Shown here one piece after another: positions 1 through 55,403 of a stretch of DNA of 55,403 bases (within the stretch, counting starts at the first letter, position 1; each line of letters begins with the position of its first letter). The translations under genes and the position numbers were made by a program. This DNA is from a virus. The stretch spans positions 1 through 55,403 of IMG/VR virus record IMGVR_UViG_3300051212_001061; one strand, given 5' to 3'. Below the pieces are notes generated by a model that had not been told where the DNA came from, made no database searches, and saw nothing but the letters and a program-made list of their open reading frames with translations.

Positions 1-546
1 AATACTTATTGTGAAAGAATAATAAGTTGTCTTGATTATATTGAAGAAGAATATATTCTTTATGCACAAGAAGACTTCATACTGTATGATAATGTTAATT
101 TTCAGGAATTTTTAAAATGTTTTGAATTCCTAAAGAGTAGTGATTATTCCTGTATTAAATTACTTAGATCTGGATCAGATTCTTTAGAAATAAAAAAATC
201 CGAAAACATATATCAAAGCTGTAAAGAATTATCTGCAGTTCACCAGTCTTTGATTTGGAAGAAAAAAGATTTTATAGAAATAATATTAAATTTAAATCCA
301 AGAACTATTAGAGATTTTGAATTTAATTCAAATGCAAGTTATATTATGAATAGATTGGGATATAAATCATGCTTTTATTTCCATAAAGATTCTCCTCCTC
401 GTGGTGGACATTATGACAGTATAGTTTTCCCTTATACTGCTACTTCTATTTCCGCTGGTAAGTGGAATATGACGGAATATTCTAATGAGATTAATCAATT
501 CTCTACCGAATATAATATAGATCTTAACAAAAGAGGAATTGTTTGA
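1..546 (+). CDS. Putative glycosyltransferase-like protein, 5' end outside window
   Basis: The reading frame is open from base 1 to a TGA at 544-546, so the gene starts upstream; 181 residues are visible. An internal TTG at 250 is not a credible start because the frame continues unbroken before it. The visible part begins with a hydrophobic strand followed by an acidic motif (YILYAQEDFILYD), which resembles the metal-binding acidic motif of GT-A fold glycosyltransferases and is followed by a run of aromatic and acidic residues. It sits at the head of a sugar-nucleotide and glycosyltransferase cassette and overlaps the next gene by one base. The substrate cannot be told. Confidence 0.6.
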   Translation, partial: NTYCERIISCLDYIEEEYILYAQEDFILYDNVNFQEFLKCFEFLKSSDYSCIKLLRSGSDSLEIKKSENIYQSCKELSAVHQSLIWKKKDFIEIILNLNPRTIRDFEFNSNASYIMNRLGYKSCFYFHKDSPPRGGHYDSIVFPYTATSISAGKWNMTEYSNEINQFSTEYNIDLNKRGIV

Positions 547-1088
547 TGATTAAACTTATTATTCTTGATATTGATGGTGTTATGACCGATGGTACTAAAG
601 TATACGATCGTGAGCATAAAGTTTTGTCTAAAAGATTTTTTTGTAAAGATTTTACAGCGATAAAAAGATTTATTGCTTCTGGAATAAATGTTATAATGCT
701 TTCTGGTGATGAGTGGAATCGTTCCATGGCAGAAAAAAGAAATATTGAATTTTATTGTTCTCGTGGTGAAAATCTTAGTTTAGATAAATCTCTTCTTTTA
801 CCAACTTTAATTGAAAAATATAACCTTTCTTTGGATGAAATTGCTTTTGTTGGTGATGATTATTTTGATCTTTCTATGTTTGAAAAATTAAAATACACAT
901 TTTGCCCCTATGATTCTCCTTTAATTATTAAGAATAAATCATATGTAACCTTAACTAAATGTGGGGGAACTGGAGTTGTATCTGAACTTTATGATTATTT
1001 TGTAGAAAATAAATTTGTTGAGGATTCTGACCCTGAGCAAGTTGCTCTATTAGATAAAAAAGAAATTACAAGTCAAGAAATGAAATAA
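546..1088 (+). CDS. KdsC-like HAD-superfamily sugar-phosphate phosphatase
   Basis: A 180-residue protein. The HAD motif I, DIDGVMTDG, is near the N terminus, with the nucleophile and acid/base Asp pair. Motif II is in MLSGD, and motif IV is VGDDYFD about two thirds along. The layout and the G-V-M-x-D-G signature match the KdsC (Kdo-8-phosphate phosphatase) group, which has no cap domain and works as a tetramer. The start is the ATG at 546, sharing one base with the preceding TGA; a TTG one codon earlier is less likely. It is followed directly by a PfkB-like kinase and a nucleotidyltransferase, so it probably dephosphorylates an intermediate of an activated sugar. The exact sugar is unknown. 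Confidence 0.8.
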   Translation: MIKLIILDIDGVMTDGTKVYDREHKVLSKRFFCKDFTAIKRFIASGINVIMLSGDEWNRSMAEKRNIEFYCSRGENLSLDKSLLLPTLIEKYNLSLDEIAFVGDDYFDLSMFEKLKYTFCPYDSPLIIKNKSYVTLTKCGGTGVVSELYDYFVENKFVEDSDPEQVALLDKKEITSQEMK

Positions 1089-1771
1089 TGAATAATTACG
1101 ATCTGTGTCTTTATGGTCATTTAACTGTTGATAGAGTTTTTACTGGATTTAGTGAAAGTTTAACACTAGGTGCCCTTGCCAATGTTTGGTATGCTTTCAC
1201 TAAAATTAATCCTTCTCTTAAAATTAAATTGAATCCTATATCTTTAGGTGAAGCCATTGTTCTTGTAAACTGTGAAAATTCTCAAAGAATAGGACGAGCA
1301 AATTTAAACATAAAGGAAAGAAAAGTAAATATAGAAAAATCTAAGTGGCATCATATAATGTATTTGAACCATCTTAAAGACCTTTCCTTTATTAACCATA
1401 TTGATACTGGAACAATATCTGCAGATATATCTGCTGGTGGTGATTTTGAAAGAATTATTCCTTTTCTGAATAAGATAGATTTTCTTTTTATTTCTGATGA
1501 AGATCTTTTTATGGATGTTTACGAACTATCTAAAAAAGTTTCTGGAAAAGTAATATTACATTATCCATCTGGAAGTTTAGTTGTTGGATCTGATGGTGAG
1601 GAGATAGAAACCCAAACTTCGGTTGTTGATAATTTGGATGTTCTTGGTGCTGGAGATATTTTTGCAGCAAGTTTTATTTCTTCCTACATGGAATCCAATG
1701 AGTTAAAAAAATCTATAGAATTTTCACATCAAAAAACTACAGAAATATTAATGGAGAAAAAAAGTATATGA
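1088..1771 (+). CDS. PfkB/ribokinase-family sugar kinase-like protein
   Basis: A 227-residue protein, shorter than usual PfkB kinases (about 300). The C-terminal half has the PfkB signature around LDVLGAGDIFAASF, including the catalytic GAGD anion-hole motif. The N-terminal part has a GHLTVDR strand and a GALANV stretch in the position of the sugar-binding glycines. Family knowledge: PfkB kinases phosphorylate sugars such as ribose, fructose, or heptose-7-phosphate (the HldE kinase domain). Its position between a HAD phosphatase and a nucleotidyltransferase suggests a role in preparing a nucleotide sugar. Some N-terminal substrate-lid residues look reduced, so activity is uncertain. Confidence 0.7.
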   Translation: MNNYDLCLYGHLTVDRVFTGFSESLTLGALANVWYAFTKINPSLKIKLNPISLGEAIVLVNCENSQRIGRANLNIKERKVNIEKSKWHHIMYLNHLKDLSFINHIDTGTISADISAGGDFERIIPFLNKIDFLFISDEDLFMDVYELSKKVSGKVILHYPSGSLVVGSDGEEIETQTSVVDNLDVLGAGDIFAASFISSYMESNELKKSIEFSHQKTTEILMEKKSI

Positions 1772-2490
1772 AAACTAATATTGTCCTTCCAATAGCGGGA
1801 AATGGTCAGCGTTTTGTTGATGGTGGGTATAAGACCATCAAGCCTTTAATAGAATTTGAAGGTAAGTATTTAATTCAAAAATCAATGGAATCAATTGATT
1901 ATGAAAATTCAAATTTAATTTTTATAGTCAGGAGAGAGCATGTTCAAACATTTAATTTGGATTTAAAATTAAAGGAAATTTTTGGACAAGATATAATTAT
2001 TATTATTCTAGAAAACCCCACAGAGGGGGCTCTTTGTACTTGCCTATTTGCGGAAAAATATATTAATAATGATTATCCTCTAATTATTTTTACTCCAGAT
2101 TGCTATTTTGAACCAAAATTTTCTATTGAACGTGTGCCATCAAATTATGATGGGGCAGTATCTACTTTTTCTTCTACTAGTCCAGCGCATAGTTATGTTC
2201 AATTGAATAGTGATAATCTTGTGGTTAAAGCAGCAGAAAAAGAAGTTATAAGTGAAAATGCTGTAGGTGGTCTTTATTACTTTAAACGAGGTAGTGTATT
2301 TGTAAAATATGCAAAAGATCAAATTGAAAAAAATATCAAAACAAAAGGAGAATTTTATATCTGTCCAGTATATAATTTATTAATAGATGCTGGTTTAAAA
2401 ATTGGCATAGACAAAAATACCAGGCACGATATACTTGGAACACCAGAAGATTTAGATTTTTATTTAAAAAATAAAAAAGAGAATCTCTGA
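1768..2490 (+). CDS. Sugar-phosphate nucleotidylyltransferase (GT-A-like NTP transferase)
   Basis: A 240-residue protein starting NIVLPIAGNGQRF, a variant of the G-x-G-x-R nucleotide-binding loop of NTP transferases. It is followed by a lysine in KPLIEFEGK (substrate loop) and by an acidic metal site in FTPDCYF. These enzymes join a sugar 1-phosphate to an NTP to give NDP-sugar. It overlaps the upstream kinase by 4 bases (ATGA) and the next gene by 1 base, so it is part of one operon. A clear paralogue lies at 40296-41009, sharing EKEVIS and a GEFY..P.YN block. The nucleotide and sugar specificity cannot be read from sequence. Confidence 0.8.
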   Translation: MKTNIVLPIAGNGQRFVDGGYKTIKPLIEFEGKYLIQKSMESIDYENSNLIFIVRREHVQTFNLDLKLKEIFGQDIIIIILENPTEGALCTCLFAEKYINNDYPLIIFTPDCYFEPKFSIERVPSNYDGAVSTFSSTSPAHSYVQLNSDNLVVKAAEKEVISENAVGGLYYFKRGSVFVKYAKDQIEKNIKTKGEFYICPVYNLLIDAGLKIGIDKNTRHDILGTPEDLDFYLKNKKENL

Positions 2491-3197
2491 TGAATACAAT
2501 ACCATTAATGATTCAAGGACCAACTGAATATTACAAAGAAATAGTAGAATTTTATAAAGATTATGAATGTGTTTGGTCAACTTGGTCCACCGAACCTAAA
2601 CAAAATATTGATTATATAAATTCTAAAGAAAATTTTACAGTATTATTATCAGAAATTCCAAAATTTAAATATGACTATCATTGGGGTCTATATGCGTGGA
2701 TTTCTACACTCAATGGATTTGAGTATTTAAAAAGTAAAAATTATGAATTTGGAATAAAAATTAGATCTGATTTTTTAATTGATATTTCTGAAATACTTAA
2801 AATTACAAAATTTGACCACTTTAATTGTTTTGGGTGGGATACTGGTGGGGTTGGATATTTGTGTGATTATTATTTTTCTAGTCCAGTTGATACTATGTGT
2901 GATATAATGAAAGAATGTATAAGTATAGAATCTGAATCATTTCCAGAAAATATCTTAACATATGCTTTACTTCAAAAACTTAACTTTAGAAAAATAAATT
3001 ATACTTTAACAGACAATACTAAATTTTGGTGGTTGAAACGGGGTATAAGTGAGCAACATTATATGGATCATGTCAGAAATGGAACTTGGTATAATATAAC
3101 CGATAAAAAACAAATTTCTAAGTGTGTTGATTATAACTTTTATAGAGATAATTTTCCAGAAAATTATGAACTAACTTATAAATGGGGTCCCAAATAA
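2490..3197 (+). CDS. WavE-like putative glycosyltransferase
   Basis: A 235-residue protein. Near the N terminus it has IQGP (residues 8-11), and KIRSDF lies at residues 90-95. These two blocks, a Q-G-P strand end and a K-x-R-x-D motif, characterise the WavE family of lipopolysaccharide-synthesis glycosyltransferases, where the Asp is the likely metal or donor-binding residue. The rest is rich in aromatic residues. It shares one base with the preceding gene and abuts the next. Two other proteins in this window (44900-45712, 47104-47904) show the same two blocks. Substrate unknown. Confidence 0.6.
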   Translation: MNTIPLMIQGPTEYYKEIVEFYKDYECVWSTWSTEPKQNIDYINSKENFTVLLSEIPKFKYDYHWGLYAWISTLNGFEYLKSKNYEFGIKIRSDFLIDISEILKITKFDHFNCFGWDTGGVGYLCDYYFSSPVDTMCDIMKECISIESESFPENILTYALLQKLNFRKINYTLTDNTKFWWLKRGISEQHYMDHVRNGTWYNITDKKQISKCVDYNFYRDNFPENYELTYKWGPK

Positions 3198-3878
3198 ATG
3201 AAAGACTATCATAAAGATAGTAAACTTTTTAATAATGAAAAGTTTGCTCTAGGAAAATTTGCAGATGGTGAATGGGGTGCTATAAAAGGAACTTATTTTT
3301 TTCCTGCTAATGGCGAATGGCAAGCAAATGGAAATGATCCTAGTTTTGAAGAAGCAAGATTAGCACTTATTGAATCAATTCAATATAAACATCCAGATTA
3401 TTATGTTGCAATTTGTCCTTGTTATAAAGAAGCAATAGAATTTTCTGGGCAAAATGAAAAAAATATTACTTATGCTAATATTTTTGTAAACTCAAATTAT
3501 CAATATTACAAAAAATATTATATTAACTTATATAAAGAAAGAGACATTCATTTAGTTACTCATAGAAACACAAACTTGGAAGATCTTCCATTTAAAGTTG
3601 AAAAATTTTATCCAATCGATTATAATGCTTGGATAGTCAATAAAGATCTTCCATATCAAATTCTTGAACAGGATCCAAAAGACAAATTATTTTTATTTGC
3701 TGCTGGATCTTTTGCAAATATTTTGGCTCATAAATTGTGGGTCAATAATAAAAATAATACGTATCTTGATGTCGGTTCTACTTTAAATATTTGGACAAAA
3801 GTAGAGAGATTAAAAAGAGACTATTATATGGGAAATCAAGAATTAGAAAATCTCTCTTGTCCTTGTCCAAATTTTTAA
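3198..3878 (+). CDS. GT-D-fold (DUF1792-like) glycosyltransferase
   Basis: A 226-residue protein. The N-terminal block FALGKFADGEWGAI matches the R/K-x-G/A-D-G-E signature of the DUF1792 (GT-D fold) glycosyltransferases, where the D-x-E pair binds the metal and sugar nucleotide. A second family-typical block near the C terminus reads LFAAGSFANILAHKLW, then DVGSTL. The ATG begins immediately after the upstream stop. Family members add sugars to growing O-glycans on surface adhesins, which is of interest because large fibre proteins lie downstream. Assignment rests on these two blocks only. Confidence 0.6.
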   Translation: MKDYHKDSKLFNNEKFALGKFADGEWGAIKGTYFFPANGEWQANGNDPSFEEARLALIESIQYKHPDYYVAICPCYKEAIEFSGQNEKNITYANIFVNSNYQYYKKYYINLYKERDIHLVTHRNTNLEDLPFKVEKFYPIDYNAWIVNKDLPYQILEQDPKDKLFLFAAGSFANILAHKLWVNNKNNTYLDVGSTLNIWTKVERLKRDYYMGNQELENLSCPCPNF

Positions 3879-3893
3879 AAAGTTAATTATAAG

Positions 3894-4895
3894 ATGAAAG
3901 TTGCATTAATAACAGGTATAACGGGTCAAGATGGATCTTATCTTGCCGAACTTCTTTTAGAAAAAGGATATGAGGTTCACGGTATTGTTCGGAGATCTTC
4001 TTTGATTAATACTGATCGTATTGATCATATTTACGATCAAATTAAACTTCATTATGGGGATCTGACTGATTCCACAAACCTTGTAAGAGTCATTCAGCAA
4101 GTTCAACCAGATGAGATTTATAATCTAGGTGCTCAAAGTCATGTAAAAGTATCTTTTGAGATGCCCGAATACACTGGACAAACTGATGGGTTGGGAACTC
4201 TTCGTATTCTTGAAGCAGTTCGTCTTTTGGGAATGGAAAGAAAGACTAGAATCTATCAGGCATCTACGTCAGAAATGTATGGTAAGGTTCAAGAAATTCC
4301 TCAAAAAGAAACTACACCTTTTTATCCTCGTTCACCTTATGGAGTTGCAAAAGTTTATGGATACTGGATCGTCAAAAACTACCGAGAGTCGTATGGATTA
4401 CATGCAAATTCTGGAATTCTTTTCAATCACGAATCCCCAAGAAGAGGAGAAACTTTTGTCACAAGAAAAATCACTCGCGGATTATCATCTATTTCAACTG
4501 GGCAACAAGACATATTATATCTCGGGAATCTGAATGCGAAACGTGATTGGGGACATGCTAAAGATTTTGTTGAGGCAATGTGGTTGATGTTGCAGCAGGA
4601 TGAACCTGATGATTACGTAATCGCCACAGGAAAGCAGTATTCGGTGCGTGAGTTTGTAGAAGAAGCAGCACCATACTTTGGTATGAATATTGTATGGGAA
4701 GGTGAAGGTATTATGGAAAGGGGTATTGATAAAAGTACTGGTAAAACGATCATTAAGGTCAACGCTAAATATTTTAGACCTGCTGAAGTAGAGACTTTAT
4801 TAGGTGATGCCACTAAGGCAAAGGAAAAACTAGGTTGGGAACCTAAGATTTCTTTTAAACAACTTGTTGAGGATATGTGCATTTATGGACAGTGA
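3894..4895 (+). CDS. gmd: GDP-mannose 4,6-dehydratase
   Basis: A 333-residue short-chain dehydrogenase. It opens with the NADP-binding motif [18 protein letters not shown] (G-x-x-G-x-x-G) and has HGIVRRSS, typical of Gmd. The catalytic Y-x3-K is in SPYGVAK, and [17 protein letters not shown] is a near-invariant Gmd block. It converts GDP-mannose to GDP-4-keto-6-deoxy-mannose, the first step to GDP-L-fucose. The 3' end overlaps the GDP-fucose synthase by 11 bases. GC content and codon use look a little higher than in the neighbouring glycosyltransferases. Length is close to the usual bacterial Gmd (about 340-370). Identification is very secure. Confidence 0.97.
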
Positions 4896-5823
4896 TTCTA
4901 GAGTATTAGTCGCTGGTGCCAACGGAATGGTTGGATCAGCAATTGTTAGAAACCTTGAAAGTAAAGATTATACTAACATTATTAAAGGAACTCGTCAGAC
5001 TGTAGATTTTACAGATCAAGAAGCGACTGACACCTTTTTTAGACTTAAAAAACCCGATTATGTATTTGTTGCTGCTGCCAAAGTTGGTGGTATTATGGCA
5101 AACAGTACGTATAAAGCAGATTTTCTAACTCAGAATATTCGTATTCAAACAAATATTATTGATTCTGCTTATCGTTGGGGTGTAAAGAAACTGTTGTTCC
5201 TTGGATCATCTTGCATTTATCCTAAGTTTGCAACTCAACCTATCACCGAAGATCAGTTGATGACTGGTGCTCTGGAACCTACCAATGATGCCTATGCGAT
5301 TGCTAAGATCACTGGTATTATGATGTGTCAGGCATATCGCCAGCAGCACGGTTTTAACGCTATCTCTCTGATGCCTACCAATCTTTATGGTCCTAATGAT
5401 AATTTTAATTTAGAAACCTCACACGTTCTTCCTGCAATGATTGCAAAATTTCATGATGCAGTTTCATATCATAGTGAGTATTGGGAAGTTAAACTTTGGG
5501 GCGACGGATCTGCCATGAGAGAGTTTCTACATGTTGATGATCTTGCAGAAGCGTGTTATGTTTGTATGCAGAAATATGATGAGGTAGAGCATATTAATGT
5601 TGGAACTGGTGAGGACGTAACAATTAAAGAACTTGCAGAAACTGTTGCTAATATTGTTGGATATGATAGACAAATTAATTGGGATATTACAAAACCAAAT
5701 GGTACTCCACGTAAAGTTTTAAACGTAGATAAAATTAAATCTCTTGGGTGGAATCCAAATATTTCTCTTTGTGAAGGGATTAAAAACACTTACGAATGGT
5801 ATAAAAAAAATGTTGTCATTTAA
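4885..5823 (+). CDS. fcl: GDP-L-fucose synthase
   Basis: A 312-residue protein from the ATG at 4885; an upstream in-frame TTG at 4864 lies deeper inside gmd and is less likely. The Rossmann motif is [22 protein letters not shown] holds the catalytic Ser, and NDAYAIAK carries the Y-x3-K pair. The block [17 protein letters not shown] is diagnostic for Fcl/WcaG. It epimerises and reduces GDP-4-keto-6-deoxy-mannose to GDP-L-fucose with NADPH. Directly preceded by gmd and followed by a fucosyltransferase (14-base overlap), so the three genes make and use GDP-fucose. Confidence 0.97.
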
Positions 5824-6598
5824 TCATATTGGAAATCTTGGTCGTCTTGGAAATCAAATGTTTCAATATGCTTCTTTAAAGGGCATTGCAAAATATAGAG
5901 ACTATGAATATTCAATACCTCCAAAAGAAGTTTTTGGAAATATTGACAATAATGTTAAAAGAAGTGAATGTAACCTTCATGATGTTTTTGATTTAGAGAA
6001 AGAAAAAATTGGATTAATTAAAAATCCAACCTTACCCGAAAGAATGCATGAATTTGATGAAGATCTTTTTGTAAATTTTCCCGATAATGTAGATTTGTTT
6101 GGTTATTATCAAAGTGAAAAATATTTTAAACATATCGAAAATGAAATTAGGAAAGATTTTTCTTTTAAAGAAGATTTATTTGATATGTGTAAAAATGTTA
6201 TTAATGGCGATGAAGTAGTAATATCTTTACACATAAGACGTGGAGATTACATAACTAATAATAATCATCCTGTTCAAGATATTGAATATTACGAAAAAGC
6301 ATTATCCAAATTTGATAATTACCCAGTAATTGTTTTTTCGGATGATCCAGAATGGTGCAAGAATAAAAATATTTTTTCTTCCGATAGATTTTTAATATCT
6401 GAAAATAATACGACAGATTTTGATTTATGTTTGATGAGTTTGTGCGATTATCATATAATTGCAAATAGTTCTTTTAGTTGGTGGGGAGCTTGGTTGGCAA
6501 AAAGTAAGCAGGTAATTGCACCTAAAAAATGGTTTGGTGGGGAGTGTGTAAATAAAAATGTAAAAGATATGCCTTTTGGTAATTGGATTTGGTTATGA
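5810..6598 (+). CDS. GT11 alpha-1,2-fucosyltransferase-like protein
   Basis: A 262-residue protein. The N-terminal block NLGRLGNQMFQYA is typical of glycosyltransferase family 11, and HIRRGDY near the middle is the GDP-fucose-binding motif shared by fucosyltransferases. SSFSWWGAWL near the C terminus is another GT11 block. It would transfer L-fucose from GDP-fucose to a sugar acceptor, usually as an alpha-1,2 link to galactose. The ATG at 5810 overlaps the end of fcl by 14 bases; upstream in-frame codons lie inside fcl and would not give a family-like start. Acceptor unknown. Confidence 0.9.
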   Translation: MLSFNHIGNLGRLGNQMFQYASLKGIAKYRDYEYSIPPKEVFGNIDNNVKRSECNLHDVFDLEKEKIGLIKNPTLPERMHEFDEDLFVNFPDNVDLFGYYQSEKYFKHIENEIRKDFSFKEDLFDMCKNVINGDEVVISLHIRRGDYITNNNHPVQDIEYYEKALSKFDNYPVIVFSDDPEWCKNKNIFSSDRFLISENNTTDFDLCLMSLCDYHIIANSSFSWWGAWLAKSKQVIAPKKWFGGECVNKNVKDMPFGNWIWL

Positions 6599-7452
6599 TT
6601 AATTTATGGTATGAGGATTTTCATCTTCCTCCTGGTATGAATGGACCAAGAAAACTTCTTATAAATTTAAAAGAATCTTTAATAGATTCTAATATACCAT
6701 TTTCAGTAAATTCTGAGAAATATAAAATTAATTTTTTAGTTCATTATGATGAGTATGCTTATCCAAAACACGAAAAACTGGAACACAGCACGTGTTTTAT
6801 TGGTCCTCAATTTTGGCCATTTAACGACTATGGTAAATTTTTAATCGAACATCCCGAATACTATAATAAAATTATCGTTCCTTCTAAATGGGTAGAAAAT
6901 AAGTTTATTGATAAATTTAATTTTCCTAAAAATAAAATTTGCATTTGGCCAGTTGGAATTGAAAAATTAAACACTAAAAAAGAAATTGAATTTGATTGTT
7001 TAATATACTTTAAAAGACGCAGCACTCATGAATTAAAAATTGTAGAAGATTTTTTTGCAAGTTTAGGTATTTCATATCAAGTCATCTCTTATGGTAATTA
7101 TCAAGATGATGATTTGGAAAAACTTTGCAGTAAGTGTAAATTTTGTTTTCTTTTAAATGGAACTGAAAGTCAAGGTATAGCAGTTCAACAAATAATGTCG
7201 TCTAACACGCCATTGCTTGTTTGGGACGTTACTGAGTGGACAGATCAAGGTGAAGAATATAAAGTCTCTGCTACTTCTATACCCTATTGGTCTGATGAAT
7301 GCGGAAAAGTTTTTTATGATAGGGATGATATAGAAATTACTTTTTTTGAGTTTTGTGATAAAATTAATGAATACAATCCAAGAAAATATATCGAAGAAAA
7401 TCTTTCTTTTGAAAAATCTGTAAAAAAATTAATGGAGATTATAAATGATTGA
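6595..7452 (+). CDS. Putative glycosyltransferase (GT-B-like)
   Basis: A 285-residue protein with an ATGA overlap to the fucosyltransferase. It begins INLWYEDFHLPPGMNGPRK, a strand followed by a glycine turn as in GT-B enzymes. Later it has IVPSKWVENKF (the IVPS-x-W strand common in GT4 proteins), IWPVGIE, and a C-terminal NGTESQGIAVQQIMSSNTP block resembling the donor-binding E-x7-E region of GT4 enzymes. It likely adds a sugar to the same glycan as its neighbours. The family is not certain. Confidence 0.6.
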   Translation: MINLWYEDFHLPPGMNGPRKLLINLKESLIDSNIPFSVNSEKYKINFLVHYDEYAYPKHEKLEHSTCFIGPQFWPFNDYGKFLIEHPEYYNKIIVPSKWVENKFIDKFNFPKNKICIWPVGIEKLNTKKEIEFDCLIYFKRRSTHELKIVEDFFASLGISYQVISYGNYQDDDLEKLCSKCKFCFLLNGTESQGIAVQQIMSSNTPLLVWDVTEWTDQGEEYKVSATSIPYWSDECGKVFYDRDDIEITFFEFCDKINEYNPRKYIEENLSFEKSVKKLMEIIND

Positions 7453-8215
7453 AAATTGGAGTTGCCTCACGACACAAGACACTACTCCATATGCAGAGAT
7501 TTGCATAGAGGCAGTTGAGAATGATGAAGTCTTTGAAAAATTTAAGCAGGACCCCAGATATACTGCTATTCTAGAACACGTGTCCCCAGAACACGGTCAA
7601 AAATATTTTAATGGAATTATGTACTATGAGTTAAATGCAGAACTTATAGAAGCATTTAAAGAAAACGATAAACTTGGTGGAGCAAATCTAATTGATTATG
7701 GAAATCCTTTTGGATATGTTTCACCTTCAACATTGAGGTATGTCCAAAATACTCTTGATATTGCTCACTTTGTTGGTGAAGGTGAAATTAATAAAATTGT
7801 AGAAATTGGTGGAGGTTACGGAGGACTGTGTAAGACAATTAGTTGCCTTTGTGATTTTGATGAATATCACATTTATGATCTCGAATCAGCATCTAAATTG
7901 CAGCAAAAGTATCTTTCTAATTTTAATATTAAAGATAAAGTATTTTTTCACTCGGTCCCAGAAAAAATTGAAGATGTGGATTTGCTAATTAGTAACTACG
8001 CTTATTCGGAACTTAATCTAGAACTTCAGAATCTTTATTATGAAAATGTTATTAAGAATGCAAAGAGAGTATACATGATTCTCAATCGTGGAGAAGTAAG
8101 TAGAGATGTTTTATTGAAGCGAGCAGAAGAAGATTTTGAAGTTGATGTTCAAAAAGTTTTAGATTTTTGGCCACCTAATGGATATCTTTACTATACAACT
8201 ATGGTGAAGAAATGA
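7445..8215 (+). CDS. Putative sugar O-methyltransferase
   Basis: A 256-residue protein. The SAM-binding motif I is VEIGGGYGGLCKT, with a downstream acidic residue in HIYDLES at the place where the ribose of SAM is held. This VE-I-G-G-G-Y-G-G-L form is typical of the putative sugar O-methyltransferase group found in polysaccharide clusters. SNYAYSEL lies where motif IV is expected. It overlaps the upstream glycosyltransferase by 8 bases and the downstream GT6 gene by 4, so it is co-transcribed. It probably methylates a sugar hydroxyl, perhaps capping a glycan. Confidence 0.7.
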   Translation: MIENWSCLTTQDTTPYAEICIEAVENDEVFEKFKQDPRYTAILEHVSPEHGQKYFNGIMYYELNAELIEAFKENDKLGGANLIDYGNPFGYVSPSTLRYVQNTLDIAHFVGEGEINKIVEIGGGYGGLCKTISCLCDFDEYHIYDLESASKLQQKYLSNFNIKDKVFFHSVPEKIEDVDLLISNYAYSELNLELQNLYYENVIKNAKRVYMILNRGEVSRDVLLKRAEEDFEVDVQKVLDFWPPNGYLYYTTMVKK

Positions 8216-8907
8216 AAATCTGCATCTTAACTATTGCAACAAACAAGTATATTCAGTTTGTTGAAAGACTTCTTGATAATATTGAAGAGAACTTTCTTAA
8301 TGGGCACGATATTGAGTGTTTGCTTTTCACAGACCATGAAGTAGAAGCATCTGAAAATGTAAGAGTTTGTCAAATTGACCACGAACCTTGGCCAATGCCT
8401 ACTTTGAAGAGATACAATTACTTCGTAAAAGAAAAAGAGTTTATCTCTCAGTTTGATTATTGTTTCTACTTTGATGTGGATATGGGTCTGGTAGATAAGG
8501 TTGGTGATGAGGTTCTAAGCGACCTAATTGCCACTCAGCACCCCTACCAGTCCTTCTATCCTAAGGAGCAGAGGTCGTATGATAGAAACCCACAATCGCT
8601 GGCATACGTGCCTGTGGGTGGGGAAGGTGAGCACTATTATGCTGGTGGATTTAATGGTGGGTCTACAAAGAGATTTCTTGAAATGGCAGAGGTTCTTGCA
8701 GACCGTGTAACCAAAGATCTTGAAAAAGGAGTTGTTGCTTTATGGCACGATGAATCTCAAATGAATCGCTATTTAATTGACAATCCACCAACTTTGAGTC
8801 TGACACCTTCATATTGTTTTGCGGAAGAACAGATGGGAAATCCAGAGTACCCATTTGCTCCTAAAATTATTGCCTTGAAGAAAAATCACAATGAACTTAG
8901 ATCTTAG
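8212..8907 (+). CDS. GT6-family glycosyltransferase (ABO / alpha-1,3-Gal(NAc) transferase-like)
   Basis: A 231-residue protein with ordered GT6 blocks. The metal-binding motif is FDVDMG (DVD at residues 88-90). The acceptor block is YYAGGFNGGST (142-152). The active-site block is LWHDESQMNRYL (177-188), followed by LTPSYCF. In animals this family makes blood-group A/B and alpha-Gal structures; retaining transfer of Gal or GalNAc. From memory, most bacterial GT6 enzymes have N-x-N in place of D-x-D, whereas this phage enzyme keeps D-x-D. The next gene starts 17 bases before this one ends. Confidence 0.88.
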   Translation: MKICILTIATNKYIQFVERLLDNIEENFLNGHDIECLLFTDHEVEASENVRVCQIDHEPWPMPTLKRYNYFVKEKEFISQFDYCFYFDVDMGLVDKVGDEVLSDLIATQHPYQSFYPKEQRSYDRNPQSLAYVPVGGEGEHYYAGGFNGGSTKRFLEMAEVLADRVTKDLEKGVVALWHDESQMNRYLIDNPPTLSLTPSYCFAEEQMGNPEYPFAPKIIALKKNHNELRS

Positions 8908-9535
8908 AGAAATACCTGCTCTTTATATGAATTTGGAGCAGCATACTGAAAAGAATGAGAGTATGCAAACTCTTTTGAAAGAATGTGGATTTAAACATAT
9001 CATTCGTGTAGAAGGTGTTGCTCGTCCAGATCGTCCTGTTGCAGGATGCTCTGCTGCTCATCACAAAGGATTGTCCGAGATTGATCCACCATTTATTCTT
9101 TTTGAAGATGATTGTGTAATCAAGAATTTCCGTCCAGAGATTGAAATTCCTGATGATGCCGATGCAGTTTATCTTGGCATTTCATCTTGGGGGAGAATGA
9201 ATGGACACTCTGGACCTTATGTTCAATATGAACACGTTAAAGATGATCTTTATCGTGTTTATAATATGTTAGGAGGACATTCTGTGTTGTATCTGAATGA
9301 TGAATATGTTAGAATGTGCCAAAGGATTACTTATCATGCTGGATACATAATAGAAGATTACCAAGATATTGGATTTGCTGAGATTCAGAGATGGTTCAAT
9401 GTCTATACATTTAATAATCCATTCTTTTATCAAACTAGTGGATATCATGGAACGGTTAATCCTCTAACAAGTTATCCGACAGAAGAGTGTTTTGTTTATA
9501 ATAAAAATTATTTTTTACCTGAGAGAGTTGTATGA
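8891..9535 (+). CDS. GT25-like glycosyltransferase
   Basis: A 214-residue protein. PALYMNLEQHTEKNESM near the start resembles the Y-x-N/I-x-L-x-x-x-x-x-R block of family GT25, and CSAAHHKGL...FILFEDDC gives the S-H-x-x-x-W and E-D-D blocks in the right order. The EDD is the likely metal and donor site. It is shorter than usual (about 250) and its C-terminal part is not recognised. It overlaps the GT6 gene by 17 bases and the epimerase by 4. Acceptor unknown; probably acts on the same glycan as its neighbours. Confidence 0.65.
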   Translation: MNLDLREIPALYMNLEQHTEKNESMQTLLKECGFKHIIRVEGVARPDRPVAGCSAAHHKGLSEIDPPFILFEDDCVIKNFRPEIEIPDDADAVYLGISSWGRMNGHSGPYVQYEHVKDDLYRVYNMLGGHSVLYLNDEYVRMCQRITYHAGYIIEDYQDIGFAEIQRWFNVYTFNNPFFYQTSGYHGTVNPLTSYPTEECFVYNKNYFLPERVV

Positions 9536-10458
9536 CTAAATCACTAGTTACTGGCGGTGCTGGATTTATTGGTTCCAATCTTGTTGATCGCCTCATAGAA
9601 ATAGGACACGAAGTTGTCGTTATTGACAATGAGTATTCCGATGCTCATGACCGATTCTATTGGAACGATAAAGCACAAAATTATAAGTATGATATTCGTG
9701 ATTATGAAAATACACGCCCACTTTATGATGGTGTAGATTATGTTTTTCATATTGCGGCAGAAGCACGTATTCAACCCGCAATTTTAAACCCTATCGAAGC
9801 TGTAAGTATTAACTCTGTCGGCACAGTAACGGTTTTGCAGTGTGCTCGTGAATCTGGTGTTAAGAGAGTGATATATTCTTCTACATCTTCTGCATATGGA
9901 ATGAACCAAATTCCCAACGTTGAAACTCAACCAGATGATTGTTTAAATCCATATTCAGTTTCGAAAGTGAATGGAGAAAAACTATGTAAAATGTATAATA
10001 ATCTTTATAATCTTTCTACAATTTGTTTTCGGTATTTTAATGTTTATGGTGAGCGTCAACCACTTCGTGGACAATATGCTCCAGTAGTTGGAATTTTTCT
10101 TAGGCAAAATGCTGCTGGAGAACCACTCACGATTATCGGTGACGGAAATCAGCGTAGAGATTTTACATATGTTGGTGATGTTGTAAATGCAAACATTCTC
10201 GCAGCAACTAAAGACGTTGATGAAAGTGTGTTTGGACAACTTTATAATGTTGGGACTGGAAAAAATTATTCTATTAATGAGGTTGCCAGTTTTATTTCCA
10301 CGAATATCGTAAATATTCCACCCCGCCCTGGTGAAACAAGAATTAGTTTATCAAATAATTCTAAATTGTGTGAAACTTTTGGGTGGAAACCAACAGTGAT
10401 ACTTGAAGATTGGATTAGTAAACAAATAGAAACATCTGAAACTTTAGATAGTAATTAG
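9532..10458 (+). CDS. NAD-dependent nucleotide-sugar epimerase/dehydratase
   Basis: A 308-residue extended short-chain dehydrogenase. The N terminus is SLVTGGAGFIGSNLVDRLI with a perfect G-x-x-G-x-x-G motif and an acidic residue in VVIDNEYS that favours NAD. SSTSSAYG holds the catalytic Ser/Thr and PYSVSKVNGEK holds Y-x3-K. RYFNVYGERQ and GDGNQRRDFTYVGDVV are shared by UDP-sugar 4-epimerases such as GalE and WbpP. It likely interconverts UDP-Glc/Gal or their N-acetyl forms. It would supply donor for the GT6 enzyme next door if that uses Gal or GalNAc (inference). Confidence 0.88.
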   Translation: MTKSLVTGGAGFIGSNLVDRLIEIGHEVVVIDNEYSDAHDRFYWNDKAQNYKYDIRDYENTRPLYDGVDYVFHIAAEARIQPAILNPIEAVSINSVGTVTVLQCARESGVKRVIYSSTSSAYGMNQIPNVETQPDDCLNPYSVSKVNGEKLCKMYNNLYNLSTICFRYFNVYGERQPLRGQYAPVVGIFLRQNAAGEPLTIIGDGNQRRDFTYVGDVVNANILAATKDVDESVFGQLYNVGTGKNYSINEVASFISTNIVNIPPRPGETRISLSNNSKLCETFGWKPTVILEDWISKQIETSETLDSN

Positions 10459-10459
10459 T

Positions 10460-11221
10460 ATGACAGTTCAAATTTTTACGTCTGTGGTAAATAGACCACA
10501 ATTTTTAGAGTTGCAAGTTAAGTTATTTTCTAAATTTTTGGAAAATGACTATCAATTTCATGTAGTGTATGATGATGGAATAGATAAAAATATTCTCAAA
10601 GAGTTTGAGAATATCTGCCAAAATAATAATTTAATTCTACATAAAGCGGATAATTCTGTAATACACAGTAATCCTTCTACTTGTATTAGTAAAGTCGTAA
10701 AATGGATTTATGATGAACTATTAATTAAAACATATCATGATGATATTTGCATGATTGTTGATTCTGATATGTTTTTGATTGATAAATTCAATGTTCAAGA
10801 ATACATTTCCGAATATCCAATTGCTGGCATACCTCAATATAGAGGACATGTTAAGTACATTACAAATCAATTGATGATATTCAACATGAAAGAAATATTA
10901 AAGATAGATTCGAATATTGATTTTATGGATGGAACTGTTGAAAATCAGCATGTGGATAGTTGTGGAGAAATGCATTATTGGTTTAAAAAGAATAATATTA
11001 ATTTGAAAGAAGTATTGACAGTCTATCCAACACATTTTAATGACATAGAGTTGCAAGATCCAAATATTACCAACGGCATTAATTTTGAGTTGTATGACGA
11101 TATATTTTTACACTATAGGGCTGGATCAAATTGGTTTTCAAAATGGAAAGAAAATGAAGATCCTTTAATAGAAAAAGAAAAGATATTTAATAAAATAATC
11201 GAAAGTATCTTAATATCATAA
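10460..11221 (+). CDS. Putative GT-A glycosyltransferase of unknown family
   Basis: A 253-residue protein. A strand ending MIVDSDMFLID gives a D-x-D motif as in GT-A glycosyltransferases, with a basic or aromatic GIPQYRGHV block after it and a late HYRAGSNW near the C terminus. I do not recognise the family more exactly. One base separates its ATG from the upstream stop and a GT25 gene follows 5 bases later. It belongs to the same sugar-modification operon. No signal peptide or membrane segment is visible. Confidence 0.55.
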   Translation: MTVQIFTSVVNRPQFLELQVKLFSKFLENDYQFHVVYDDGIDKNILKEFENICQNNNLILHKADNSVIHSNPSTCISKVVKWIYDELLIKTYHDDICMIVDSDMFLIDKFNVQEYISEYPIAGIPQYRGHVKYITNQLMIFNMKEILKIDSNIDFMDGTVENQHVDSCGEMHYWFKKNNINLKEVLTVYPTHFNDIELQDPNITNGINFELYDDIFLHYRAGSNWFSKWKENEDPLIEKEKIFNKIIESILIS

Positions 11222-11226
11222 TTATA

Positions 11227-12018
11227 ATGGACAAAAATAAATCAATCTATAAACTTAAAGGTCTTCCTCCAATTTATTATTTAAATCTTGATGGACAACC
11301 TGAAAGATCAGAATATATGGAGAATCAATTTAAATATTGGGAAATTGAAAACTATACTCGTATTTCTGCTTATGATGGGCGCGAAGATGATTTAGGGCAC
11401 ATTCTTAAAGGAAAGTATCCTGATAATATGTCTTCTGGAGAAGTTGGATGTGTAACTTCTCACCTTAAAGCATTGGAGTATTTTTTGCAAAATTCAGATT
11501 CTCCCTGCGCTTTAATTATGGAAGATGATTGTGATTTAGATACTGTTAAGCATTGGTCTTTTAATTGGAAAGATTTCTTTTCAAAAGTTCCTTATGCTTA
11601 TGATGTAATTCAATTGGCAATTATTAATCCTGCTCAGGTTCATTTGAAAATTCACCGACGATTTGTGAATGACTTTTCAACCGCTTGTTATTTAATAACT
11701 AGACGTCACGCTCAAAAACTTATAGATCTACATGTAAGAGATGGAAAATATAAGTTGGATAATGGAGTTAAACCTAGAGCGGTTGCTGATGACTTAATTT
11801 ATAATTCTGGTAATACTTATGCTATACCATTATTTCTTTATAAGATTGAACTGGGGTCATCAATACATCGTGACCATGTTGATGTTTTTCATCGCAGTAG
11901 TTATGAAGGGTTGTGGCAATTTTGGAAAAATCAATCATCAGAAATAGATGATTGGAATGCAATCTTCGATTATGACCCTTATTTTGGAACACTTCCTCCT
12001 GGTTGGGAAGGGAAATAG
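11227..12018 (+). CDS. GT25-family glycosyltransferase
   Basis: A 263-residue protein near the usual GT25 length. It has IYYLNLDGQPERSEYM at the N terminus, SSGEVGCVTSHLKALEYF in the first third and ALIMEDDCDLDTV next, the three hallmark blocks in order; EDD is the predicted metal site. The STACYLITRRHAQKLID helix after the active site also fits. GT25 members transfer galactose or glucose to lipopolysaccharide or to collagen hydroxylysine; the acceptor here is unknown. It is the last gene of the first glycan cassette, and a terminator follows. Confidence 0.85.
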   Translation: MDKNKSIYKLKGLPPIYYLNLDGQPERSEYMENQFKYWEIENYTRISAYDGREDDLGHILKGKYPDNMSSGEVGCVTSHLKALEYFLQNSDSPCALIMEDDCDLDTVKHWSFNWKDFFSKVPYAYDVIQLAIINPAQVHLKIHRRFVNDFSTACYLITRRHAQKLIDLHVRDGKYKLDNGVKPRAVADDLIYNSGNTYAIPLFLYKIELGSSIHRDHVDVFHRSSYEGLWQFWKNQSSEIDDWNAIFDYDPYFGTLPPGWEGK

Positions 12019-12054
12019 TAAGCATTTATACTTATAATGTGCGAAAATCGTAAC

Positions 12055-12080
12055 AGGGGTGCTTGACACCCCTTTATTTT
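12055..12080 (+). terminator. Rho-independent terminator ending the first glycan cassette
   Basis: The stem AGGGGTG (12055-12061) pairs perfectly with CACCCCT (12067-12073) across a 5-base loop, followed by a T-rich tail. It lies 37 bases after the stop of the GT25 gene. The -35 box of the next promoter lies inside its loop and 3' arm. Confidence 0.85.
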
Positions 12081-12091
12081 TCCTATATAAT
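12063..12091 (+). promoter_or_regulatory. Consensus sigma70 promoter for hli operon
   Basis: TTGACA (12063-12068) and TATAAT (12086-12091) are both perfect consensus boxes with 17 bases between them. The start of hli is 28 bases after the -10 box. Such host-type promoters drive early genes in cyanophages. Confidence 0.88.
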
Positions 12092-12118
12092 TGTGTAACA
12101 ATTCTTAACGAATTTACA

Positions 12119-12313
12119 ATGACTGTAACAACTAATGATCGTGGTCAACAAAACATGTGGGCAAAAGAACCCACCATGTACTACGAAAACTACGGGATGG
12201 ATACTCCCAATCAAGTAAAGGAAAGATACAATGGACGCTGGGCAATGGTCGGCATTATTGCTGGTGCTATTTCTTATGCTCTCACTGGCAAACTCTTCTT
12301 CGGAATCTTCTGA
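12119..12313 (+). CDS. hli: High-light-inducible protein (Hli/Scp)
   Basis: A 64-residue protein with ERYNGRWAMVGIIAGAISY, the chlorophyll a/b-binding-like E-x-x-N-G-R-x-A-M-x-G motif, in its single membrane helix, after a hydrophilic N-terminal part. Hli proteins bind chlorophyll and carotenoid and protect photosystem II under stress; phage copies are thought to sustain host photosynthesis during infection. The ATG at 12119 lies just downstream of a perfect promoter; a longer frame begins at 12059 inside the promoter and is rejected. Its stop overlaps the next small gene (ATGA). Confidence 0.93.
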   Translation: MTVTTNDRGQQNMWAKEPTMYYENYGMDTPNQVKERYNGRWAMVGIIAGAISYALTGKLFFGIF

Positions 12314-12402
12314 TGACTGAACTTATTTGGACAGTAACCACTGTTGCTTTTTTTGTGACTTTAGGTTATGCTGTGGAGAAACTTGCTGAAACTTATTCAT
12401 GA
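12313..12402 (+). CDS. 29-residue predicted membrane peptide
   Basis: The frame starts with an ATG overlapping the hli stop (ATGA) and its own TGA overlaps the next ATG, so it is wedged with translational-coupling geometry on both sides. The peptide has one hydrophobic stretch (LIWTVTTVAFFVTLGYAV) followed by a short charged tail. It resembles in size the single-helix subunits of photosystem II or cytochrome b6f, but I recognise no specific family. It lies between two hli genes. Confidence 0.6.
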   Translation: MTELIWTVTTVAFFVTLGYAVEKLAETYS

Positions 12403-12596
12403 GTGCTAATATGCTTGGGCAACTTGGAGTTGCTCTTCAAGAGGTTGGTTGGGATCGAGATGTAGAACTAGAAGTCAAAGTCGCAGGCACCCTCAAAAAT
12501 GATAAGTTTATTGTAATTAAACCTATCAAAGAAAAACTGGTTTCTAATCTAGATCCAAGTCTTAAACAACAACACCCTTATAAAGGAGAAAACTAA
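12399..12596 (+). CDS. Conserved-looking small hypothetical protein
   Basis: A 65-residue soluble protein without a recognised motif. The sequence is of mixed charge, with VELEVKVAGTLKNDKFIVI suggesting beta strands. The ATG at 12399 overlaps the preceding peptide gene by 4 bases, and its stop shares one base with the second hli ATG. Position suggests a role in the photosynthesis-related operon; no function is claimed. Confidence 0.7.
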   Translation: MSANMLGQLGVALQEVGWDRDVELEVKVAGTLKNDKFIVIKPIKEKLVSNLDPSLKQQHPYKGEN

Positions 12597-12715
12597 TGGA
12601 AAAAATTTTTACTGAAAAAGCAGAACGTCTGAATGGTCGTCTTGCAATGCTAGGATTTGTTGCCGCTGTTGGTGCATATATCACTACTGGGCAAGTGATT
12701 CCTGGTATTTGGTGA
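12596..12715 (+). CDS. hli: High-light-inducible protein, short phage type
   Basis: A 39-residue protein, below the usual ORF-calling length, almost entirely the Hli helix: AERLNGRLAMLGFVAAVGAY has the E-x-x-N-G-R-x-A-M-x-G motif. A strong ribosome-binding site (AAAGGAG) lies 7 bases before the ATG. Family role is pigment binding and photoprotection of photosystem II in the thylakoid membrane. It is the second Hli in this operon and a terminator follows 46 bases later. Confidence 0.93.
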   Translation: MEKIFTEKAERLNGRLAMLGFVAAVGAYITTGQVIPGIW

Positions 12716-12761
12716 GTATTATAAAATCAACACATCTTTGAAATAAGACTTAATCATTCTT

Positions 12762-12793
12762 AACTCTGCTCTAAATAAAGGGCAGAGTTTTTT
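12762..12793 (+). terminator. Rho-independent terminator after second hli
   Basis: AACTCTGC (12762-12769) pairs perfectly with GCAGAGTT (12782-12789), followed by a run of six T. The loop contains CTAAATAAA, which also resembles a T4-type late promoter box (CTAAATA), so the site may also start late transcripts of the next gene. Confidence 0.85.
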
Positions 12794-12799
12794 AGTATT

Positions 12800-12961
12800 A
12801 TGCCACGCGGACAATTGACCAAGCAGGAAATAAAGAGAATATTATTGATGTATAAGAACGAATTATACGAAGAAAATATTGGATACACTTCAGATCCAAA
12901 GGGACTTGCTCACAAGTATTTGAACAAGGTTTTAGACAAGATAGAGGAATACGCCAGATAA
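12800..12961 (+). CDS. Small hypothetical protein upstream of psbA
   Basis: A 53-residue, lysine-rich, mainly helical protein starting MPRGQLTKQEIKRILLMYK; its start is 7 bases after the T-run of the terminator. I recognise no domain. A late-promoter-like CTAAATA lies in the preceding terminator loop, so it may be expressed late. The clean small reading frame, sensible composition and position support a real gene. Confidence 0.65.
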   Translation: MPRGQLTKQEIKRILLMYKNELYEENIGYTSDPKGLAHKYLNKVLDKIEEYAR

Positions 12962-12974
12962 GCACTCATACTTA

Positions 12975-13008
12975 TTGACAGGATTTCCTGACAATGTTAT
13001 GATAAATA
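12975..13008 (+). promoter_or_regulatory. psbA promoter with overlapping late box and operator-like palindrome
   Basis: TTGACA (12975-12980) and TATGAT (12998-13003) lie 17 bases apart, one mismatch from consensus. GATAAATA (13001-13008), a T4-type late promoter box, overlaps the -10. An inverted repeat, TTGaCAGGAttTCCTGaCAA, covers 12975-12994 (only one mismatched pair), including the -35, and could be an operator or hairpin. psbA may thus be read both early and late. Confidence 0.75.
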
Positions 13009-13013
13009 CATCA

Positions 13014-13147
13014 AACATTAAGGAATGTAACAATTCTCTAATGTTGTCCTCTACCTAACCGAGACCTATGGGGAGGTTAAACACAGTCTCTCATACCCAC
13101 AATGGAGGGTGTTGTGGGAAATACTGTAACCATCCAGTTCCCCCTGG
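13014..13147 (+). ncRNA. Structured psbA 5' leader, possible PhotoRC-II element
   Basis: The 165 bases before psbA hold several stems. AACATTA/TAATGTT (13014-13045) encloses GAAT/ATTC. CCCACAA/TTGTGGG (13096-13118) lies inside ACAGT/ACTGT (13083-13126). CCAG/CTGG (13134-13147) follows. PhotoRC-II is a described RNA motif in 5' leaders of cyanophage psbA genes; the position fits, but I could not align the consensus, so identity is inferred from context. Confidence 0.5.
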
Positions 13148-13173
13148 ACTTTTACTTACCCCTTTAACGAAAA

Positions 13174-14256
13174 ATGACTGCTACAATCGCTACACGTCGC
13201 TCAACTACTTCGGCGTGGGATTCATTCTGTGAATGGATTACTTCAACGAACAACCGCCTTTATGTTGGTTGGTTCGGAACTTTGATGATTCCTACATTGC
13301 TTGCGGCAACTGTATGTTTCATCGTCGCCTTCATTGCTGCCCCGCCTGTGGACATTGATGGCATTCGTGAACCTGTTGCTGGTTCACTCATGTATGGTAA
13401 TAACATCATCTCTGGTGCTGTTGTTCCTTCAAGCAACGCTATTGGTCTGCACTTCTATCCCATTTGGGAAGCAGCAAGTTTGGACGAATGGCTCTATAAC
13501 GGTGGTCCTTACCAACTTGTTGTTTTCCACTTCCTTATTGGCATCTTTAGCTATATGGGTCGTGAATGGGAACTTTCCTATCGTCTTGGTATGCGTCCTT
13601 GGATTTGCGTAGCATATTCGGCACCCGTTGCTGCTGCTACTGCTGTATTCTTGGTATATCCTTTTGGTCAAGGAAGTTTTAGTGATGGTATGCCACTTGG
13701 TATTTCTGGAACCTTCAACTACATGCTTGTGTTCCAGGCAGAGCACAACATCCTGATGCACCCCTTCCACATGCTTGGAGTTGCTGGTGTGTTCGGTGGT
13801 TCTCTGTTCAGTGCGATGCACGGTTCTCTGGTTACTTCTTCCCTGGTTCGTGAAACCACTGAGAATGAGTCACAGAACTATGGTTACAAGTTCGGTCAAG
13901 AAGAAGAGACTTATAACATCGTTGCTGCTCACGGGTATTTTGGACGCCTTATTTTTCAGTATGCTTCGTTCAATAACTCCCGTTCGCTGCACTTCTTTTT
14001 AGCGGCGTGGCCAGTAGTTGGTATTTGGTTTGCTGCTCTAGGTGTAAGCACCATGGCATTTAACCTTAACGGATTTAATTACAACCAGAGTATTCTTGAC
14101 TCACAAAATCGTGTAATTAACTCTTGGGCTGATGTTCTTAACCGTGCTAATCTTGGTTTCGAGGTGATGCATGAGAGAAACGCCCACAACTTTCCTCTGG
14201 ACCTTGCTGCTGCAAGCAACACCCCTGTTGCTCTTACTGCACCTGCAATCGGTTGA
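13174..14256 (+). CDS. psbA: Photosystem II D1 protein
   Basis: A 360-residue, full-length, uninterrupted D1 with five membrane helices. The blocks [29 protein letters not shown] and [20 protein letters not shown] are diagnostic. The donor tyrosine and manganese-ligand regions are intact. The C terminus is [12 protein letters not shown] followed by a short extension, expected to be removed by the host CtpA protease. The residue matching position 130 (here 131, in [10 protein letters not shown]) is Glu, as in high-light D1 forms. Phage D1 replaces damaged host D1 to keep electron flow. It has its own promoter, structured leader and terminator. No intron is present, although a homing-endonuclease-like gene follows. 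Confidence 0.99.
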
Positions 14257-14276
14257 TAAAAACTCAATAGTTTTTA

Positions 14277-14302
14277 AGACCTCCTTTCGGGGGTCTTTTT
14301 TT
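14277..14302 (+). terminator. Rho-independent terminator of psbA
   Basis: AGACCTCC (14277-14284) pairs with GGGGGTCT (14289-14296) with one G-T pair across a TTTC loop, followed by a T-run. It lies 20 bases after the psbA stop. Confidence 0.92.
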
Positions 14303-14306
14303 ATGC

Positions 14307-14314
14307 TATAAATA
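14307..14314 (+). promoter_or_regulatory. T4-type late promoter for the HNH gene
   Basis: An exact TATAAATA box 30 bases before the ATG of the HNH gene and directly after the psbA terminator. In T4-like phages this sequence is recognised by the late sigma (gp55) with gp33 and the sliding clamp; a gp33-like gene is present at 52769-53029. Confidence 0.7.
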
Positions 14315-14343
14315 ATAATGTAGTAGAGACAGTAGCAGTAAGA

Positions 14344-14928
14344 ATGAAGCATAAGCATCATATTGTTCCAAGACATATGGGTGGAACTGATGACCCATCA
14401 AATCTTGTTGAACTGACTGTTCAGGAACACGCAGAGGCGCATAGGAAACTTTGGGAGGAGTATGGAAATATTAAGGACTATGCTGCTTGGAAAGGTTTGT
14501 CTGGAACCATAGGTAAGGAAGAAATAGTTAAGATGTTAATGGACCCCACAGGAAGAAAACATAGTGAGGAAACTAAAAAGAAGATAAGTGAAGCATGTAA
14601 AGGAAAAAAATTAAGCGATAAAACCAAAGAAAAATTAAGTGCTATTAATAAAGGTAAAAAGTTGAGTGAAGAGCATAAGAAAAATATTTCCAAAAGTTTA
14701 AAAGGAGATCCCCGACTTGCTTCCAACTTGGGTAAGAATTTAAGTGAAGAACAAAAACAGAAGTTGCGTATTGCGAATATGGGAAATAAAAATGCTTCTG
14801 GTCCTCACAAAGTAAGTGAAAAATCTCGACAAAATAGAATAAATGCAACAAAGGAAAGATGGAGACAGTATAGAATATCAAAGGGATTGGACCCAGATAA
14901 ACCTGTTGATAAGAGATATAATAAGTAG
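14344..14928 (+). CDS. HNH homing-endonuclease-like protein with NUMOD3 repeats
   Basis: A 194-residue, very basic protein. Residues 1-35 (KHHIVPRHMGG..D..NLVELT..EHAEAH) match the HNH nuclease core in which the two His bind and activate at the scissile phosphate. Residues 70-148 hold four repeats of the NUMOD3 DNA-binding type (H/L-S-E-E-x-K-x-K-I-S pattern: RKHSEETKKKIS, KKLSDKTKEKLS, KKLSEEHKKNIS, KNLSEEQKQKLR). It lies between psbA and psbD as a free-standing gene with its own late promoter. Related free-standing endonucleases near psbA in cyanophages are reported to cut intronless psbA; whether this one does is not known. Confidence 0.85.
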   Translation: MKHKHHIVPRHMGGTDDPSNLVELTVQEHAEAHRKLWEEYGNIKDYAAWKGLSGTIGKEEIVKMLMDPTGRKHSEETKKKISEACKGKKLSDKTKEKLSAINKGKKLSEEHKKNISKSLKGDPRLASNLGKNLSEEQKQKLRIANMGNKNASGPHKVSEKSRQNRINATKERWRQYRISKGLDPDKPVDKRYNK

Positions 14929-14937
14929 AATTTCTTA

Positions 14938-14971
14938 TTGACTTTTATTGTAAAGTATTGTAAACTAAATA
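14938..14971 (+). promoter_or_regulatory. psbD promoter region
   Basis: TTGACT (14938-14943) and TAAACT (14961-14966) lie 17 bases apart, and CTAAATA (14965-14971), a late-promoter-like box, overlaps the -10. The psbD ATG is 24 bases after it. The match is weaker than for psbA. Confidence 0.5.
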
Positions 14972-14994
14972 TGAGAAATAATAAAGGAGGTTTG

Positions 14995-16056
14995 ATGGTT
15001 TCATCTACACTTTCAAAACCAATTCAACAAAGGGGGTGGTTTGATGTCTTGGATGATTGGCTTAAAAGAGACCGTTTCGTTTTTGTTGGCTGGTCTGGAC
15101 TTCTTCTTTTTCCCACTGCTTATCTTGCTCTTGGTGGTTGGCTTACTGGAACAACTTTCGTTACGAGTTGGTACACTCACGGGCTTGCAAGTTCCTATTT
15201 GGAGGGCGCGAATTTTCTTACAGCGGCAGTTAGTAGCCCAGCAGATTCTATGGGTCATTCTCTTCTTCTTCTCTGGGGTCCTGAGGCTCAAGGGGATTTC
15301 GTCAGATGGTGTCAACTTGGGGGACTCTGGACTTTTGTGGCGCTCCACGGAGCCTTCGCTCTTATAGGTTTCATGTTGCGTCAGTTTGAGATTGCTCGAC
15401 TGGTTGGCATCAGACCTTATAACGCAATCGCATTCTCTGGTCCTATTGCAGTATTCGTTTCAGTCTTCCTGATGTATCCACTGGGCCAATCCAGTTGGTT
15501 CTTTGCCCCATCATTTGGTGTGGCAGCAATCTTCAGGTTCCTGCTGTTCCTTCAGGGTTTCCACAACTGGACCCTCAACCCCTTCCATATGATGGGAGTT
15601 GCTGGTATACTGGGTGGAGCACTGCTCTGTGCCATTCATGGAGCAACTGTAGAAAACACACTTTATGAAGACGGTGAAAAAGCAAACACTTTCAAGGCAT
15701 TTGAACCAACTCAAGAGGAAGAGACCTATTCGATGGTTACTGCCAACAGATATTGGTCTCAAATCTTTGGTATTGCGTTTAGTAATAAGCGTTGGTTGCA
15801 TTTCTTTATGTTATTTGTTCCTGTCATGGGTCTTTGGACCTCTTCTATTGGCATTATTGGTCTTGCTCTTAATCTGAGAGCATATGATTTTGTGAGTCAA
15901 GAGATCAGAGCAGCAGAAGATCCAGAATTTGAAACGTTCTACACGAAAAATATCCTTCTAAACGAAGGTCTTCGTGCTTGGATGGCACCTGTAGACCAAC
16001 CTCATGAGAACTTTGTGTTCCCTGAGGAAGTTCTTCCGCGAGGTAATGCTCTCTAA
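14995..16056 (+). CDS. psbD: Photosystem II D2 protein
   Basis: A 353-residue, full-length D2. The blocks [49 protein letters not shown] and [20 protein letters not shown] are near-identical to cyanobacterial D2, with the chlorophyll and quinone-binding histidines present. The start is the ATG at 14995 because AAAGGAGG lies 5 bases before it; an earlier in-frame ATG at 14938 lies in the promoter and gives a non-conserved extension. D2 pairs with D1 in the photosystem II core. The first residues (VSSTLSKPI) are longer than in most hosts. A terminator follows. Confidence 0.99.
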
Positions 16057-16063
16057 AATAAAT

Positions 16064-16091
16064 AAAGGAGTTCCACAAGAACTCCTTTTTT
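16064..16091 (+). terminator. Rho-independent terminator of psbD
   Basis: AAAGGAGTTC (16064-16073) pairs perfectly with GAACTCCTTT (16079-16088) across a 5-base CACAA loop, followed by a T-run. It begins 8 bases after the psbD stop. Confidence 0.93.
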
Positions 16092-16172
16092 ATGGAATTT
16101 CTTTTAATTCTTTTACTGTTTCAACTCTTTGGTGTACTTATGTTTATACTGTCTGTAACACAAGATTTTTAA
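16092..16172 (+). CDS. Possible 26-residue membrane peptide
   Basis: An ATG directly after the terminator T-run opens a frame for a peptide that is almost all hydrophobic (EFLLILLLFQLFGVLMFIL) and would form one membrane helix. No ribosome-binding site is apparent, and the strongly T-rich DNA could give such a peptide by chance. It is listed because of its position between psbD and the next small gene and its resemblance in size to single-helix photosystem subunits. Confidence 0.25.
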   Translation: MEFLLILLLFQLFGVLMFILSVTQDF

Positions 16173-16203
16173 TAGTGCTACATAAAGAGGTTGCTTTTTA
16201 CCA

Positions 16204-16365
16204 ATGAAAACTTTAACACTTACTGAAAATCAAATTAAACTCTTAGCAGATGCTGTATGGATGCGCCAGCGTCGTTTTATTGCAGGAGATAAAAGGTTTA
16301 GAGAATACGGAGAAATATTAGATAATATTCTCAAAGATATTGAATATACTCCATCAAGATTCTGA
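16204..16365 (+). CDS. Small hypothetical protein
   Basis: A 53-residue, helical, charged protein (MKTLTLTENQIKLLADAVWMRQRRF). No domain is recognised. Its stop is 2 bases before the ATG of the phosphoesterase gene, so the two are probably co-transcribed. The composition and good coding pattern support a real gene below the usual length cut-off. Confidence 0.65.
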   Translation: MKTLTLTENQIKLLADAVWMRQRRFIAGDKRFREYGEILDNILKDIEYTPSRF

Positions 16366-16367
16366 TT

Positions 16368-17072
16368 ATGACTTACGATACGGTTTTTATTTCCGATGTT
16401 CATTTGGGAACTAATAGATGTAATACAAAAAAGTTTCTCAAATTTCTTAAAGAATTAAAAACAAAAAAACTTGTGATGGTGGGCGACATTATAGACATCT
16501 ATTGTATGGAAAAATATAATACTCGTTGGACAAAACAGCATACTGAATGTGTTCATCAAATTTTAAACCTTGCAAAGAAAGGAACAGAAATCGTTTATAT
16601 TCTTGGAAATCATGAGGGAGAAATTCGTCGTTATTGTACCTTTGAACATAAAAATTTTAAAATGGTAGACGAATATATTCATAAAGATGTAAAAGGTAAT
16701 AAGTTTCTTTGTGTTCATGGAGATAAGTATTCGGAGTTTTCTTCTGGATCTTGGAAACAACTTATCTTTAATTGGGGTTATGAATTTATTACTCCTTTGA
16801 GTTTATGGATGGAAAGATTTTTTAGATTTTCTTTAGTGTACGCATTAAAAAAATCAGTTAAAGGAAAAAATTATATTAACCAATATGAGACAGATCTTGC
16901 TTCATACTGTATTCAAAGAGATAAAAAGTATAATGGAATTATTGTAGGTCACATTCACCATGCAAATATTCGGCAGTTTGATAAGATGACTTATATGTGT
17001 TGTGGAGATTTTGTGGACACTTGTTCTGCTATTGTGGAAAAAAATGGTATGTATTGTTTGGAGAAATATTGA
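16368..17072 (+). CDS. Calcineurin-like metallophosphoesterase (LpxH-like)
   Basis: A 234-residue protein with every metallophosphoesterase block in order: ISDVHLG, VGDIID, LGNHEGE, CVHGD and GHIHHA. These residues bind two metal ions. The SDVHLG and GHIHHA forms and the length match the UDP-2,3-diacylglucosamine hydrolase (LpxH) group, a lipid A pathway enzyme, but many phage and bacterial phosphoesterases of this group have other substrates. It sits between psbD and talC. The actual substrate is unknown. Confidence 0.88.
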   Translation: MTYDTVFISDVHLGTNRCNTKKFLKFLKELKTKKLVMVGDIIDIYCMEKYNTRWTKQHTECVHQILNLAKKGTEIVYILGNHEGEIRRYCTFEHKNFKMVDEYIHKDVKGNKFLCVHGDKYSEFSSGSWKQLIFNWGYEFITPLSLWMERFFRFSLVYALKKSVKGKNYINQYETDLASYCIQRDKKYNGIIVGHIHHANIRQFDKMTYMCCGDFVDTCSAIVEKNGMYCLEKY

Positions 17073-17106
17073 TAATCTAGAATATGTTTTCAATTCATAA
17101 CAAAAA

Positions 17107-17135
17107 TTAACACCCTAATAAGAACTCATTATAAT
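17107..17135 (+). promoter_or_regulatory. Sigma70-type promoter for talC
   Basis: TTAACA (17107-17112) and TATAAT (17130-17135) lie 17 bases apart, one mismatch from consensus. Transcription would start about 17142, just before the talC ATG at 17159. Confidence 0.75.
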
Positions 17136-17150
17136 TAGAAATGAGTTCTT
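17120..17150 (+). terminator. Perfect hairpin before talC, possible terminator
   Basis: AAGAACTCATT (17120-17130) pairs perfectly with AATGAGTTCTT (17140-17150) across a 9-base loop, followed by ACTTTTAT. The tail is weakly T-rich, so it could end the transcript of the phosphoesterase gene. It overlaps the -10 box of the talC promoter, so a transcript starting there would not include the 5' arm. Confidence 0.55.
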
Positions 17151-17158
17151 ACTTTTAT

Positions 17159-17818
17159 ATGAAGATCTTTTTAGATACTGCCGATGTTTCGATGATTAGT
17201 TCAGCATATGACACTGGACTATTGGATGGAATTACTACAAATCCCACTTTAATTTTCAAAAGTGGTAGACAACTTCAAGAAGTTATTGCTGAAATTTCAA
17301 ATATATTTCCAGATTTAGAAAGCATTTCTGCTGAGGTGGTTGCAGATACTGCCGAAGAAATGCTTTCACAAGCACAACAATATTACACAATCGCTCCTGC
17401 GGTTACAATCAAAGTTCCTTGTACAGTTGAAGGACTTAAGGCTTGTAAAACACTTTCCGACAAAGGAATTAAAACCAATGTAACTCTTGTGTTCTCGGTG
17501 GCACAGGCAATTCTTGCATCCAAAGCAGGGGCAACATTCATCTCACCTTTCGTTGGTCGTTGGATGGACAATTCTGTGGATGGAATTGAACTTATTAAAA
17601 ATATTCGTAAGGCATTTGATCATTCATTTTCACAAACAGAAATTCTTGCAGCATCTCTTCGTGATGTAAGACAGGTAGAGCAATCTGCTCTTAATGGCGC
17701 GGATGTAGTTACGATTCCCCCCATTGTGTTCTGGGGAATGTATAAGAACATTATGACTGATAAGGGTCTGGAACTCTTTCAGAAAGATTGGGAAGAAGTT
17801 TTAAAAAATAAAAAATAA
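17159..17818 (+). CDS. talC: Transaldolase, TalC/FSA type
   Basis: A 219-residue protein starting MKIFLDTADVSMISSAYD with DGITTNPTLI, the fructose-6-phosphate aldolase/TalC signature. The Schiff-base lysine is Lys85 in TIKVPCTVEGLKA. SPFVGRWMD follows. Transaldolase moves a dihydroxyacetone unit in the pentose phosphate pathway, and cyanophage TalC is thought to steer host carbon to NADPH and ribose-5-phosphate for nucleotide synthesis. The start is the ATG at 17159, matching the family; the upstream ATG at 17141 lies in the hairpin and is rejected. The family has long been known in cyanophages. Confidence 0.97.
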   Translation: MKIFLDTADVSMISSAYDTGLLDGITTNPTLIFKSGRQLQEVIAEISNIFPDLESISAEVVADTAEEMLSQAQQYYTIAPAVTIKVPCTVEGLKACKTLSDKGIKTNVTLVFSVAQAILASKAGATFISPFVGRWMDNSVDGIELIKNIRKAFDHSFSQTEILAASLRDVRQVEQSALNGADVVTIPPIVFWGMYKNIMTDKGLELFQKDWEEVLKNKK

Positions 17819-17822
17819 AAAA

Positions 17823-18029
17823 ATGAAACCAGAGCATAAATGTTGGCATTTTATAATGTCTTCATTTGCAAGGTTATATGGAGTTGAAAGAATTAACGCA
17901 GATCGAAAGTTTCATGAAATTGCTTTGCAGTGGTGTGATGATCACAATTACATTTGCGATATTCACTTAGATGATTTAAATAAAGTTGATCTGTATTTTA
18001 GAAATATTTACGAAACTTGGGGGGGTTAG
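17823..18029 (+). CDS. Small hypothetical protein
   Basis: A 68-residue protein rich in His, Cys and Trp (CWHFIMSSFARLYGVERINADRKFHEIALQWCDDH). Two Cys and several His could bind metal, but no known motif is complete. It starts 4 bases after talC, so it is probably expressed with it. No function is claimed. Confidence 0.7.
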   Translation: MKPEHKCWHFIMSSFARLYGVERINADRKFHEIALQWCDDHNYICDIHLDDLNKVDLYFRNIYETWGG

Positions 18030-18170
18030 ATGATTAGTTCTGATACTCCATATAAGATGGCAGAAATTATAAGAGATACTTGGCCTGGTCTTTACAGAAA
18101 ACCAGAACCATCATATAATAATAAAAAAGATACTCATAATGAACGAATACTGGATTGTAACAGAGAATAA
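18030..18170 (+). CDS. Small hypothetical protein overlapping next gene
   Basis: A 46-residue, charged peptide. Its ATG follows immediately after the upstream TAG, and it runs 32 bases into the next gene in a different frame. The N terminus (MISSDTPYKMAEIIRDTWPG) is protein-like; the C-terminal part lies in the overlap. No family is recognised, and the large overlap lowers confidence. Confidence 0.45.
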   Translation: MISSDTPYKMAEIIRDTWPGLYRKPEPSYNNKKDTHNERILDCNRE

Positions 18171-18420
18171 GACTGGAAGAGTCATTGCCCATTGTGGTAA
18201 TATTAATGATGCAATTATGATGGTTAAATTTGATCCTAATCAAAGATCTTATAGTCGCCAGAGATTTATACTGGATCAAATTATCACGGTTACTTCCACA
18301 ACCGATAAACAACTTCCAGGACAAATTGGTCTTCCTGCTGGTAATGAGCAATTACCTTCAATAGAACTTCAGCAACAAGTTTGGTTGCCAGAAGGACAAG
18401 GGGAACCAGTGATTATATGA
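18139..18420 (+). CDS. Hypothetical protein
   Basis: A 93-residue protein. The N-terminal part (NEYWIVTENKTGRVIAHCGN) suggests beta strands, and the C-terminal part is rich in Gln, Pro and Leu. No motif is recognised. Its TGA overlaps the ATG of the next gene (ATGA), as in many genes here. Confidence 0.7.
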   Translation: MNEYWIVTENKTGRVIAHCGNINDAIMMVKFDPNQRSYSRQRFILDQIITVTSTTDKQLPGQIGLPAGNEQLPSIELQQQVWLPEGQGEPVII

Positions 18421-18626
18421 ATTATCGTAAAAGAAAACAAGCAGAGAATCAAAAAAAGAAAAGGATGTACACACCTGAAGGATACGTTGGAGATCCACCA
18501 GATGCAAAATGCCCTTATTGTGGAGAAAAAGGAAAATCCTGTTCTAATGTAAATAGTTTAAGTCGAGCATGGGCAAGGGATGCCTGCTCAAAAAAATATA
18601 ATAAACAATCTTTTAGCAATGATTAA
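18417..18626 (+). CDS. Small basic protein with C-x-x-C knuckle
   Basis: A 69-residue protein with a Lys/Arg-rich N terminus (NYRKRKQAENQKKKRMY) and one C-P-Y-C knuckle in AKCPYCGEKGKSC, plus Cys later. A zinc-ribbon-like or redox fold is possible, but a second knuckle is not clear. It starts with an ATGA overlap. An upstream in-frame ATG at 18381 lies inside the previous gene and is less likely. Confidence 0.65.
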   Translation: MNYRKRKQAENQKKKRMYTPEGYVGDPPDAKCPYCGEKGKSCSNVNSLSRAWARDACSKKYNKQSFSND

Positions 18627-20403
18627 GGTATTATTTTTTTCTAGAAATTGTAGAGAAGAAGTTTGGGAATATGATTTTATTTTAAATGAAGTATTACCGA
18701 AACAATTGGAAAAATCCATACATTTTCTTTCTCTGGAACAAGTTAGGACTTGTGATGAAACATTTGATGTTTTTGTCTATAGTTGCAGAGATCCTGAAAT
18801 ATATGAATGGGGGTACATGCCTTCATATGATGATGCTTTAGAATGTGTTTTAAAATTAAAACCTAAAATTGTAATTCAATTATCCGATGAATATGCACAT
18901 GAAGATCTGGATGTTCATAATGAGTTGGCAAATTATTGTGAATTATTTTTGAGGCAGCATAATCATCAAGAATTTAGAAAGGAAATATGTAAAACACCAT
19001 TGTATTCTTATGAAAATATAATTCACATGCCTTTAGGATATCTTAATGATACTCCAGTTGATCAGATTGAAATATTAACACCAGATCAAAGAAAATATAA
19101 TTGGTCTTTTGTTGGTAAGATTAAAGATGAACAGTTTTTTTATTATAACTCAGAAGTTGGTGAATGGTTGCCCACAACTGATCGGGCTAAAATGATAGAA
19201 ACATTTCAAAATTCTATTGACAATTATTTTTTCAAGGATAGTGGAGTTGATAAAAAACAATTAGTTGAACTTTATAGTAATTCTATATTTGTTCCTTGTG
19301 GTAGAGGAAATACATCTTTAAATTGCTTTAGAAATTATGAGGCAACTATTTGTGGGGCAATACCTGTGGTTGTTTGGAGATGGCAAGGTGAACTTGATGT
19401 TGTATTTAAATATGGTGCAACACCAATACCGTGGATTTTTTCTCTTTCTTGGGAAGATGCAGTTCAAAAATGCAAAGAACTACTAAATCAACCAGAAAAA
19501 CTTAAAGAACTTCAAGAACAAAATATAAATTGGTGGAATACTGTTATGAATAATATTCGTAACAAAGTGAAATCCGTTTTAATTAAACCTATTGATTTGA
19601 CTAGAACTGAGAAATTAAAAAATTTTCCTCCAGTTCATTTTATTAGTATTGAAGAAACTCTAGAAAGAAGAACTCTTTTAATTGAAAAATTTAAAAATGT
19701 TGGAATTGAGAATGTTACTCCTCATATTTTTAAACGTTACAAAGATGAAGATCATACTATAGTTTCTGATTTTCTTGATAGAATTGGGCAATGGAGATTA
19801 AGTGAGGGTAGTCGTGGTCCAGTAACTTCTCATTTAAAAGCTGTTAAACGTTGGTATTATGAAACTGACGAACCATATGCATTCTTTTGTGAAGATGATC
19901 TTAGTTTGGAAACAGTTGATTATTGGAATTTTACTTGGGAAGAATTTTTTGAAAGACTACCAAAAGATTGGGAGTGTGTTCAACTTGCATGGATAAGAGA
20001 ATATCTATTTCATTATGGAGACAAATTTAGAAATAGATGTTGGTGTGATTGGTCTGCTTGCGCCTATTTGATCTCTAGAGAACATGCTAAAAAATTAGTT
20101 GAAGCATATCATCCTGATGAAAAATTTTATCTTGACGTAAAAGGAAATGATGTTCACCAAAGAGCAGAAAATTTTGTAGTTCCTGTTGTTGAAACTGTTA
20201 TGTTCTCTCCTCTTGGACCAATATATTCATTTCCACTTTTTGTTGAAGATGTTCATGGGTGTAAATCATCTTATTTAGATCTTATGGGGGAAACGGCCCA
20301 AAATCTTAATGGGCAATGTGATCATTATCATTTAAGATCTCATAATGAAATTATTGAATGGTGGAAATCTAAAGGAAAATATTTAAGAGCAAATGAACTT
20401 TAA
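18619..20403 (+). CDS. Two-domain glycosyltransferase: exostosin-like domain plus GT25 domain
   Basis: A 594-residue protein. Residues 1 to about 330 look like an exostosin/GT47-like or GT-B transferase: WSFVGKIKDE, then FVPCGRGNTSLNCFRNYEA and TICGAIPVVVW, the typical C-terminal donor block. Residues from about 337 form a GT25 domain: VHFISIEETLERRTLL, GPVTSHLKAVKRWYY and FFCEDDLSLETVD (EDD at about 425), then SACAYLISREHAKKLV. The GT25 half closely resembles that of the gene at 45719-47104. The start at 18619 overlaps the previous gene by 8 bases. A natural fusion of two transferases suggests two consecutive steps of one glycan. Substrates unknown. Confidence 0.78.
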   Translation: MIKVLFFSRNCREEVWEYDFILNEVLPKQLEKSIHFLSLEQVRTCDETFDVFVYSCRDPEIYEWGYMPSYDDALECVLKLKPKIVIQLSDEYAHEDLDVHNELANYCELFLRQHNHQEFRKEICKTPLYSYENIIHMPLGYLNDTPVDQIEILTPDQRKYNWSFVGKIKDEQFFYYNSEVGEWLPTTDRAKMIETFQNSIDNYFFKDSGVDKKQLVELYSNSIFVPCGRGNTSLNCFRNYEATICGAIPVVVWRWQGELDVVFKYGATPIPWIFSLSWEDAVQKCKELLNQPEKLKELQEQNINWWNTVMNNIRNKVKSVLIKPIDLTRTEKLKNFPPVHFISIEETLERRTLLIEKFKNVGIENVTPHIFKRYKDEDHTIVSDFLDRIGQWRLSEGSRGPVTSHLKAVKRWYYETDEPYAFFCEDDLSLETVDYWNFTWEEFFERLPKDWECVQLAWIREYLFHYGDKFRNRCWCDWSACAYLISREHAKKLVEAYHPDEKFYLDVKGNDVHQRAENFVVPVVETVMFSPLGPIYSFPLFVEDVHGCKSSYLDLMGETAQNLNGQCDHYHLRSHNEIIEWWKSKGKYLRANEL

Positions 20404-20512
20404 AAAAATTAGAGAATCTTTAACTAGAGATTCTGATATTACTTATTATGATGAATGGCATTATATCTACATTACAGTAAAGGAAACGTTTTTAATATTA
20501 TTAACTAAATAA
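20393..20512 (+). CDS. Possible 39-residue hypothetical protein
   Basis: A short frame starting 11 bases before the previous stop: MNFKKIRESLTRDSDITYYD, then aromatic and hydrophobic residues. No domain is recognised. The overlap geometry is like that of the neighbouring genes and it fills an otherwise empty gap, but the AT-rich sequence makes chance possible. Confidence 0.4.
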   Translation: MNFKKIRESLTRDSDITYYDEWHYIYITVKETFLILLTK

Positions 20513-20532
20513 TTATAAGTTTATAATATTTT

Positions 20533-20904
20533 ATGGATCTTCTCCATTCTCCTCAAGATTACTTGTTCAATCTACGAACAACAAGTCCAAGAGAAGCGAA
20601 ACGATTATGGAGAAAAGAAATAAGAGAAAAATGGGAATATAAATGTGCTTATTGTGGATCTGAAGAAAATTTAACAATAGACCATATCATTCCACAATCT
20701 AAAGGTGGATTAGATATAACAAAAAATGTAGCGTGTTGTTGCCATTCTTGCAATCAAGACAAAGGTCATACCCCTTGGGAAGATTGGTACTTTTCGCAAG
20801 AGTTTTTTGATATGGGAAGATATCAGAAAATTAAAGATTGGATGAAACCCGATCCACCAACAAATTTATTTAATTATCGCCCAAGAAGGAATAATGCGAG
20901 TTAG
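20533..20904 (+). CDS. HNH endonuclease
   Basis: A 123-residue protein with the HNH domain: zinc knuckle CAYCGS, catalytic LTIDHIIPQSKGG, then CCCHSCNQDKG with the second zinc knuckle and the final N. The order C-x2-C...DH...N...C-x2-C is complete. It is a free-standing gene with no obvious DNA-binding repeat, unlike the protein at 14344. It could be a homing nuclease. It lies at the junction between a glycosyltransferase and the fibre genes, and its stop overlaps a late promoter box. Confidence 0.9.
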   Translation: MDLLHSPQDYLFNLRTTSPREAKRLWRKEIREKWEYKCAYCGSEENLTIDHIIPQSKGGLDITKNVACCCHSCNQDKGHTPWEDWYFSQEFFDMGRYQKIKDWMKPDPPTNLFNYRPRRNNAS

Positions 20905-20911
20905 ATAAATA
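20904..20911 (+). promoter_or_regulatory. T4-type late promoter for the fibre gene
   Basis: GATAAATA, one mismatch from TATAAATA, ends 45 bases before the ATG of the giant fibre gene; its first G is the last base of the HNH stop codon. Confidence 0.6.
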
Positions 20912-20955
20912 CCCTTTATAGGGGCATTTTCTTTTAATACGAGAGTATCCAGCTA

Positions 20956-23900
20956 ATGGCAGACATACAAGTACGTGTAGGTGGGACAAATATTTCATCG
21001 ATAAAAGTCGGCCAAGAAAATGCTGTAAAAGTAGTTGCTAGTAGTTCTGGTGCTCAAGGATCGCAAGGAACTCAGGGGACTATTGGTTCTCAAGGAATTC
21101 AAGGAACACAGGGATTTACTGGTGGTATTGGTTCAATAGGATCTCAAGGTTTTCAAGGTATTCAAGGTCCTATTAGTAATTTTCAAGGAACTCAAGGTAA
21201 TCAAGGTATTCAGGGAACACAAGGTGCTCAGGGTACACAAGGTACTATTGGTTCTCAAGGATTACAAGGACTTCAAGGAGAAATAGGATCTCAAGGTGCT
21301 CAAGGTACACAAGGTACTATTGGTTCTCAAGGATTCCAAGGACTTCAGGGAGAAATTGGTTTTCAAGGTTCTCAAGGTATACAGGGAACCATTGGATCTC
21401 AAGGATTTCAAGGATCTCAGGGATCTCAAGGAACTATTGGTTCTCAAGGTGCTCAAGGTATTCAAGGAAACGACGGATCCCAAGGATTCCAAGGATCTCA
21501 GGGATCTCAAGGCACTATTGGTTCTCAAGGTGCTCAAGGTACACAAGGAATTATCGGTTCTCAAGGACTCCAAGGTACACAGGGAACTATTGGATCGCAA
21601 GGTGCTCAAGGTACACGGGGAACTATTGGATCGCAAGGTGCTCAAGGTACACAAGGAAATATCGGATCTCAAGGATCTCAAGGATTTCAAGGTGTATTTG
21701 GTTCTCAAGGATCGCAGGGAACTCAAGGTGTAATTGGTTTTCAAGGATCACAAGGTGCTCAAGGAACTCAAGGGACTATTGGATCACAAGGTGCTCAAGG
21801 TACACAAGGAACTATTGGTTCTCAAGGTACTCAAGGTACACAAGGCACTATTGGATTACAGGGATCTCAAGGTACACAAGGAACTATTGGATCACAAGGT
21901 GCTCAGGGAACACAAGGTATAATCGGTTCTCAAGGATTCCAAGGTACACAAGGAACAGCAGCCCCATCTTTAACTGTTAGTACAAGATCTGGATATTCTG
22001 GAATTAATAGTACAGATTCTGTATCAAATGTAAGTGCAATAAGGTTTGATAGAAATACTGGATTTGCTGTAACAAGTCTTGGTAATAATGAAGTTTTTGT
22101 TCAACTTGGAAGTAGTTTCAAAACATGGAATGTTGCTGGACAAGATTCTCTTATAGCAGTTGCTGAAGATACTGTAGAGTTTATTGCTGGTCCTGGAATT
22201 GCAATAACAACAAAAGCAACAGATCCTAAAACAATAACATTTTCAACTACTGCAGGTGTTGGTGCTCAAGGTGCTCAAGGAACTCAAGGATTGCAGGGAA
22301 ATCAAGGAACTATAGGTTCTCAAGGTTCTCAAGGTCTTCAGGGTGTTGGTGCTCAAGGTACACAAGGCACTATTGGTTCACAGGGTGCTCAAGGTACACA
22401 AGGCACTATTGGTTCACAAGGTGCTCAAGGTCTTCAGGGTGTTGGTGCTCAAGGATCACAAGGTACACAAGGCACTATTGGTTCTCAAGGATCACAAGGG
22501 ACTATTGGATCACAAGGTGCTCAAGGTCTTCAGGGAATCATAGGTTCTCAAGGTGCTCAAGGTACACAAGGAAATATCGGATCTCAAGGATCTCAGGGAT
22601 CTCAAGGCACTATTGGTTCTCAAGGATCACAGGGAACTCAAGGAACCATTGGATCACAAGGTTCTCAAGGTACACAAGGAACTATTGGTTCTCAAGGTGC
22701 TCAAGGTCTTCAAGGAGAAATTGGTTCTCAAGGTGCTCAGGGAACACAAGGAACGATTGGATCGCAAGGTGCTCAAGGAACTCAAGGTGTAATCGGTTCT
22801 CAAGGATCTCAAGGTACACAAGGTTCAATAGGACCTATTGCGGGTTCAAATAGTCAAATTATCTTTAATGACAATAATACTTCTGGTGCTTCTTCTAATC
22901 TTACTTTTGACAAAAATACTTCAACTCTTCAAGTTGGAGGTGTTTCTGGAACTGGGATTGGCATTAATACAAATACTATTACTGGTCCTTCCCAAATTAC
23001 TATTGATCCCTCTGCAATTGGAGATAATACTGGTTTAGTAAGAATCAAAGGTGATTTATATATTGATGGCACACAGACTTATATTAATTCGACAACAATT
23101 GAACTTGCTGACTTTAATGTTGGTATTGCAACTACTGTGGGAACTAATTTACTTCTTGATGGTGCTGGAATTGGAATTGGATCTACTAATATTCGTAAAA
23201 CTATAACATGGAATAATACTGCTGGAGCATTAACTTCCAGTGAAGATTGGAATTTAGTATCGGGTAAAAAATATGAGATTGATGGAATTTCTGTACTGGA
23301 CGCAACAACACTTGGAAATGGAATTACTAATTCGTCACTGACTTCTGTTGGTACATTAGGACAATTAAATGTTTCTGGTCTTTCTACTTTTGCAAATATT
23401 GTTGAGTTAAATGCAGGTCTAAAAGATATTTACAATAATGTAGGTGTTGCTGGTTCTGTTCTTATTTCTACTGGCGCTGGAATTTCTTGGACTAATCCTT
23501 ATGCTGCTGGATTGCAAGGTCTTCAGGGAACGATTGGATCTCAAGGTGCTCAGGGAACTCAAGGAACTATTGGTTCTCAAGGTGCTCAAGGTCTTCAGGG
23601 AATCATAGGTTCTCAAGGATCACAAGGTACACAAGGCACTATTGGTTCTCAAGGTGCTCAAGGTCTTCAAGGAACGATTGGATCTCAGGGATCTCAAGGC
23701 CTTCAAGGCACTATTGGTTCTCAAGGTGCTCAAGGTCTTCAAGGAACGATTGGTTCTCAAGGTGCTCAAGGTCTTCAGGGTCTTCAAGGTATAACCGGAA
23801 CTTTTGGTGCTAGGAATTATTCAGTAACAAATAGTGGTGCAAGTGATTACATTATAGATGGTTCAAATGATCCAACATTAAATTTACTGAGAGGATTTAC

Positions 23901-26811
23901 CTACACATTTAGTGTTAATGCTTCTGGGCATCCTTTTTGGATAAAAACTACACAAACTACTGGAACCGGAGATGCTTATAATACCGGAGTAACTAATAAT
24001 GGTACTGAAAGTGGAACAATTGTATTTGCAGTTCCTTATAATGCACCTGACACTTTATACTATATTTGTCAATATCATGGCAGTATGGTTGGGACCATAT
24101 CTATTACTGATATTGGACCTCAAGGAATTCAAGGTCTTCAAGGATCGATAGGTTCTCAGGGTACACAAGGAACTATTGGATCCCAGGGATCGCAAGGTCT
24201 TCAAGGAACTATTGGATCCCAGGGATCGCAAGGTCTTCAGGGAACTATTGGATCCCAGGGATCGCAAGGTCTTCAGGGAACTATTGGATCCCAGGGATCG
24301 CAAGGTCTTCAGGGAACTATTGGTTCTCAAGGTTCTCAAGGTACACAAGGCACTATTGGTTCTCAAGGTTCTCAAGGTACACAAGGCACTATTGGTTCTC
24401 AAGGTTCTCAAGGTACACAAGGCACTATTGGTTCTCAAGGTTCTCAAGGTGCTCAAGGTCCTGCTGGACCACCTGCCACTATAAGTGCATTAAATTATTC
24501 ACAAACTCTTGGAACAAAAGTAACCGTATTAAGTAGTGCTTCTTTCCCAGTTGGTATTGTTACAACCACTATTACTACAAGTGGGAACCCAGTTCAAGTT
24601 GTTGTAACTGGTGATGCAGAAAACGCAACTGCTGGCACTTGGGGTCGTATTCAGTTGTATAGAGATTCAACTGCAATCGGAAACGATGTTCAGTTTGAAA
24701 GTTCTGCTGGGAGTGAAAACTCTCCATTTGCAATTTCAGTCATCGATACTCCTTCTGCTGGAACATATTCTTATAGTTTAAAAGTTGTAACTTTAGCTGG
24801 AGGAAACTTTAATTTTGGTGAAAATACTGGCCCAGTTCTTTATGCTTATGAACTTGCAAACGTATTAGGTAATCAAGGCACTCAAGGTACTCAAGGTGTT
24901 GGGTCACAGGGTACTCAAGGATCTCAAGGACTTCAAGGCACTATAGGTTCTCAAGGACTTCAAGGTGTTCAAGGTGTTCAAGGACTTCAAGGTTTAAGTA
25001 ATCAAGGTTCTCAAGGACTTCAAGGCACTATAGGATCACAAGGTTCTCAAGGTCTTCAGGGAGAAATTGGTTCTCAAGGTGCTCAAGGTGCAATTGGTTC
25101 TCAAGGATCTCAAGGTCTTCAGGGAGAAATTGGTTCTCAAGGTCTTCAGGGAACTGTTGGATCACAAGGTGCTCAAGGTGCAATTGGTTCTCAAGGTTCT
25201 CAAGGTCTTCAGGGAACTGTTGGATCTCAAGGATCTCAAGGTACACAAGGAACCATTGGATCGCAAGGTTCTCAAGGTCTTCAAGGAGAAATTGGTTCTC
25301 AAGGTGCTCAAGGTCTTCAGGGAGAAATTGGTTCTCAAGGTGCTCAAGGTCTTCAGGGAGAAATTGGTTCTCAAGGTGCTCAGGGAACACAAGGAACGAT
25401 TGGATCACAAGGTGCTCAAGGTCTTCAGGGAGAAATTGGTTCTCAAGGTGCTCAGGGAACACAAGGAACGATTGGATCACAAGGTGCTCAAGGTCTTCAG
25501 GGAGAAATTGGTTCTCAAGGATTTCAGGGGACACAAGGAACTATTGGTTCTCAAGGTTCGCAGGGAACTCAAGGACAAACTGGATCGCAGGGAGTAGTAG
25601 GTAATATTTCTTATAATGTTTATAATTCTGGATCTTCATCCTATAGTATAAATTCTCAAAACAATCCAACTTTAGTTTTAGCAAGAGGATTTACCTATCA
25701 GTTTGTTATTGATGCTTCTGGACATCCTTTTTGGATTAAAACTACTCAAACAACTGGAACTAATGATGCTTATAATACTGGAGTTACTAATAATGGAACT
25801 GATAGTGGGACTATAACATTTGTAGTTCCTTTTGATGCTCCAAATACTTTATATTATAATTGCCAATATCATTCTTCAATGGCGGGAACTATTTCTGTCA
25901 ATGATTTTGGACAACAAGGAATTCAAGGTCTTCAAGGATTTACTGGAGGATCAGGAACTCAAGGATCGCAGGGTCTTCAAGGTGATAAGGGAATTGGTTC
26001 TCAAGGTGCTCAAGGTTTATCTGTTCAAGGTCTACAAGGACTTCAAGGACTTCAAGGACTTCAAGGATCTGGAAATCAAGGAACACAAGGTATTAGTAAT
26101 CAAGGAACTCAGGGAATTCCTGGTCCAGCTGGTCCAGATGGTGCTCAAGGTTCGCAAGGAACACAAGGAATTTCTGGATTATATGCTGGTCAAGGAACTC
26201 AAGGTCTTCAGGGTGCTGGTTTAGATGGAGCTCAAGGTTCTCAAGGACTTAGGGGATCTTACGATGCTCAAGGACTTCAGGGAACTCAAGGATTGGGAAT
26301 TCCCGGATCTCAAGGATCTCAGGGATCGCAAGGATTGAGGGGATCTTATGATGCCCAAGGATTGCAAGGTCTGCAGGGATTTTCTGGATCTATTGGTCTT
26401 GATGGATCTCAAGGCGCTCAAGGTATTGGTGGTCTTTATGCTGGACAAGGAACTCAGGGACTTGGTGGAGGGTTTAGAGTTTTTAGATCATCAACTCCAC
26501 CTAATATTTCGACAGTTTCTGGTGATTATTGGATTGATGAGGATGATGGAATTACATATACATGGTTTGATGATGGTGATTCTCAACAGTGGGTTGAGTT
26601 TGGACCAACTCCACAACAAGTTAATATTGGAGTCAGTGGATTCGGAATTTCAACGAGTGGTGGATTTGTTGGATTTACTACTTATCTAAGTCTTGAAGGT
26701 CCTGGTGTTTCTACCGTAACAGTTTCTGCGGGAATTGCAACAATAAATATAACAGGAGGAGGAGCAGGAACTCCTGATATAAGTCCAGTAATGATGGGGA
26801 TGATTTTCTAA
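20956..26811 (+). CDS. Giant collagen-like tail fibre protein with two cupredoxin-like domains
   Basis: A 1951-residue virion adhesion protein. Gly-X-Y blocks at about 32-334, 436-631, 851-951, 1054-1173, 1305-1549 and 1651-1839 are built mainly from a 12-residue unit (GTIGSQGAQGTQ type), with Gln rather than Pro in Y. They should form trimeric collagen-like rods. Between them lie globular segments: about 335-435, 632-850, 1174-1304, and two homologous domains at about 952-1053 and 1550-1650. Those two carry the cupredoxin-like ligand set His992, Cys1038, His1041, Met1044 and His1590, Cys1636, His1639, Met1642 (SGHPFWIK; LYYICQYHGSM, LYYNCQYHSSM). The C-terminal approximately 110 residues are non-repetitive. 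It follows a late promoter and leads the fibre gene group. Function in host recognition is inferred; copper binding is not shown. Confidence 0.85.
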   Translation: MADIQVRVGGTNISSIKVGQENAVKVVASSSGAQGSQGTQGTIGSQGIQGTQGFTGGIGSIGSQGFQGIQGPISNFQGTQGNQGIQGTQGAQGTQGTIGSQGLQGLQGEIGSQGAQGTQGTIGSQGFQGLQGEIGFQGSQGIQGTIGSQGFQGSQGSQGTIGSQGAQGIQGNDGSQGFQGSQGSQGTIGSQGAQGTQGIIGSQGLQGTQGTIGSQGAQGTRGTIGSQGAQGTQGNIGSQGSQGFQGVFGSQGSQGTQGVIGFQGSQGAQGTQGTIGSQGAQGTQGTIGSQGTQGTQGTIGLQGSQGTQGTIGSQGAQGTQGIIGSQGFQGTQGTAAPSLTVSTRSGYSGINSTDSVSNVSAIRFDRNTGFAVTSLGNNEVFVQLGSSFKTWNVAGQDSLIAVAEDTVEFIAGPGIAITTKATDPKTITFSTTAGVGAQGAQGTQGLQGNQGTIGSQGSQGLQGVGAQGTQGTIGSQGAQGTQGTIGSQGAQGLQGVGAQGSQGTQGTIGSQGSQGTIGSQGAQGLQGIIGSQGAQGTQGNIGSQGSQGSQGTIGSQGSQGTQGTIGSQGSQGTQGTIGSQGAQGLQGEIGSQGAQGTQGTIGSQGAQGTQGVIGSQGSQGTQGSIGPIAGSNSQIIFNDNNTSGASSNLTFDKNTSTLQVGGVSGTGIGINTNTITGPSQITIDPSAIGDNTGLVRIKGDLYIDGTQTYINSTTIELADFNVGIATTVGTNLLLDGAGIGIGSTNIRKTITWNNTAGALTSSEDWNLVSGKKYEIDGISVLDATTLGNGITNSSLTSVGTLGQLNVSGLSTFANIVELNAGLKDIYNNVGVAGSVLISTGAGISWTNPYAAGLQGLQGTIGSQGAQGTQGTIGSQGAQGLQGIIGSQGSQGTQGTIGSQGAQGLQGTIGSQGSQGLQGTIGSQGAQGLQGTIGSQGAQGLQGLQGITGTFGARNYSVTNSGASDYIIDGSNDPTLNLLRGFTYTFSVNASGHPFWIKTTQTTGTGDAYNTGVTNNGTESGTIVFAVPYNAPDTLYYICQYHGSMVGTISITDIGPQGIQGLQGSIGSQGTQGTIGSQGSQGLQGTIGSQGSQGLQGTIGSQGSQGLQGTIGSQGSQGLQGTIGSQGSQGTQGTIGSQGSQGTQGTIGSQGSQGTQGTIGSQGSQGAQGPAGPPATISALNYSQTLGTKVTVLSSASFPVGIVTTTITTSGNPVQVVVTGDAENATAGTWGRIQLYRDSTAIGNDVQFESSAGSENSPFAISVIDTPSAGTYSYSLKVVTLAGGNFNFGENTGPVLYAYELANVLGNQGTQGTQGVGSQGTQGSQGLQGTIGSQGLQGVQGVQGLQGLSNQGSQGLQGTIGSQGSQGLQGEIGSQGAQGAIGSQGSQGLQGEIGSQGLQGTVGSQGAQGAIGSQGSQGLQGTVGSQGSQGTQGTIGSQGSQGLQGEIGSQGAQGLQGEIGSQGAQGLQGEIGSQGAQGTQGTIGSQGAQGLQGEIGSQGAQGTQGTIGSQGAQGLQGEIGSQGFQGTQGTIGSQGSQGTQGQTGSQGVVGNISYNVYNSGSSSYSINSQNNPTLVLARGFTYQFVIDASGHPFWIKTTQTTGTNDAYNTGVTNNGTDSGTITFVVPFDAPNTLYYNCQYHSSMAGTISVNDFGQQGIQGLQGFTGGSGTQGSQGLQGDKGIGSQGAQGLSVQGLQGLQGLQGLQGSGNQGTQGISNQGTQGIPGPAGPDGAQGSQGTQGISGLYAGQGTQGLQGAGLDGAQGSQGLRGSYDAQGLQGTQGLGIPGSQGSQGSQGLRGSYDAQGLQGLQGFSGSIGLDGSQGAQGIGGLYAGQGTQGLGGGFRVFRSSTPPNISTVSGDYWIDEDDGITYTWFDDGDSQQWVEFGPTPQQVNIGVSGFGISTSGGFVGFTTYLSLEGPGVSTVTVSAGIATINITGGGAGTPDISPVMMGMIF
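21049..26470 (+). repeat. Tandem 36-base collagen-like repeats, six blocks
   Basis: Six blocks (about 21049-21957, 22261-22848, 23506-23806, 24115-24474, 24868-25600 and 25906-26470) consist of 9- and 36-base units encoding Gly-X-Gln triplets, with some long near-identical runs (for example 24170-24310, where 36-base units recur almost unchanged). Such tracts can change length by recombination or slippage. They also keep several other frames open, giving false ORFs. Confidence 0.9.
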
Positions 26812-26812
26812 A

Positions 26813-27175
26813 ATGGCAGCACCAAATCTAAAAAATCCTACTAGTATTGTTGGAATAACAACAGTTGTAAAATTAACTACCAATAACATTACTGGCGTCC
26901 TTACTAATTTGTCAAATAGTAACAAAGTTTTAAAAATCAATAGTATTTTTGCTGCAAATGTTGATGGAGTTAATAACGCAGATATAAGTATTTCTATACT
27001 GAGAGATTCTAGTGATGTTTATATTGCAAGGACTATAACTGTTCCTGCAGACTCCACACAAATCATTTCAACCAAGGAAAGTTATTTTTATGTAGAAGAA
27101 AACGTTGGTATTCGTGCTCAGGCTAGTGTGGCAAATGATATTGATATTGTAATTTCTTATGAGGAGATTTCATAA
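26813..27175 (+). CDS. Small virion structural protein
   Basis: A 120-residue beta-rich protein beginning MAAPNLKNPTSIVGITTVVK. Ser, Thr and Asn are abundant (ISISILRDSSDVYIARTITVPADSTQII), Cys is absent, and the pattern of alternating hydrophobic residues suggests a beta-sandwich. Proteins of this type sit between fibre genes in cyanophages and are found in virions; the role is inferred from position. It starts one base after the fibre stop and shares a base with the next gene. Confidence 0.6.
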   Translation: MAAPNLKNPTSIVGITTVVKLTTNNITGVLTNLSNSNKVLKINSIFAANVDGVNNADISISILRDSSDVYIARTITVPADSTQIISTKESYFYVEENVGIRAQASVANDIDIVISYEEIS

Positions 27176-30100
27176 TGAAAATGATAAGTGGAAGTCTTCC
27201 AACCACACCACAAGGATTATTAAAGGGTATTTTTTTTCCAGATGATAATGTTCGTAATGAAGTAATATCTGGTGATATTGTTCGTTATGGGTATACTAAT
27301 AAATCTTTTTCTGTTGGTCTTCAAAATGGTGTTCCGTATTCAGTTGTGATAAGTACTGACGGAACTAATATGTATGTTATTTCCAATCAACAAGTTTTTC
27401 AATATACATTATCGACCCCGTTTGAAATTAATACCGCAACTTATGCAAATAAAAGTTTATCGTTTGGTTCAATCGAAGGTAATGGGCAAGGTCTATCAAT
27501 AAGTAATGATGGTGTTAATCTTTATATTAATGGAAACACAAATGATAGAATAGTCCAATATGTTATGACCACTCCATGGGATCTTGCGACTGCTAAACTA
27601 CCACCTCAAGTAAAAACTCTTGTGGTTTCATCTCAAGGAGAAACCGAACCACATGGAATGTCTTTTGGTGACTCGGGAACTAAACTTTATGTTGTAGGAA
27701 ATACAAACGATACGATATATCAATACACATTAAGTACTGCATATGATGTTTCCACTGCAACTTATGCAAACAAATCTTATTATGTTGGTGCTGTAGATTC
27801 TTTTCCTACAGGAATCGATTTTAAACCAGATGGAACTCGGTTTTATATTCAAGGCGGATCTAATGCTAGATTGTACCAATTTACATGCACTACACCATGG
27901 GACATTAGCACTGCTAGATACTTATTAACCCCATCTCCAGTTTTTTCTGGTGTTGGAACCGTTGGGGAGCAACAACCTACTGGAATGTATGTCGGTGACT
28001 CTGGAACAAAACTTTATATTATAGGAAATTGGAACGATACGATATATCAATATACTTTATCCACTCCATATGATGTTTCTACTGCAACTTATGCCAGTAA
28101 ATCTTTTTTAATTACAAGTCAAACTAGTTATGGAACTGGAATATTTTTTAAACCAGATGGAACAAAAGCTTATATATCTGATGGACTTAACGACAGAGTT
28201 TTTGAATATATACTGACCACTGCTTGGGATATTAGTACTGCTAGTCATTTACCATCATTTTCAATATCTTTAGCTTCTCAAGAAAGTCTTGTGACTGGAA
28301 TGGCATTTAAATCTGATGGAACTGCTGTTTATGTTATTGGTACAAATAATGATACGATATATCAATATACTCTAAGCACTGCTTGGGACGTTTCTACGGC
28401 ATCTTATGCGTCTAAAAGTTTTTCTGTTAATGCTCAGGATACTTCTCCTAGAGGTATTACGTTTAAAACTGACGGAACTAAAGTTTATGTCATGGGAGAC
28501 ACGAATGATAGAGTATATCAATATAGTTTAAGTACGGCATGGGATATTAGTACTGCATCTTATGATTCTAAAAGTTTTCTTGTAAGTGGACAAGATAGTG
28601 CAGGAAATGATCTTTATTTTAAAACCGATGGTGCTAAAATGTACATCCTCGGTGATACGAACAATAGAGTATATGAATATACTTTAAGCACCGCATGGGA
28701 CGTTAGTACTGCAACTAGTTCAACTAACGTAGCTGTACAAACGGAAACTTTAACTGGATTAACTTTTAATTCGGATGGAACTTCTTTTTATGTGATCGGA
28801 ACTACAAATGATGTTGTTTATCAATATAATATGTCTACTGCTTGGCTTGTTAGTAGTGCGACATTAGTATCTCAAACTGTTAGACCAACTATTTTGCAGG
28901 ATACATCTCCAGTAGCAATAAGTTTTAATTCTGACGGAACTAAGATTTTTCTTTTGGGGGATAGTAATGACCGAATATATCAATATGAAGTAAGCACCGC
29001 ATACACAACTAGTACAATGAATGTTGGATATGTTCCGATGTCATCTACTTCATATGAATGTAGAGATCTTGCTTTTAGTAGTGATGGGACAAAATTATAT
29101 CTTGCCCAATATTCTTCTGGATCAACAGATTATATTGAACAATATAATTTAAGTGTTGCTTGGAATATTTCAACTGCAGTCACTAGCTATTTTTTAACTT
29201 CTCCAGATACTATTCCTGAAGCAATATCTTTTAAATCCGATGGAACTAAACTGTATGTATTGGGAGGCACTAATGATAAAATATATCAATATACTTTAAG
29301 TACTCCTTGGTCTCTTTCTACTGCCACTCAAAATACATTACAAAACGTCACATATGTTGGATTGCAAGATATTTCTCCCACTGGAATGCATTTTAATGCC
29401 GATGGTACTCGTGTTTATGTTTTGGGAGATAATACCGATAGAATATATCAATATGAAATAGAAGATGCTTGGAATATGAATAGTATGAATATGGGATATT
29501 TCCCAATATCTAATATCTGGGGTAGTGCAAGTTATACTATTCGTGATATTAAATTTAAACCTGATGGAACTAGGTTTTTTTGTCCTATCTATGCTCCTTC
29601 TACTACCGATTACATAGCGCAATTTACATTAACTGCAAACGCTTGGAATATATGTGCTTTATCTTCAACTTCTGCATCTATTTCATCACCTGATATTCAA
29701 CCAGAAGGAATTGCACTTAAATCGGACGGAACTCGGTTGTACATGGTGGGACTTGGTAATGATAGAATTTATGAATATACTCTATCGGTTCCTTGGGATC
29801 TGGGAAGTGGCACAGTAACACAACAATCTCATAATCATAATGGATATATTGGATATTTTGAAACTGAAGGTAGGGCTTTAGAAGTAAGTGCCGATGGAAC
29901 TAAAATATATGTTATTGGATCTGGAAGCGATACTGTTTTTCAGATGGATATGACAACGCCATGGATTCTTGATACGATGAATGTTGGATTTAAATCTCTT
30001 GCTGGTCAAGAAGGAACTTCTTATGGGCATACTATGTCCTATGATGGATCCAAGGTTTATGTTATTGGAGCAAATGATACGATATATCAATATAGTTTAA

Positions 30101-30420
30101 CAACTCCATTTAATTTGGGATCTTTTTCATATGAAAGTAAATCTTTATCCATTTCCGCCGTTTCATTTGATGCTAGAGATTTGTTTATTAATAAAAACGG
30201 AACAAAAATATATACTATAGATCAATCCCAAGATAGAGTATATCAATATAATTTATCAACACCTTTTGATATAACAACGGCAACTTATTCCACTAAAAAT
30301 ATATCAATTGTTACTAATGAAATAACCGGAGAAGGATTAACGTTTTCTCAAAACCTTGACAGACTGTATGTTGTTGGTACAAATAGTGATACAGTATATC
30401 AGTATGATTTTAATTTTTAG
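27175..30420 (+). CDS. Large beta-propeller-repeat fibre protein
   Basis: A 1081-residue protein made of about 20 imperfect repeats of about 50 residues. Each has SDGTKLYVLG-N-D-R-I-Y-Q-Y-T-L-S-T-x-W-D-I-S-T-A, with a preceding G-I-x-F block. The S/D-G-T-K-x-Y-V strand and the Y-Q-Y strand recall YVTN/NHL/TolB-like beta-propeller blades. Twenty blades would make two or three propellers in a row. No signal peptide or enzyme motif is present. Position between fibre genes argues for a virion adhesion role, perhaps binding surface glycan or protein. Some units differ in the two central positions. Confidence 0.75.
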   Translation: MKMISGSLPTTPQGLLKGIFFPDDNVRNEVISGDIVRYGYTNKSFSVGLQNGVPYSVVISTDGTNMYVISNQQVFQYTLSTPFEINTATYANKSLSFGSIEGNGQGLSISNDGVNLYINGNTNDRIVQYVMTTPWDLATAKLPPQVKTLVVSSQGETEPHGMSFGDSGTKLYVVGNTNDTIYQYTLSTAYDVSTATYANKSYYVGAVDSFPTGIDFKPDGTRFYIQGGSNARLYQFTCTTPWDISTARYLLTPSPVFSGVGTVGEQQPTGMYVGDSGTKLYIIGNWNDTIYQYTLSTPYDVSTATYASKSFLITSQTSYGTGIFFKPDGTKAYISDGLNDRVFEYILTTAWDISTASHLPSFSISLASQESLVTGMAFKSDGTAVYVIGTNNDTIYQYTLSTAWDVSTASYASKSFSVNAQDTSPRGITFKTDGTKVYVMGDTNDRVYQYSLSTAWDISTASYDSKSFLVSGQDSAGNDLYFKTDGAKMYILGDTNNRVYEYTLSTAWDVSTATSSTNVAVQTETLTGLTFNSDGTSFYVIGTTNDVVYQYNMSTAWLVSSATLVSQTVRPTILQDTSPVAISFNSDGTKIFLLGDSNDRIYQYEVSTAYTTSTMNVGYVPMSSTSYECRDLAFSSDGTKLYLAQYSSGSTDYIEQYNLSVAWNISTAVTSYFLTSPDTIPEAISFKSDGTKLYVLGGTNDKIYQYTLSTPWSLSTATQNTLQNVTYVGLQDISPTGMHFNADGTRVYVLGDNTDRIYQYEIEDAWNMNSMNMGYFPISNIWGSASYTIRDIKFKPDGTRFFCPIYAPSTTDYIAQFTLTANAWNICALSSTSASISSPDIQPEGIALKSDGTRLYMVGLGNDRIYEYTLSVPWDLGSGTVTQQSHNHNGYIGYFETEGRALEVSADGTKIYVIGSGSDTVFQMDMTTPWILDTMNVGFKSLAGQEGTSYGHTMSYDGSKVYVIGANDTIYQYSLTTPFNLGSFSYESKSLSISAVSFDARDLFINKNGTKIYTIDQSQDRVYQYNLSTPFDITTATYSTKNISIVTNEITGEGLTFSQNLDRLYVVGTNSDTVYQYDFNF

Positions 30421-30436
30421 TTAGGTTTTAATAAAA

Positions 30437-31159
30437 ATGGCATTAGATTTTCCATCATCTCCAACAATTGGAATAACAACAACAATAGGTAGTAAAACTT
30501 GGGAATGGACTGGATCTGCTTGGAAGTTAATTCCAAATGTTGTTGCTGGAGTTCAAGGACTTCAGGGTATTATTGGAATTCAGGGTGTTCAGGGAGTTCA
30601 AGGTGTTCAGGGTGTTCAAGGCGTCCAGGCAACTCAAGGTGTTCAAGGAGTTCAAGGTATTCAAGGACTTCAGGGTTTACAGGGTGATGTTGGATATCAA
30701 GGGACGCAAGGGTTAAGTAATCAAGGTGTTCAGGGTGCCAGAGGATTCCAAGGTCTTGAAGGACCATTTGGATCTCAAGGACTTCAAGGACTTCAAGGAT
30801 TAACTGGTCTTTATGCTGGACAAGGAACTCAAGGTATTGCTGGTGTTGGTGGTGGTGGGGGAACTGTAATTGAGGTTCAAAGTGATGTTTCAGACTCTAG
30901 TACAAATATATTGTTCGTTGCAGATCCTACAAGTCCAGGAATCGCAACATTAAGAACTAATCCTAATCTAACTTTTGATGCATCAACAAGTCGAATTGGA
31001 ATAGGAACGACATCTTTACCATCTTTTACTGTAGATGTTGAAGGAGATATTCGTGTTAAATCTGCAAATAAAGTAAGATTTGGCGGAACAACTGGATCTA
31101 CAAATTATTATATTCAATATAACTCTTCGACTGATAGTTTAGATTTTATATCTGGTTAA
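30437..31159 (+). CDS. Collagen-like short tail fibre protein
   Basis: A 240-residue protein. The N-terminal 36 residues (LDFPSSPTIGITTTIGSKTWEW) are followed by about 100 residues of Gly-X-Gln/Val triplets (GVQGVQGLQG type), then a beta-rich C-terminal head (FDASTSRIGIGTTSLPSFTVD) like fibre-tip and chaperone-domain regions. It resembles the longer fibre at 20956 in its Gln-based collagen triplets and probably forms a trimer. Only 16 bases separate it from the previous gene and 2 from the next. Confidence 0.75.
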   Translation: MALDFPSSPTIGITTTIGSKTWEWTGSAWKLIPNVVAGVQGLQGIIGIQGVQGVQGVQGVQGVQATQGVQGVQGIQGLQGLQGDVGYQGTQGLSNQGVQGARGFQGLEGPFGSQGLQGLQGLTGLYAGQGTQGIAGVGGGGGTVIEVQSDVSDSSTNILFVADPTSPGIATLRTNPNLTFDASTSRIGIGTTSLPSFTVDVEGDIRVKSANKVRFGGTTGSTNYYIQYNSSTDSLDFISG

Positions 31160-31161
31160 TT

Positions 31162-32724
31162 ATGCCAAATACAATAGCAAGGTTGACGCAATATGGTACA
31201 ATTATTACAAATCAATTTGATGAAATAGAGAACGTTGATGTTAAAATAACAGGATTGGGTACTTATTATTCTAAATCTTTTAATGAAAACGTTGGTATTG
31301 GAACCACTTTGTATGCTGGTATTTTCAAACCATTCAATCAGCGTGATCTAAATTTTTGTGATGTAACGCATAATCCAGGAAATGGAACATTTATGCGTCG
31401 AAATAGTTCTGGAGAAGTTGATCTTTATAATGAAATAGATGAAATTTCTTTTTTACCAACATATGCAATTATACCACTAAAAACAACAATTGATGAGGGG
31501 CAATCAATCATCTTTGATGTTTTTGCTTCTAATGATCCAAATACCACTCTTTATTATGAAATAGTTTCTCCAGAAATAATTACTATTACACCAAATAGTG
31601 AATCTGTAAATGAAGGAAATACTGTAATTTTTAATATTGATGCAACTAATATTTCAACGGGAACAACGATATATTATTCTATTTCTGGAATCGGTGTTAA
31701 TGCTTCTGATTTTTCAGATAATACTTTGACTGGAATTGCTACTGTAAGTTTTGGATCAACAGTTATATCAAAAACTGTTGTTTTAGATTATACTCAAACA
31801 TCTACAGAAACAGAAGAATTTTTTGATATGAGTGTTAGATATGCCAACGCAAGCGGAGTTCCATATGGTTCAGTATTGGCAACAAGTCCTCAAGTTAGAA
31901 TTTTAAATACACCATTAACAGCAACTATTACTGCTTCTCCGGAAACTTTAACCGAAGGTAGTCCAGTAACTTTTACGATTGGTGTTAATGGAACTAGTGG
32001 AACTCTTTATTATACAATAGAGGCAGTAACTGGTACTATAGCAACGTCTGATTTTACTGATGGTCTTTTATCTGGATCTTTTTCTTATACTAATGGATCT
32101 GCTCAAATTACAAAAACTTTAGCATCTGATGGATCTTCTGAAGGAAATGAAACTTTTGTTTTAAAAGTCAGATCTGGAAGTGTTAATGGGGTTGTTATAG
32201 GAACGAGTCCAATAATAACTGTAAGTGATCCCTCAGCTTATTCAACTTATGCTCAATTTGCTGCTAATGCGGTAGTCGGACAAAATATACAATTATTAGG
32301 TCAGTCTGGAACTGTAAGAACACTTGCTGTTGTTGCTGCTCCGGATGGAAACAAATCAATTAGATTTCCTGTAACTTGGCCTTCATCATTTTTTAGTTTT
32401 AATAATCAAAATATAAACTATAGTTTTTCTATGGCGGCTGGAGATTTTACAGTTTTATCGGACGTTGATTATATTTTTAATGGTGCATTTTTTGGTGTGT
32501 ATCCGATTAGTGGATCTTCTGAATCTTGTTGTGATACATATTCTATGTCTTTTAGTGGAATTTCTCTTTTTAGTATTAGGGGAAGTTATTTTTCTAATTA
32601 CTTTAAAGTTTCTTTTGGTGGAACCATAAGTACTAATAGTGGAACCGTCAATTACCGAACTGATGTTAGTGTAAATGGTGGAAATGGACTTACTGGTGCT
32701 AGTGGACATTTTTATTTAAGTTAG
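31162..32724 (+). CDS. Fibre-type protein with Calx-beta-like repeats
   Basis: A 520-residue beta-rich protein. The N-terminal about 105 residues resemble cyanophage structural proteins (SKSFNENVGIGTTLYAGIF). From about 110 to 355 there are repeats of a Calx-beta-like domain, with the E-G-x-x-x-x-F and the D-F-T-D-x-x-L-x-G blocks (TLTEGSPVTFTIGV, IATSDFTDGLLSGSF, EGNETFVLKVRSG). The last 165 residues (AYSTYAQFAANAVV onward) form a different, Phe/Ser-rich domain. Only 4 bases separate the stop from the next gene, which starts with the second half of another such repeat. Confidence 0.65.
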   Translation: MPNTIARLTQYGTIITNQFDEIENVDVKITGLGTYYSKSFNENVGIGTTLYAGIFKPFNQRDLNFCDVTHNPGNGTFMRRNSSGEVDLYNEIDEISFLPTYAIIPLKTTIDEGQSIIFDVFASNDPNTTLYYEIVSPEIITITPNSESVNEGNTVIFNIDATNISTGTTIYYSISGIGVNASDFSDNTLTGIATVSFGSTVISKTVVLDYTQTSTETEEFFDMSVRYANASGVPYGSVLATSPQVRILNTPLTATITASPETLTEGSPVTFTIGVNGTSGTLYYTIEAVTGTIATSDFTDGLLSGSFSYTNGSAQITKTLASDGSSEGNETFVLKVRSGSVNGVVIGTSPIITVSDPSAYSTYAQFAANAVVGQNIQLLGQSGTVRTLAVVAAPDGNKSIRFPVTWPSSFFSFNNQNINYSFSMAAGDFTVLSDVDYIFNGAFFGVYPISGSSESCCDTYSMSFSGISLFSIRGSYFSNYFKVSFGGTISTNSGTVNYRTDVSVNGGNGLTGASGHFYLS

Positions 32725-32728
32725 AACT

Positions 32729-33793
32729 ATGTTTGCAACAGATTTTACGGATCAATCATTAACAGGTACAGTTTCTATTAGTGGTGGAAACGGATCTTTT
32801 ATTAAAACATTATCTTTAGATTCTTTTAGAGAAGGAAGAGAATCTTTTTATGTCAATTTAAGAACAGGAAGTTCTAATGGACCAATTGTTGCAACTTCAA
32901 GACTCATAACTGTAAATGATACATCTCAACAAGAAACTCTAGGAGATTTATATCCATTTAGCACATTTACTTTTACAAATGGAGGAGCAACGGGAAGATT
33001 TGGTCCAACTTCATTTGCATCTGTTTCAAGTTATACTTCACAACCTTGGTATTATACTTATTTTACGGTAAGTTCTGGTATTCAGTTTTGGACCGCACCT
33101 GCTACTGGAAATTATACAATTCGTGCTGCTGGTGCTTCTGGGGGGCATTTTTTTGCGTCTTCTTATAGGGGTATAATTATAGAATCAACAATTGCTTTAA
33201 CAAAGGGGCAGCAATATAAAATATTAGTTGGGCAAATGGGTACAATATATGCTGGTTTTTCTGGTTATTCTAGTGGTGGTGGAGGGGGGACATTTATGTC
33301 CACTTCCGCTAATGTTCCAATTATAGTTGCTGGCGGCGCTGGTGGTGCAGACTCTAGCAGTGCTTCTAGCAATAGTAATTCTAATGGACAATCTGGAACA
33401 TCTGGAGCAAGTGGAGATTCTGGTGGTTTGGGTGGTTCTGGTGGTTTCGGCGGTGGAGGATCTTTTTATAGTGGTGGTGGTGGTGGTTTTTATGGTTCTG
33501 GATCTAATTCATCTAATGGAGGTGCTCTCGGTGGCGGTGGATCTGCATTTACGAGTGGTGGTCCTGGAGGAGACAGTTCTCCAGGTTCTTATGGTGGTTT
33601 TGGTGGCGGTGGTGGTTGTTGGGGTCCCAATGGATATGGCGCTGGCGGCGGCGGCGGATATAGTGGCGGCGGCGGTGGCAGTTATTTGGGGTCTGTTAGA
33701 TTTGGTGGTGGTGGGGGAAGTTACTCACAATCAGCAATTACGAATATTGGAACCAATTATGGGCATGGGTATTTGACTATTACTAAGATATAA
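32729..33793 (+). CDS. Poly-glycine-rich fibre tip protein with truncated Calx-beta-like N terminus
   Basis: A 354-residue protein. Residues 1-70 (FATDFTDQSLTGTVSISGG ... EGRESFYVNLRTG) match the second half of the Calx-beta-like repeat of the preceding gene but lack its first strands. The C-terminal half has long runs of Gly with Ser, Phe and Tyr (GGGGGGYSGGGG), as in the Gly-rich domain of ALK-type receptors and the poly-glycine tips of some T-even phage adhesins. FWTAPATGNYTIRAAGASGG begins this module. The frame differs from the previous gene and an in-frame stop lies 12 bases upstream of the ATG, so it cannot be a simple extension. Likely fibre tip or adhesin. Confidence 0.6.
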   Translation: MFATDFTDQSLTGTVSISGGNGSFIKTLSLDSFREGRESFYVNLRTGSSNGPIVATSRLITVNDTSQQETLGDLYPFSTFTFTNGGATGRFGPTSFASVSSYTSQPWYYTYFTVSSGIQFWTAPATGNYTIRAAGASGGHFFASSYRGIIIESTIALTKGQQYKILVGQMGTIYAGFSGYSSGGGGGTFMSTSANVPIIVAGGAGGADSSSASSNSNSNGQSGTSGASGDSGGLGGSGGFGGGGSFYSGGGGGFYGSGSNSSNGGALGGGGSAFTSGGPGGDSSPGSYGGFGGGGGCWGPNGYGAGGGGGYSGGGGGSYLGSVRFGGGGGSYSQSAITNIGTNYGHGYLTITKI

Positions 33794-33800
33794 ACTTGTT

Positions 33801-33808
33801 TATAAATA
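33801..33808 (+). promoter_or_regulatory. T4-type late promoter
   Basis: An exact TATAAATA box 22 bases before the ATG of the large structural protein at 33830. It is one of two exact copies seen in this window, next to genes expected to be expressed late. Confidence 0.75.
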
Positions 33809-33829
33809 CAAAAAACTATGTAATTTAAG

Positions 33830-36800
33830 ATGGCAAGAAAGGTCATATTAGAAACTGCTTATACATTTACCCCTGGCAATTCTGGAGTAGGATCTCTTGT
33901 CATACCACGAGCAATTAAGAGAGAAAATTTAATATTAATCACTAACGTAACTAAAAATACAGTAATTTATAATTTTTCAGATCCTAATTTAAAAGCATCT
34001 TCTTATAGTATCACCACATCCGGAACTAATACAACAACTACGGTATATTTTGAATATAATACTGCTGGTATGAGCAGTTCTGATAAAATACAAATTGTAG
34101 TTGATGAATATGATGAAAAGTTTACTCCAGCAGAAACTTACACAGATCCAGTTAATAGATTTAGAATTTCGCAACCACAAGCATTAATTGATACTGACTT
34201 TGAATACGGAACTCAAACAACTAAGTGGGAAAATTTAGGATTAATTAATAATCGTCCATTTGCATACCAAAGACCAAATCCACTTTCTATAAGTTCAATT
34301 ACTTTAAACACTTCTTCTAAAACTGTCACTGTTGTTTTATCTACTGGAACAGCACCTGCAAACGGAACTTCTATTACTGTAACTGATACTTTTCTTTCAA
34401 TCGCAAATGGAAATTTTTTAATAGAATCTGGTGGTGGAACAGGAACATTTACTTATAGTGCTGGTGCAGTTAATACTACAGCAATTACTAGTATTTTTGA
34501 TACAAATAAAACGTTAATTTACGCTGGAGATTTATATACATCTGCTTCGATAGGAACTGCTCCTACTTCAATTACTACAAGTGGAAATGCTGTTACTGTC
34601 ACGACTAGTGTTCCTCACGGATTGGCAATAGGAAATGAAGTTGCTGTTACTGGAATTACTGGAACAAACCCACCAAATGGATCTTTTATTGTTACTACAA
34701 TTTTAAGTTCAACTCAATTTGTTTATTATGCTACTGCCGGAACTCCATCTGGATTATCTTTTGGATCTGCAAGAATTTATGTAAGACCACAAGCACAATT
34801 TTTGCATAGACCTTTTGATGGTGGAGTTATTTTTACTTCTAATGGTAATGCAAATTACGAAACCGCACTTCGCCAAACGAGAAGATATTTTAGATATCAA
34901 TCTGGTAAAGGCATTATGGTTAGTTCTGGAACCATAATCAAACCAAATTTGCAAGTTGATAGTATGACTGCAAGTGGTAGTACTGTCACGGTCCAAACAA
35001 AAGAAAAACATAATATTCTTCCTGGAACTACAGTTACGGTTAGTAATGCAACACCAAATGAATATAATGGAACTTTTGTAATTACTAGCATCACTGGAAA
35101 TAATACGTTTGAATATACTGCAAATTCTTCTCCCACATCTTCTCCTGCTGGTGGACTGTATTATGTTAGTGTGACAGGATGGTATGGATGTGCCAATCGT
35201 CTTGGTTTATTTGACTCTCAAAATGGAGTATATTTTGAATATGATGGCCAACAATTGTATGCCTGTAGGCGTAAATCAACGTTTCAATTATCTGGTAAAG
35301 TTACGGCAACAAACGAATCTAATACAATTACTCAAACAAGTTCATCTTTTCCAACGTATTTTACTAAGCAATTAAGACCTGGTGATTTTATTGTTATAAG
35401 GGGTCAATCATATCGTGTATATGATATTGCAAGTGATACTTCTTTAACAATATCTCCATCATATCGTGGAGCAACTGCATCTTATGCTATAGTTTCTTTA
35501 ACTGAAGACTTGAAAATCCCACAATCTCAGTGGAATATTGATAAATGTGACGGAACTGGACCTTCGGGATTTACTATTGATCTTGCAAGAATGCAAATGT
35601 TTTATATTGATTATTCTTGGTATGGTGCTGGATTTGTGAGGTGGGGATTTCGTGGACCTGATGGAAATGTTTTTTATTGTCATAAATTAGCAAATAATAA
35701 TGTAAATACTGAAGCTTATATGAGATCTGGTAATCTACCTGCCAGATATGAAAGCACCATAGAACCACCAAAAACTCTTCTCACTGGAACTCTTGCTTCT
35801 GGTGGATCTACACTATTTGTTGAAAGTACATCTGGATTTCCAAATACTGGAACTTTATGTATTCGTAATGCCAATACTTATGAGTATGTTAATTATAGTG
35901 GAATTGGTGCAACTAGTTTTACTGGATTGAATAGAGCACAGGCTGGATCATCAATTACTATTAGCGTTAATCAGTCTTCTAATGTTGCGACAGCAGTAAC
36001 AACAGCAGTTCAAGTTGGTCAAAGAATTGTTTCGACTGCCATTCCTGATGGATCTTTCGTAACAAGTATCGGGTCTGGAAGTGTTAGAATGAGTCAAGCT
36101 GCAACCTCAAGTGGATCTGCTTCTGCAGTATTTGCTCCCATGGGAGCTTCATCGGCTCAAACATTTACTTACTCTGCTACTGATCCAGTTGCAATTGAAC
36201 TTGCTTATCCTACTTTTGCTCCCACAATCTCTCATTGGGGAACAAGTGTAATTATGGATGGTAGATTTGATGATGATAAATCTTTGATCTTTACTTATGG
36301 TCAAGTTGCTCCTATTGCAGTTCCTGCTAATGGTACTAGAGCACTATTTTCAATTCGTGTTGCTCCATCTGTCGATAATAGTATTGGTGGTATTTTTGGT
36401 TCTAGAGAACTTGTTAATCGAATGCAGTTAGTTCTTAGACAGCTTGATGTTGCATCTCAGGCATTTGGAAACTCTTCACTTTTGGTAAGGGTGTATTTGA
36501 ATGGAATTCCATCAACTACAACTGCTTGGACAAATGCTGTTGGAAACGTGACAACAATCTCGAATTCAAGTTTAGCACAAATTGCAGACTATAGTGTTGG
36601 TGGTGGAACTACAGTATCTGGAGGTGAAGTTGTGGGGGGATTCTTTGTGGGGACTGGTGCTCAAAGTATTGATTTTACTCAACTTAGAGATTTGGGGAAT
36701 TCTGTTCTTGGTGGCGGCGGTCTTTACTCCAATTCTCAAATTTATCCAGATGGACCAGATACTGTGACAATTGTAGTTACTAATCTTACTAATACTCAAG

Positions 36801-36844
36801 TTAGTGTTTATGGAAGACTTTCTTGGACGGAGGCTCAGGCATAA
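33830..36844 (+). CDS. Large virion structural protein
   Basis: A 1004-residue protein rich in Ser, Thr and Gly. The N-terminal part (VILETAYTFTPGNSGVGSLVIPRAIKRENL) and a central globular block (GWYGCANRLGLFDSQNGVYFEYDGQQLYACRRKST) are characteristic of a large structural protein conserved in T4-like cyanophages; beta strands alternate with Gly-rich turns. Two internal segments of about 70 residues (ITTSGNAVTVTTSVPHGLAIGN... and MTASGSTVTVQTKEKHNILPGT...) look like repeats. It has its own late promoter. It may be a baseplate- or fibre-associated protein; the precise position in the virion cannot be told from sequence. Confidence 0.65.
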   Translation: MARKVILETAYTFTPGNSGVGSLVIPRAIKRENLILITNVTKNTVIYNFSDPNLKASSYSITTSGTNTTTTVYFEYNTAGMSSSDKIQIVVDEYDEKFTPAETYTDPVNRFRISQPQALIDTDFEYGTQTTKWENLGLINNRPFAYQRPNPLSISSITLNTSSKTVTVVLSTGTAPANGTSITVTDTFLSIANGNFLIESGGGTGTFTYSAGAVNTTAITSIFDTNKTLIYAGDLYTSASIGTAPTSITTSGNAVTVTTSVPHGLAIGNEVAVTGITGTNPPNGSFIVTTILSSTQFVYYATAGTPSGLSFGSARIYVRPQAQFLHRPFDGGVIFTSNGNANYETALRQTRRYFRYQSGKGIMVSSGTIIKPNLQVDSMTASGSTVTVQTKEKHNILPGTTVTVSNATPNEYNGTFVITSITGNNTFEYTANSSPTSSPAGGLYYVSVTGWYGCANRLGLFDSQNGVYFEYDGQQLYACRRKSTFQLSGKVTATNESNTITQTSSSFPTYFTKQLRPGDFIVIRGQSYRVYDIASDTSLTISPSYRGATASYAIVSLTEDLKIPQSQWNIDKCDGTGPSGFTIDLARMQMFYIDYSWYGAGFVRWGFRGPDGNVFYCHKLANNNVNTEAYMRSGNLPARYESTIEPPKTLLTGTLASGGSTLFVESTSGFPNTGTLCIRNANTYEYVNYSGIGATSFTGLNRAQAGSSITISVNQSSNVATAVTTAVQVGQRIVSTAIPDGSFVTSIGSGSVRMSQAATSSGSASAVFAPMGASSAQTFTYSATDPVAIELAYPTFAPTISHWGTSVIMDGRFDDDKSLIFTYGQVAPIAVPANGTRALFSIRVAPSVDNSIGGIFGSRELVNRMQLVLRQLDVASQAFGNSSLLVRVYLNGIPSTTTAWTNAVGNVTTISNSSLAQIADYSVGGGTTVSGGEVVGGFFVGTGAQSIDFTQLRDLGNSVLGGGGLYSNSQIYPDGPDTVTIVVTNLTNTQVSVYGRLSWTEAQA

Positions 36845-37383
36845 TGGCAAAATTAAGAGACGGAACTAGAATATACGGTTCTTTAATTGTAGATAATCAG
36901 TCATTAGTTGGAACTGCAATTTCTACAGGAACTGCATCTCAAGCATTACAGATTAGTGGTGGTGCTTATGTTTCTGGAAATGTTGGTATAGGAAGCACAA
37001 ATCCCCAATCCAAACTTTCTGTTGTTGGTAGTGTTAATGTATCTCAAACTATCACAGCAACAACATATTATGGTGATTGTTCTCAGATGTCAAATGTTCC
37101 TGCATTTGGAGTTACTGGGCAAGTGCAGTATAATAATAACGGAATTCAAACTGGTGCTCAATTTTTTAATTTTGATAATTCAACTTTTAATGTCGGTATT
37201 GGATCTTCAATACCAGGTAAAAAATTAGACGTTACTGGTGCAATTCAAATTACTCCAGGAACATCAGTAACTCCATCTAAAAATGGCGATCTTGTATTTG
37301 AATTTACAAATAATACAACACTAACCATAAGAGGACGAGGTTCGGATGGAGTTGTGAGATCTGCTACTATTACATTATCATAA
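36844..37383 (+). CDS. Tail-fibre-like structural protein
   Basis: A 179-residue beta-rich protein. ALQISGGAYVSGNVGIGSTNPQSKLSVVG and FNVGIGSSIPGKKLDVTGAI are typical of phage fibre heads and of the pre-cleavage domain used for trimerisation; there are two such segments. The ATG at 36844 shares one base with the preceding stop; an upstream in-frame TTG lies in that gene. Probably expressed in the same late operon. Confidence 0.65.
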   Translation: MAKLRDGTRIYGSLIVDNQSLVGTAISTGTASQALQISGGAYVSGNVGIGSTNPQSKLSVVGSVNVSQTITATTYYGDCSQMSNVPAFGVTGQVQYNNNGIQTGAQFFNFDNSTFNVGIGSSIPGKKLDVTGAIQITPGTSVTPSKNGDLVFEFTNNTTLTIRGRGSDGVVRSATITLS

Positions 37384-37384
37384 G

Positions 37385-37612
37385 ATGGTAAAAGAAATTA
37401 AACAAATTACAATAGAGAACAATACTGGAACTATTAAAGTTTTATTTGAGAAGCAAGATTCTTCTGGGCAAATTTATAAGTATATTTGCGAATCTAATTT
37501 TTATCTTGAAAATTGCATAGAAATTGATAAATTATCTGGACAAGAACTTATTGATTATGTTAATATTCTAAATTTAAATTGGATTGCTATTGAGCAAATC
37601 TACCCTGTTTGA
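37385..37612 (+). CDS. Small hypothetical protein
   Basis: A 75-residue, acidic protein with two beta-like stretches (KEIKQITIENNTGTIKVLFE) and a C-terminal helix (LDYVNILNLNWIAIE-type). No family is recognised. It starts 1 base after the preceding stop and is followed by the promoter region of the second glycan cassette. It may be a structural or assembly protein by position. Confidence 0.6.
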   Translation: MVKEIKQITIENNTGTIKVLFEKQDSSGQIYKYICESNFYLENCIEIDKLSGQELIDYVNILNLNWIAIEQIYPV

Positions 37613-37637
37613 AGTATAATAGATAGTATAGTATAAT
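37609..37637 (+). promoter_or_regulatory. Promoter of the second glycan cassette
   Basis: TTGAAG (37609-37614) and TATAAT (37632-37637) lie 17 bases apart; a second TATAAT lies at 37615-37620. TATAAATC at 37652-37659 resembles a late box but is very close to the ATG. The first gene of the cassette starts at 37660. Confidence 0.55.
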
Positions 37638-37659
37638 TATTTAAAATAAATTATAAATC

Positions 37660-38640
37660 ATGAGTAATTTTGTAAAACTTGCTTTGGAAAATGGTGGGAG
37701 TATTCACCCTTTAATTTTTCCGTCTTCTTATTTGCAAGGACCAGCAATTACAAATCCGTCAATTTATAATGATAATGGTAAAATTTTAGTTAATCTTAGA
37801 AATATAAATTATACTCTTTATCATTCTGAAAAGAAAAAATATGAGCATCAGTGGGGACCTCTTGTTTACATTCATCCAGAAAATGATCTTCATTTAAGAA
37901 CAAATAATGTAATGGGTGAAATGGATGAGACTATGAGTTTAAAATGGTATCATAGAGTAGATACTTCTTCCTTTGATACTTATCAACCACAGTGGGAATT
38001 TGTAGGTCTTGAAGATGCTAGAATTGTTAGGTGGGATGGAAGACTTTATATTTGTGGTGTAAGGAGAGATCTTGATACTATCGGAACTGGTAGAATGGAA
38101 CTATCAGAAGTGATTGTTTATGAAGACGGAGTTCGTGAAATAAATCGCTATAGAATTCCCGCTCCAGGAAATGATGACGAGTATTGTAATAAAAATTGGA
38201 TGCCAATTCTTGATATGCCATACCATTTTGTAAAGTGGACAAATGGTACGGAGATTGTTAAGTATGATATTAATACTGGAAAAACTGAAATAGTTTGTCA
38301 AACACAATGGAAAGATCTGGGATGTGTTGACCTTCGTGGTGGTTCGCAAGTATTGCCATTTGGTGAATATAGAATGTCTTTAAATCATGAGACATTCTTA
38401 TATCAAAGTCCTGCTGGAAGAAAGGATGGACATTATAGGCATCGTTTTATTGTTTGGGATAAAAATTGGGAAATAGTAACTGTATCTAAAAGATTTTCAT
38501 TCTTAGAAGCAAATGTTGAGTTTGCTGTTGGGATGTGTGAATTTGGGGATGATTATTTGATTACTTTTGGTTTTCAAGATAATGCGGCATATTTACTTAA
38601 AGTTCCTCAAAAATTTGTTAAGGAGTATATTTTCGAATGA
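37660..38640 (+). CDS. GH130-like glycosidase/phosphorylase-family protein
   Basis: A 326-residue protein with GH130/DUF377 features: an N-terminal NPSIYNDNGKILVNLR strand, a central FVGLEDARIVRWDGRLYI block (the E-D-x-R active-site region) and VDLRGGSQVLPFG, then a C-terminal FAVGMCEFGDDYLITFGFQDN block. The family makes a five-bladed propeller and cleaves or phosphorolyses beta-mannosides; sequence suggests related activity, but I cannot confirm the catalytic residue. It leads the second glycan cassette, overlapping the next gene by 4 bases. A glycan-processing enzyme fits the neighbourhood. Confidence 0.72.
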   Translation: MSNFVKLALENGGSIHPLIFPSSYLQGPAITNPSIYNDNGKILVNLRNINYTLYHSEKKKYEHQWGPLVYIHPENDLHLRTNNVMGEMDETMSLKWYHRVDTSSFDTYQPQWEFVGLEDARIVRWDGRLYICGVRRDLDTIGTGRMELSEVIVYEDGVREINRYRIPAPGNDDEYCNKNWMPILDMPYHFVKWTNGTEIVKYDINTGKTEIVCQTQWKDLGCVDLRGGSQVLPFGEYRMSLNHETFLYQSPAGRKDGHYRHRFIVWDKNWEIVTVSKRFSFLEANVEFAVGMCEFGDDYLITFGFQDNAAYLLKVPQKFVKEYIFE

Positions 38641-39368
38641 GAGTAGCAGTTTGTATTTCTGGTGTTATTAGATATCCTCATTTGGGACTAGAAAGCTTAA
38701 AAACAATTATTCCCAATGATGAAATTAAAGTTTTTATTCACACCTGGAAAATAAAAAATAGAGAAGAATTTATAAAGACAGTACATGATGTAAAAAATAA
38801 AGAAGAAGATAAAACAGTAGATACTGACATAAATTTTATTCACAATAATTATGAATATGAAAGCCTTCTTATAGAAGATTATGATTCAAAGCAAAAGTAT
38901 TTTCAACATATTTTTACATCTTTAGAATTTTCTGAGTATTTGAGAACTGATGTTGGACCTATAAGTATGCATTATTCCATTTATAGGTCTAATCAACTTA
39001 AAAAGAAATATGAAGAAATGCATGGAATAACCTTTGATAGAGTTATTCGTATGAGATTTGATAGTGATTTTAAAGGAGTTGAATTAAATCTAAAAGATTT
39101 AAATTATGACGTTTCTATACCTTTCGGTAGTGATTGGGCTGAAGGTATTAATGATCAATTTGCTGTTGGGTCATCATATGGAATAGATTTATATTCAAAT
39201 ATGTTTTGGAATTATCATAATATCCAAAAAAATCAAAATAGTAAATTTCATCCCGAAAGTATTTTAAAAAATAATCTTGATTTTTATAATATAATTCCGC
39301 ATAGATTTGATTTTAATGTCGATATTAACAACGGAATAGATTGGAGAAGAGTATATTTTCACTCTTAA
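38637..39368 (+). CDS. Putative GT-A glycosyltransferase-like protein
   Basis: A 243-residue protein. VAVCISGVIRYPHLG opens with a strand and glycine turn; KVFIHTWKI follows and FDRVIRMRFDSDFKG holds an R-x-D-S-D acidic motif. These features resemble WavE-like and related GT-A families found in polysaccharide clusters and large viruses. The ATG overlaps the GH130-like stop. Substrate unknown. Confidence 0.55.
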   Translation: MRVAVCISGVIRYPHLGLESLKTIIPNDEIKVFIHTWKIKNREEFIKTVHDVKNKEEDKTVDTDINFIHNNYEYESLLIEDYDSKQKYFQHIFTSLEFSEYLRTDVGPISMHYSIYRSNQLKKKYEEMHGITFDRVIRMRFDSDFKGVELNLKDLNYDVSIPFGSDWAEGINDQFAVGSSYGIDLYSNMFWNYHNIQKNQNSKFHPESILKNNLDFYNIIPHRFDFNVDINNGIDWRRVYFHS

Positions 39369-39392
39369 ACACTTAAAATATATTTAAATTTT

Positions 39393-40292
39393 ATGAAAGT
39401 ATTATTCGTAACAAACCATATTCAAGATTACATGAAAGATATGGTTTACCATGGTTTAATTGATAGTGGAATTGATGTTTATGAAACTTATCCTCCACAT
39501 TATATGATGAAATATTATCTTGATTCCGATCAATCCACTAGTTCTGATTTTATTAGAAAATTTGATGGTAATAACACTAAGGGATTTACTGTATATTGTA
39601 AGTTAGATCATCAACCAAATGTAGAAACCCCAGAAGTTATTATTGATAAGATAAAATCAAAATTCTATGATCTAGTAATTTATGGGTGTGTATATACTCA
39701 TCCTTGGTTTCCTCAAAGACAATGTTTGGATTACTTGGAATATGTTAAAGAATACTATCCAAAAAATAAAGTTCATTTTATTGATGGTGCGGATGAACCA
39801 GACGATTTTGCGGGGCAGTCTGGTTTGCATCAATATGGAATAGTATGGAAGAGAGAATTATATGATATTAGTATTGCAAATCCAATTTCTTTTGCAATAC
39901 CAGAAAGTCAATTTATAGATCATATTCCAGAAAAAGAAAAGATATTTGGGCATGTTGTTCCTGGATATGCTGACACTTATATTTTCGATGATGAAAAATT
40001 ATATTATGAAGATTACTCTAAATCTTATTACGGGAGAACATGCAAAAAAATGGGATGGGATTGTTTGCGGCATTATGAAATTCTTGCAAATAGAAGTATT
40101 CCATATTTTACTGATTTAAAAGATTGCCCCCCATATATTATGACATCTTTTCCAAAATCTCTCATTTTAGAAACAAATAAATATGCGATGAAAGGCAAAA
40201 TACATCCTCAATATGATCAAATTTGTGAATATCTTTTTGACTTTTCTAAAAAAAATTTAACAACAAAAAAATTGGCTCAATTGTTTTTTTAA
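39393..40292 (+). CDS. Putative glycosyltransferase (exostosin/GT-B-like)
   Basis: A 299-residue protein. KVLFVTNHIQDYMKDMVYHGL begins with a Rossmann-like strand, HFIDGADEPDDFAG and a C-terminal CLRHYEILANRSIPYFTDL block match the region of exostosin-like transferases that binds the donor (cf. the CFRNYEA block in 18619-20403). The middle holds YGIVWKREL. It probably transfers a sugar as part of the same cassette. Family assignment is tentative. Confidence 0.55.
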   Translation: MKVLFVTNHIQDYMKDMVYHGLIDSGIDVYETYPPHYMMKYYLDSDQSTSSDFIRKFDGNNTKGFTVYCKLDHQPNVETPEVIIDKIKSKFYDLVIYGCVYTHPWFPQRQCLDYLEYVKEYYPKNKVHFIDGADEPDDFAGQSGLHQYGIVWKRELYDISIANPISFAIPESQFIDHIPEKEKIFGHVVPGYADTYIFDDEKLYYEDYSKSYYGRTCKKMGWDCLRHYEILANRSIPYFTDLKDCPPYIMTSFPKSLILETNKYAMKGKIHPQYDQICEYLFDFSKKNLTTKKLAQLFF

Positions 40293-40295
40293 TTC

Positions 40296-41009
40296 ATGAA
40301 CATTGTAATACCAATGGCTGGGGAAGGAACTAGATTTCCCAGAGATACTTATAAAATTCCAAAACCATTAATTGAAATTAATGGAGTTCCGATGATTAAA
40401 ATGGCGACAGAATCTTTAGGATTAACTGGAACTTATCATTTTGTAATACGGAAGGATAGTTATTATGATCAGGTATGTACTCTCCTTCATGCTATTTTTC
40501 CAACATCTAAAATTATCAGTGTAGATGAAACGACTGAAGGTCCAGCATCTAGTTGTCTTCTTTTTAGAGATTTAATTGATAATGAAGATGAACTTGTAAT
40601 TGCAAATTGTGATCAAATTATGTGGTGGGATCCAGATTTATTTCTTACTGCAGCAAGATATTATAAGTATGATGGATTGATTGTTACTTACAGTACATCG
40701 ACGCCAAAAAACAGTTATGCTAGAATTGATAAAAATGGTTTTGTTCGAGAAATAAAAGAAAAAGAAGTTATAAGTGATATTTCATTAAATGGGATTCATT
40801 ATTGGAGAAAGGGAAAGTATTTTGTACAAAGTGCAGAAAGTATGATAAAATATAATGATAGAGCACCTAATGGTGAATTTTATGTTGGACCAACTTATAA
40901 TCACATGATTAACCAGGGCCTTAAAGTAGGTATTCATCACATACCCAATTGGCAGCATAATCCAGTTGGAGTTCCAGAAGATTTAGAAACTTTTATTTCA
41001 AAATTATGA
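40296..41009 (+). CDS. Sugar-phosphate nucleotidylyltransferase
   Basis: A 237-residue protein with NIVIPMAGEGTRF, the G-x-G-x-R loop of NTP transferases, KIPKPLIEINGVPMI (substrate lysine) and IANCDQIMWW (acidic metal site). YSTSTPKNSYARI and GEFYVGPTYNHMI complete the family pattern. It is a paralogue of the protein at 1768-2490, so each glycan cassette has its own nucleotidyltransferase. It overlaps a cupin gene by 4 bases. Product sugar unknown. Confidence 0.83.
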   Translation: MNIVIPMAGEGTRFPRDTYKIPKPLIEINGVPMIKMATESLGLTGTYHFVIRKDSYYDQVCTLLHAIFPTSKIISVDETTEGPASSCLLFRDLIDNEDELVIANCDQIMWWDPDLFLTAARYYKYDGLIVTYSTSTPKNSYARIDKNGFVREIKEKEVISDISLNGIHYWRKGKYFVQSAESMIKYNDRAPNGEFYVGPTYNHMINQGLKVGIHHIPNWQHNPVGVPEDLETFISKL

Positions 41010-41329
41010 ATCTGAGTAAATTAAAAGATTATCATAGGGGATGGATCATTGGTGATTTTGATCCATCTGTTTTAAGAACAAAAGATTTTGAAGTTGGAGT
41101 TCTGTTTCATCCCAAAGGTGAAAAATGGGCAGCACATTATCATAAGGATAGTGTAGAATATAATGTATTAATTAATGGAAAAATGATTATCCAGGGTAAA
41201 GAACTTAATTCTGGAGATGTATTTGTTTTTGAAAAGGGAGAAATTGCAGATCCAGTTTTTATTGAGGATTGCACAGTTTTGTGTGTAAAAGTTCCCTCCA
41301 TTCCTTTAGACAAATATGAGGTAAAATAA
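41006..41329 (+). CDS. Cupin-fold protein
   Basis: A 107-residue single-domain protein. KWAAHYHKDSVEYNVLINGK is the first cupin block (H-x-H...E), with Gly-rich turn, and LNSGDVFVFEKGE is the second. Small cupins in sugar clusters are often epimerases or isomerases, or metal-binding regulators; the metal-ligand His-x-His and Glu are present here, but the second block's His is missing. It sits between a nucleotidyltransferase and a methyltransferase. Confidence 0.75.
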   Translation: MNLSKLKDYHRGWIIGDFDPSVLRTKDFEVGVLFHPKGEKWAAHYHKDSVEYNVLINGKMIIQGKELNSGDVFVFEKGEIADPVFIEDCTVLCVKVPSIPLDKYEVK

Positions 41330-42045
41330 TGTACGCTTATTCGATTAAAGTAGATTTAAACAATTCTAAAACTCAATTATGTGAGTTGGGATCCAAATAT
41401 GAAACTACCAAATCTCCATTTTTGGATTTTAATTTGAACAATAATCTTGAAAGGAGAGAATGTAATTCTTATACTCCATTTTATAATTTTTTGTTCTCTT
41501 CATTGAAGTATAAAAAAATTAATTTTGGAGAAATTGGAATCTATAAAAATGGTTCAATGAAAATGTGGAGGGATTATTTTCCTAATGCTAATCTTTATGG
41601 TTGGGATTGTAAACCAGAATCTGCGGATGAACCTAGATATAGAGTTGTTGATTTTGTTGAAAAAGCAAAAAAAGACAATTTAATTAATGTCTCTTATGAT
41701 TATATGGATGTTAGGGGAGAGGAATCAATTTCTCGGGCATTGGGAAAAACAAAATGTAAATTTGACATTTTAATTGACGATTCTGATCATGAATTTTGGT
41801 CTCAAATAAAAGTGATCAGAAGTGCTCCAAATTATTTGAATCCAGGATCTTTTTTAATCATAGAAGATGTAAATTATACAGTCACTCCCGAATATTCTTT
41901 TGCAAGATATATAGAAGAAATATCTAGATATGGTCATGACGTTTACTATGATTCTATATTAAAAGTTAATACAAAACATTTTAAAGAAACAACAAGACAT
42001 CCAAACAGTTGTTTAATAGTCTTGACCAGAAATAATTTTAATTAA
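41329..42045 (+). CDS. Class I SAM-dependent methyltransferase (TylF-like)
   Basis: A 238-residue protein. INFGEIGIYKNGSMKMWRDYFP is a degenerate SAM motif I (E-x-G) followed by ANLYGWDCKPE, in place of the acidic post-I residue. KFDILIDDSDHEFWSQIKV gives the D-D-x-x-H block seen in macrocin O-methyltransferase (TylF) relatives, which bind metal with these acidic residues. SFLIIEDV follows. It likely methylates a sugar hydroxyl. It shares one base with the cupin gene. Confidence 0.65.
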   Translation: MYAYSIKVDLNNSKTQLCELGSKYETTKSPFLDFNLNNNLERRECNSYTPFYNFLFSSLKYKKINFGEIGIYKNGSMKMWRDYFPNANLYGWDCKPESADEPRYRVVDFVEKAKKDNLINVSYDYMDVRGEESISRALGKTKCKFDILIDDSDHEFWSQIKVIRSAPNYLNPGSFLIIEDVNYTVTPEYSFARYIEEISRYGHDVYYDSILKVNTKHFKETTRHPNSCLIVLTRNNFN

Positions 42046-42062
42046 AATTTGAGAGAAATGAC

Positions 42063-43301
42063 ATGAAGTTTTTTAGAGAACTGACTGAACAAGAAAAAAA
42101 TCGTTGTGTAGTTGCAACGTATAAAATGAGTTCCTTTAAAGACATTGGAACCTTAAAAGATGTTGCTTGGAACCTTGCCATAGGACAAAGTGTTGGCAAT
42201 CCTAAGATTAGAAATGCTTGGGAAACTGATGAACTTTTTGAGCAATCTTCTTGTGTTATATACGAAGAAGAAAAATATCTTGAATCTGTAGGAGCAGGAA
42301 TTGTTAAAATTGGATTCCCAATTATCAACACTGATTGGGAAGGTGATGGAATATCTCATTTGATGTGCCAATTAATGGGTGGACAACTTGATATAGATGT
42401 TGTTAGGACTTGCAGACTAGAAAAAATAGAATTTCCTAAAGAGGTTGAAGATAAATTTCTTGGACCTAAAAATGGCATTGATGGAATTCGTAAGTTTGTC
42501 AATCGTTATGATAAACCACTTTCTGGTGCTATTGTAAAACCAAAGACTGGTATTTCACCACAAACTCTTTCTGAAATGGTGAAAGAACTTCTTGATGGTG
42601 GAGTAGATTTTATTAAAGAAGATGAGATTCTTGCAAACCCATCTTTTTGTAGTCTTGAAGATCGTGTAGAACTTATTTCTAATATTGTCAACAACTGCGG
42701 TAGAAATGTCATCTATGCTTTCTGTATTAATGGTGATCATCATACCGTTCTTGATCGTGCTAAGTTTGTTGCTGATAATGGTGGAAATGGTATTCATATT
42801 AATTTTTGGTCTGGTCTTGGGGTTTATAATTCAATTAGAAAAATGGACCTACCGCTGTTTATTCACTATCAGAAGAGTGGGGACAAAATTCTTACGGATA
42901 AACGCCACGCATTTGGAATAGATTGGAATGTTCTTTGCGACCTTGCTGGTCTATGTGGTGTGGATACTATTCATGCTGGAATGTGGGGTGGATATTTAAG
43001 TGATGATGAAGATGAACTTCGTCAAACTCTTGATATTTTACATCGTCGGAATGTTCTTCCTGCATTAAGTTGTGGTATGCACCCAGGAATCGTTAATACC
43101 ACTGCAGAAAAGTTCGGAACAGATTTTCTTGCAAATTGTGGTGGAGCAATCCATGGGCACCCCGAAGGCACCTTAGCGGGCGCTCTAGCTATGCGTCAGG
43201 CAATAGATAAAACACCTGGACCAGAGTTTCGTGCTGCCATAGATAAGTGGGGTTATGAAACTGGAGGTGGATCACTTCCCGAATGGGTGCTTGAGTTTTA
43301 A
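42063..43301 (+). CDS. RuBisCO-like protein (RuBisCO large-subunit superfamily)
   Basis: A 412-residue protein homologous to RuBisCO along its length. The N-terminal domain has ATYKMSS, GQSVGN and KIGFPIINT. The barrel holds GAIVKPKTGIS (Lys159 and Lys161, matching Lys175/177), GGVDFIKEDE (Lys185, Asp187, Glu188, matching the carbamate Lys201, Asp203, Glu204), FIHYQ (His268 = His294, but Tyr269 where Arg295 should be), DTIHAGMWGGY (His304 = His327; Tyr311 where Lys334 should be), LSCGMH (Ser336 = Ser379) and NCGGAIHGHPEG. Loss of Arg295 and Lys334 equivalents points to a non-carboxylating, form IV-like enzyme, perhaps an enolase, isomerase or decarboxylase acting on a sugar phosphate. It lies in a glycan cassette, after a methyltransferase and before an FkbM-type one. 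Confidence 0.9.
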   Translation: MKFFRELTEQEKNRCVVATYKMSSFKDIGTLKDVAWNLAIGQSVGNPKIRNAWETDELFEQSSCVIYEEEKYLESVGAGIVKIGFPIINTDWEGDGISHLMCQLMGGQLDIDVVRTCRLEKIEFPKEVEDKFLGPKNGIDGIRKFVNRYDKPLSGAIVKPKTGISPQTLSEMVKELLDGGVDFIKEDEILANPSFCSLEDRVELISNIVNNCGRNVIYAFCINGDHHTVLDRAKFVADNGGNGIHINFWSGLGVYNSIRKMDLPLFIHYQKSGDKILTDKRHAFGIDWNVLCDLAGLCGVDTIHAGMWGGYLSDDEDELRQTLDILHRRNVLPALSCGMHPGIVNTTAEKFGTDFLANCGGAIHGHPEGTLAGALAMRQAIDKTPGPEFRAAIDKWGYETGGGSLPEWVLEF

Positions 43302-43332
43302 TTGTTTTATTTTAAATTAATCGGAGAAAAAA

Positions 43333-43980
43333 ATGGTTCCTGTTATTCCTAGTTTACAAGTATTTGTTGATAAAATTCGTGAAGTTTATGGTGATAAAGA
43401 TCCAGAAGTTATTTTAGATATTGGATCTAGAGATTTGGATTGTAGTGTAGATCTTCTTAAATATTTTCCTGAAGCGAGAATTATTGCATTTGAACCAATC
43501 CCTTGGCAATATAACAATTGTTTAGAAAGAGCAAATAAACTTTATAATATTGAAGTTTATAATTTTGCATTATCCGATGAAGAAGGTGAATTGGACTTTT
43601 GGGAAGTTCATGGAAATCCAGGAGGATCATCCATGTTTGAACCGATTGATGTTCCTTATAGTTCTGGATCATGGTCTAAAACTGTAGTTCAATCAAGAAG
43701 ATTAGATAATGTTCTAAAAAGCTTAAATGTTTCAAAAGTTGATTGTATTTGGATGGATACGCAAGGATCTGAACTCAAAGTTCTTAAAGGTATGGGAACT
43801 TATCTAGATTCTGTTAGGGCTATTCATACCGAAGCATGTCCAAAACCATATTATAAAGGGCAAGTTTTGAAGAGTGATTTGGAAAATTATTTAATTGAAA
43901 ATAATTTTATTATCGATCAATTTATAGCTGCTCCTAATCATCCTTACGATGAAGGTGATTTAATTTGCATTAAAAAATAA
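43333..43980 (+). CDS. FkbM-family methyltransferase
   Basis: A 215-residue protein. VILDIGSRDLDCSVDLLKYFP is SAM motif I, IIAFEPIPWQY has the Glu that binds the ribose, and KVDCIWMDTQGSELKVLKGM is the classic FkbM block. It probably methylates a hydroxyl on a sugar or polyketide-like group; in phages the family is found in glycan clusters. GGAGA lies 8 bases before the ATG. Neighbours are the RuBisCO-like gene upstream and a GT2 gene 5 bases downstream. Confidence 0.88.
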   Translation: MVPVIPSLQVFVDKIREVYGDKDPEVILDIGSRDLDCSVDLLKYFPEARIIAFEPIPWQYNNCLERANKLYNIEVYNFALSDEEGELDFWEVHGNPGGSSMFEPIDVPYSSGSWSKTVVQSRRLDNVLKSLNVSKVDCIWMDTQGSELKVLKGMGTYLDSVRAIHTEACPKPYYKGQVLKSDLENYLIENNFIIDQFIAAPNHPYDEGDLICIKK

Positions 43981-43985
43981 TTTTT

Positions 43986-44903
43986 ATGATTGATTTCAAA
44001 GTATCTTTAATATGTGCATGTAAAAATAGATATAATGCTCTTAGAGTTGCATTAAATTCTTGGTTGGCGTTTGATCAAATACATGAAATTATAATTGTTG
44101 ATTGGGATTCTGATGAATCTATTTCACATCTATCTAAATTAGATGATAGAATTAAAATTATTGAGGTTAAAAGCAAACCGTATTTTAATCAACCTCAACC
44201 TTTAAATCTTGCTGCAAGTATTGCTACTGGAAATTACATCTTAAAAGTGGATTGTGATTACATTCTCAATCCATATTATAATTTTTTTGATGCATATCCA
44301 GTAGATAATAATACTTTTATTTCTGGCAAGAGTAATTATCAAGCTCCTGAGTATTATTCCGAATCTCATGGTGGATATGTAATCGACATGCATCAAATGA
44401 GACCAGAAGAAATTGTTGATTATACTGTTTCTTATAGTCCTTATTTTAAATTTTTAATTGGTCTTTTATTAATCAGCAAAGAAAATTTCTTGAGATGTGG
44501 TGGATATAACGAAAATCTTACTAAATGTTATGCTTTTGAAGATGAAGAACTTTATGCTAGATTAAAATTGATGGGTCTTAAAGAAACTAGATTACGTCAT
44601 GATTATCATGCAATTCATATTCCTCATCCTGATAAAAAAAGAACGGAATATTTTGAGGGATTTTCTTGGGAATCTGATTTCATAAAAATGGTTCAAGAAA
44701 ATATGAGAAATCAGGGACATACTGAGCAGGAAGTTCAATGGCAAGTTGAATATGCTTTAGCTCAAAAACATATTGACCAAAATAAAGAAATGATTGGTGA
44801 AATTACCGAATATTGTGTTCAATCAAAATCAAATTGGAGAGTTTATGAGATGTGTAAAAATGTATACAACGCTATAGAAGTTTTACCATTAAATAAATTA
44901 TGA
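43986..44903 (+). CDS. GT2-family glycosyltransferase
   Basis: A 305-residue GT-A enzyme. VSLICACKNRYNALRVALNSW is the N-terminal nucleotide-binding strand and ILKVDCDYIL has the D-x-D motif; CYAFEDEELYARLKLMG gives the catalytic E-D-x-E block (the acceptor-activating base). The GT2/GT27 likeness is strong in these blocks. The C-terminal about 80 residues form a helical tail (VQWQVEYALAQKHIDQNKE). It overlaps the next gene by 4 bases. Donor and acceptor unknown. Confidence 0.88.
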   Translation: MIDFKVSLICACKNRYNALRVALNSWLAFDQIHEIIIVDWDSDESISHLSKLDDRIKIIEVKSKPYFNQPQPLNLAASIATGNYILKVDCDYILNPYYNFFDAYPVDNNTFISGKSNYQAPEYYSESHGGYVIDMHQMRPEEIVDYTVSYSPYFKFLIGLLLISKENFLRCGGYNENLTKCYAFEDEELYARLKLMGLKETRLRHDYHAIHIPHPDKKRTEYFEGFSWESDFIKMVQENMRNQGHTEQEVQWQVEYALAQKHIDQNKEMIGEITEYCVQSKSNWRVYEMCKNVYNAIEVLPLNKL

Positions 44904-45712
44904 TGTATTCTGATTTCACTTTAGTAGTTCAGGGTCCAACTAATGACTCTACTAAAATAGATTTTTTAGATTCTATAGATTACTATAAGACCCTATTCTC
45001 TAAAATAATATTATCAACTTATGACGAGCATATTTGTGATAATAAAAATCTTTTAAAAATATGTGAAGAAAAAAACATAGAAATAGTAACTCAAAGTCTA
45101 GAGAATGGAATAAACAATCTATCATTTAAAGACTTTGATGAAAATCATGACATGGATAATGATTGTGGAATTAAATTCCAAACTGTTAGTACTTTAATTG
45201 CTTTAAAAAATGTTCATACTCCTTATGTTTTAAAACACAGAGTTGATGAAAGATATTCAAATTTGCATTTGATCTTGGATAAGTTTTTATTAGATACTGA
45301 AAAATTAGTAACTGGTGGAACTTTTTTTGGGCAAAAAGTTTATTTTGAATATTGTGCAGCAGATCATTTAATGGTTTCTAGAACTGGCAAAATGATAAAC
45401 ACATTTGAAAAAACTTTAGAGATGATAAATTCTGGTATTTTAGATAGTGGACCAGAAATAATGTATACAAAAAATTTCATTAGAATTTCTGGAGAAAATC
45501 CTACAAGTGAAAATCACGATATTCTTATGAAAAAGTATATTGATTTCTTACCGGACAAATATATGGAACCATTTGTTATACGTGCAAATCATTGGAATCA
45601 GATTTGGACAACTGCAGAATCTCTGGGTCATAGAAGAAATGCCTATGAAACGATAGATGATATGATAAACAGTGAAATCGTAGTTTTAAATCAATTTTAT
45701 AATTATAGTTGA
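44900..45712 (+). CDS. WavE-like glycosyltransferase
   Basis: A 270-residue protein with VVQGP (residues 9-13), then SKIILSTYDEH and LKHRVDERYSNL (111-122); these are the defining blocks of WavE-type transferases (Q-G-P, I-I-L-S-T/W and K-x-R-x-D). It is longer and closer to the family than the related protein at 2490. Two adjacent ATG codons start the frame, the first overlapping the previous stop. Its role is probably transfer of a sugar in lipopolysaccharide-like glycan synthesis. Confidence 0.72.
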   Translation: MMYSDFTLVVQGPTNDSTKIDFLDSIDYYKTLFSKIILSTYDEHICDNKNLLKICEEKNIEIVTQSLENGINNLSFKDFDENHDMDNDCGIKFQTVSTLIALKNVHTPYVLKHRVDERYSNLHLILDKFLLDTEKLVTGGTFFGQKVYFEYCAADHLMVSRTGKMINTFEKTLEMINSGILDSGPEIMYTKNFIRISGENPTSENHDILMKKYIDFLPDKYMEPFVIRANHWNQIWTTAESLGHRRNAYETIDDMINSEIVVLNQFYNYS

Positions 45713-45718
45713 GGTAAT

Positions 45719-47104
45719 ATGAACAACTCATTAATGATGGCAAGTTATTCGGATAAAAAACAAAAATTAATTAATTTTCCAAAAGTTTATTATATTAGCT
45801 TAGAAGAAAGTGAAGACAGAAGAGAAAACTTGAGAAAAAGTTTCTTGAAATATGGAATTTATAATTTACAAGATGTAATTTCTAAAAGATATTCTGAATC
45901 GAATGATCAAGTTTCTGGACCACAATTGCATATTCTTGATGGTGGAACTATAGGATGTGTAGTTTCTCACATTAAAATGATTAAAAAGTGGTATGAAGAA
46001 ACTGATGACGAATATGCATTCTTTTGTGAAGATGATCTTAGTTTAGAAACTGTCGATAATTGGAATTTTACTTGGGATGACTTTGTAAACAATCTCCCCG
46101 AAGATTGGGATTGTGTTCAACTTTGTTGCATTAAACCCTCTCACGATTCTATTATTCTTAAAGAAAGATCTATGTATGATTGGTCAGTGACCGCATACAT
46201 TATGAAGCGCGATTATGCTAAAAAAATTATAGATCGCTATTGTTTTGGGGATAAATTTAATCTTGAGATTTATGGAACTGATTTTTATCCTATGCCAGAA
46301 ACAGTTCTTTTTTATGATATTGGAAAAGTTTACGCTGTAGATTTGTTTGTTGAGGAAGTAAAGTTTCAGTCAACATTTACTGAAACAGCAAATATTGAAG
46401 GTGGTACTAAGGACCATCATGCAGAAAGCCAAGAATTTGTGTCATCTTGGTGGGAAAAAAATGGACAGAACATTACCATTCAGGAACTTGTTGGTAATGA
46501 GCAACCAAAAACTGTAAGAGAAAAAACTGAATTGGAAGATCTCCTAACAAAATTTTCTCTTGATACTGAAAATGCAGTACATAATTTTAATCTAGGTGTT
46601 TGGTATGAAAATGGTGGTCATACTGCACCAGCTCTTTCTTACTACTTGAGAGCAGCGGAAAGATCTGAAGATGATAATCTTACTTACGAGGCACTTATTA
46701 GAGGATCTTATTGTTACGATAAGCAAGGTACTAGAGATAATAGTTCTAAATCTCTTTTAACTCAAGCACTGTGCTCAGTTCCATTAAGACCAGAAGCATA
46801 TTTTCTTTTAAGTAGATTTGCTGAACGTAGGAGTCAGTGGATGGAAGCATATACTTTTGCTTGTCAAGGTTTGGAATATGCAACATTCGATCATCCAAAT
46901 CTTATCACTGATGTTGAATATCCTGGTAAGTATGGGTTGATCTATCAGAAAGCACTTTCTGGATGGTGGTGGGGTAAGTCTGAGGAATGTAAAGAATTAT
47001 TCCAAGATCTTATGACAAACTACCAGATGGATAATTATTATCTAGAAAGATCCAAAGAACATATTGCAAGTTTTAATCTTGAAATTGTAGAAAAAAAGAA
47101 TTGA
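45719..47104 (+). CDS. GT25 glycosyltransferase fused to TPR-like region
   Basis: A 461-residue protein. Residues 20-230 are a GT25 domain: VYYISLEESEDRRENLRKS, GTIGCVVSHIKMIKKWY and FFCEDDLSLETVDNWNFTW (EDD at about 104), then TAYIMKRDYAKKIID. Residues from about 275 to 455 are helical and show TPR-like pairs (AVHNFNLGVWYENGGHTAPALSYYLRAAE; PEAYFLLSRFAERRSQWMEAYTFA). A TPR tail probably binds a partner or acceptor protein. The GT25 half is a close paralogue of that in 18619-20403. GAGGT precedes the ATG by 5 bases. Confidence 0.8.
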   Translation: MNNSLMMASYSDKKQKLINFPKVYYISLEESEDRRENLRKSFLKYGIYNLQDVISKRYSESNDQVSGPQLHILDGGTIGCVVSHIKMIKKWYEETDDEYAFFCEDDLSLETVDNWNFTWDDFVNNLPEDWDCVQLCCIKPSHDSIILKERSMYDWSVTAYIMKRDYAKKIIDRYCFGDKFNLEIYGTDFYPMPETVLFYDIGKVYAVDLFVEEVKFQSTFTETANIEGGTKDHHAESQEFVSSWWEKNGQNITIQELVGNEQPKTVREKTELEDLLTKFSLDTENAVHNFNLGVWYENGGHTAPALSYYLRAAERSEDDNLTYEALIRGSYCYDKQGTRDNSSKSLLTQALCSVPLRPEAYFLLSRFAERRSQWMEAYTFACQGLEYATFDHPNLITDVEYPGKYGLIYQKALSGWWWGKSEECKELFQDLMTNYQMDNYYLERSKEHIASFNLEIVEKKN

Positions 47105-47904
47105 TGCAGAACAATAACTTTGAAAAAATTGACATTGTTCTGCAAGGAAGATACGATGAGTTTACTAATGAAGTCATAGATTCATACTTTGAATTACCTT
47201 TTGTAAATAACATCATTCTTTCTTGCTGGGAAGATGATGTTGTTACATACATTCCAAATTCAAGATTCTTTGTTGTCTCAAATAAGTTTCCAATTACTCC
47301 AGGAACAGATAATAGAAATCTACAAATTGTAACGTCTTTTGTAGGTCTTCAAAAAGTTACAACTGAATATGCTATTAAGATGAGAACTGATCAAAAATAT
47401 ACTTATCAAAGTATGTTAAACATGTATCAGTTCTTTATAGATCATAGGAATGAAGATAGAATATTTGTTCCTGGAATGTATCCTCATTTGTTATTTCACC
47501 CAAGAGATCATGTTTTCTGGGGAAAAACTGAGCATTTAATTAAAATGTTTGATATTCCTCTAGAGATAAATGGACTTATTGACAAAATAAGAATAAGCAA
47601 GTATGATCTATGGAAATATTATGGTCACTTTATAAGAACTGAAACTTATATTGGGGCACATTATTGCTCTAACTATGATGATAGAATTAAATTATTTTTA
47701 CTCTATCCAAATGAATATCTTTATGATTATGCTCCAAATTGGGAAGAAGTTTATAAAATTAGTCAAGAATTAACTAAAAAGATATTTAAATGCTTTCCCA
47801 AAACTGATATTGATCTAACGTGGCCTAAGAAAAATTTATCTTCTTATCCATATGAAGATCAAAAAAATGGATACAATGAATGTTGGCATGAAGATGGATT
47901 ATAA
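47104..47904 (+). CDS. WavE-like putative glycosyltransferase
   Basis: A 266-residue protein. VLQGR (12-16), NIILSCWEDD (36-45) and IKMRTDQKY (91-99) match the WavE blocks, with Q-G-R instead of Q-G-P and K-x-R-x-D kept. GKTEHLIKMFD follows. The start is the ATG at 47104, sharing one base with the preceding TGA; a TTG one codon earlier is less likely. It ends the second glycan cassette. Substrate unknown. Confidence 0.65.
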   Translation: MQNNNFEKIDIVLQGRYDEFTNEVIDSYFELPFVNNIILSCWEDDVVTYIPNSRFFVVSNKFPITPGTDNRNLQIVTSFVGLQKVTTEYAIKMRTDQKYTYQSMLNMYQFFIDHRNEDRIFVPGMYPHLLFHPRDHVFWGKTEHLIKMFDIPLEINGLIDKIRISKYDLWKYYGHFIRTETYIGAHYCSNYDDRIKLFLLYPNEYLYDYAPNWEEVYKISQELTKKIFKCFPKTDIDLTWPKKNLSSYPYEDQKNGYNECWHEDGL

Positions 47905-47931
47905 ATTAAATATAAATTAAATATAAATTAA
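47900..47931 (+). repeat. Three tandem 11-base AT repeats resembling late promoter boxes
   Basis: Three copies of TATAAATTAAA (the last lacking its final base) run head to tail between the glycan cassette and glutaredoxin. Each holds TATAAATT, one base from the TATAAATA late box, so this could be a late promoter cluster for the glutaredoxin gene, whose ATG lies 22 bases later. They could equally be a neutral AT-rich repeat. Confidence 0.5.
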
Positions 47932-47952
47932 TTACAATAGAAAAGGAGTTTT

Positions 47953-48189
47953 ATGAATTTTACGGTATATTCAAAACCAGATTGCCCTTATTGTTATAAA
48001 ATTAAACAAGTATTAGAATTGACAGCAAGTAACTTTGTGGTTTATAATTTAGGAGAGCACTTTACTAAAGAAGAATTTTATTCCGAATTTGGTAAAGGAA
48101 CCACATTCCCTCAAGTTATTTGTAATGACAAAAAACTTGGTGGGTGTACAGATACTATTAACTTTTTGAAAGAGAATAAAGTTGTCTAA
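47953..48189 (+). CDS. Glutaredoxin
   Basis: A 78-residue protein with YSKPDCPYCYKIK, the CPYC redox centre, then TFPQVICNDKKLGGCTDTINFL, the TVP/TFP-type cis-Pro and G-G-x-x-D glutathione-binding blocks. Glutaredoxins reduce ribonucleotide reductase and other disulfides with glutathione. Phage copies probably aid dNTP supply. AAAGGAG lies 5 bases before the ATG. It follows the AT-rich tandem repeat. Confidence 0.92.
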   Translation: MNFTVYSKPDCPYCYKIKQVLELTASNFVVYNLGEHFTKEEFYSEFGKGTTFPQVICNDKKLGGCTDTINFLKENKVV

Positions 48190-48367
48190 TACTAACCTAA
48201 ATAATTTTGACAACCATATTAATCGTGGTTTTGAATTTATCTTAAACGGAGGTAAAAGAAAGCAACCCAAAAATATTCATATTGTTTTTGAAAAGTTGGT
48301 TTGCTTTCTGAACAGGGAAGTGACCATCTACTTAGAATTTTCTTTACACGCAAAAAGAAAAAGGTAG
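48182..48367 (+). CDS. Possible small hypothetical protein, TTG start
   Basis: A 61-residue frame beginning with TTG inside the last codons of glutaredoxin. It would encode SNTNLNNFDNHINRGFEFIL and a basic tail ending HAKRKR. No ATG is available, and no known motif is seen. An A/G-rich stretch precedes the TTG. It fills the gap before the next gene; the unusual start makes it uncertain. Confidence 0.4.
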   Translation: MSNTNLNNFDNHINRGFEFILNGGKRKQPKNIHIVFEKLVCFLNREVTIYLEFSLHAKRKR

Positions 48368-48385
48368 TTCCCAGGAGAAAAAAAA

Positions 48386-48616
48386 ATGTTAGCAACAAGT
48401 TTAGTGTTTGGATCATTTTTAACCATTTTATTTTTTGTTGTTGGGATACTATTTGGATGGGTCGCTAGAGAATACATGATGAATTACAGGGAAATACCAA
48501 GACCTCACCCTGAAATGTTTGATTCGCAGGGTAATCTAATACCCGATGAGGTAATTGCATTTAATTTTGAGAACTATTATGACAACAACGACGACAACGC
48601 AGAAGAAGAAGACTAG
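48386..48616 (+). CDS. Small membrane protein with acidic tail
   Basis: A 76-residue protein with an N-terminal membrane helix (SLVFGSFLTILFFVVGILFGW) then a soluble, acidic tail ending in an Asn/Asp/Glu-rich run. Small one-helix proteins of this type are common in cyanophages but their function is unknown. AGGAG lies before the ATG. It overlaps the next gene by 38 bases in another frame. Confidence 0.7.
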   Translation: MLATSLVFGSFLTILFFVVGILFGWVAREYMMNYREIPRPHPEMFDSQGNLIPDEVIAFNFENYYDNNDDNAEEED

Positions 48617-49184
48617 TTCTTCTAAAGTAAATACAACTGTTAAAAAAATATCTGAAGATCTTCCTGTAAATCCATTTGCTTTTGAAGTTTTAGAATTAGT
48701 TTCTAAACAAAGAACTAATGCTAAAAAAATCGAATTGCTTAAGAAATATGAAGATCCTTCTCTTAAGGCTATTTTTATTTGGAATTTTGACGAAAGTTTA
48801 ATTTCAGCACTTCCAGAAGGAGATGTTCCTTACGCAAGCACTGGAGAACAAAATTCATTTAGTGGTACGGTAAGTGATAAGGTTAGGGATGCTGTTGGTA
48901 AAATGCAAGAATTGGGTTCCAATTCTCTTGGCATGAATGATCAGGGTCAAATTACAATTCGTAAAGAATATACTAGATTTTATAATTTTATTCGTGGTGG
49001 AAATGATGGACTAAGTTCTCTTCGAAGAGAGACTATGTTTATTAATATTCTTCAAGGACTTCATCCTCTTGAAGCAGAAATTCTTTGCCTTGTTAAAGAT
49101 AAAAAATTAGAAACGAAATATAAAATTTCTAAAGAAATTGTTTCCGAATCTTATCCTGATATTAAATGGGGAAATCGTGTATGA
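48579..49184 (+). CDS. Conserved cyanophage hypothetical protein
   Basis: A 201-residue, Lys-rich protein. After a Thr/Ser-rich N terminus it has helical blocks (FAFEVLELVSKQRTNAKKIELLKKYEDPSLKAIF) and ends with a basic segment. It looks like a conserved phage protein that I cannot name safely. The start at 48579 is chosen because upstream codons lie deep in the previous gene; its stop overlaps the next ATG. It may be involved in DNA replication or transcription by position, but that is a guess. Confidence 0.65.
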   Translation: MTTTTTTQKKKTSSSKVNTTVKKISEDLPVNPFAFEVLELVSKQRTNAKKIELLKKYEDPSLKAIFIWNFDESLISALPEGDVPYASTGEQNSFSGTVSDKVRDAVGKMQELGSNSLGMNDQGQITIRKEYTRFYNFIRGGNDGLSSLRRETMFINILQGLHPLEAEILCLVKDKKLETKYKISKEIVSESYPDIKWGNRV

Positions 49185-49546
49185 GTAATAATCTTCGTGA
49201 TGTTGTTCAAAAGACAAAAGGTAAGGGGGAATTAAATTTGGAAAAGGATTTAGACAATAAAAATGATGTTCTTCCCTCTAAGTATGGGTGTCAAATTTTA
49301 TTTCAAGATACAACACTAGAAAAAGTAAAAGACCCATCTCTACCATCTGACGCTTATCTAGTTTATTATAAATTAGAAGAAAAAATTTGCTTAGATTTGT
49401 GTAGAGGTGGAAAGAGGGTTGATATTTTTGATTTTTACTATGACAAATATGGTAAAGATTCACTTCAAAAAATTGCATGGGGTTATGGTAGATCTAATCC
49501 CAGAATTTGGGGATATAAATCACCCGAAAAGAAAAAGAGAAAATAA
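49181..49546 (+). CDS. Hypothetical protein
   Basis: A 121-residue, Lys/Arg-rich protein with YLVYYKLEEKICLDLCRGGKRVDIFDFYYDKYG in the centre and a basic C terminus (SPEKKKRK). No family is recognised. The start is the ATG at 49181 (ATGA overlap with the preceding stop); a TTG-type extension to 49166 is inside that gene. A terminator follows 5 bases after its stop, so it ends an operon. Confidence 0.7.
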   Translation: MSNNLRDVVQKTKGKGELNLEKDLDNKNDVLPSKYGCQILFQDTTLEKVKDPSLPSDAYLVYYKLEEKICLDLCRGGKRVDIFDFYYDKYGKDSLQKIAWGYGRSNPRIWGYKSPEKKKRK

Positions 49547-49551
49547 TTCAC

Positions 49552-49584
49552 AAATTGTCGGAAAAAATTTCCGGCAATTTTTTT
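49552..49584 (+). terminator. Rho-independent terminator
   Basis: AAATTGTCGGAAA (49552-49564) pairs with TTTCCGGCAATTT (49568-49580), one G-T pair, across a 3-base loop, with a run of T following. It ends the operon before the riboswitch region. Confidence 0.9.
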
Positions 49585-49629
49585 GCCCCTTAAGATTTTT
49601 TAAAATTGTATCAAAAAATACAAAATTAG

Positions 49630-49658
49630 TTGCATAGATAGAATGAATAAGGTATAAT
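49630..49658 (+). promoter_or_regulatory. Promoter of riboswitch leader
   Basis: TTGCAT (49630-49635) and a perfect TATAAT (49653-49658) lie 17 bases apart. Transcription would begin about 49665, exactly at the first base of the RNA element. Confidence 0.8.
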
Positions 49659-49664
49659 GCCTTT

Positions 49665-49762
49665 ATCGTTCATCCCTTTGGGACGGAAGTAAGCCGACGC
49701 GGAACGGATCGTTCATTCGCTATTTGCAAATAGCGAACGCAAACGCCGACTGAAGGAACGCT
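49665..49762 (+). ncRNA. Glutamine riboswitch-like element (Downstream-peptide / glnA family)
   Basis: The leader holds the conserved order ATCGTTCA, a short CCC/GGG hairpin, GGGACGGAAGTA, and finally CTGAAGGAACGC; the CGTTC (49667-49671) pairs with GAACG (49756-49760) as P1. These blocks match glnA and Downstream-peptide RNAs, which bind L-glutamine and occur in cyanobacteria and marine phages. The Downstream-peptide form has a longer insert, as here (49700-49745), containing a perfect 22-base palindrome (49716-49737). It precedes a small ORF, as that motif's name says. Ligand binding is inferred. Confidence 0.8.
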
Positions 49763-49792
49763 CTTTAACCTAAACCATTAAGGAGAACCCTA

Positions 49793-49957
49793 ATGTCTAA
49801 AGTCGTATATCGTGGTGTTGAATATGACACCACAGAACGCCCAAATCAAACGTTTAAGATTGAACCCCACGTAGAAATTTATCGTGGTACTATGTTTTAC
49901 GTTGATGAAAATGGAAACAAACTCTCTATGGAAAGATCCAAAGGGGGTGTAAAATGA
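49793..49957 (+). CDS. Small DUF4278-like protein controlled by the riboswitch
   Basis: A 54-residue protein, MSKVVYRGVEYDTTERPN, with a second YRG in EIYRGTMFYVDENG. Y-R-G-x-x-Y is the hallmark of the cyanobacterial DUF4278 family. AAGGAG lies 6 bases upstream. It follows the glutamine-riboswitch-like leader by 30 bases, so it probably responds to glutamine. In marine cyanobacteria, proteins of this kind and the same RNA have been linked to nitrogen status, so the phage copy may mimic a host nitrogen signal (inference). Confidence 0.8.
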   Translation: MSKVVYRGVEYDTTERPNQTFKIEPHVEIYRGTMFYVDENGNKLSMERSKGGVK

Positions 49958-50055
49958 ACACTTACTTCGTTCGTTATTTAAAGAAAAAAGCAAAGAAGGA
50001 AAAACTTCTTAAAGATGCACAACTGAATATGGCAAAGAAACCACAAATTGCTTGA
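49954..50055 (+). CDS. Small basic peptide
   Basis: A 33-residue, lysine-rich peptide (NTYFVRYLKKKAKKEKLLKD). The ATG overlaps the preceding stop (ATGA), so it is likely translated together with the DUF4278-like protein. A strong terminator follows 5 bases later. No family is recognised; a nucleic-acid-binding role is a guess from charge. Confidence 0.6.
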   Translation: MNTYFVRYLKKKAKKEKLLKDAQLNMAKKPQIA

Positions 50056-50059
50056 TATG

Positions 50060-50086
50060 AAGGAGGGTTGATTCCCTCCTTTTTTT
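50060..50086 (+). terminator. Rho-independent terminator
   Basis: AAGGAGGG (50060-50067) pairs perfectly with CCCTCCTT (50074-50081) across TTGATT, followed by a run of T. It ends the riboswitch operon. Confidence 0.95.
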
Positions 50087-50117
50087 GTGTTAAAATGCAA
50101 AAAGAGGATATAATTTT

Positions 50118-50288
50118 ATGGACAAAGAAAAATTAAAACTCATTGTTCGTAATCTTGAATTGTTGGTTGATTCTCTCAAAGCAGAAGTTTATTCTGATGT
50201 TTCTGCTTATGAACCACCAAAAAAAACTTTAGAACAATTTGCAGATTACGACGAACTTTATGACGATGATGATGGATACACAGATTAG
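50118..50288 (+). CDS. Small acidic hypothetical protein
   Basis: A 56-residue protein with an N-terminal helix (MDKEKLKLIVRNLELLVDSLKAEVY) and an acidic C terminus with Asp runs. GAGGAT precedes the ATG. It overlaps the next gene by up to 17 bases. The function is unknown; the acidic tail and coiled helix suggest a protein-binding role, without evidence. Confidence 0.65.
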   Translation: MDKEKLKLIVRNLELLVDSLKAEVYSDVSAYEPPKKTLEQFADYDELYDDDDGYTD

Positions 50289-50448
50289 TAGAACAAAAAA
50301 ACTTGTGAAACTTCTTAATAGATTGCTCAAGCAAGAACACTTATATACTCCCGAGCAACTTTTAGAAATGAAATCACAATTAAAAATTGTAAAACAAGAA
50401 ATCGCAAATCTTGAAGCACAAACATCAAAAGGATTTGGAAAAAAATGA
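50272..50448 (+). CDS. Small coiled-coil-like protein
   Basis: From the ATG at 50272 it encodes a 58-residue, helical, Leu- and Lys-rich protein ([22 protein letters not shown] ending QEIANLEAQ). Starts at 50260, 50266 and 50269 are also possible. It overlaps the acidic protein gene upstream and the thyX gene by 4 bases. The heptad-like Leu pattern suggests a coiled coil; no family is recognised. Confidence 0.6.
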
Positions 50449-51077
50449 CCGTAAAACTTATTTCAGTAACACCAGATGCAGAAAAAACAATGGCATTTAT
50501 TGCACGAGTTTCTAATCCTGCGAATCAAGACAACGAAAACTATGCCAAGTTGCTTGCTTATTGTATTAAGCATAATCATTGGTCTGTTTTTGAGCAGTCT
50601 TCTATGACTCTTGAAATTGAAACGAATCGTGGTATTGCAGCACAAATTTTACGTCATCGTTCATTTACATATCAAGAATTTTCGCAACGCTATGCAGATT
50701 CTTCTTTGTTAGGAGAAATCCCTGTTCCCGATCTTCGTCGTCAAGATACGAAGAATCGTCAAAACTCAATTGATGATATTGATGAGGATGCAAAACAAGA
50801 TCTTTGGTTAAAGATTAATGATCATTTTAAGGAGTCTATGCAACTCTACAAGGAACTTCTTGATAAGGGAATAGCAAAAGAGTGTGCGAGGTTTGTATTG
50901 CCCTTGGCAACGCCCACACGCATCTATATGACCGGTTCTTGTCGCAGTTGGATTCATTATATTAATCTTCGTTCTGCAAATGGTACTCAAAAGGAGCACA
51001 TGGATATTGCACTTGCCTGCAAAGAAATTTTCAAAGAGCAATTTCCATCAGTTTCAGAAGCCCTTGAGTGGGTCTAA
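50445..51077 (+). CDS. thyX: FAD-dependent thymidylate synthase
   Basis: A 210-residue protein with the ThyX signature [11 protein letters not shown] at residues 70-80 (R-H-R-x7-S), followed by [15 protein letters not shown]-type and [20 protein letters not shown] blocks also match. ThyX makes dTMP from dUMP using methylene-tetrahydrofolate and FAD, and does not need the ThyA route. Phage copies supply dTMP for DNA synthesis. ATGA overlap links it to the small gene upstream. It is a common cyanophage gene. Confidence 0.96.
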
Positions 51078-51080
51078 ATA
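51073..51080 (+). promoter_or_regulatory. Late-type promoter-like box
   Basis: TCTAAATA, two mismatches from TATAAATA, starts in the last bases of thyX and ends 22 bases before the next ATG. The core TAAATA is kept. Confidence 0.45.
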
Positions 51081-51102
51081 ACGATACATATTATTAAACC
51101 TT

Positions 51103-51345
51103 ATGGCAATTTATCCAATTATTCATAAAGAAACAGGTGAAAAAAAAGTTGTTGAGATGAGTGTCAACGACATTATGCAGTGGTATAAAGACAATCCCGA
51201 ATGGCAGAGGGATTGGTCGGAAGGATGTGCAACTCCAGGTGAAGTTGGAGATTGGCAAAACAAACTTATTAGTAAAAACCCAGGGTGGAACGACGTTTTA
51301 GGACGTGCAGCAAAAATGCCTGGATCAAACGTAAAAAAACTCTAA
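51103..51345 (+). CDS. Conserved small phage hypothetical protein
   Basis: An 80-residue protein starting MAIYPIIHKETGEKKVVEMSVNDIMQWYKDNPEWQRDW with GWNDVLGRAAKMPGS near the end. The Trp-rich pattern (N-P-E-W, W-S-E-G) is distinctive and recurs, as I recall, in related cyanophages. Its N terminus resembles FmdB-like zinc-ribbon proteins, but the Cys pairs are absent. It sits one base before the PhoH gene and is probably co-expressed. Function unknown. Confidence 0.7.
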   Translation: MAIYPIIHKETGEKKVVEMSVNDIMQWYKDNPEWQRDWSEGCATPGEVGDWQNKLISKNPGWNDVLGRAAKMPGSNVKKL

Positions 51346-51346
51346 T

Positions 51347-52102
51347 ATGGCAAGAAGAAATAGAAGAGCAGATCAACCAATAGGTGTTGGTCTTACAACT
51401 CGTCAAATGAAGCGTAGAAAACCGTTAAGTTTTGATTATTTGGTAGACATAGATCCCCTAACAGAGAATCAAAAAAAACTTTTTTATTCTTACGATAATG
51501 ACAAACATATCGTTGCTTATGGGTGTGCTGGAACTGGTAAAACATTTATCACGTTGTACAATGCTTTAAAGGATGTTCTTGATGAAAAAAGTCCATATGA
51601 AAAAGTTTACATCGTAAGATCCTTAGTAGCGACTCGGGAAATCGGATTTCTTCCTGGTTCACATGAAGATAAAGCAGATATTTACCAAATTCCTTATAAG
51701 AATATGGTGAAATATATGTTCCAGATGCCCTCCGATGTGGACTTTGAAATGCTCTACGGAAATCTTAAATCTCAAGAAACTATCAAGTTCTGGTCAACTT
51801 CTTTCCTTCGTGGAACAACTCTCGACAATGCTATTATTATTGTAGATGAATTTCAGAACCTAAATTTCCACGAACTTGATTCTATCATTACTCGTGTTGG
51901 CGAAAACACCAAAATTTGTTTCTGTGGTGATGCTTCTCAATCAGATTTACAGAAAACAAATGAGCGTAATGGTATTGTAGATTTTATGAACGTATTGCGT
52001 AAAATGCCATCATTTGATATAATTGAGTTTGGTGTAGACGACATTGTTCGTTCTGGACTTGTTAAAGAATACATCCTTGCAAAAATGGAATTAGGTTTTT
52101 AA
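51347..52102 (+). CDS. phoH: PhoH-like ATPase
   Basis: A 251-residue P-loop protein. Walker A is GCAGTGKT (residues 59-66), Walker B is AIIIVDEFQN and CFCGDASQSDLQ is the sensor-like block typical of PhoH. VRSLVATREIGFLPGS is also diagnostic. PhoH proteins are predicted RNA helicase or nuclease ATPases; they are widespread in marine phages, and the link with phosphate stress is mainly by name. It lies in the replication block, sharing one base with the next gene. Confidence 0.95.
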   Translation: MARRNRRADQPIGVGLTTRQMKRRKPLSFDYLVDIDPLTENQKKLFYSYDNDKHIVAYGCAGTGKTFITLYNALKDVLDEKSPYEKVYIVRSLVATREIGFLPGSHEDKADIYQIPYKNMVKYMFQMPSDVDFEMLYGNLKSQETIKFWSTSFLRGTTLDNAIIIVDEFQNLNFHELDSIITRVGENTKICFCGDASQSDLQKTNERNGIVDFMNVLRKMPSFDIIEFGVDDIVRSGLVKEYILAKMELGF

Positions 52103-52782
52103 TGTTTAATCATATTGATATTCAACTCCCCCAGTTGGAGCGTGAGACAATTGATGGTGTAAGATATTATAAAGTTCCTGATGAAGAAGAACTTCTCCGA
52201 CTGGTCTCCATTACTTCGGTGACCAGTCATTTTAATAAAGAAATCTTTGTTAAATGGCGTAAAAAAGTTGGAGATGATGAAGCAGATCGCATCACAAAAG
52301 CGGCAACAAGTCGTGGAACTGATATGCACCTTCTTGTAGAACATCATCTCAAAAATGAAGAACTTCCAGAAGTTCAACCAATTTCAGATTTTCTTTTTAA
52401 AATTGCGAAAACTGACTTAAATCGTATAAATAATATTTACGCCCTTGAAGGGTCCCTATATAGTAAGCAATTAGGAATTGCTGGGACAGTTGATTGTATC
52501 GCTGAATATGATGGCGAACTGGCAATCATTGACTTTAAGACTTCTAAAAAACCAAAACCACGTGAGTGGATCGAACACTATTTTGTTCAATGTATGGCAT
52601 ACGGATGTATGCTCTACGAACTGACTGGTATTTCAGTCAAAAAACTTGTAATCATTATGGCTTGCGAAAATGGAGAATGCGTCGTTTATGAAGAAAGAGA
52701 CAAATCAAAATACATCAAACTTCTCACCGAATACATTAGAAAGTTTGTTAGACATCAATTGGAATTATATGGAACAAAATAA
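52102..52782 (+). CDS. PD-(D/E)XK exonuclease-like protein
   Basis: A 226-residue protein. GTVDCIAEYDGELAIIDFKTSKK has the D...D-x-K pattern of the PD-(D/E)XK (RecB/Cas4-type) nuclease core, preceded by GTDMHLLVEHHL, which gives the conserved His/Glu of the upstream helix, and followed by QCMAYGCMLYEL, a Q-x-x-x-Y helix typical of the RecB group. It probably degrades or processes DNA during phage replication or recombination. It shares one base with phoH and overlaps gp33 by 14 bases. Confidence 0.85.
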   Translation: MFNHIDIQLPQLERETIDGVRYYKVPDEEELLRLVSITSVTSHFNKEIFVKWRKKVGDDEADRITKAATSRGTDMHLLVEHHLKNEELPEVQPISDFLFKIAKTDLNRINNIYALEGSLYSKQLGIAGTVDCIAEYDGELAIIDFKTSKKPKPREWIEHYFVQCMAYGCMLYELTGISVKKLVIIMACENGECVVYEERDKSKYIKLLTEYIRKFVRHQLELYGTK

Positions 52783-53029
52783 AGAAATAGAGCAGGCTAT
52801 ACAAAGTAAGTTTTTAACTCCATCTAAGTTTGCTTTAGAAATTGAAAAAATAGTTGCAGAAGAAAATATAAACTACATTGATGCTATTTGTCATTATTGC
52901 GAAACAAATGGTGTAGAAATTGAATCTGTTACTAAATTGATTTCAAAACCTTTAAAAGAAAAATTAAAATGGGACGCAATTCGTCTTAATTTTATGAAAA
53001 AAACTTCCCGTGCTAAACTTCCTTTATGA
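52769..53029 (+). CDS. 33: gp33-like late transcription coactivator
   Basis: An 86-residue protein starting MEQNKEIEQAIQSKFLTPSKF. FALEIEKIVAEENINYIDAICHYCE and SKLISKPLKEKLKWDAI match the phage late-transcription coactivator (gp33) family of T4-like phages, which binds RNA polymerase beta flap and the sliding clamp to activate late promoters. T4 gp33 has the same I-E-K-x-V...Y-x-x-A pattern and is of similar size. The start is the ATG at 52769, overlapping the nuclease gene by 14 bases. It fits the late boxes seen in this window. Confidence 0.85.
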   Translation: MEQNKEIEQAIQSKFLTPSKFALEIEKIVAEENINYIDAICHYCETNGVEIESVTKLISKPLKEKLKWDAIRLNFMKKTSRAKLPL

Positions 53030-53613
53030 GTCCTTTTGAGACATATCAAACTTATCTTTCGATGAAAAGTCATTTTACGAATAGTAAATATGACTTTTTT
53101 AAGTATGGTGGCAAATCCAGAGCAACAGTCACTTCATTCAATAAACGCAAGGACAAATACTGGTTCGAAAAAAGCTCAAGAAAATATTCAGATAAAGAAA
53201 TAGTAGATTTTTTATTAGCAAATTTTGTATCCACAGACAACCCACAAAACTTATGGATTGGAGAAATTATCAATTCTGGAGAAAGAACATACGCAGATTG
53301 GATGCGGAGACAACAGAGTTTGACTTACTTGTTCAAAGAACAATCAACGGAATTGTTCTCAGAGAACGAATTCGAAACTGTGTTCAACTGTTCCAAAGGT
53401 CACCCTATAGTTCTCAAAAAGTTTCTAAGCGGGAAATTATCGCTAGAAACATTCGTAATTTACGACAAAATATTTGGTTTCTCAAAAACTTTTGATAAGA
53501 AACTTTTGGATCCAGTGTGGGAAACCGTCAGTTTAAAAATCAAAAAATACAATCCGTTTCTAAATATTGACGTATTTCAGTTTAAGCGTATTTTAAGGGA
53601 AATCGTTCAATGA
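53026..53613 (+). CDS. 59: gp59-like DNA helicase loader
   Basis: A 195-residue protein. KSHFTNSKYDFFKYGGKSR, KRKDKYWFEKSSRKYSDKEIVDFLLAN, and NLWIGEI match T4 gp59 (MKQHMNGKYDVIKYN, KRRDKYFFQKLSEKY, DAWIGDI). The C-terminal SLETFVIYDKIFGF also aligns. gp59 loads the gp41 helicase on gp32-covered DNA at replication forks. The gene order gp33-gp59-(DUF1825-like)-gp32 is typical for cyanophages. It overlaps gp33 and the next gene by 4 bases each. Confidence 0.93.
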   Translation: MSPFETYQTYLSMKSHFTNSKYDFFKYGGKSRATVTSFNKRKDKYWFEKSSRKYSDKEIVDFLLANFVSTDNPQNLWIGEIINSGERTYADWMRRQQSLTYLFKEQSTELFSENEFETVFNCSKGHPIVLKKFLSGKLSLETFVIYDKIFGFSKTFDKKLLDPVWETVSLKIKKYNPFLNIDVFQFKRILREIVQ

Positions 53614-53942
53614 GTAAATTTTTTGACTCTGATATTATTCAAGAAGAATTGAAAGAAATTAATAAATTGCAAGAAGAAATTTACGGAAGTATTCTTACGT
53701 TTGGTATGATGGACCGTGAAACAAAACTGGAACACATTGAAAAGCTTGAGGTTTTGTTGGAAAAGCAACGTGTAATGTATACACGTTTGTCTCTTTCAGA
53801 TGACCCACAAGCGGTTGAAATGAAAGAAAATTTAAAAAAATCTGTTGTTCTGATGGGATTTCCACCAGAAACTGATATGAGTTTGCTTTTTAGTAGTATG
53901 AGTAAAACTATCGAATCTCTCAAACAATACGTTGACAGTTGA
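53610..53942 (+). CDS. DUF1825-like protein
   Basis: A 110-residue helical protein, KFFDSDIIQEELKEINKLQEEIY ... MMDRETKLEHIEKLEVLLEKQRVMYTRLSLSDD. The F-F-D-S-x-I-x-Q-E-E and D-R-E...M/L-E-x-L-L-E blocks match DUF1825, a family found in cyanobacteria and cyanophages. Function is unknown; it lies between gp59 and gp32, so a link to replication is possible. The -35 box of the gp32 promoter lies within its last codons. Confidence 0.85.
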   Translation: MSKFFDSDIIQEELKEINKLQEEIYGSILTFGMMDRETKLEHIEKLEVLLEKQRVMYTRLSLSDDPQAVEMKENLKKSVVLMGFPPETDMSLLFSSMSKTIESLKQYVDS

Positions 53943-53960
53943 GAGAATCCTTGTTATAAT
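53932..53960 (+). promoter_or_regulatory. Consensus sigma70 promoter for gene 32
   Basis: TTGACA (53932-53937) and TATAAT (53955-53960), both perfect, lie 17 bases apart. The gp32 ATG is 42 bases after the -10 box. A strong host-type promoter suits a protein needed in large amounts. Confidence 0.9.
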
Positions 53961-54002
53961 ATTCAAGTAATCCCCCGAATCCAATTAATCTGAGGTATCT
54001 AA

Positions 54003-54923
54003 ATGGGCTTTGCCGATCTTAAAAAACAATCTAAACTTGGTTCCTTGACTGCTAAACTGGTTAAGGAAGTAGAAAAAATGAATACCGCTAGTAATTCTAG
54101 CGATGATCGTGTATGGAAACTGGATGTAGACAAAAGCGGTAATGGATATGCCGTAATTCGTTTCCTTCCTGCACCCGATGGGGAAGATCTTCCTTTCGTG
54201 AAGGTTTATTCTCACGCCTTTCAGGGTCCTGGTGGTTGGTTAATCGACCAGTGCTTAACCACTATTAACCAAAAATGCCCAGTTTGTGAGCACAATTCTG
54301 GTTTGTGGAATAACGGAACTGATACAGGTAAAGAAGTTGCTCGCAAACAAAAGCGTAAACTAACTTATGTTTCTAACATTTATGTTGTAAAGGATCCTGC
54401 TAATCCTGAAAATGAAGGTAAGGTCTTCCTGTTCAAGTATGGTAAGAAGATCTTTGATAAACTCACTGCTGCAATGCAACCTGAGTTTGAAGATGAGCAA
54501 GCAATTGATCCTTTTGATTTTTGGCAAGGTGCCAACTTCAAACTGAAAGCAAAGAATGTTGCTGGTTATAGGAATTATGATTCCAGCGAGTTTGCTTCTG
54601 TTAGTGCTCTGCTAGACGATGATGATGCAATGGAAGCAATCTGGAAAAAGCAGTATTCTCTTGCAGAATTTGTTTCTCCTGATCAGTTCAAGTCTTACGA
54701 TGAACTAAAGAAGCGTCTTCACTCTGTTCTTGGTTCTAAACAAACTCGTATTGATGAAGAAGTTGAAGACGAAGAAGACTATCGTGGTCCTGTGAAGGAA
54801 CTTGATGATGATCTTCGTTCTGAACTGAACAATCTTCAACCCACTCGCCGTGCTGCTGCCCCTGCAGAAGAGGATGAAGACGATGATGCCCTTTCCTACT
54901 TCGCCCGCTTGGCAGAAGACTGA
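54003..54923 (+). CDS. 32: Single-stranded DNA-binding protein gp32
   Basis: A 306-residue protein with the T4 gp32 layout. The N-terminal basic region is MGFADLKKQSKLGSLTAKLV. The zinc site is H-x12-C-x7-C-x2-C (from SHAFQG to KCPVCEH), the order of T4's His-Cys3 site. The OB-fold core includes VWKLDVDKSGNGYAVIRFLP. The C-terminal tail (DEDDDALSYFARLAED) is acidic, which is how gp32 binds its partners. It coats single-stranded DNA in replication and repair. It has its own perfect promoter and a terminator. Confidence 0.96.
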   Translation: MGFADLKKQSKLGSLTAKLVKEVEKMNTASNSSDDRVWKLDVDKSGNGYAVIRFLPAPDGEDLPFVKVYSHAFQGPGGWLIDQCLTTINQKCPVCEHNSGLWNNGTDTGKEVARKQKRKLTYVSNIYVVKDPANPENEGKVFLFKYGKKIFDKLTAAMQPEFEDEQAIDPFDFWQGANFKLKAKNVAGYRNYDSSEFASVSALLDDDDAMEAIWKKQYSLAEFVSPDQFKSYDELKKRLHSVLGSKQTRIDEEVEDEEDYRGPVKELDDDLRSELNNLQPTRRAAAPAEEDEDDDALSYFARLAED

Positions 54924-54937
54924 TCAGGTGCTATAAT
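54909..54937 (+). promoter_or_regulatory. Promoter for the Mom-like gene
   Basis: TTGGCA (54909-54914) and TATAAT (54932-54937) lie 17 bases apart, one mismatch from consensus. It begins inside the gp32 gene and ends just before the gp32 terminator stem. Confidence 0.7.
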
Positions 54938-54938
54938 G

Positions 54939-54963
54939 AGGGGAGCGAGATCTCCCCTTTTTT
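54939..54963 (+). terminator. Rho-independent terminator of gp32
   Basis: AGGGGAG (54939-54945) pairs perfectly with CTCCCCT (54952-54958), followed by a T-run of six. Its T-run ends at the ATG of the next gene. Confidence 0.9.
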
Positions 54964-55403
54964 ATGAAATCTGATTATTATATCGATAAGATTTCTAAAA
55001 AACAGGCAGAAGAACTACTCCTAGAATACCACTATCTCAAAGACATTTCAAAAGGATTTAAGTCTGGTTATAACTACGGACTTTTCAAGAAGAATGATTT
55101 CAGTCCTTTGAATGTTGGTGGTCTTCTGGGAGTTTGTATCTTTACAGGACTTCCTGTTCCTGAAATTGCTAAAGGTGCTTTTGGATTAGAACGTAATGAA
55201 CAACAAGGACTTTTTGAACTTTCGCGCCTCTGCATTCACCCAGACACCCAATCTGACGAGCATAATATCACTTCTTGGTTTGTTTCAAGATCGATTAGAC
55301 AGTTACGGAAGGATACTGAAGTTAAAGCAATCATCTCTTACGCTGATAGTGATTTCCATAATGGTACAATCTATCGCGCTTGTAACTTTAAGTATTGCGG
55401 ACT
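54964..55403 (+). CDS. Mom-like GNAT DNA-modification protein, 3' end outside window
   Basis: The frame is open from the ATG at 54964 to the end of the window (146 residues seen). GLFKKND, LLGVCIFTGLPVPEIAKG, FELSRLCIHPD and SWFVSRSIRQLRK, then IISYADSDFHNGTIYRACN, match the Mom-type GNAT fold known from phage Mu, where it adds a carbamoylmethyl group to adenines to protect DNA from host restriction. The central strand FELSRLCI plus the later YADS block is typical. It follows a terminator and a promoter. The C-terminal part is missing, so activity cannot be judged. Confidence 0.72.
   Translation, partial: MKSDYYIDKISKKQAEELLLEYHYLKDISKGFKSGYNYGLFKKNDFSPLNVGGLLGVCIFTGLPVPEIAKGAFGLERNEQQGLFELSRLCIHPDTQSDEHNITSWFVSRSIRQLRKDTEVKAIISYADSDFHNGTIYRACNFKYCG

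Follow-up and report, generated by a model that had tools for sequence, protein, structure and literature searches.

The open reading frame (ORF) at positions 42063–43301 (+ strand) of the 55,403-base virus record analysed here, which we call the window, is a real gene for a full-length RuBisCO-superfamily protein of 412 amino acids, a RuBisCO-like protein (RLP), as judged from the ORF call, Pfam matches, predicted fold and residue alignment. The residues used in CO2 fixation have been lost from this protein and a nucleotidyltransferase (NTase) gene almost always adjoins its own, so that the probable role of the RLP is to provide an uncommon sugar unit from which surface or phage glycans are built.

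The reading frame is single and intact. Comparison of its product with Pfam revealed matches above the curated cut-offs for both RuBisCO domains: RuBisCO_large (PF00016) at residues 138–382, with an E value of 1.3e-43 and 149.8 bits against a cut-off of 30.1, and RuBisCO_large_N (PF02788), at 2.9e-4 and 21.5 bits against 20.7. An AlphaFold2 model, calculated from an alignment of 21 relatives, has a pLDDT of 92.5 and a pTM of 0.90 and predicts a RuBisCO-like TIM-barrel fold. The top PDB match in a Foldseek search was the type III RuBisCO 2d69, which follows the model over its whole length with a TM score of 0.85 (E = 8e-34) and 27% identity; the Chlorobium RLP 1tel is 23% identical to the window protein in the fold search. 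These matches bear out the original prediction, made from the DNA alone, of a full-length RuBisCO-like protein. The dN/dS ratio against close viral relatives, ∼0.07–0.11, indicates strong purifying selection.

For the active site, 101 family members were aligned with forms I–III, MtnW, OiaX and IV-NonPhoto sequences, and positions are given in spinach numbering. The spinach and R. rubrum sequences anchor this table and the trees described below, and the numbering rests on the spinach sequence as used here. Residues K175, K177, K201, D203, E204, S379, G381, G403 and G404 are kept in all members or in all but one or two; K175, K177 and the carbamate/Mg set K201, D203 and E204 are 100% conserved, as expected of RuBisCO, and carbamylation is predicted. 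H327 is retained in 91 of the 101 proteins. The family has replaced E60 with Gly, T65 with Asn, N123 with Gly, H294 with Gln, K334 with Tyr and G380 with Cys, and R295 has become Lys in 96 of 101 members, a position that is still basic. The residues that mark a carboxylase, E60, N123, H294, R295 and K334, thus read G, G, Q, K and Y in essentially every member. We conclude from the table that the family still has the Mg2+/carbamate site and the general-base lysine but has lost the residues that in RuBisCO position CO2 and relay protons. Judged by its sequence, the RLP is not a carboxylase, the residues for CO2 addition and RuBP binding having been replaced, and the table rules out a reading of the protein as one.

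In the window protein, the kept residues are Lys159/Lys161 (K175/K177), Lys185, Asp187 and Glu188 (K201, D203 and E204), His304 (H327), Ser336 (S379) and Gly360–361 (G403–404), all of which had been named correctly in the original prediction, together with the Tyr at K334 (Tyr311) and the loss of N123 (Gly107). Two of its other assignments fail when the 101 proteins are aligned to spinach. The Tyr that it placed at R295 reflects a misalignment, this position being Lys271, and His268, which it listed among the kept residues, aligns with the non-catalytic position 292. The true His294 position is occupied by Gln270, which is invariant in the family and had been overlooked; E60 and T65 correspond to Gly41 and Asn46.

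A tree of 55 sequences places the family in a clade of its own (ultrafast bootstrap 100%, SH-aLRT 99%), apart from forms I, II and III, MtnW and OiaX/IV-NonPhoto; forms I–III lie together outside it, and the family does not group with them. A quick tree of 77 rows agrees on the separate clade. The sister of the clade is uncertain, MtnW being weakly placed there (90/79). The first proposal of a form IV-type RLP is supported. The NCBIfam scores of the protein fall below every curated RuBisCO, MtnW and OiaX cut-off, with 164.7 and 128.2 bits for the MtnW models (cut-offs 409 and 513.6) and 158.6 bits for the OiaX model (cut-off 700); these scores and the tree rule out both MtnW and OiaX as identities.

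Form III RuBisCO (Pyrococcus 2cwx/2d69, Thermococcus 3a12) has in common with the window RLP the fold (TM 0.85), 27% of residues and K175/K177/K201-D203-E204, but in the RLP E60, T65, N123, H294, R295 and K334 are replaced, the clade is separate and the score is 208.8 bits against a cut-off of 497. MtnW, the 2,3-diketo-5-methylthiopentyl-1-phosphate enolase (form IV-YkrW), shares Gly at position 60 with the RLP family but lacks K177, R295 and H327, whereas the family retains K177, a basic Lys at 295 and mostly H327; no methionine-salvage genes were seen among the RLP's neighbours. The OiaX/IV-NonPhoto RLPs (3nwr type), which act on phosphorylated sugar derivatives, also keep the carbamate site, but they have lost K177 and kept H294, R295 and K334, the reverse of the pattern found here. 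K177 is accordingly present in the RLP family and forms I–III and lost in MtnW, OiaX and IV-NonPhoto. Novel marine RuBisCO-type groups have been described (Yooseph 2007, PMC1821046), as has an IV-GOS group of RLPs (Tabita et al. 2007, cited in PMC10173188). IV-GOS is, like the RLP family, marine and uncharacterised, a likeness of descriptions and not of sequences. The references in our trees are those of forms I–III, MtnW and OiaX/IV-NonPhoto, and not of IV-GOS, IV-Photo, IV-AMC or DeepYkrW, so that the clade may correspond to the IV-GOS group of 2007. No viral or glycan-module context for IV-GOS emerged from the open-access papers searched.

The window is from a Synechococcus T4-like phage: psbA and psbD are present with an endonuclease-like ORF between them, and the closest matches at the DNA level are to S-PM2 and other T4-like phages of Synechococcus. 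The same genes and matches support the cyanophage label in the original prediction. The three genes lie at 13174–16056, with the endonuclease-like ORF at 14344–14928, in an arrangement as in S-PM2. Among other window genes, reading of the sequence picks out a transaldolase-like ORF (TalC type) at 17141–17818, a 1951-residue protein with collagen-like GSQG repeats at 20956–26811, probably a tail fibre, and a 1081-residue protein of repeated 'DTIYQYTLSTAWDVSTA' units at 27175–30420, possibly a propeller-like fibre.

Relatives of the RLP were sought widely. There was no match in the 50,697 cultured-phage records of INPHARED, no RuBisCO fold in the BFVD library of viral models and no PHROG family for the RLP; the first two results agree with the earlier remark that a RuBisCO-superfamily gene is not known among cyanophages. 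At least 249 IMG/VR stretches encode relatives, and at least 356, from many samples, do so when the family profile is used. Among 50 viral RLP records checked, psbA/psbD-type genes were found in at least six and a T4-type prohead protease in at least seven, counts that are minima because the records are fragments. One of the latter is a viral contig of 518,643 bases (IMGVR_UViG_3300017917_001342), which has the RLP module. Many RLP records are without psbA, including T4-like ones of 170–200 kb, a comparison that fragments limit; these long records rule out a cyanophage-only distribution, and the idea of a cyanophage-specific gene has to be given up. On the cellular side, relatives were found in genomes of SAR11, Legionella, Azospirillum, Elusimicrobia, Verrucomicrobiia and DPANN. 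Such copies are rare: two of the 297 SAR11-order genomes have one, as do four of 22 in the Legionella genus group. A further contig, filed as Sphingobacteriales (JAAXIF010000028.1, locus L101 in genome G008), has genes of phage type, among them a PhoH-like ORF, and is probably a misbinned phage.

Analysis of the gene neighbourhood reveals what is constant and what is variable around the RLP. In the window, all on the + strand, it is preceded by a sugar-phosphate NTase of 237 residues (40296–41009; PF00483, 3.6e-8), a small cupin of 107 residues (41006–41329; a weak Cupin_7 match and PHROG 24762) and a methyltransferase-like protein of 238 residues (41329–42045; PHROG 21658, in a cluster of nine proteins). 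It is followed by an FkbM methyltransferase of 215 residues (43333–43980; PF05050, 9.9e-19, in a cluster of four), a family 2-type glycosyltransferase of 305 residues (43986–44903; PF10111, 6.9e-9) and a WavE-like LPS-synthesis protein of 270 residues (44900–45712; PF07507, 4e-4, below the cut-off). ORFs were predicted around 102 RLP loci, grouped into clusters and searched with family HMMs. An NTase of ∼240 residues lies within four genes of the RLP in 95 of the loci, the cupin is near it in 69 and a glycerophosphodiesterase (GDPD)-like protein in 72; the usual order is NTase-cupin-RLP. Four of the seven loci without the NTase are cut near a contig end, and one more, from Azospirillum, has an NTase ∼380 bases downstream, found by a genome-wide search. 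In all 10 cellular genomes searched, the top genome-wide match to the NTase family directly adjoins the RLP, and the runner-up generally scores far lower, as in Legionella nautarum (254 bits against 32); five of the 10 (G002, G003, G318, G004 and G010) contributed no row to the profile, and one (G008) is the probable phage contig mentioned above.

The glycosyltransferases and methyltransferases around the NTase/RLP pair, FkbM included, differ between loci, and the methyltransferase-like protein upstream of the RLP occurs in only some. A fixed link of the RLP to FkbM and glycosyltransferase genes, expected from the original prediction of a glycan cassette, is ruled out across the 102 loci, those genes being variable cargo. 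The sugar-nucleotide side of that prediction stands through the constant NTase, and is stronger than could be known from the window, because the adjacent NTase recurs across viruses, SAR11, Legionella, Azospirillum, Elusimicrobia and DPANN. The nearest PDB relative of this NTase is an uncharacterised pyrophosphorylase, the others being mostly sugar-1-phosphate enzymes. In Legionella, the RLP has the NTase on one side and, on the other, a gene of the LicD family, which comprises phospho-choline/polyol transferases.

All elements of the GDPD catalytic set (HR, E.D, H, K) are retained in the small GDPD-like protein, whose confident model is closest to GDPDs. At 150–160 residues (L019:9241–9717, L026:9914–10366 and others; pLDDT 93), about two-thirds of the normal length, it is possibly, on the basis of the model, a minimal GDPD. 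The DPANN locus has a full-length GDPD and the Verrucomicrobiia locus a GDPD-like ORF. An HMM search of all six frames of the window found no such gene, which rules out GDPD as an obligatory partner there; either it is not obligatory or it lies elsewhere in the genome. Several loci (L025–L035) have, downstream of the RLP, a kinase-like protein (APH/fructosamine kinase), a 3-dehydroquinate synthase-like sugar phosphate cyclase and a short-chain dehydrogenase, which suggest a cyclitol route. Two SAR11 loci (L090:4930–5667, L094:9219–9959) carry, on the opposite side of the RLP, a second, divergent NTase-like protein from which the usual GxGxRF motif is missing. The window itself encodes a second NTase of the same family (1768–2490, + strand; family HMM, 4.5e-80) in another glycan cassette (543–12018) that has no RLP; this cassette also contains a KdsC-like HAD phosphatase, a PfkB-type kinase-like protein and, by reading, GDP-mannose dehydratase-, GDP-fucose synthase- and fucosyltransferase-like ORFs.

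Cultured Synechococcus phages without an RLP carry the same NTase family, at 28–41% identity, fused to other enzymes: an RpiB/LacAB isomerase in Bellamy (L104:7992–9149), DHBP synthase in S-SKS1 (L107:6001–7428) and a HAD phosphatase in S-CAM9 (L103:4341–5726). In Bellamy, the NTase-RpiB fusion is followed by the same cupin as in RLP loci, an arrangement that looks as if RpiB had replaced the RLP. The substrates of RpiB and DHBP synthase are 5-phosphates of a pentose or pentulose, and this suggests a similar substrate for the RLP. By analogy with these fusions, a pentulose or tetrulose phosphate would be the likeliest substrate class.

Overall, the interpretation that we favour, with moderate confidence, is that the RLP is an enolase or isomerase that uses Mg and a carbamyl-lysine to act on a ketose phosphate, and that its product would then be nucleotide-activated for glycan synthesis. 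The phosphorylated ketose would be held on Mg2+ at carbamyl-Lys185, and Lys159 would remove the proton next to the keto group. Re-protonation of the enediolate elsewhere would bring about isomerisation or epimerisation, decarboxylation being less likely. The product would pass to the adjacent NTase to give an NDP-linked ketose or polyol donor, which phage-encoded glycosyl- or phosphotransferases could use to remodel a glycan. Of the role first proposed, action on a phosphorylated sugar outside CO2 fixation, the non-carboxylase character and the sugar-nucleotide link are sustained and the tie to the methyltransferase and glycosyltransferase genes is not; the substrate itself we infer. NTases acting on a ketose phosphate are known from the Campylobacter CDP-6-fructose/CDP-6-glucitol pathway (HS5.18/HS5.17, PMC10918830), where, as proposed for the RLP module, one activates it for a surface polysaccharide, in that case the capsule. 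That pathway uses an SDR reductase and has no RLP, and the likeness drawn here is one of role. In a pelagimyophage study, such phage glycan genes are proposed to modify the host O-chain as a defence against superinfection (PMC7029224); the RLP-module product could equally serve to glycosylate the phage particle.

The RLP might instead come after the NTase and epimerise or isomerise the keto sugar of a donor already linked to NDP. The gene linkage fits this equally well, as does the usual order NTase-cupin-RLP, and a nucleotide could be accommodated through the changes at T65 and K334, which belong to the P1 phosphate site. We nevertheless consider it unlikely, since the phosphate-site residues S379, G381, G403/404 and H327 are kept and position 295 is still basic; moreover, to our knowledge the RLPs characterised so far all act on simple phosphorylated substrates. 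Less probable still is a catabolic decarboxylase or transcarboxylase like OiaX, with the phosphate of a branched or oxo-sugar acid as its substrate. OiaX-type RLPs do such chemistry (PMC6302742) and the OiaX profile does show weak similarity (158.6 bits), but this is far under the cut-off of 700, the clade is separate, the pattern at K177 and H294/R295/K334 is reversed, and no OiaX-pathway gene is found among the annotated neighbours. The loss of several RuBisCO catalytic residues could point to a non-catalytic structural or regulatory protein, or the gene to an assembly artefact or contamination; we regard either as very improbable given a metal/carbamate set invariant in 101 members and the low dN/dS, and the psbA/psbD and T4-type genes on the same contig and recurrence across many samples, in at least 356 IMG/VR stretches, rule out contamination. 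A functional carboxylase that raises CO2 fixation by the infected host, a role proposed for other viral rbcL, has the predicted fold, the carbamate site and a soil viral rbcL reported to be active (PMC12615777) in its favour, but is scarcely credible in view of the invariant replacement of E60, N123, H294 and K334, the occurrence of the family in glycan clusters of heterotrophs (SAR11, Legionella) and the lack of Calvin-cycle neighbours.

Neither the residues nor the context of a carbon-fixation auxiliary metabolic gene are thus found. Viral rbcL has been listed among carbon-fixation genes in soils, landfills and estuaries (PMC12607003, PMC12615777, PMC13390420), and a RuBisCO-superfamily gene in viruses therefore has precedent. 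Those genes are, like the RLP, RuBisCO-family genes on viral contigs, and the landfill one fell among 'RbcL-like' proteins; the reports discuss CO2 fixation. In the available portions of the open-access viral rbcL literature, we found no description of the replaced residues of the RLP clade or of the NTase module, and an open-access literature search yielded no reports of RLPs in SAR11 hypervariable regions or of rbcL as 'RuBisCO-like' in phages.

The RLP family is common in viral metagenomes and absent from cultured phage records. Automated pipelines may call its members rbcL and count them as viral CO2 fixation, which the active site contradicts. We put at about even the chances that the family, found mainly in T4-like viruses and sporadically in SAR11, Legionella, Azospirillum, Elusimicrobia and DPANN, represents an undescribed reaction class of the RuBisCO superfamily that feeds a ketose-phosphate product to a dedicated NTase for surface or phage glycans. 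The conserved NTase/RLP gene pair is a directly testable two-enzyme system. Known RLP roles lie in methionine salvage, recycling of S-adenosylmethionine by-products and sugar-acid catabolism; a role in activated-sugar biosynthesis, if true, would be new chemistry for the RuBisCO fold and might also explain what the long-uncharacterised IV-GOS group does.
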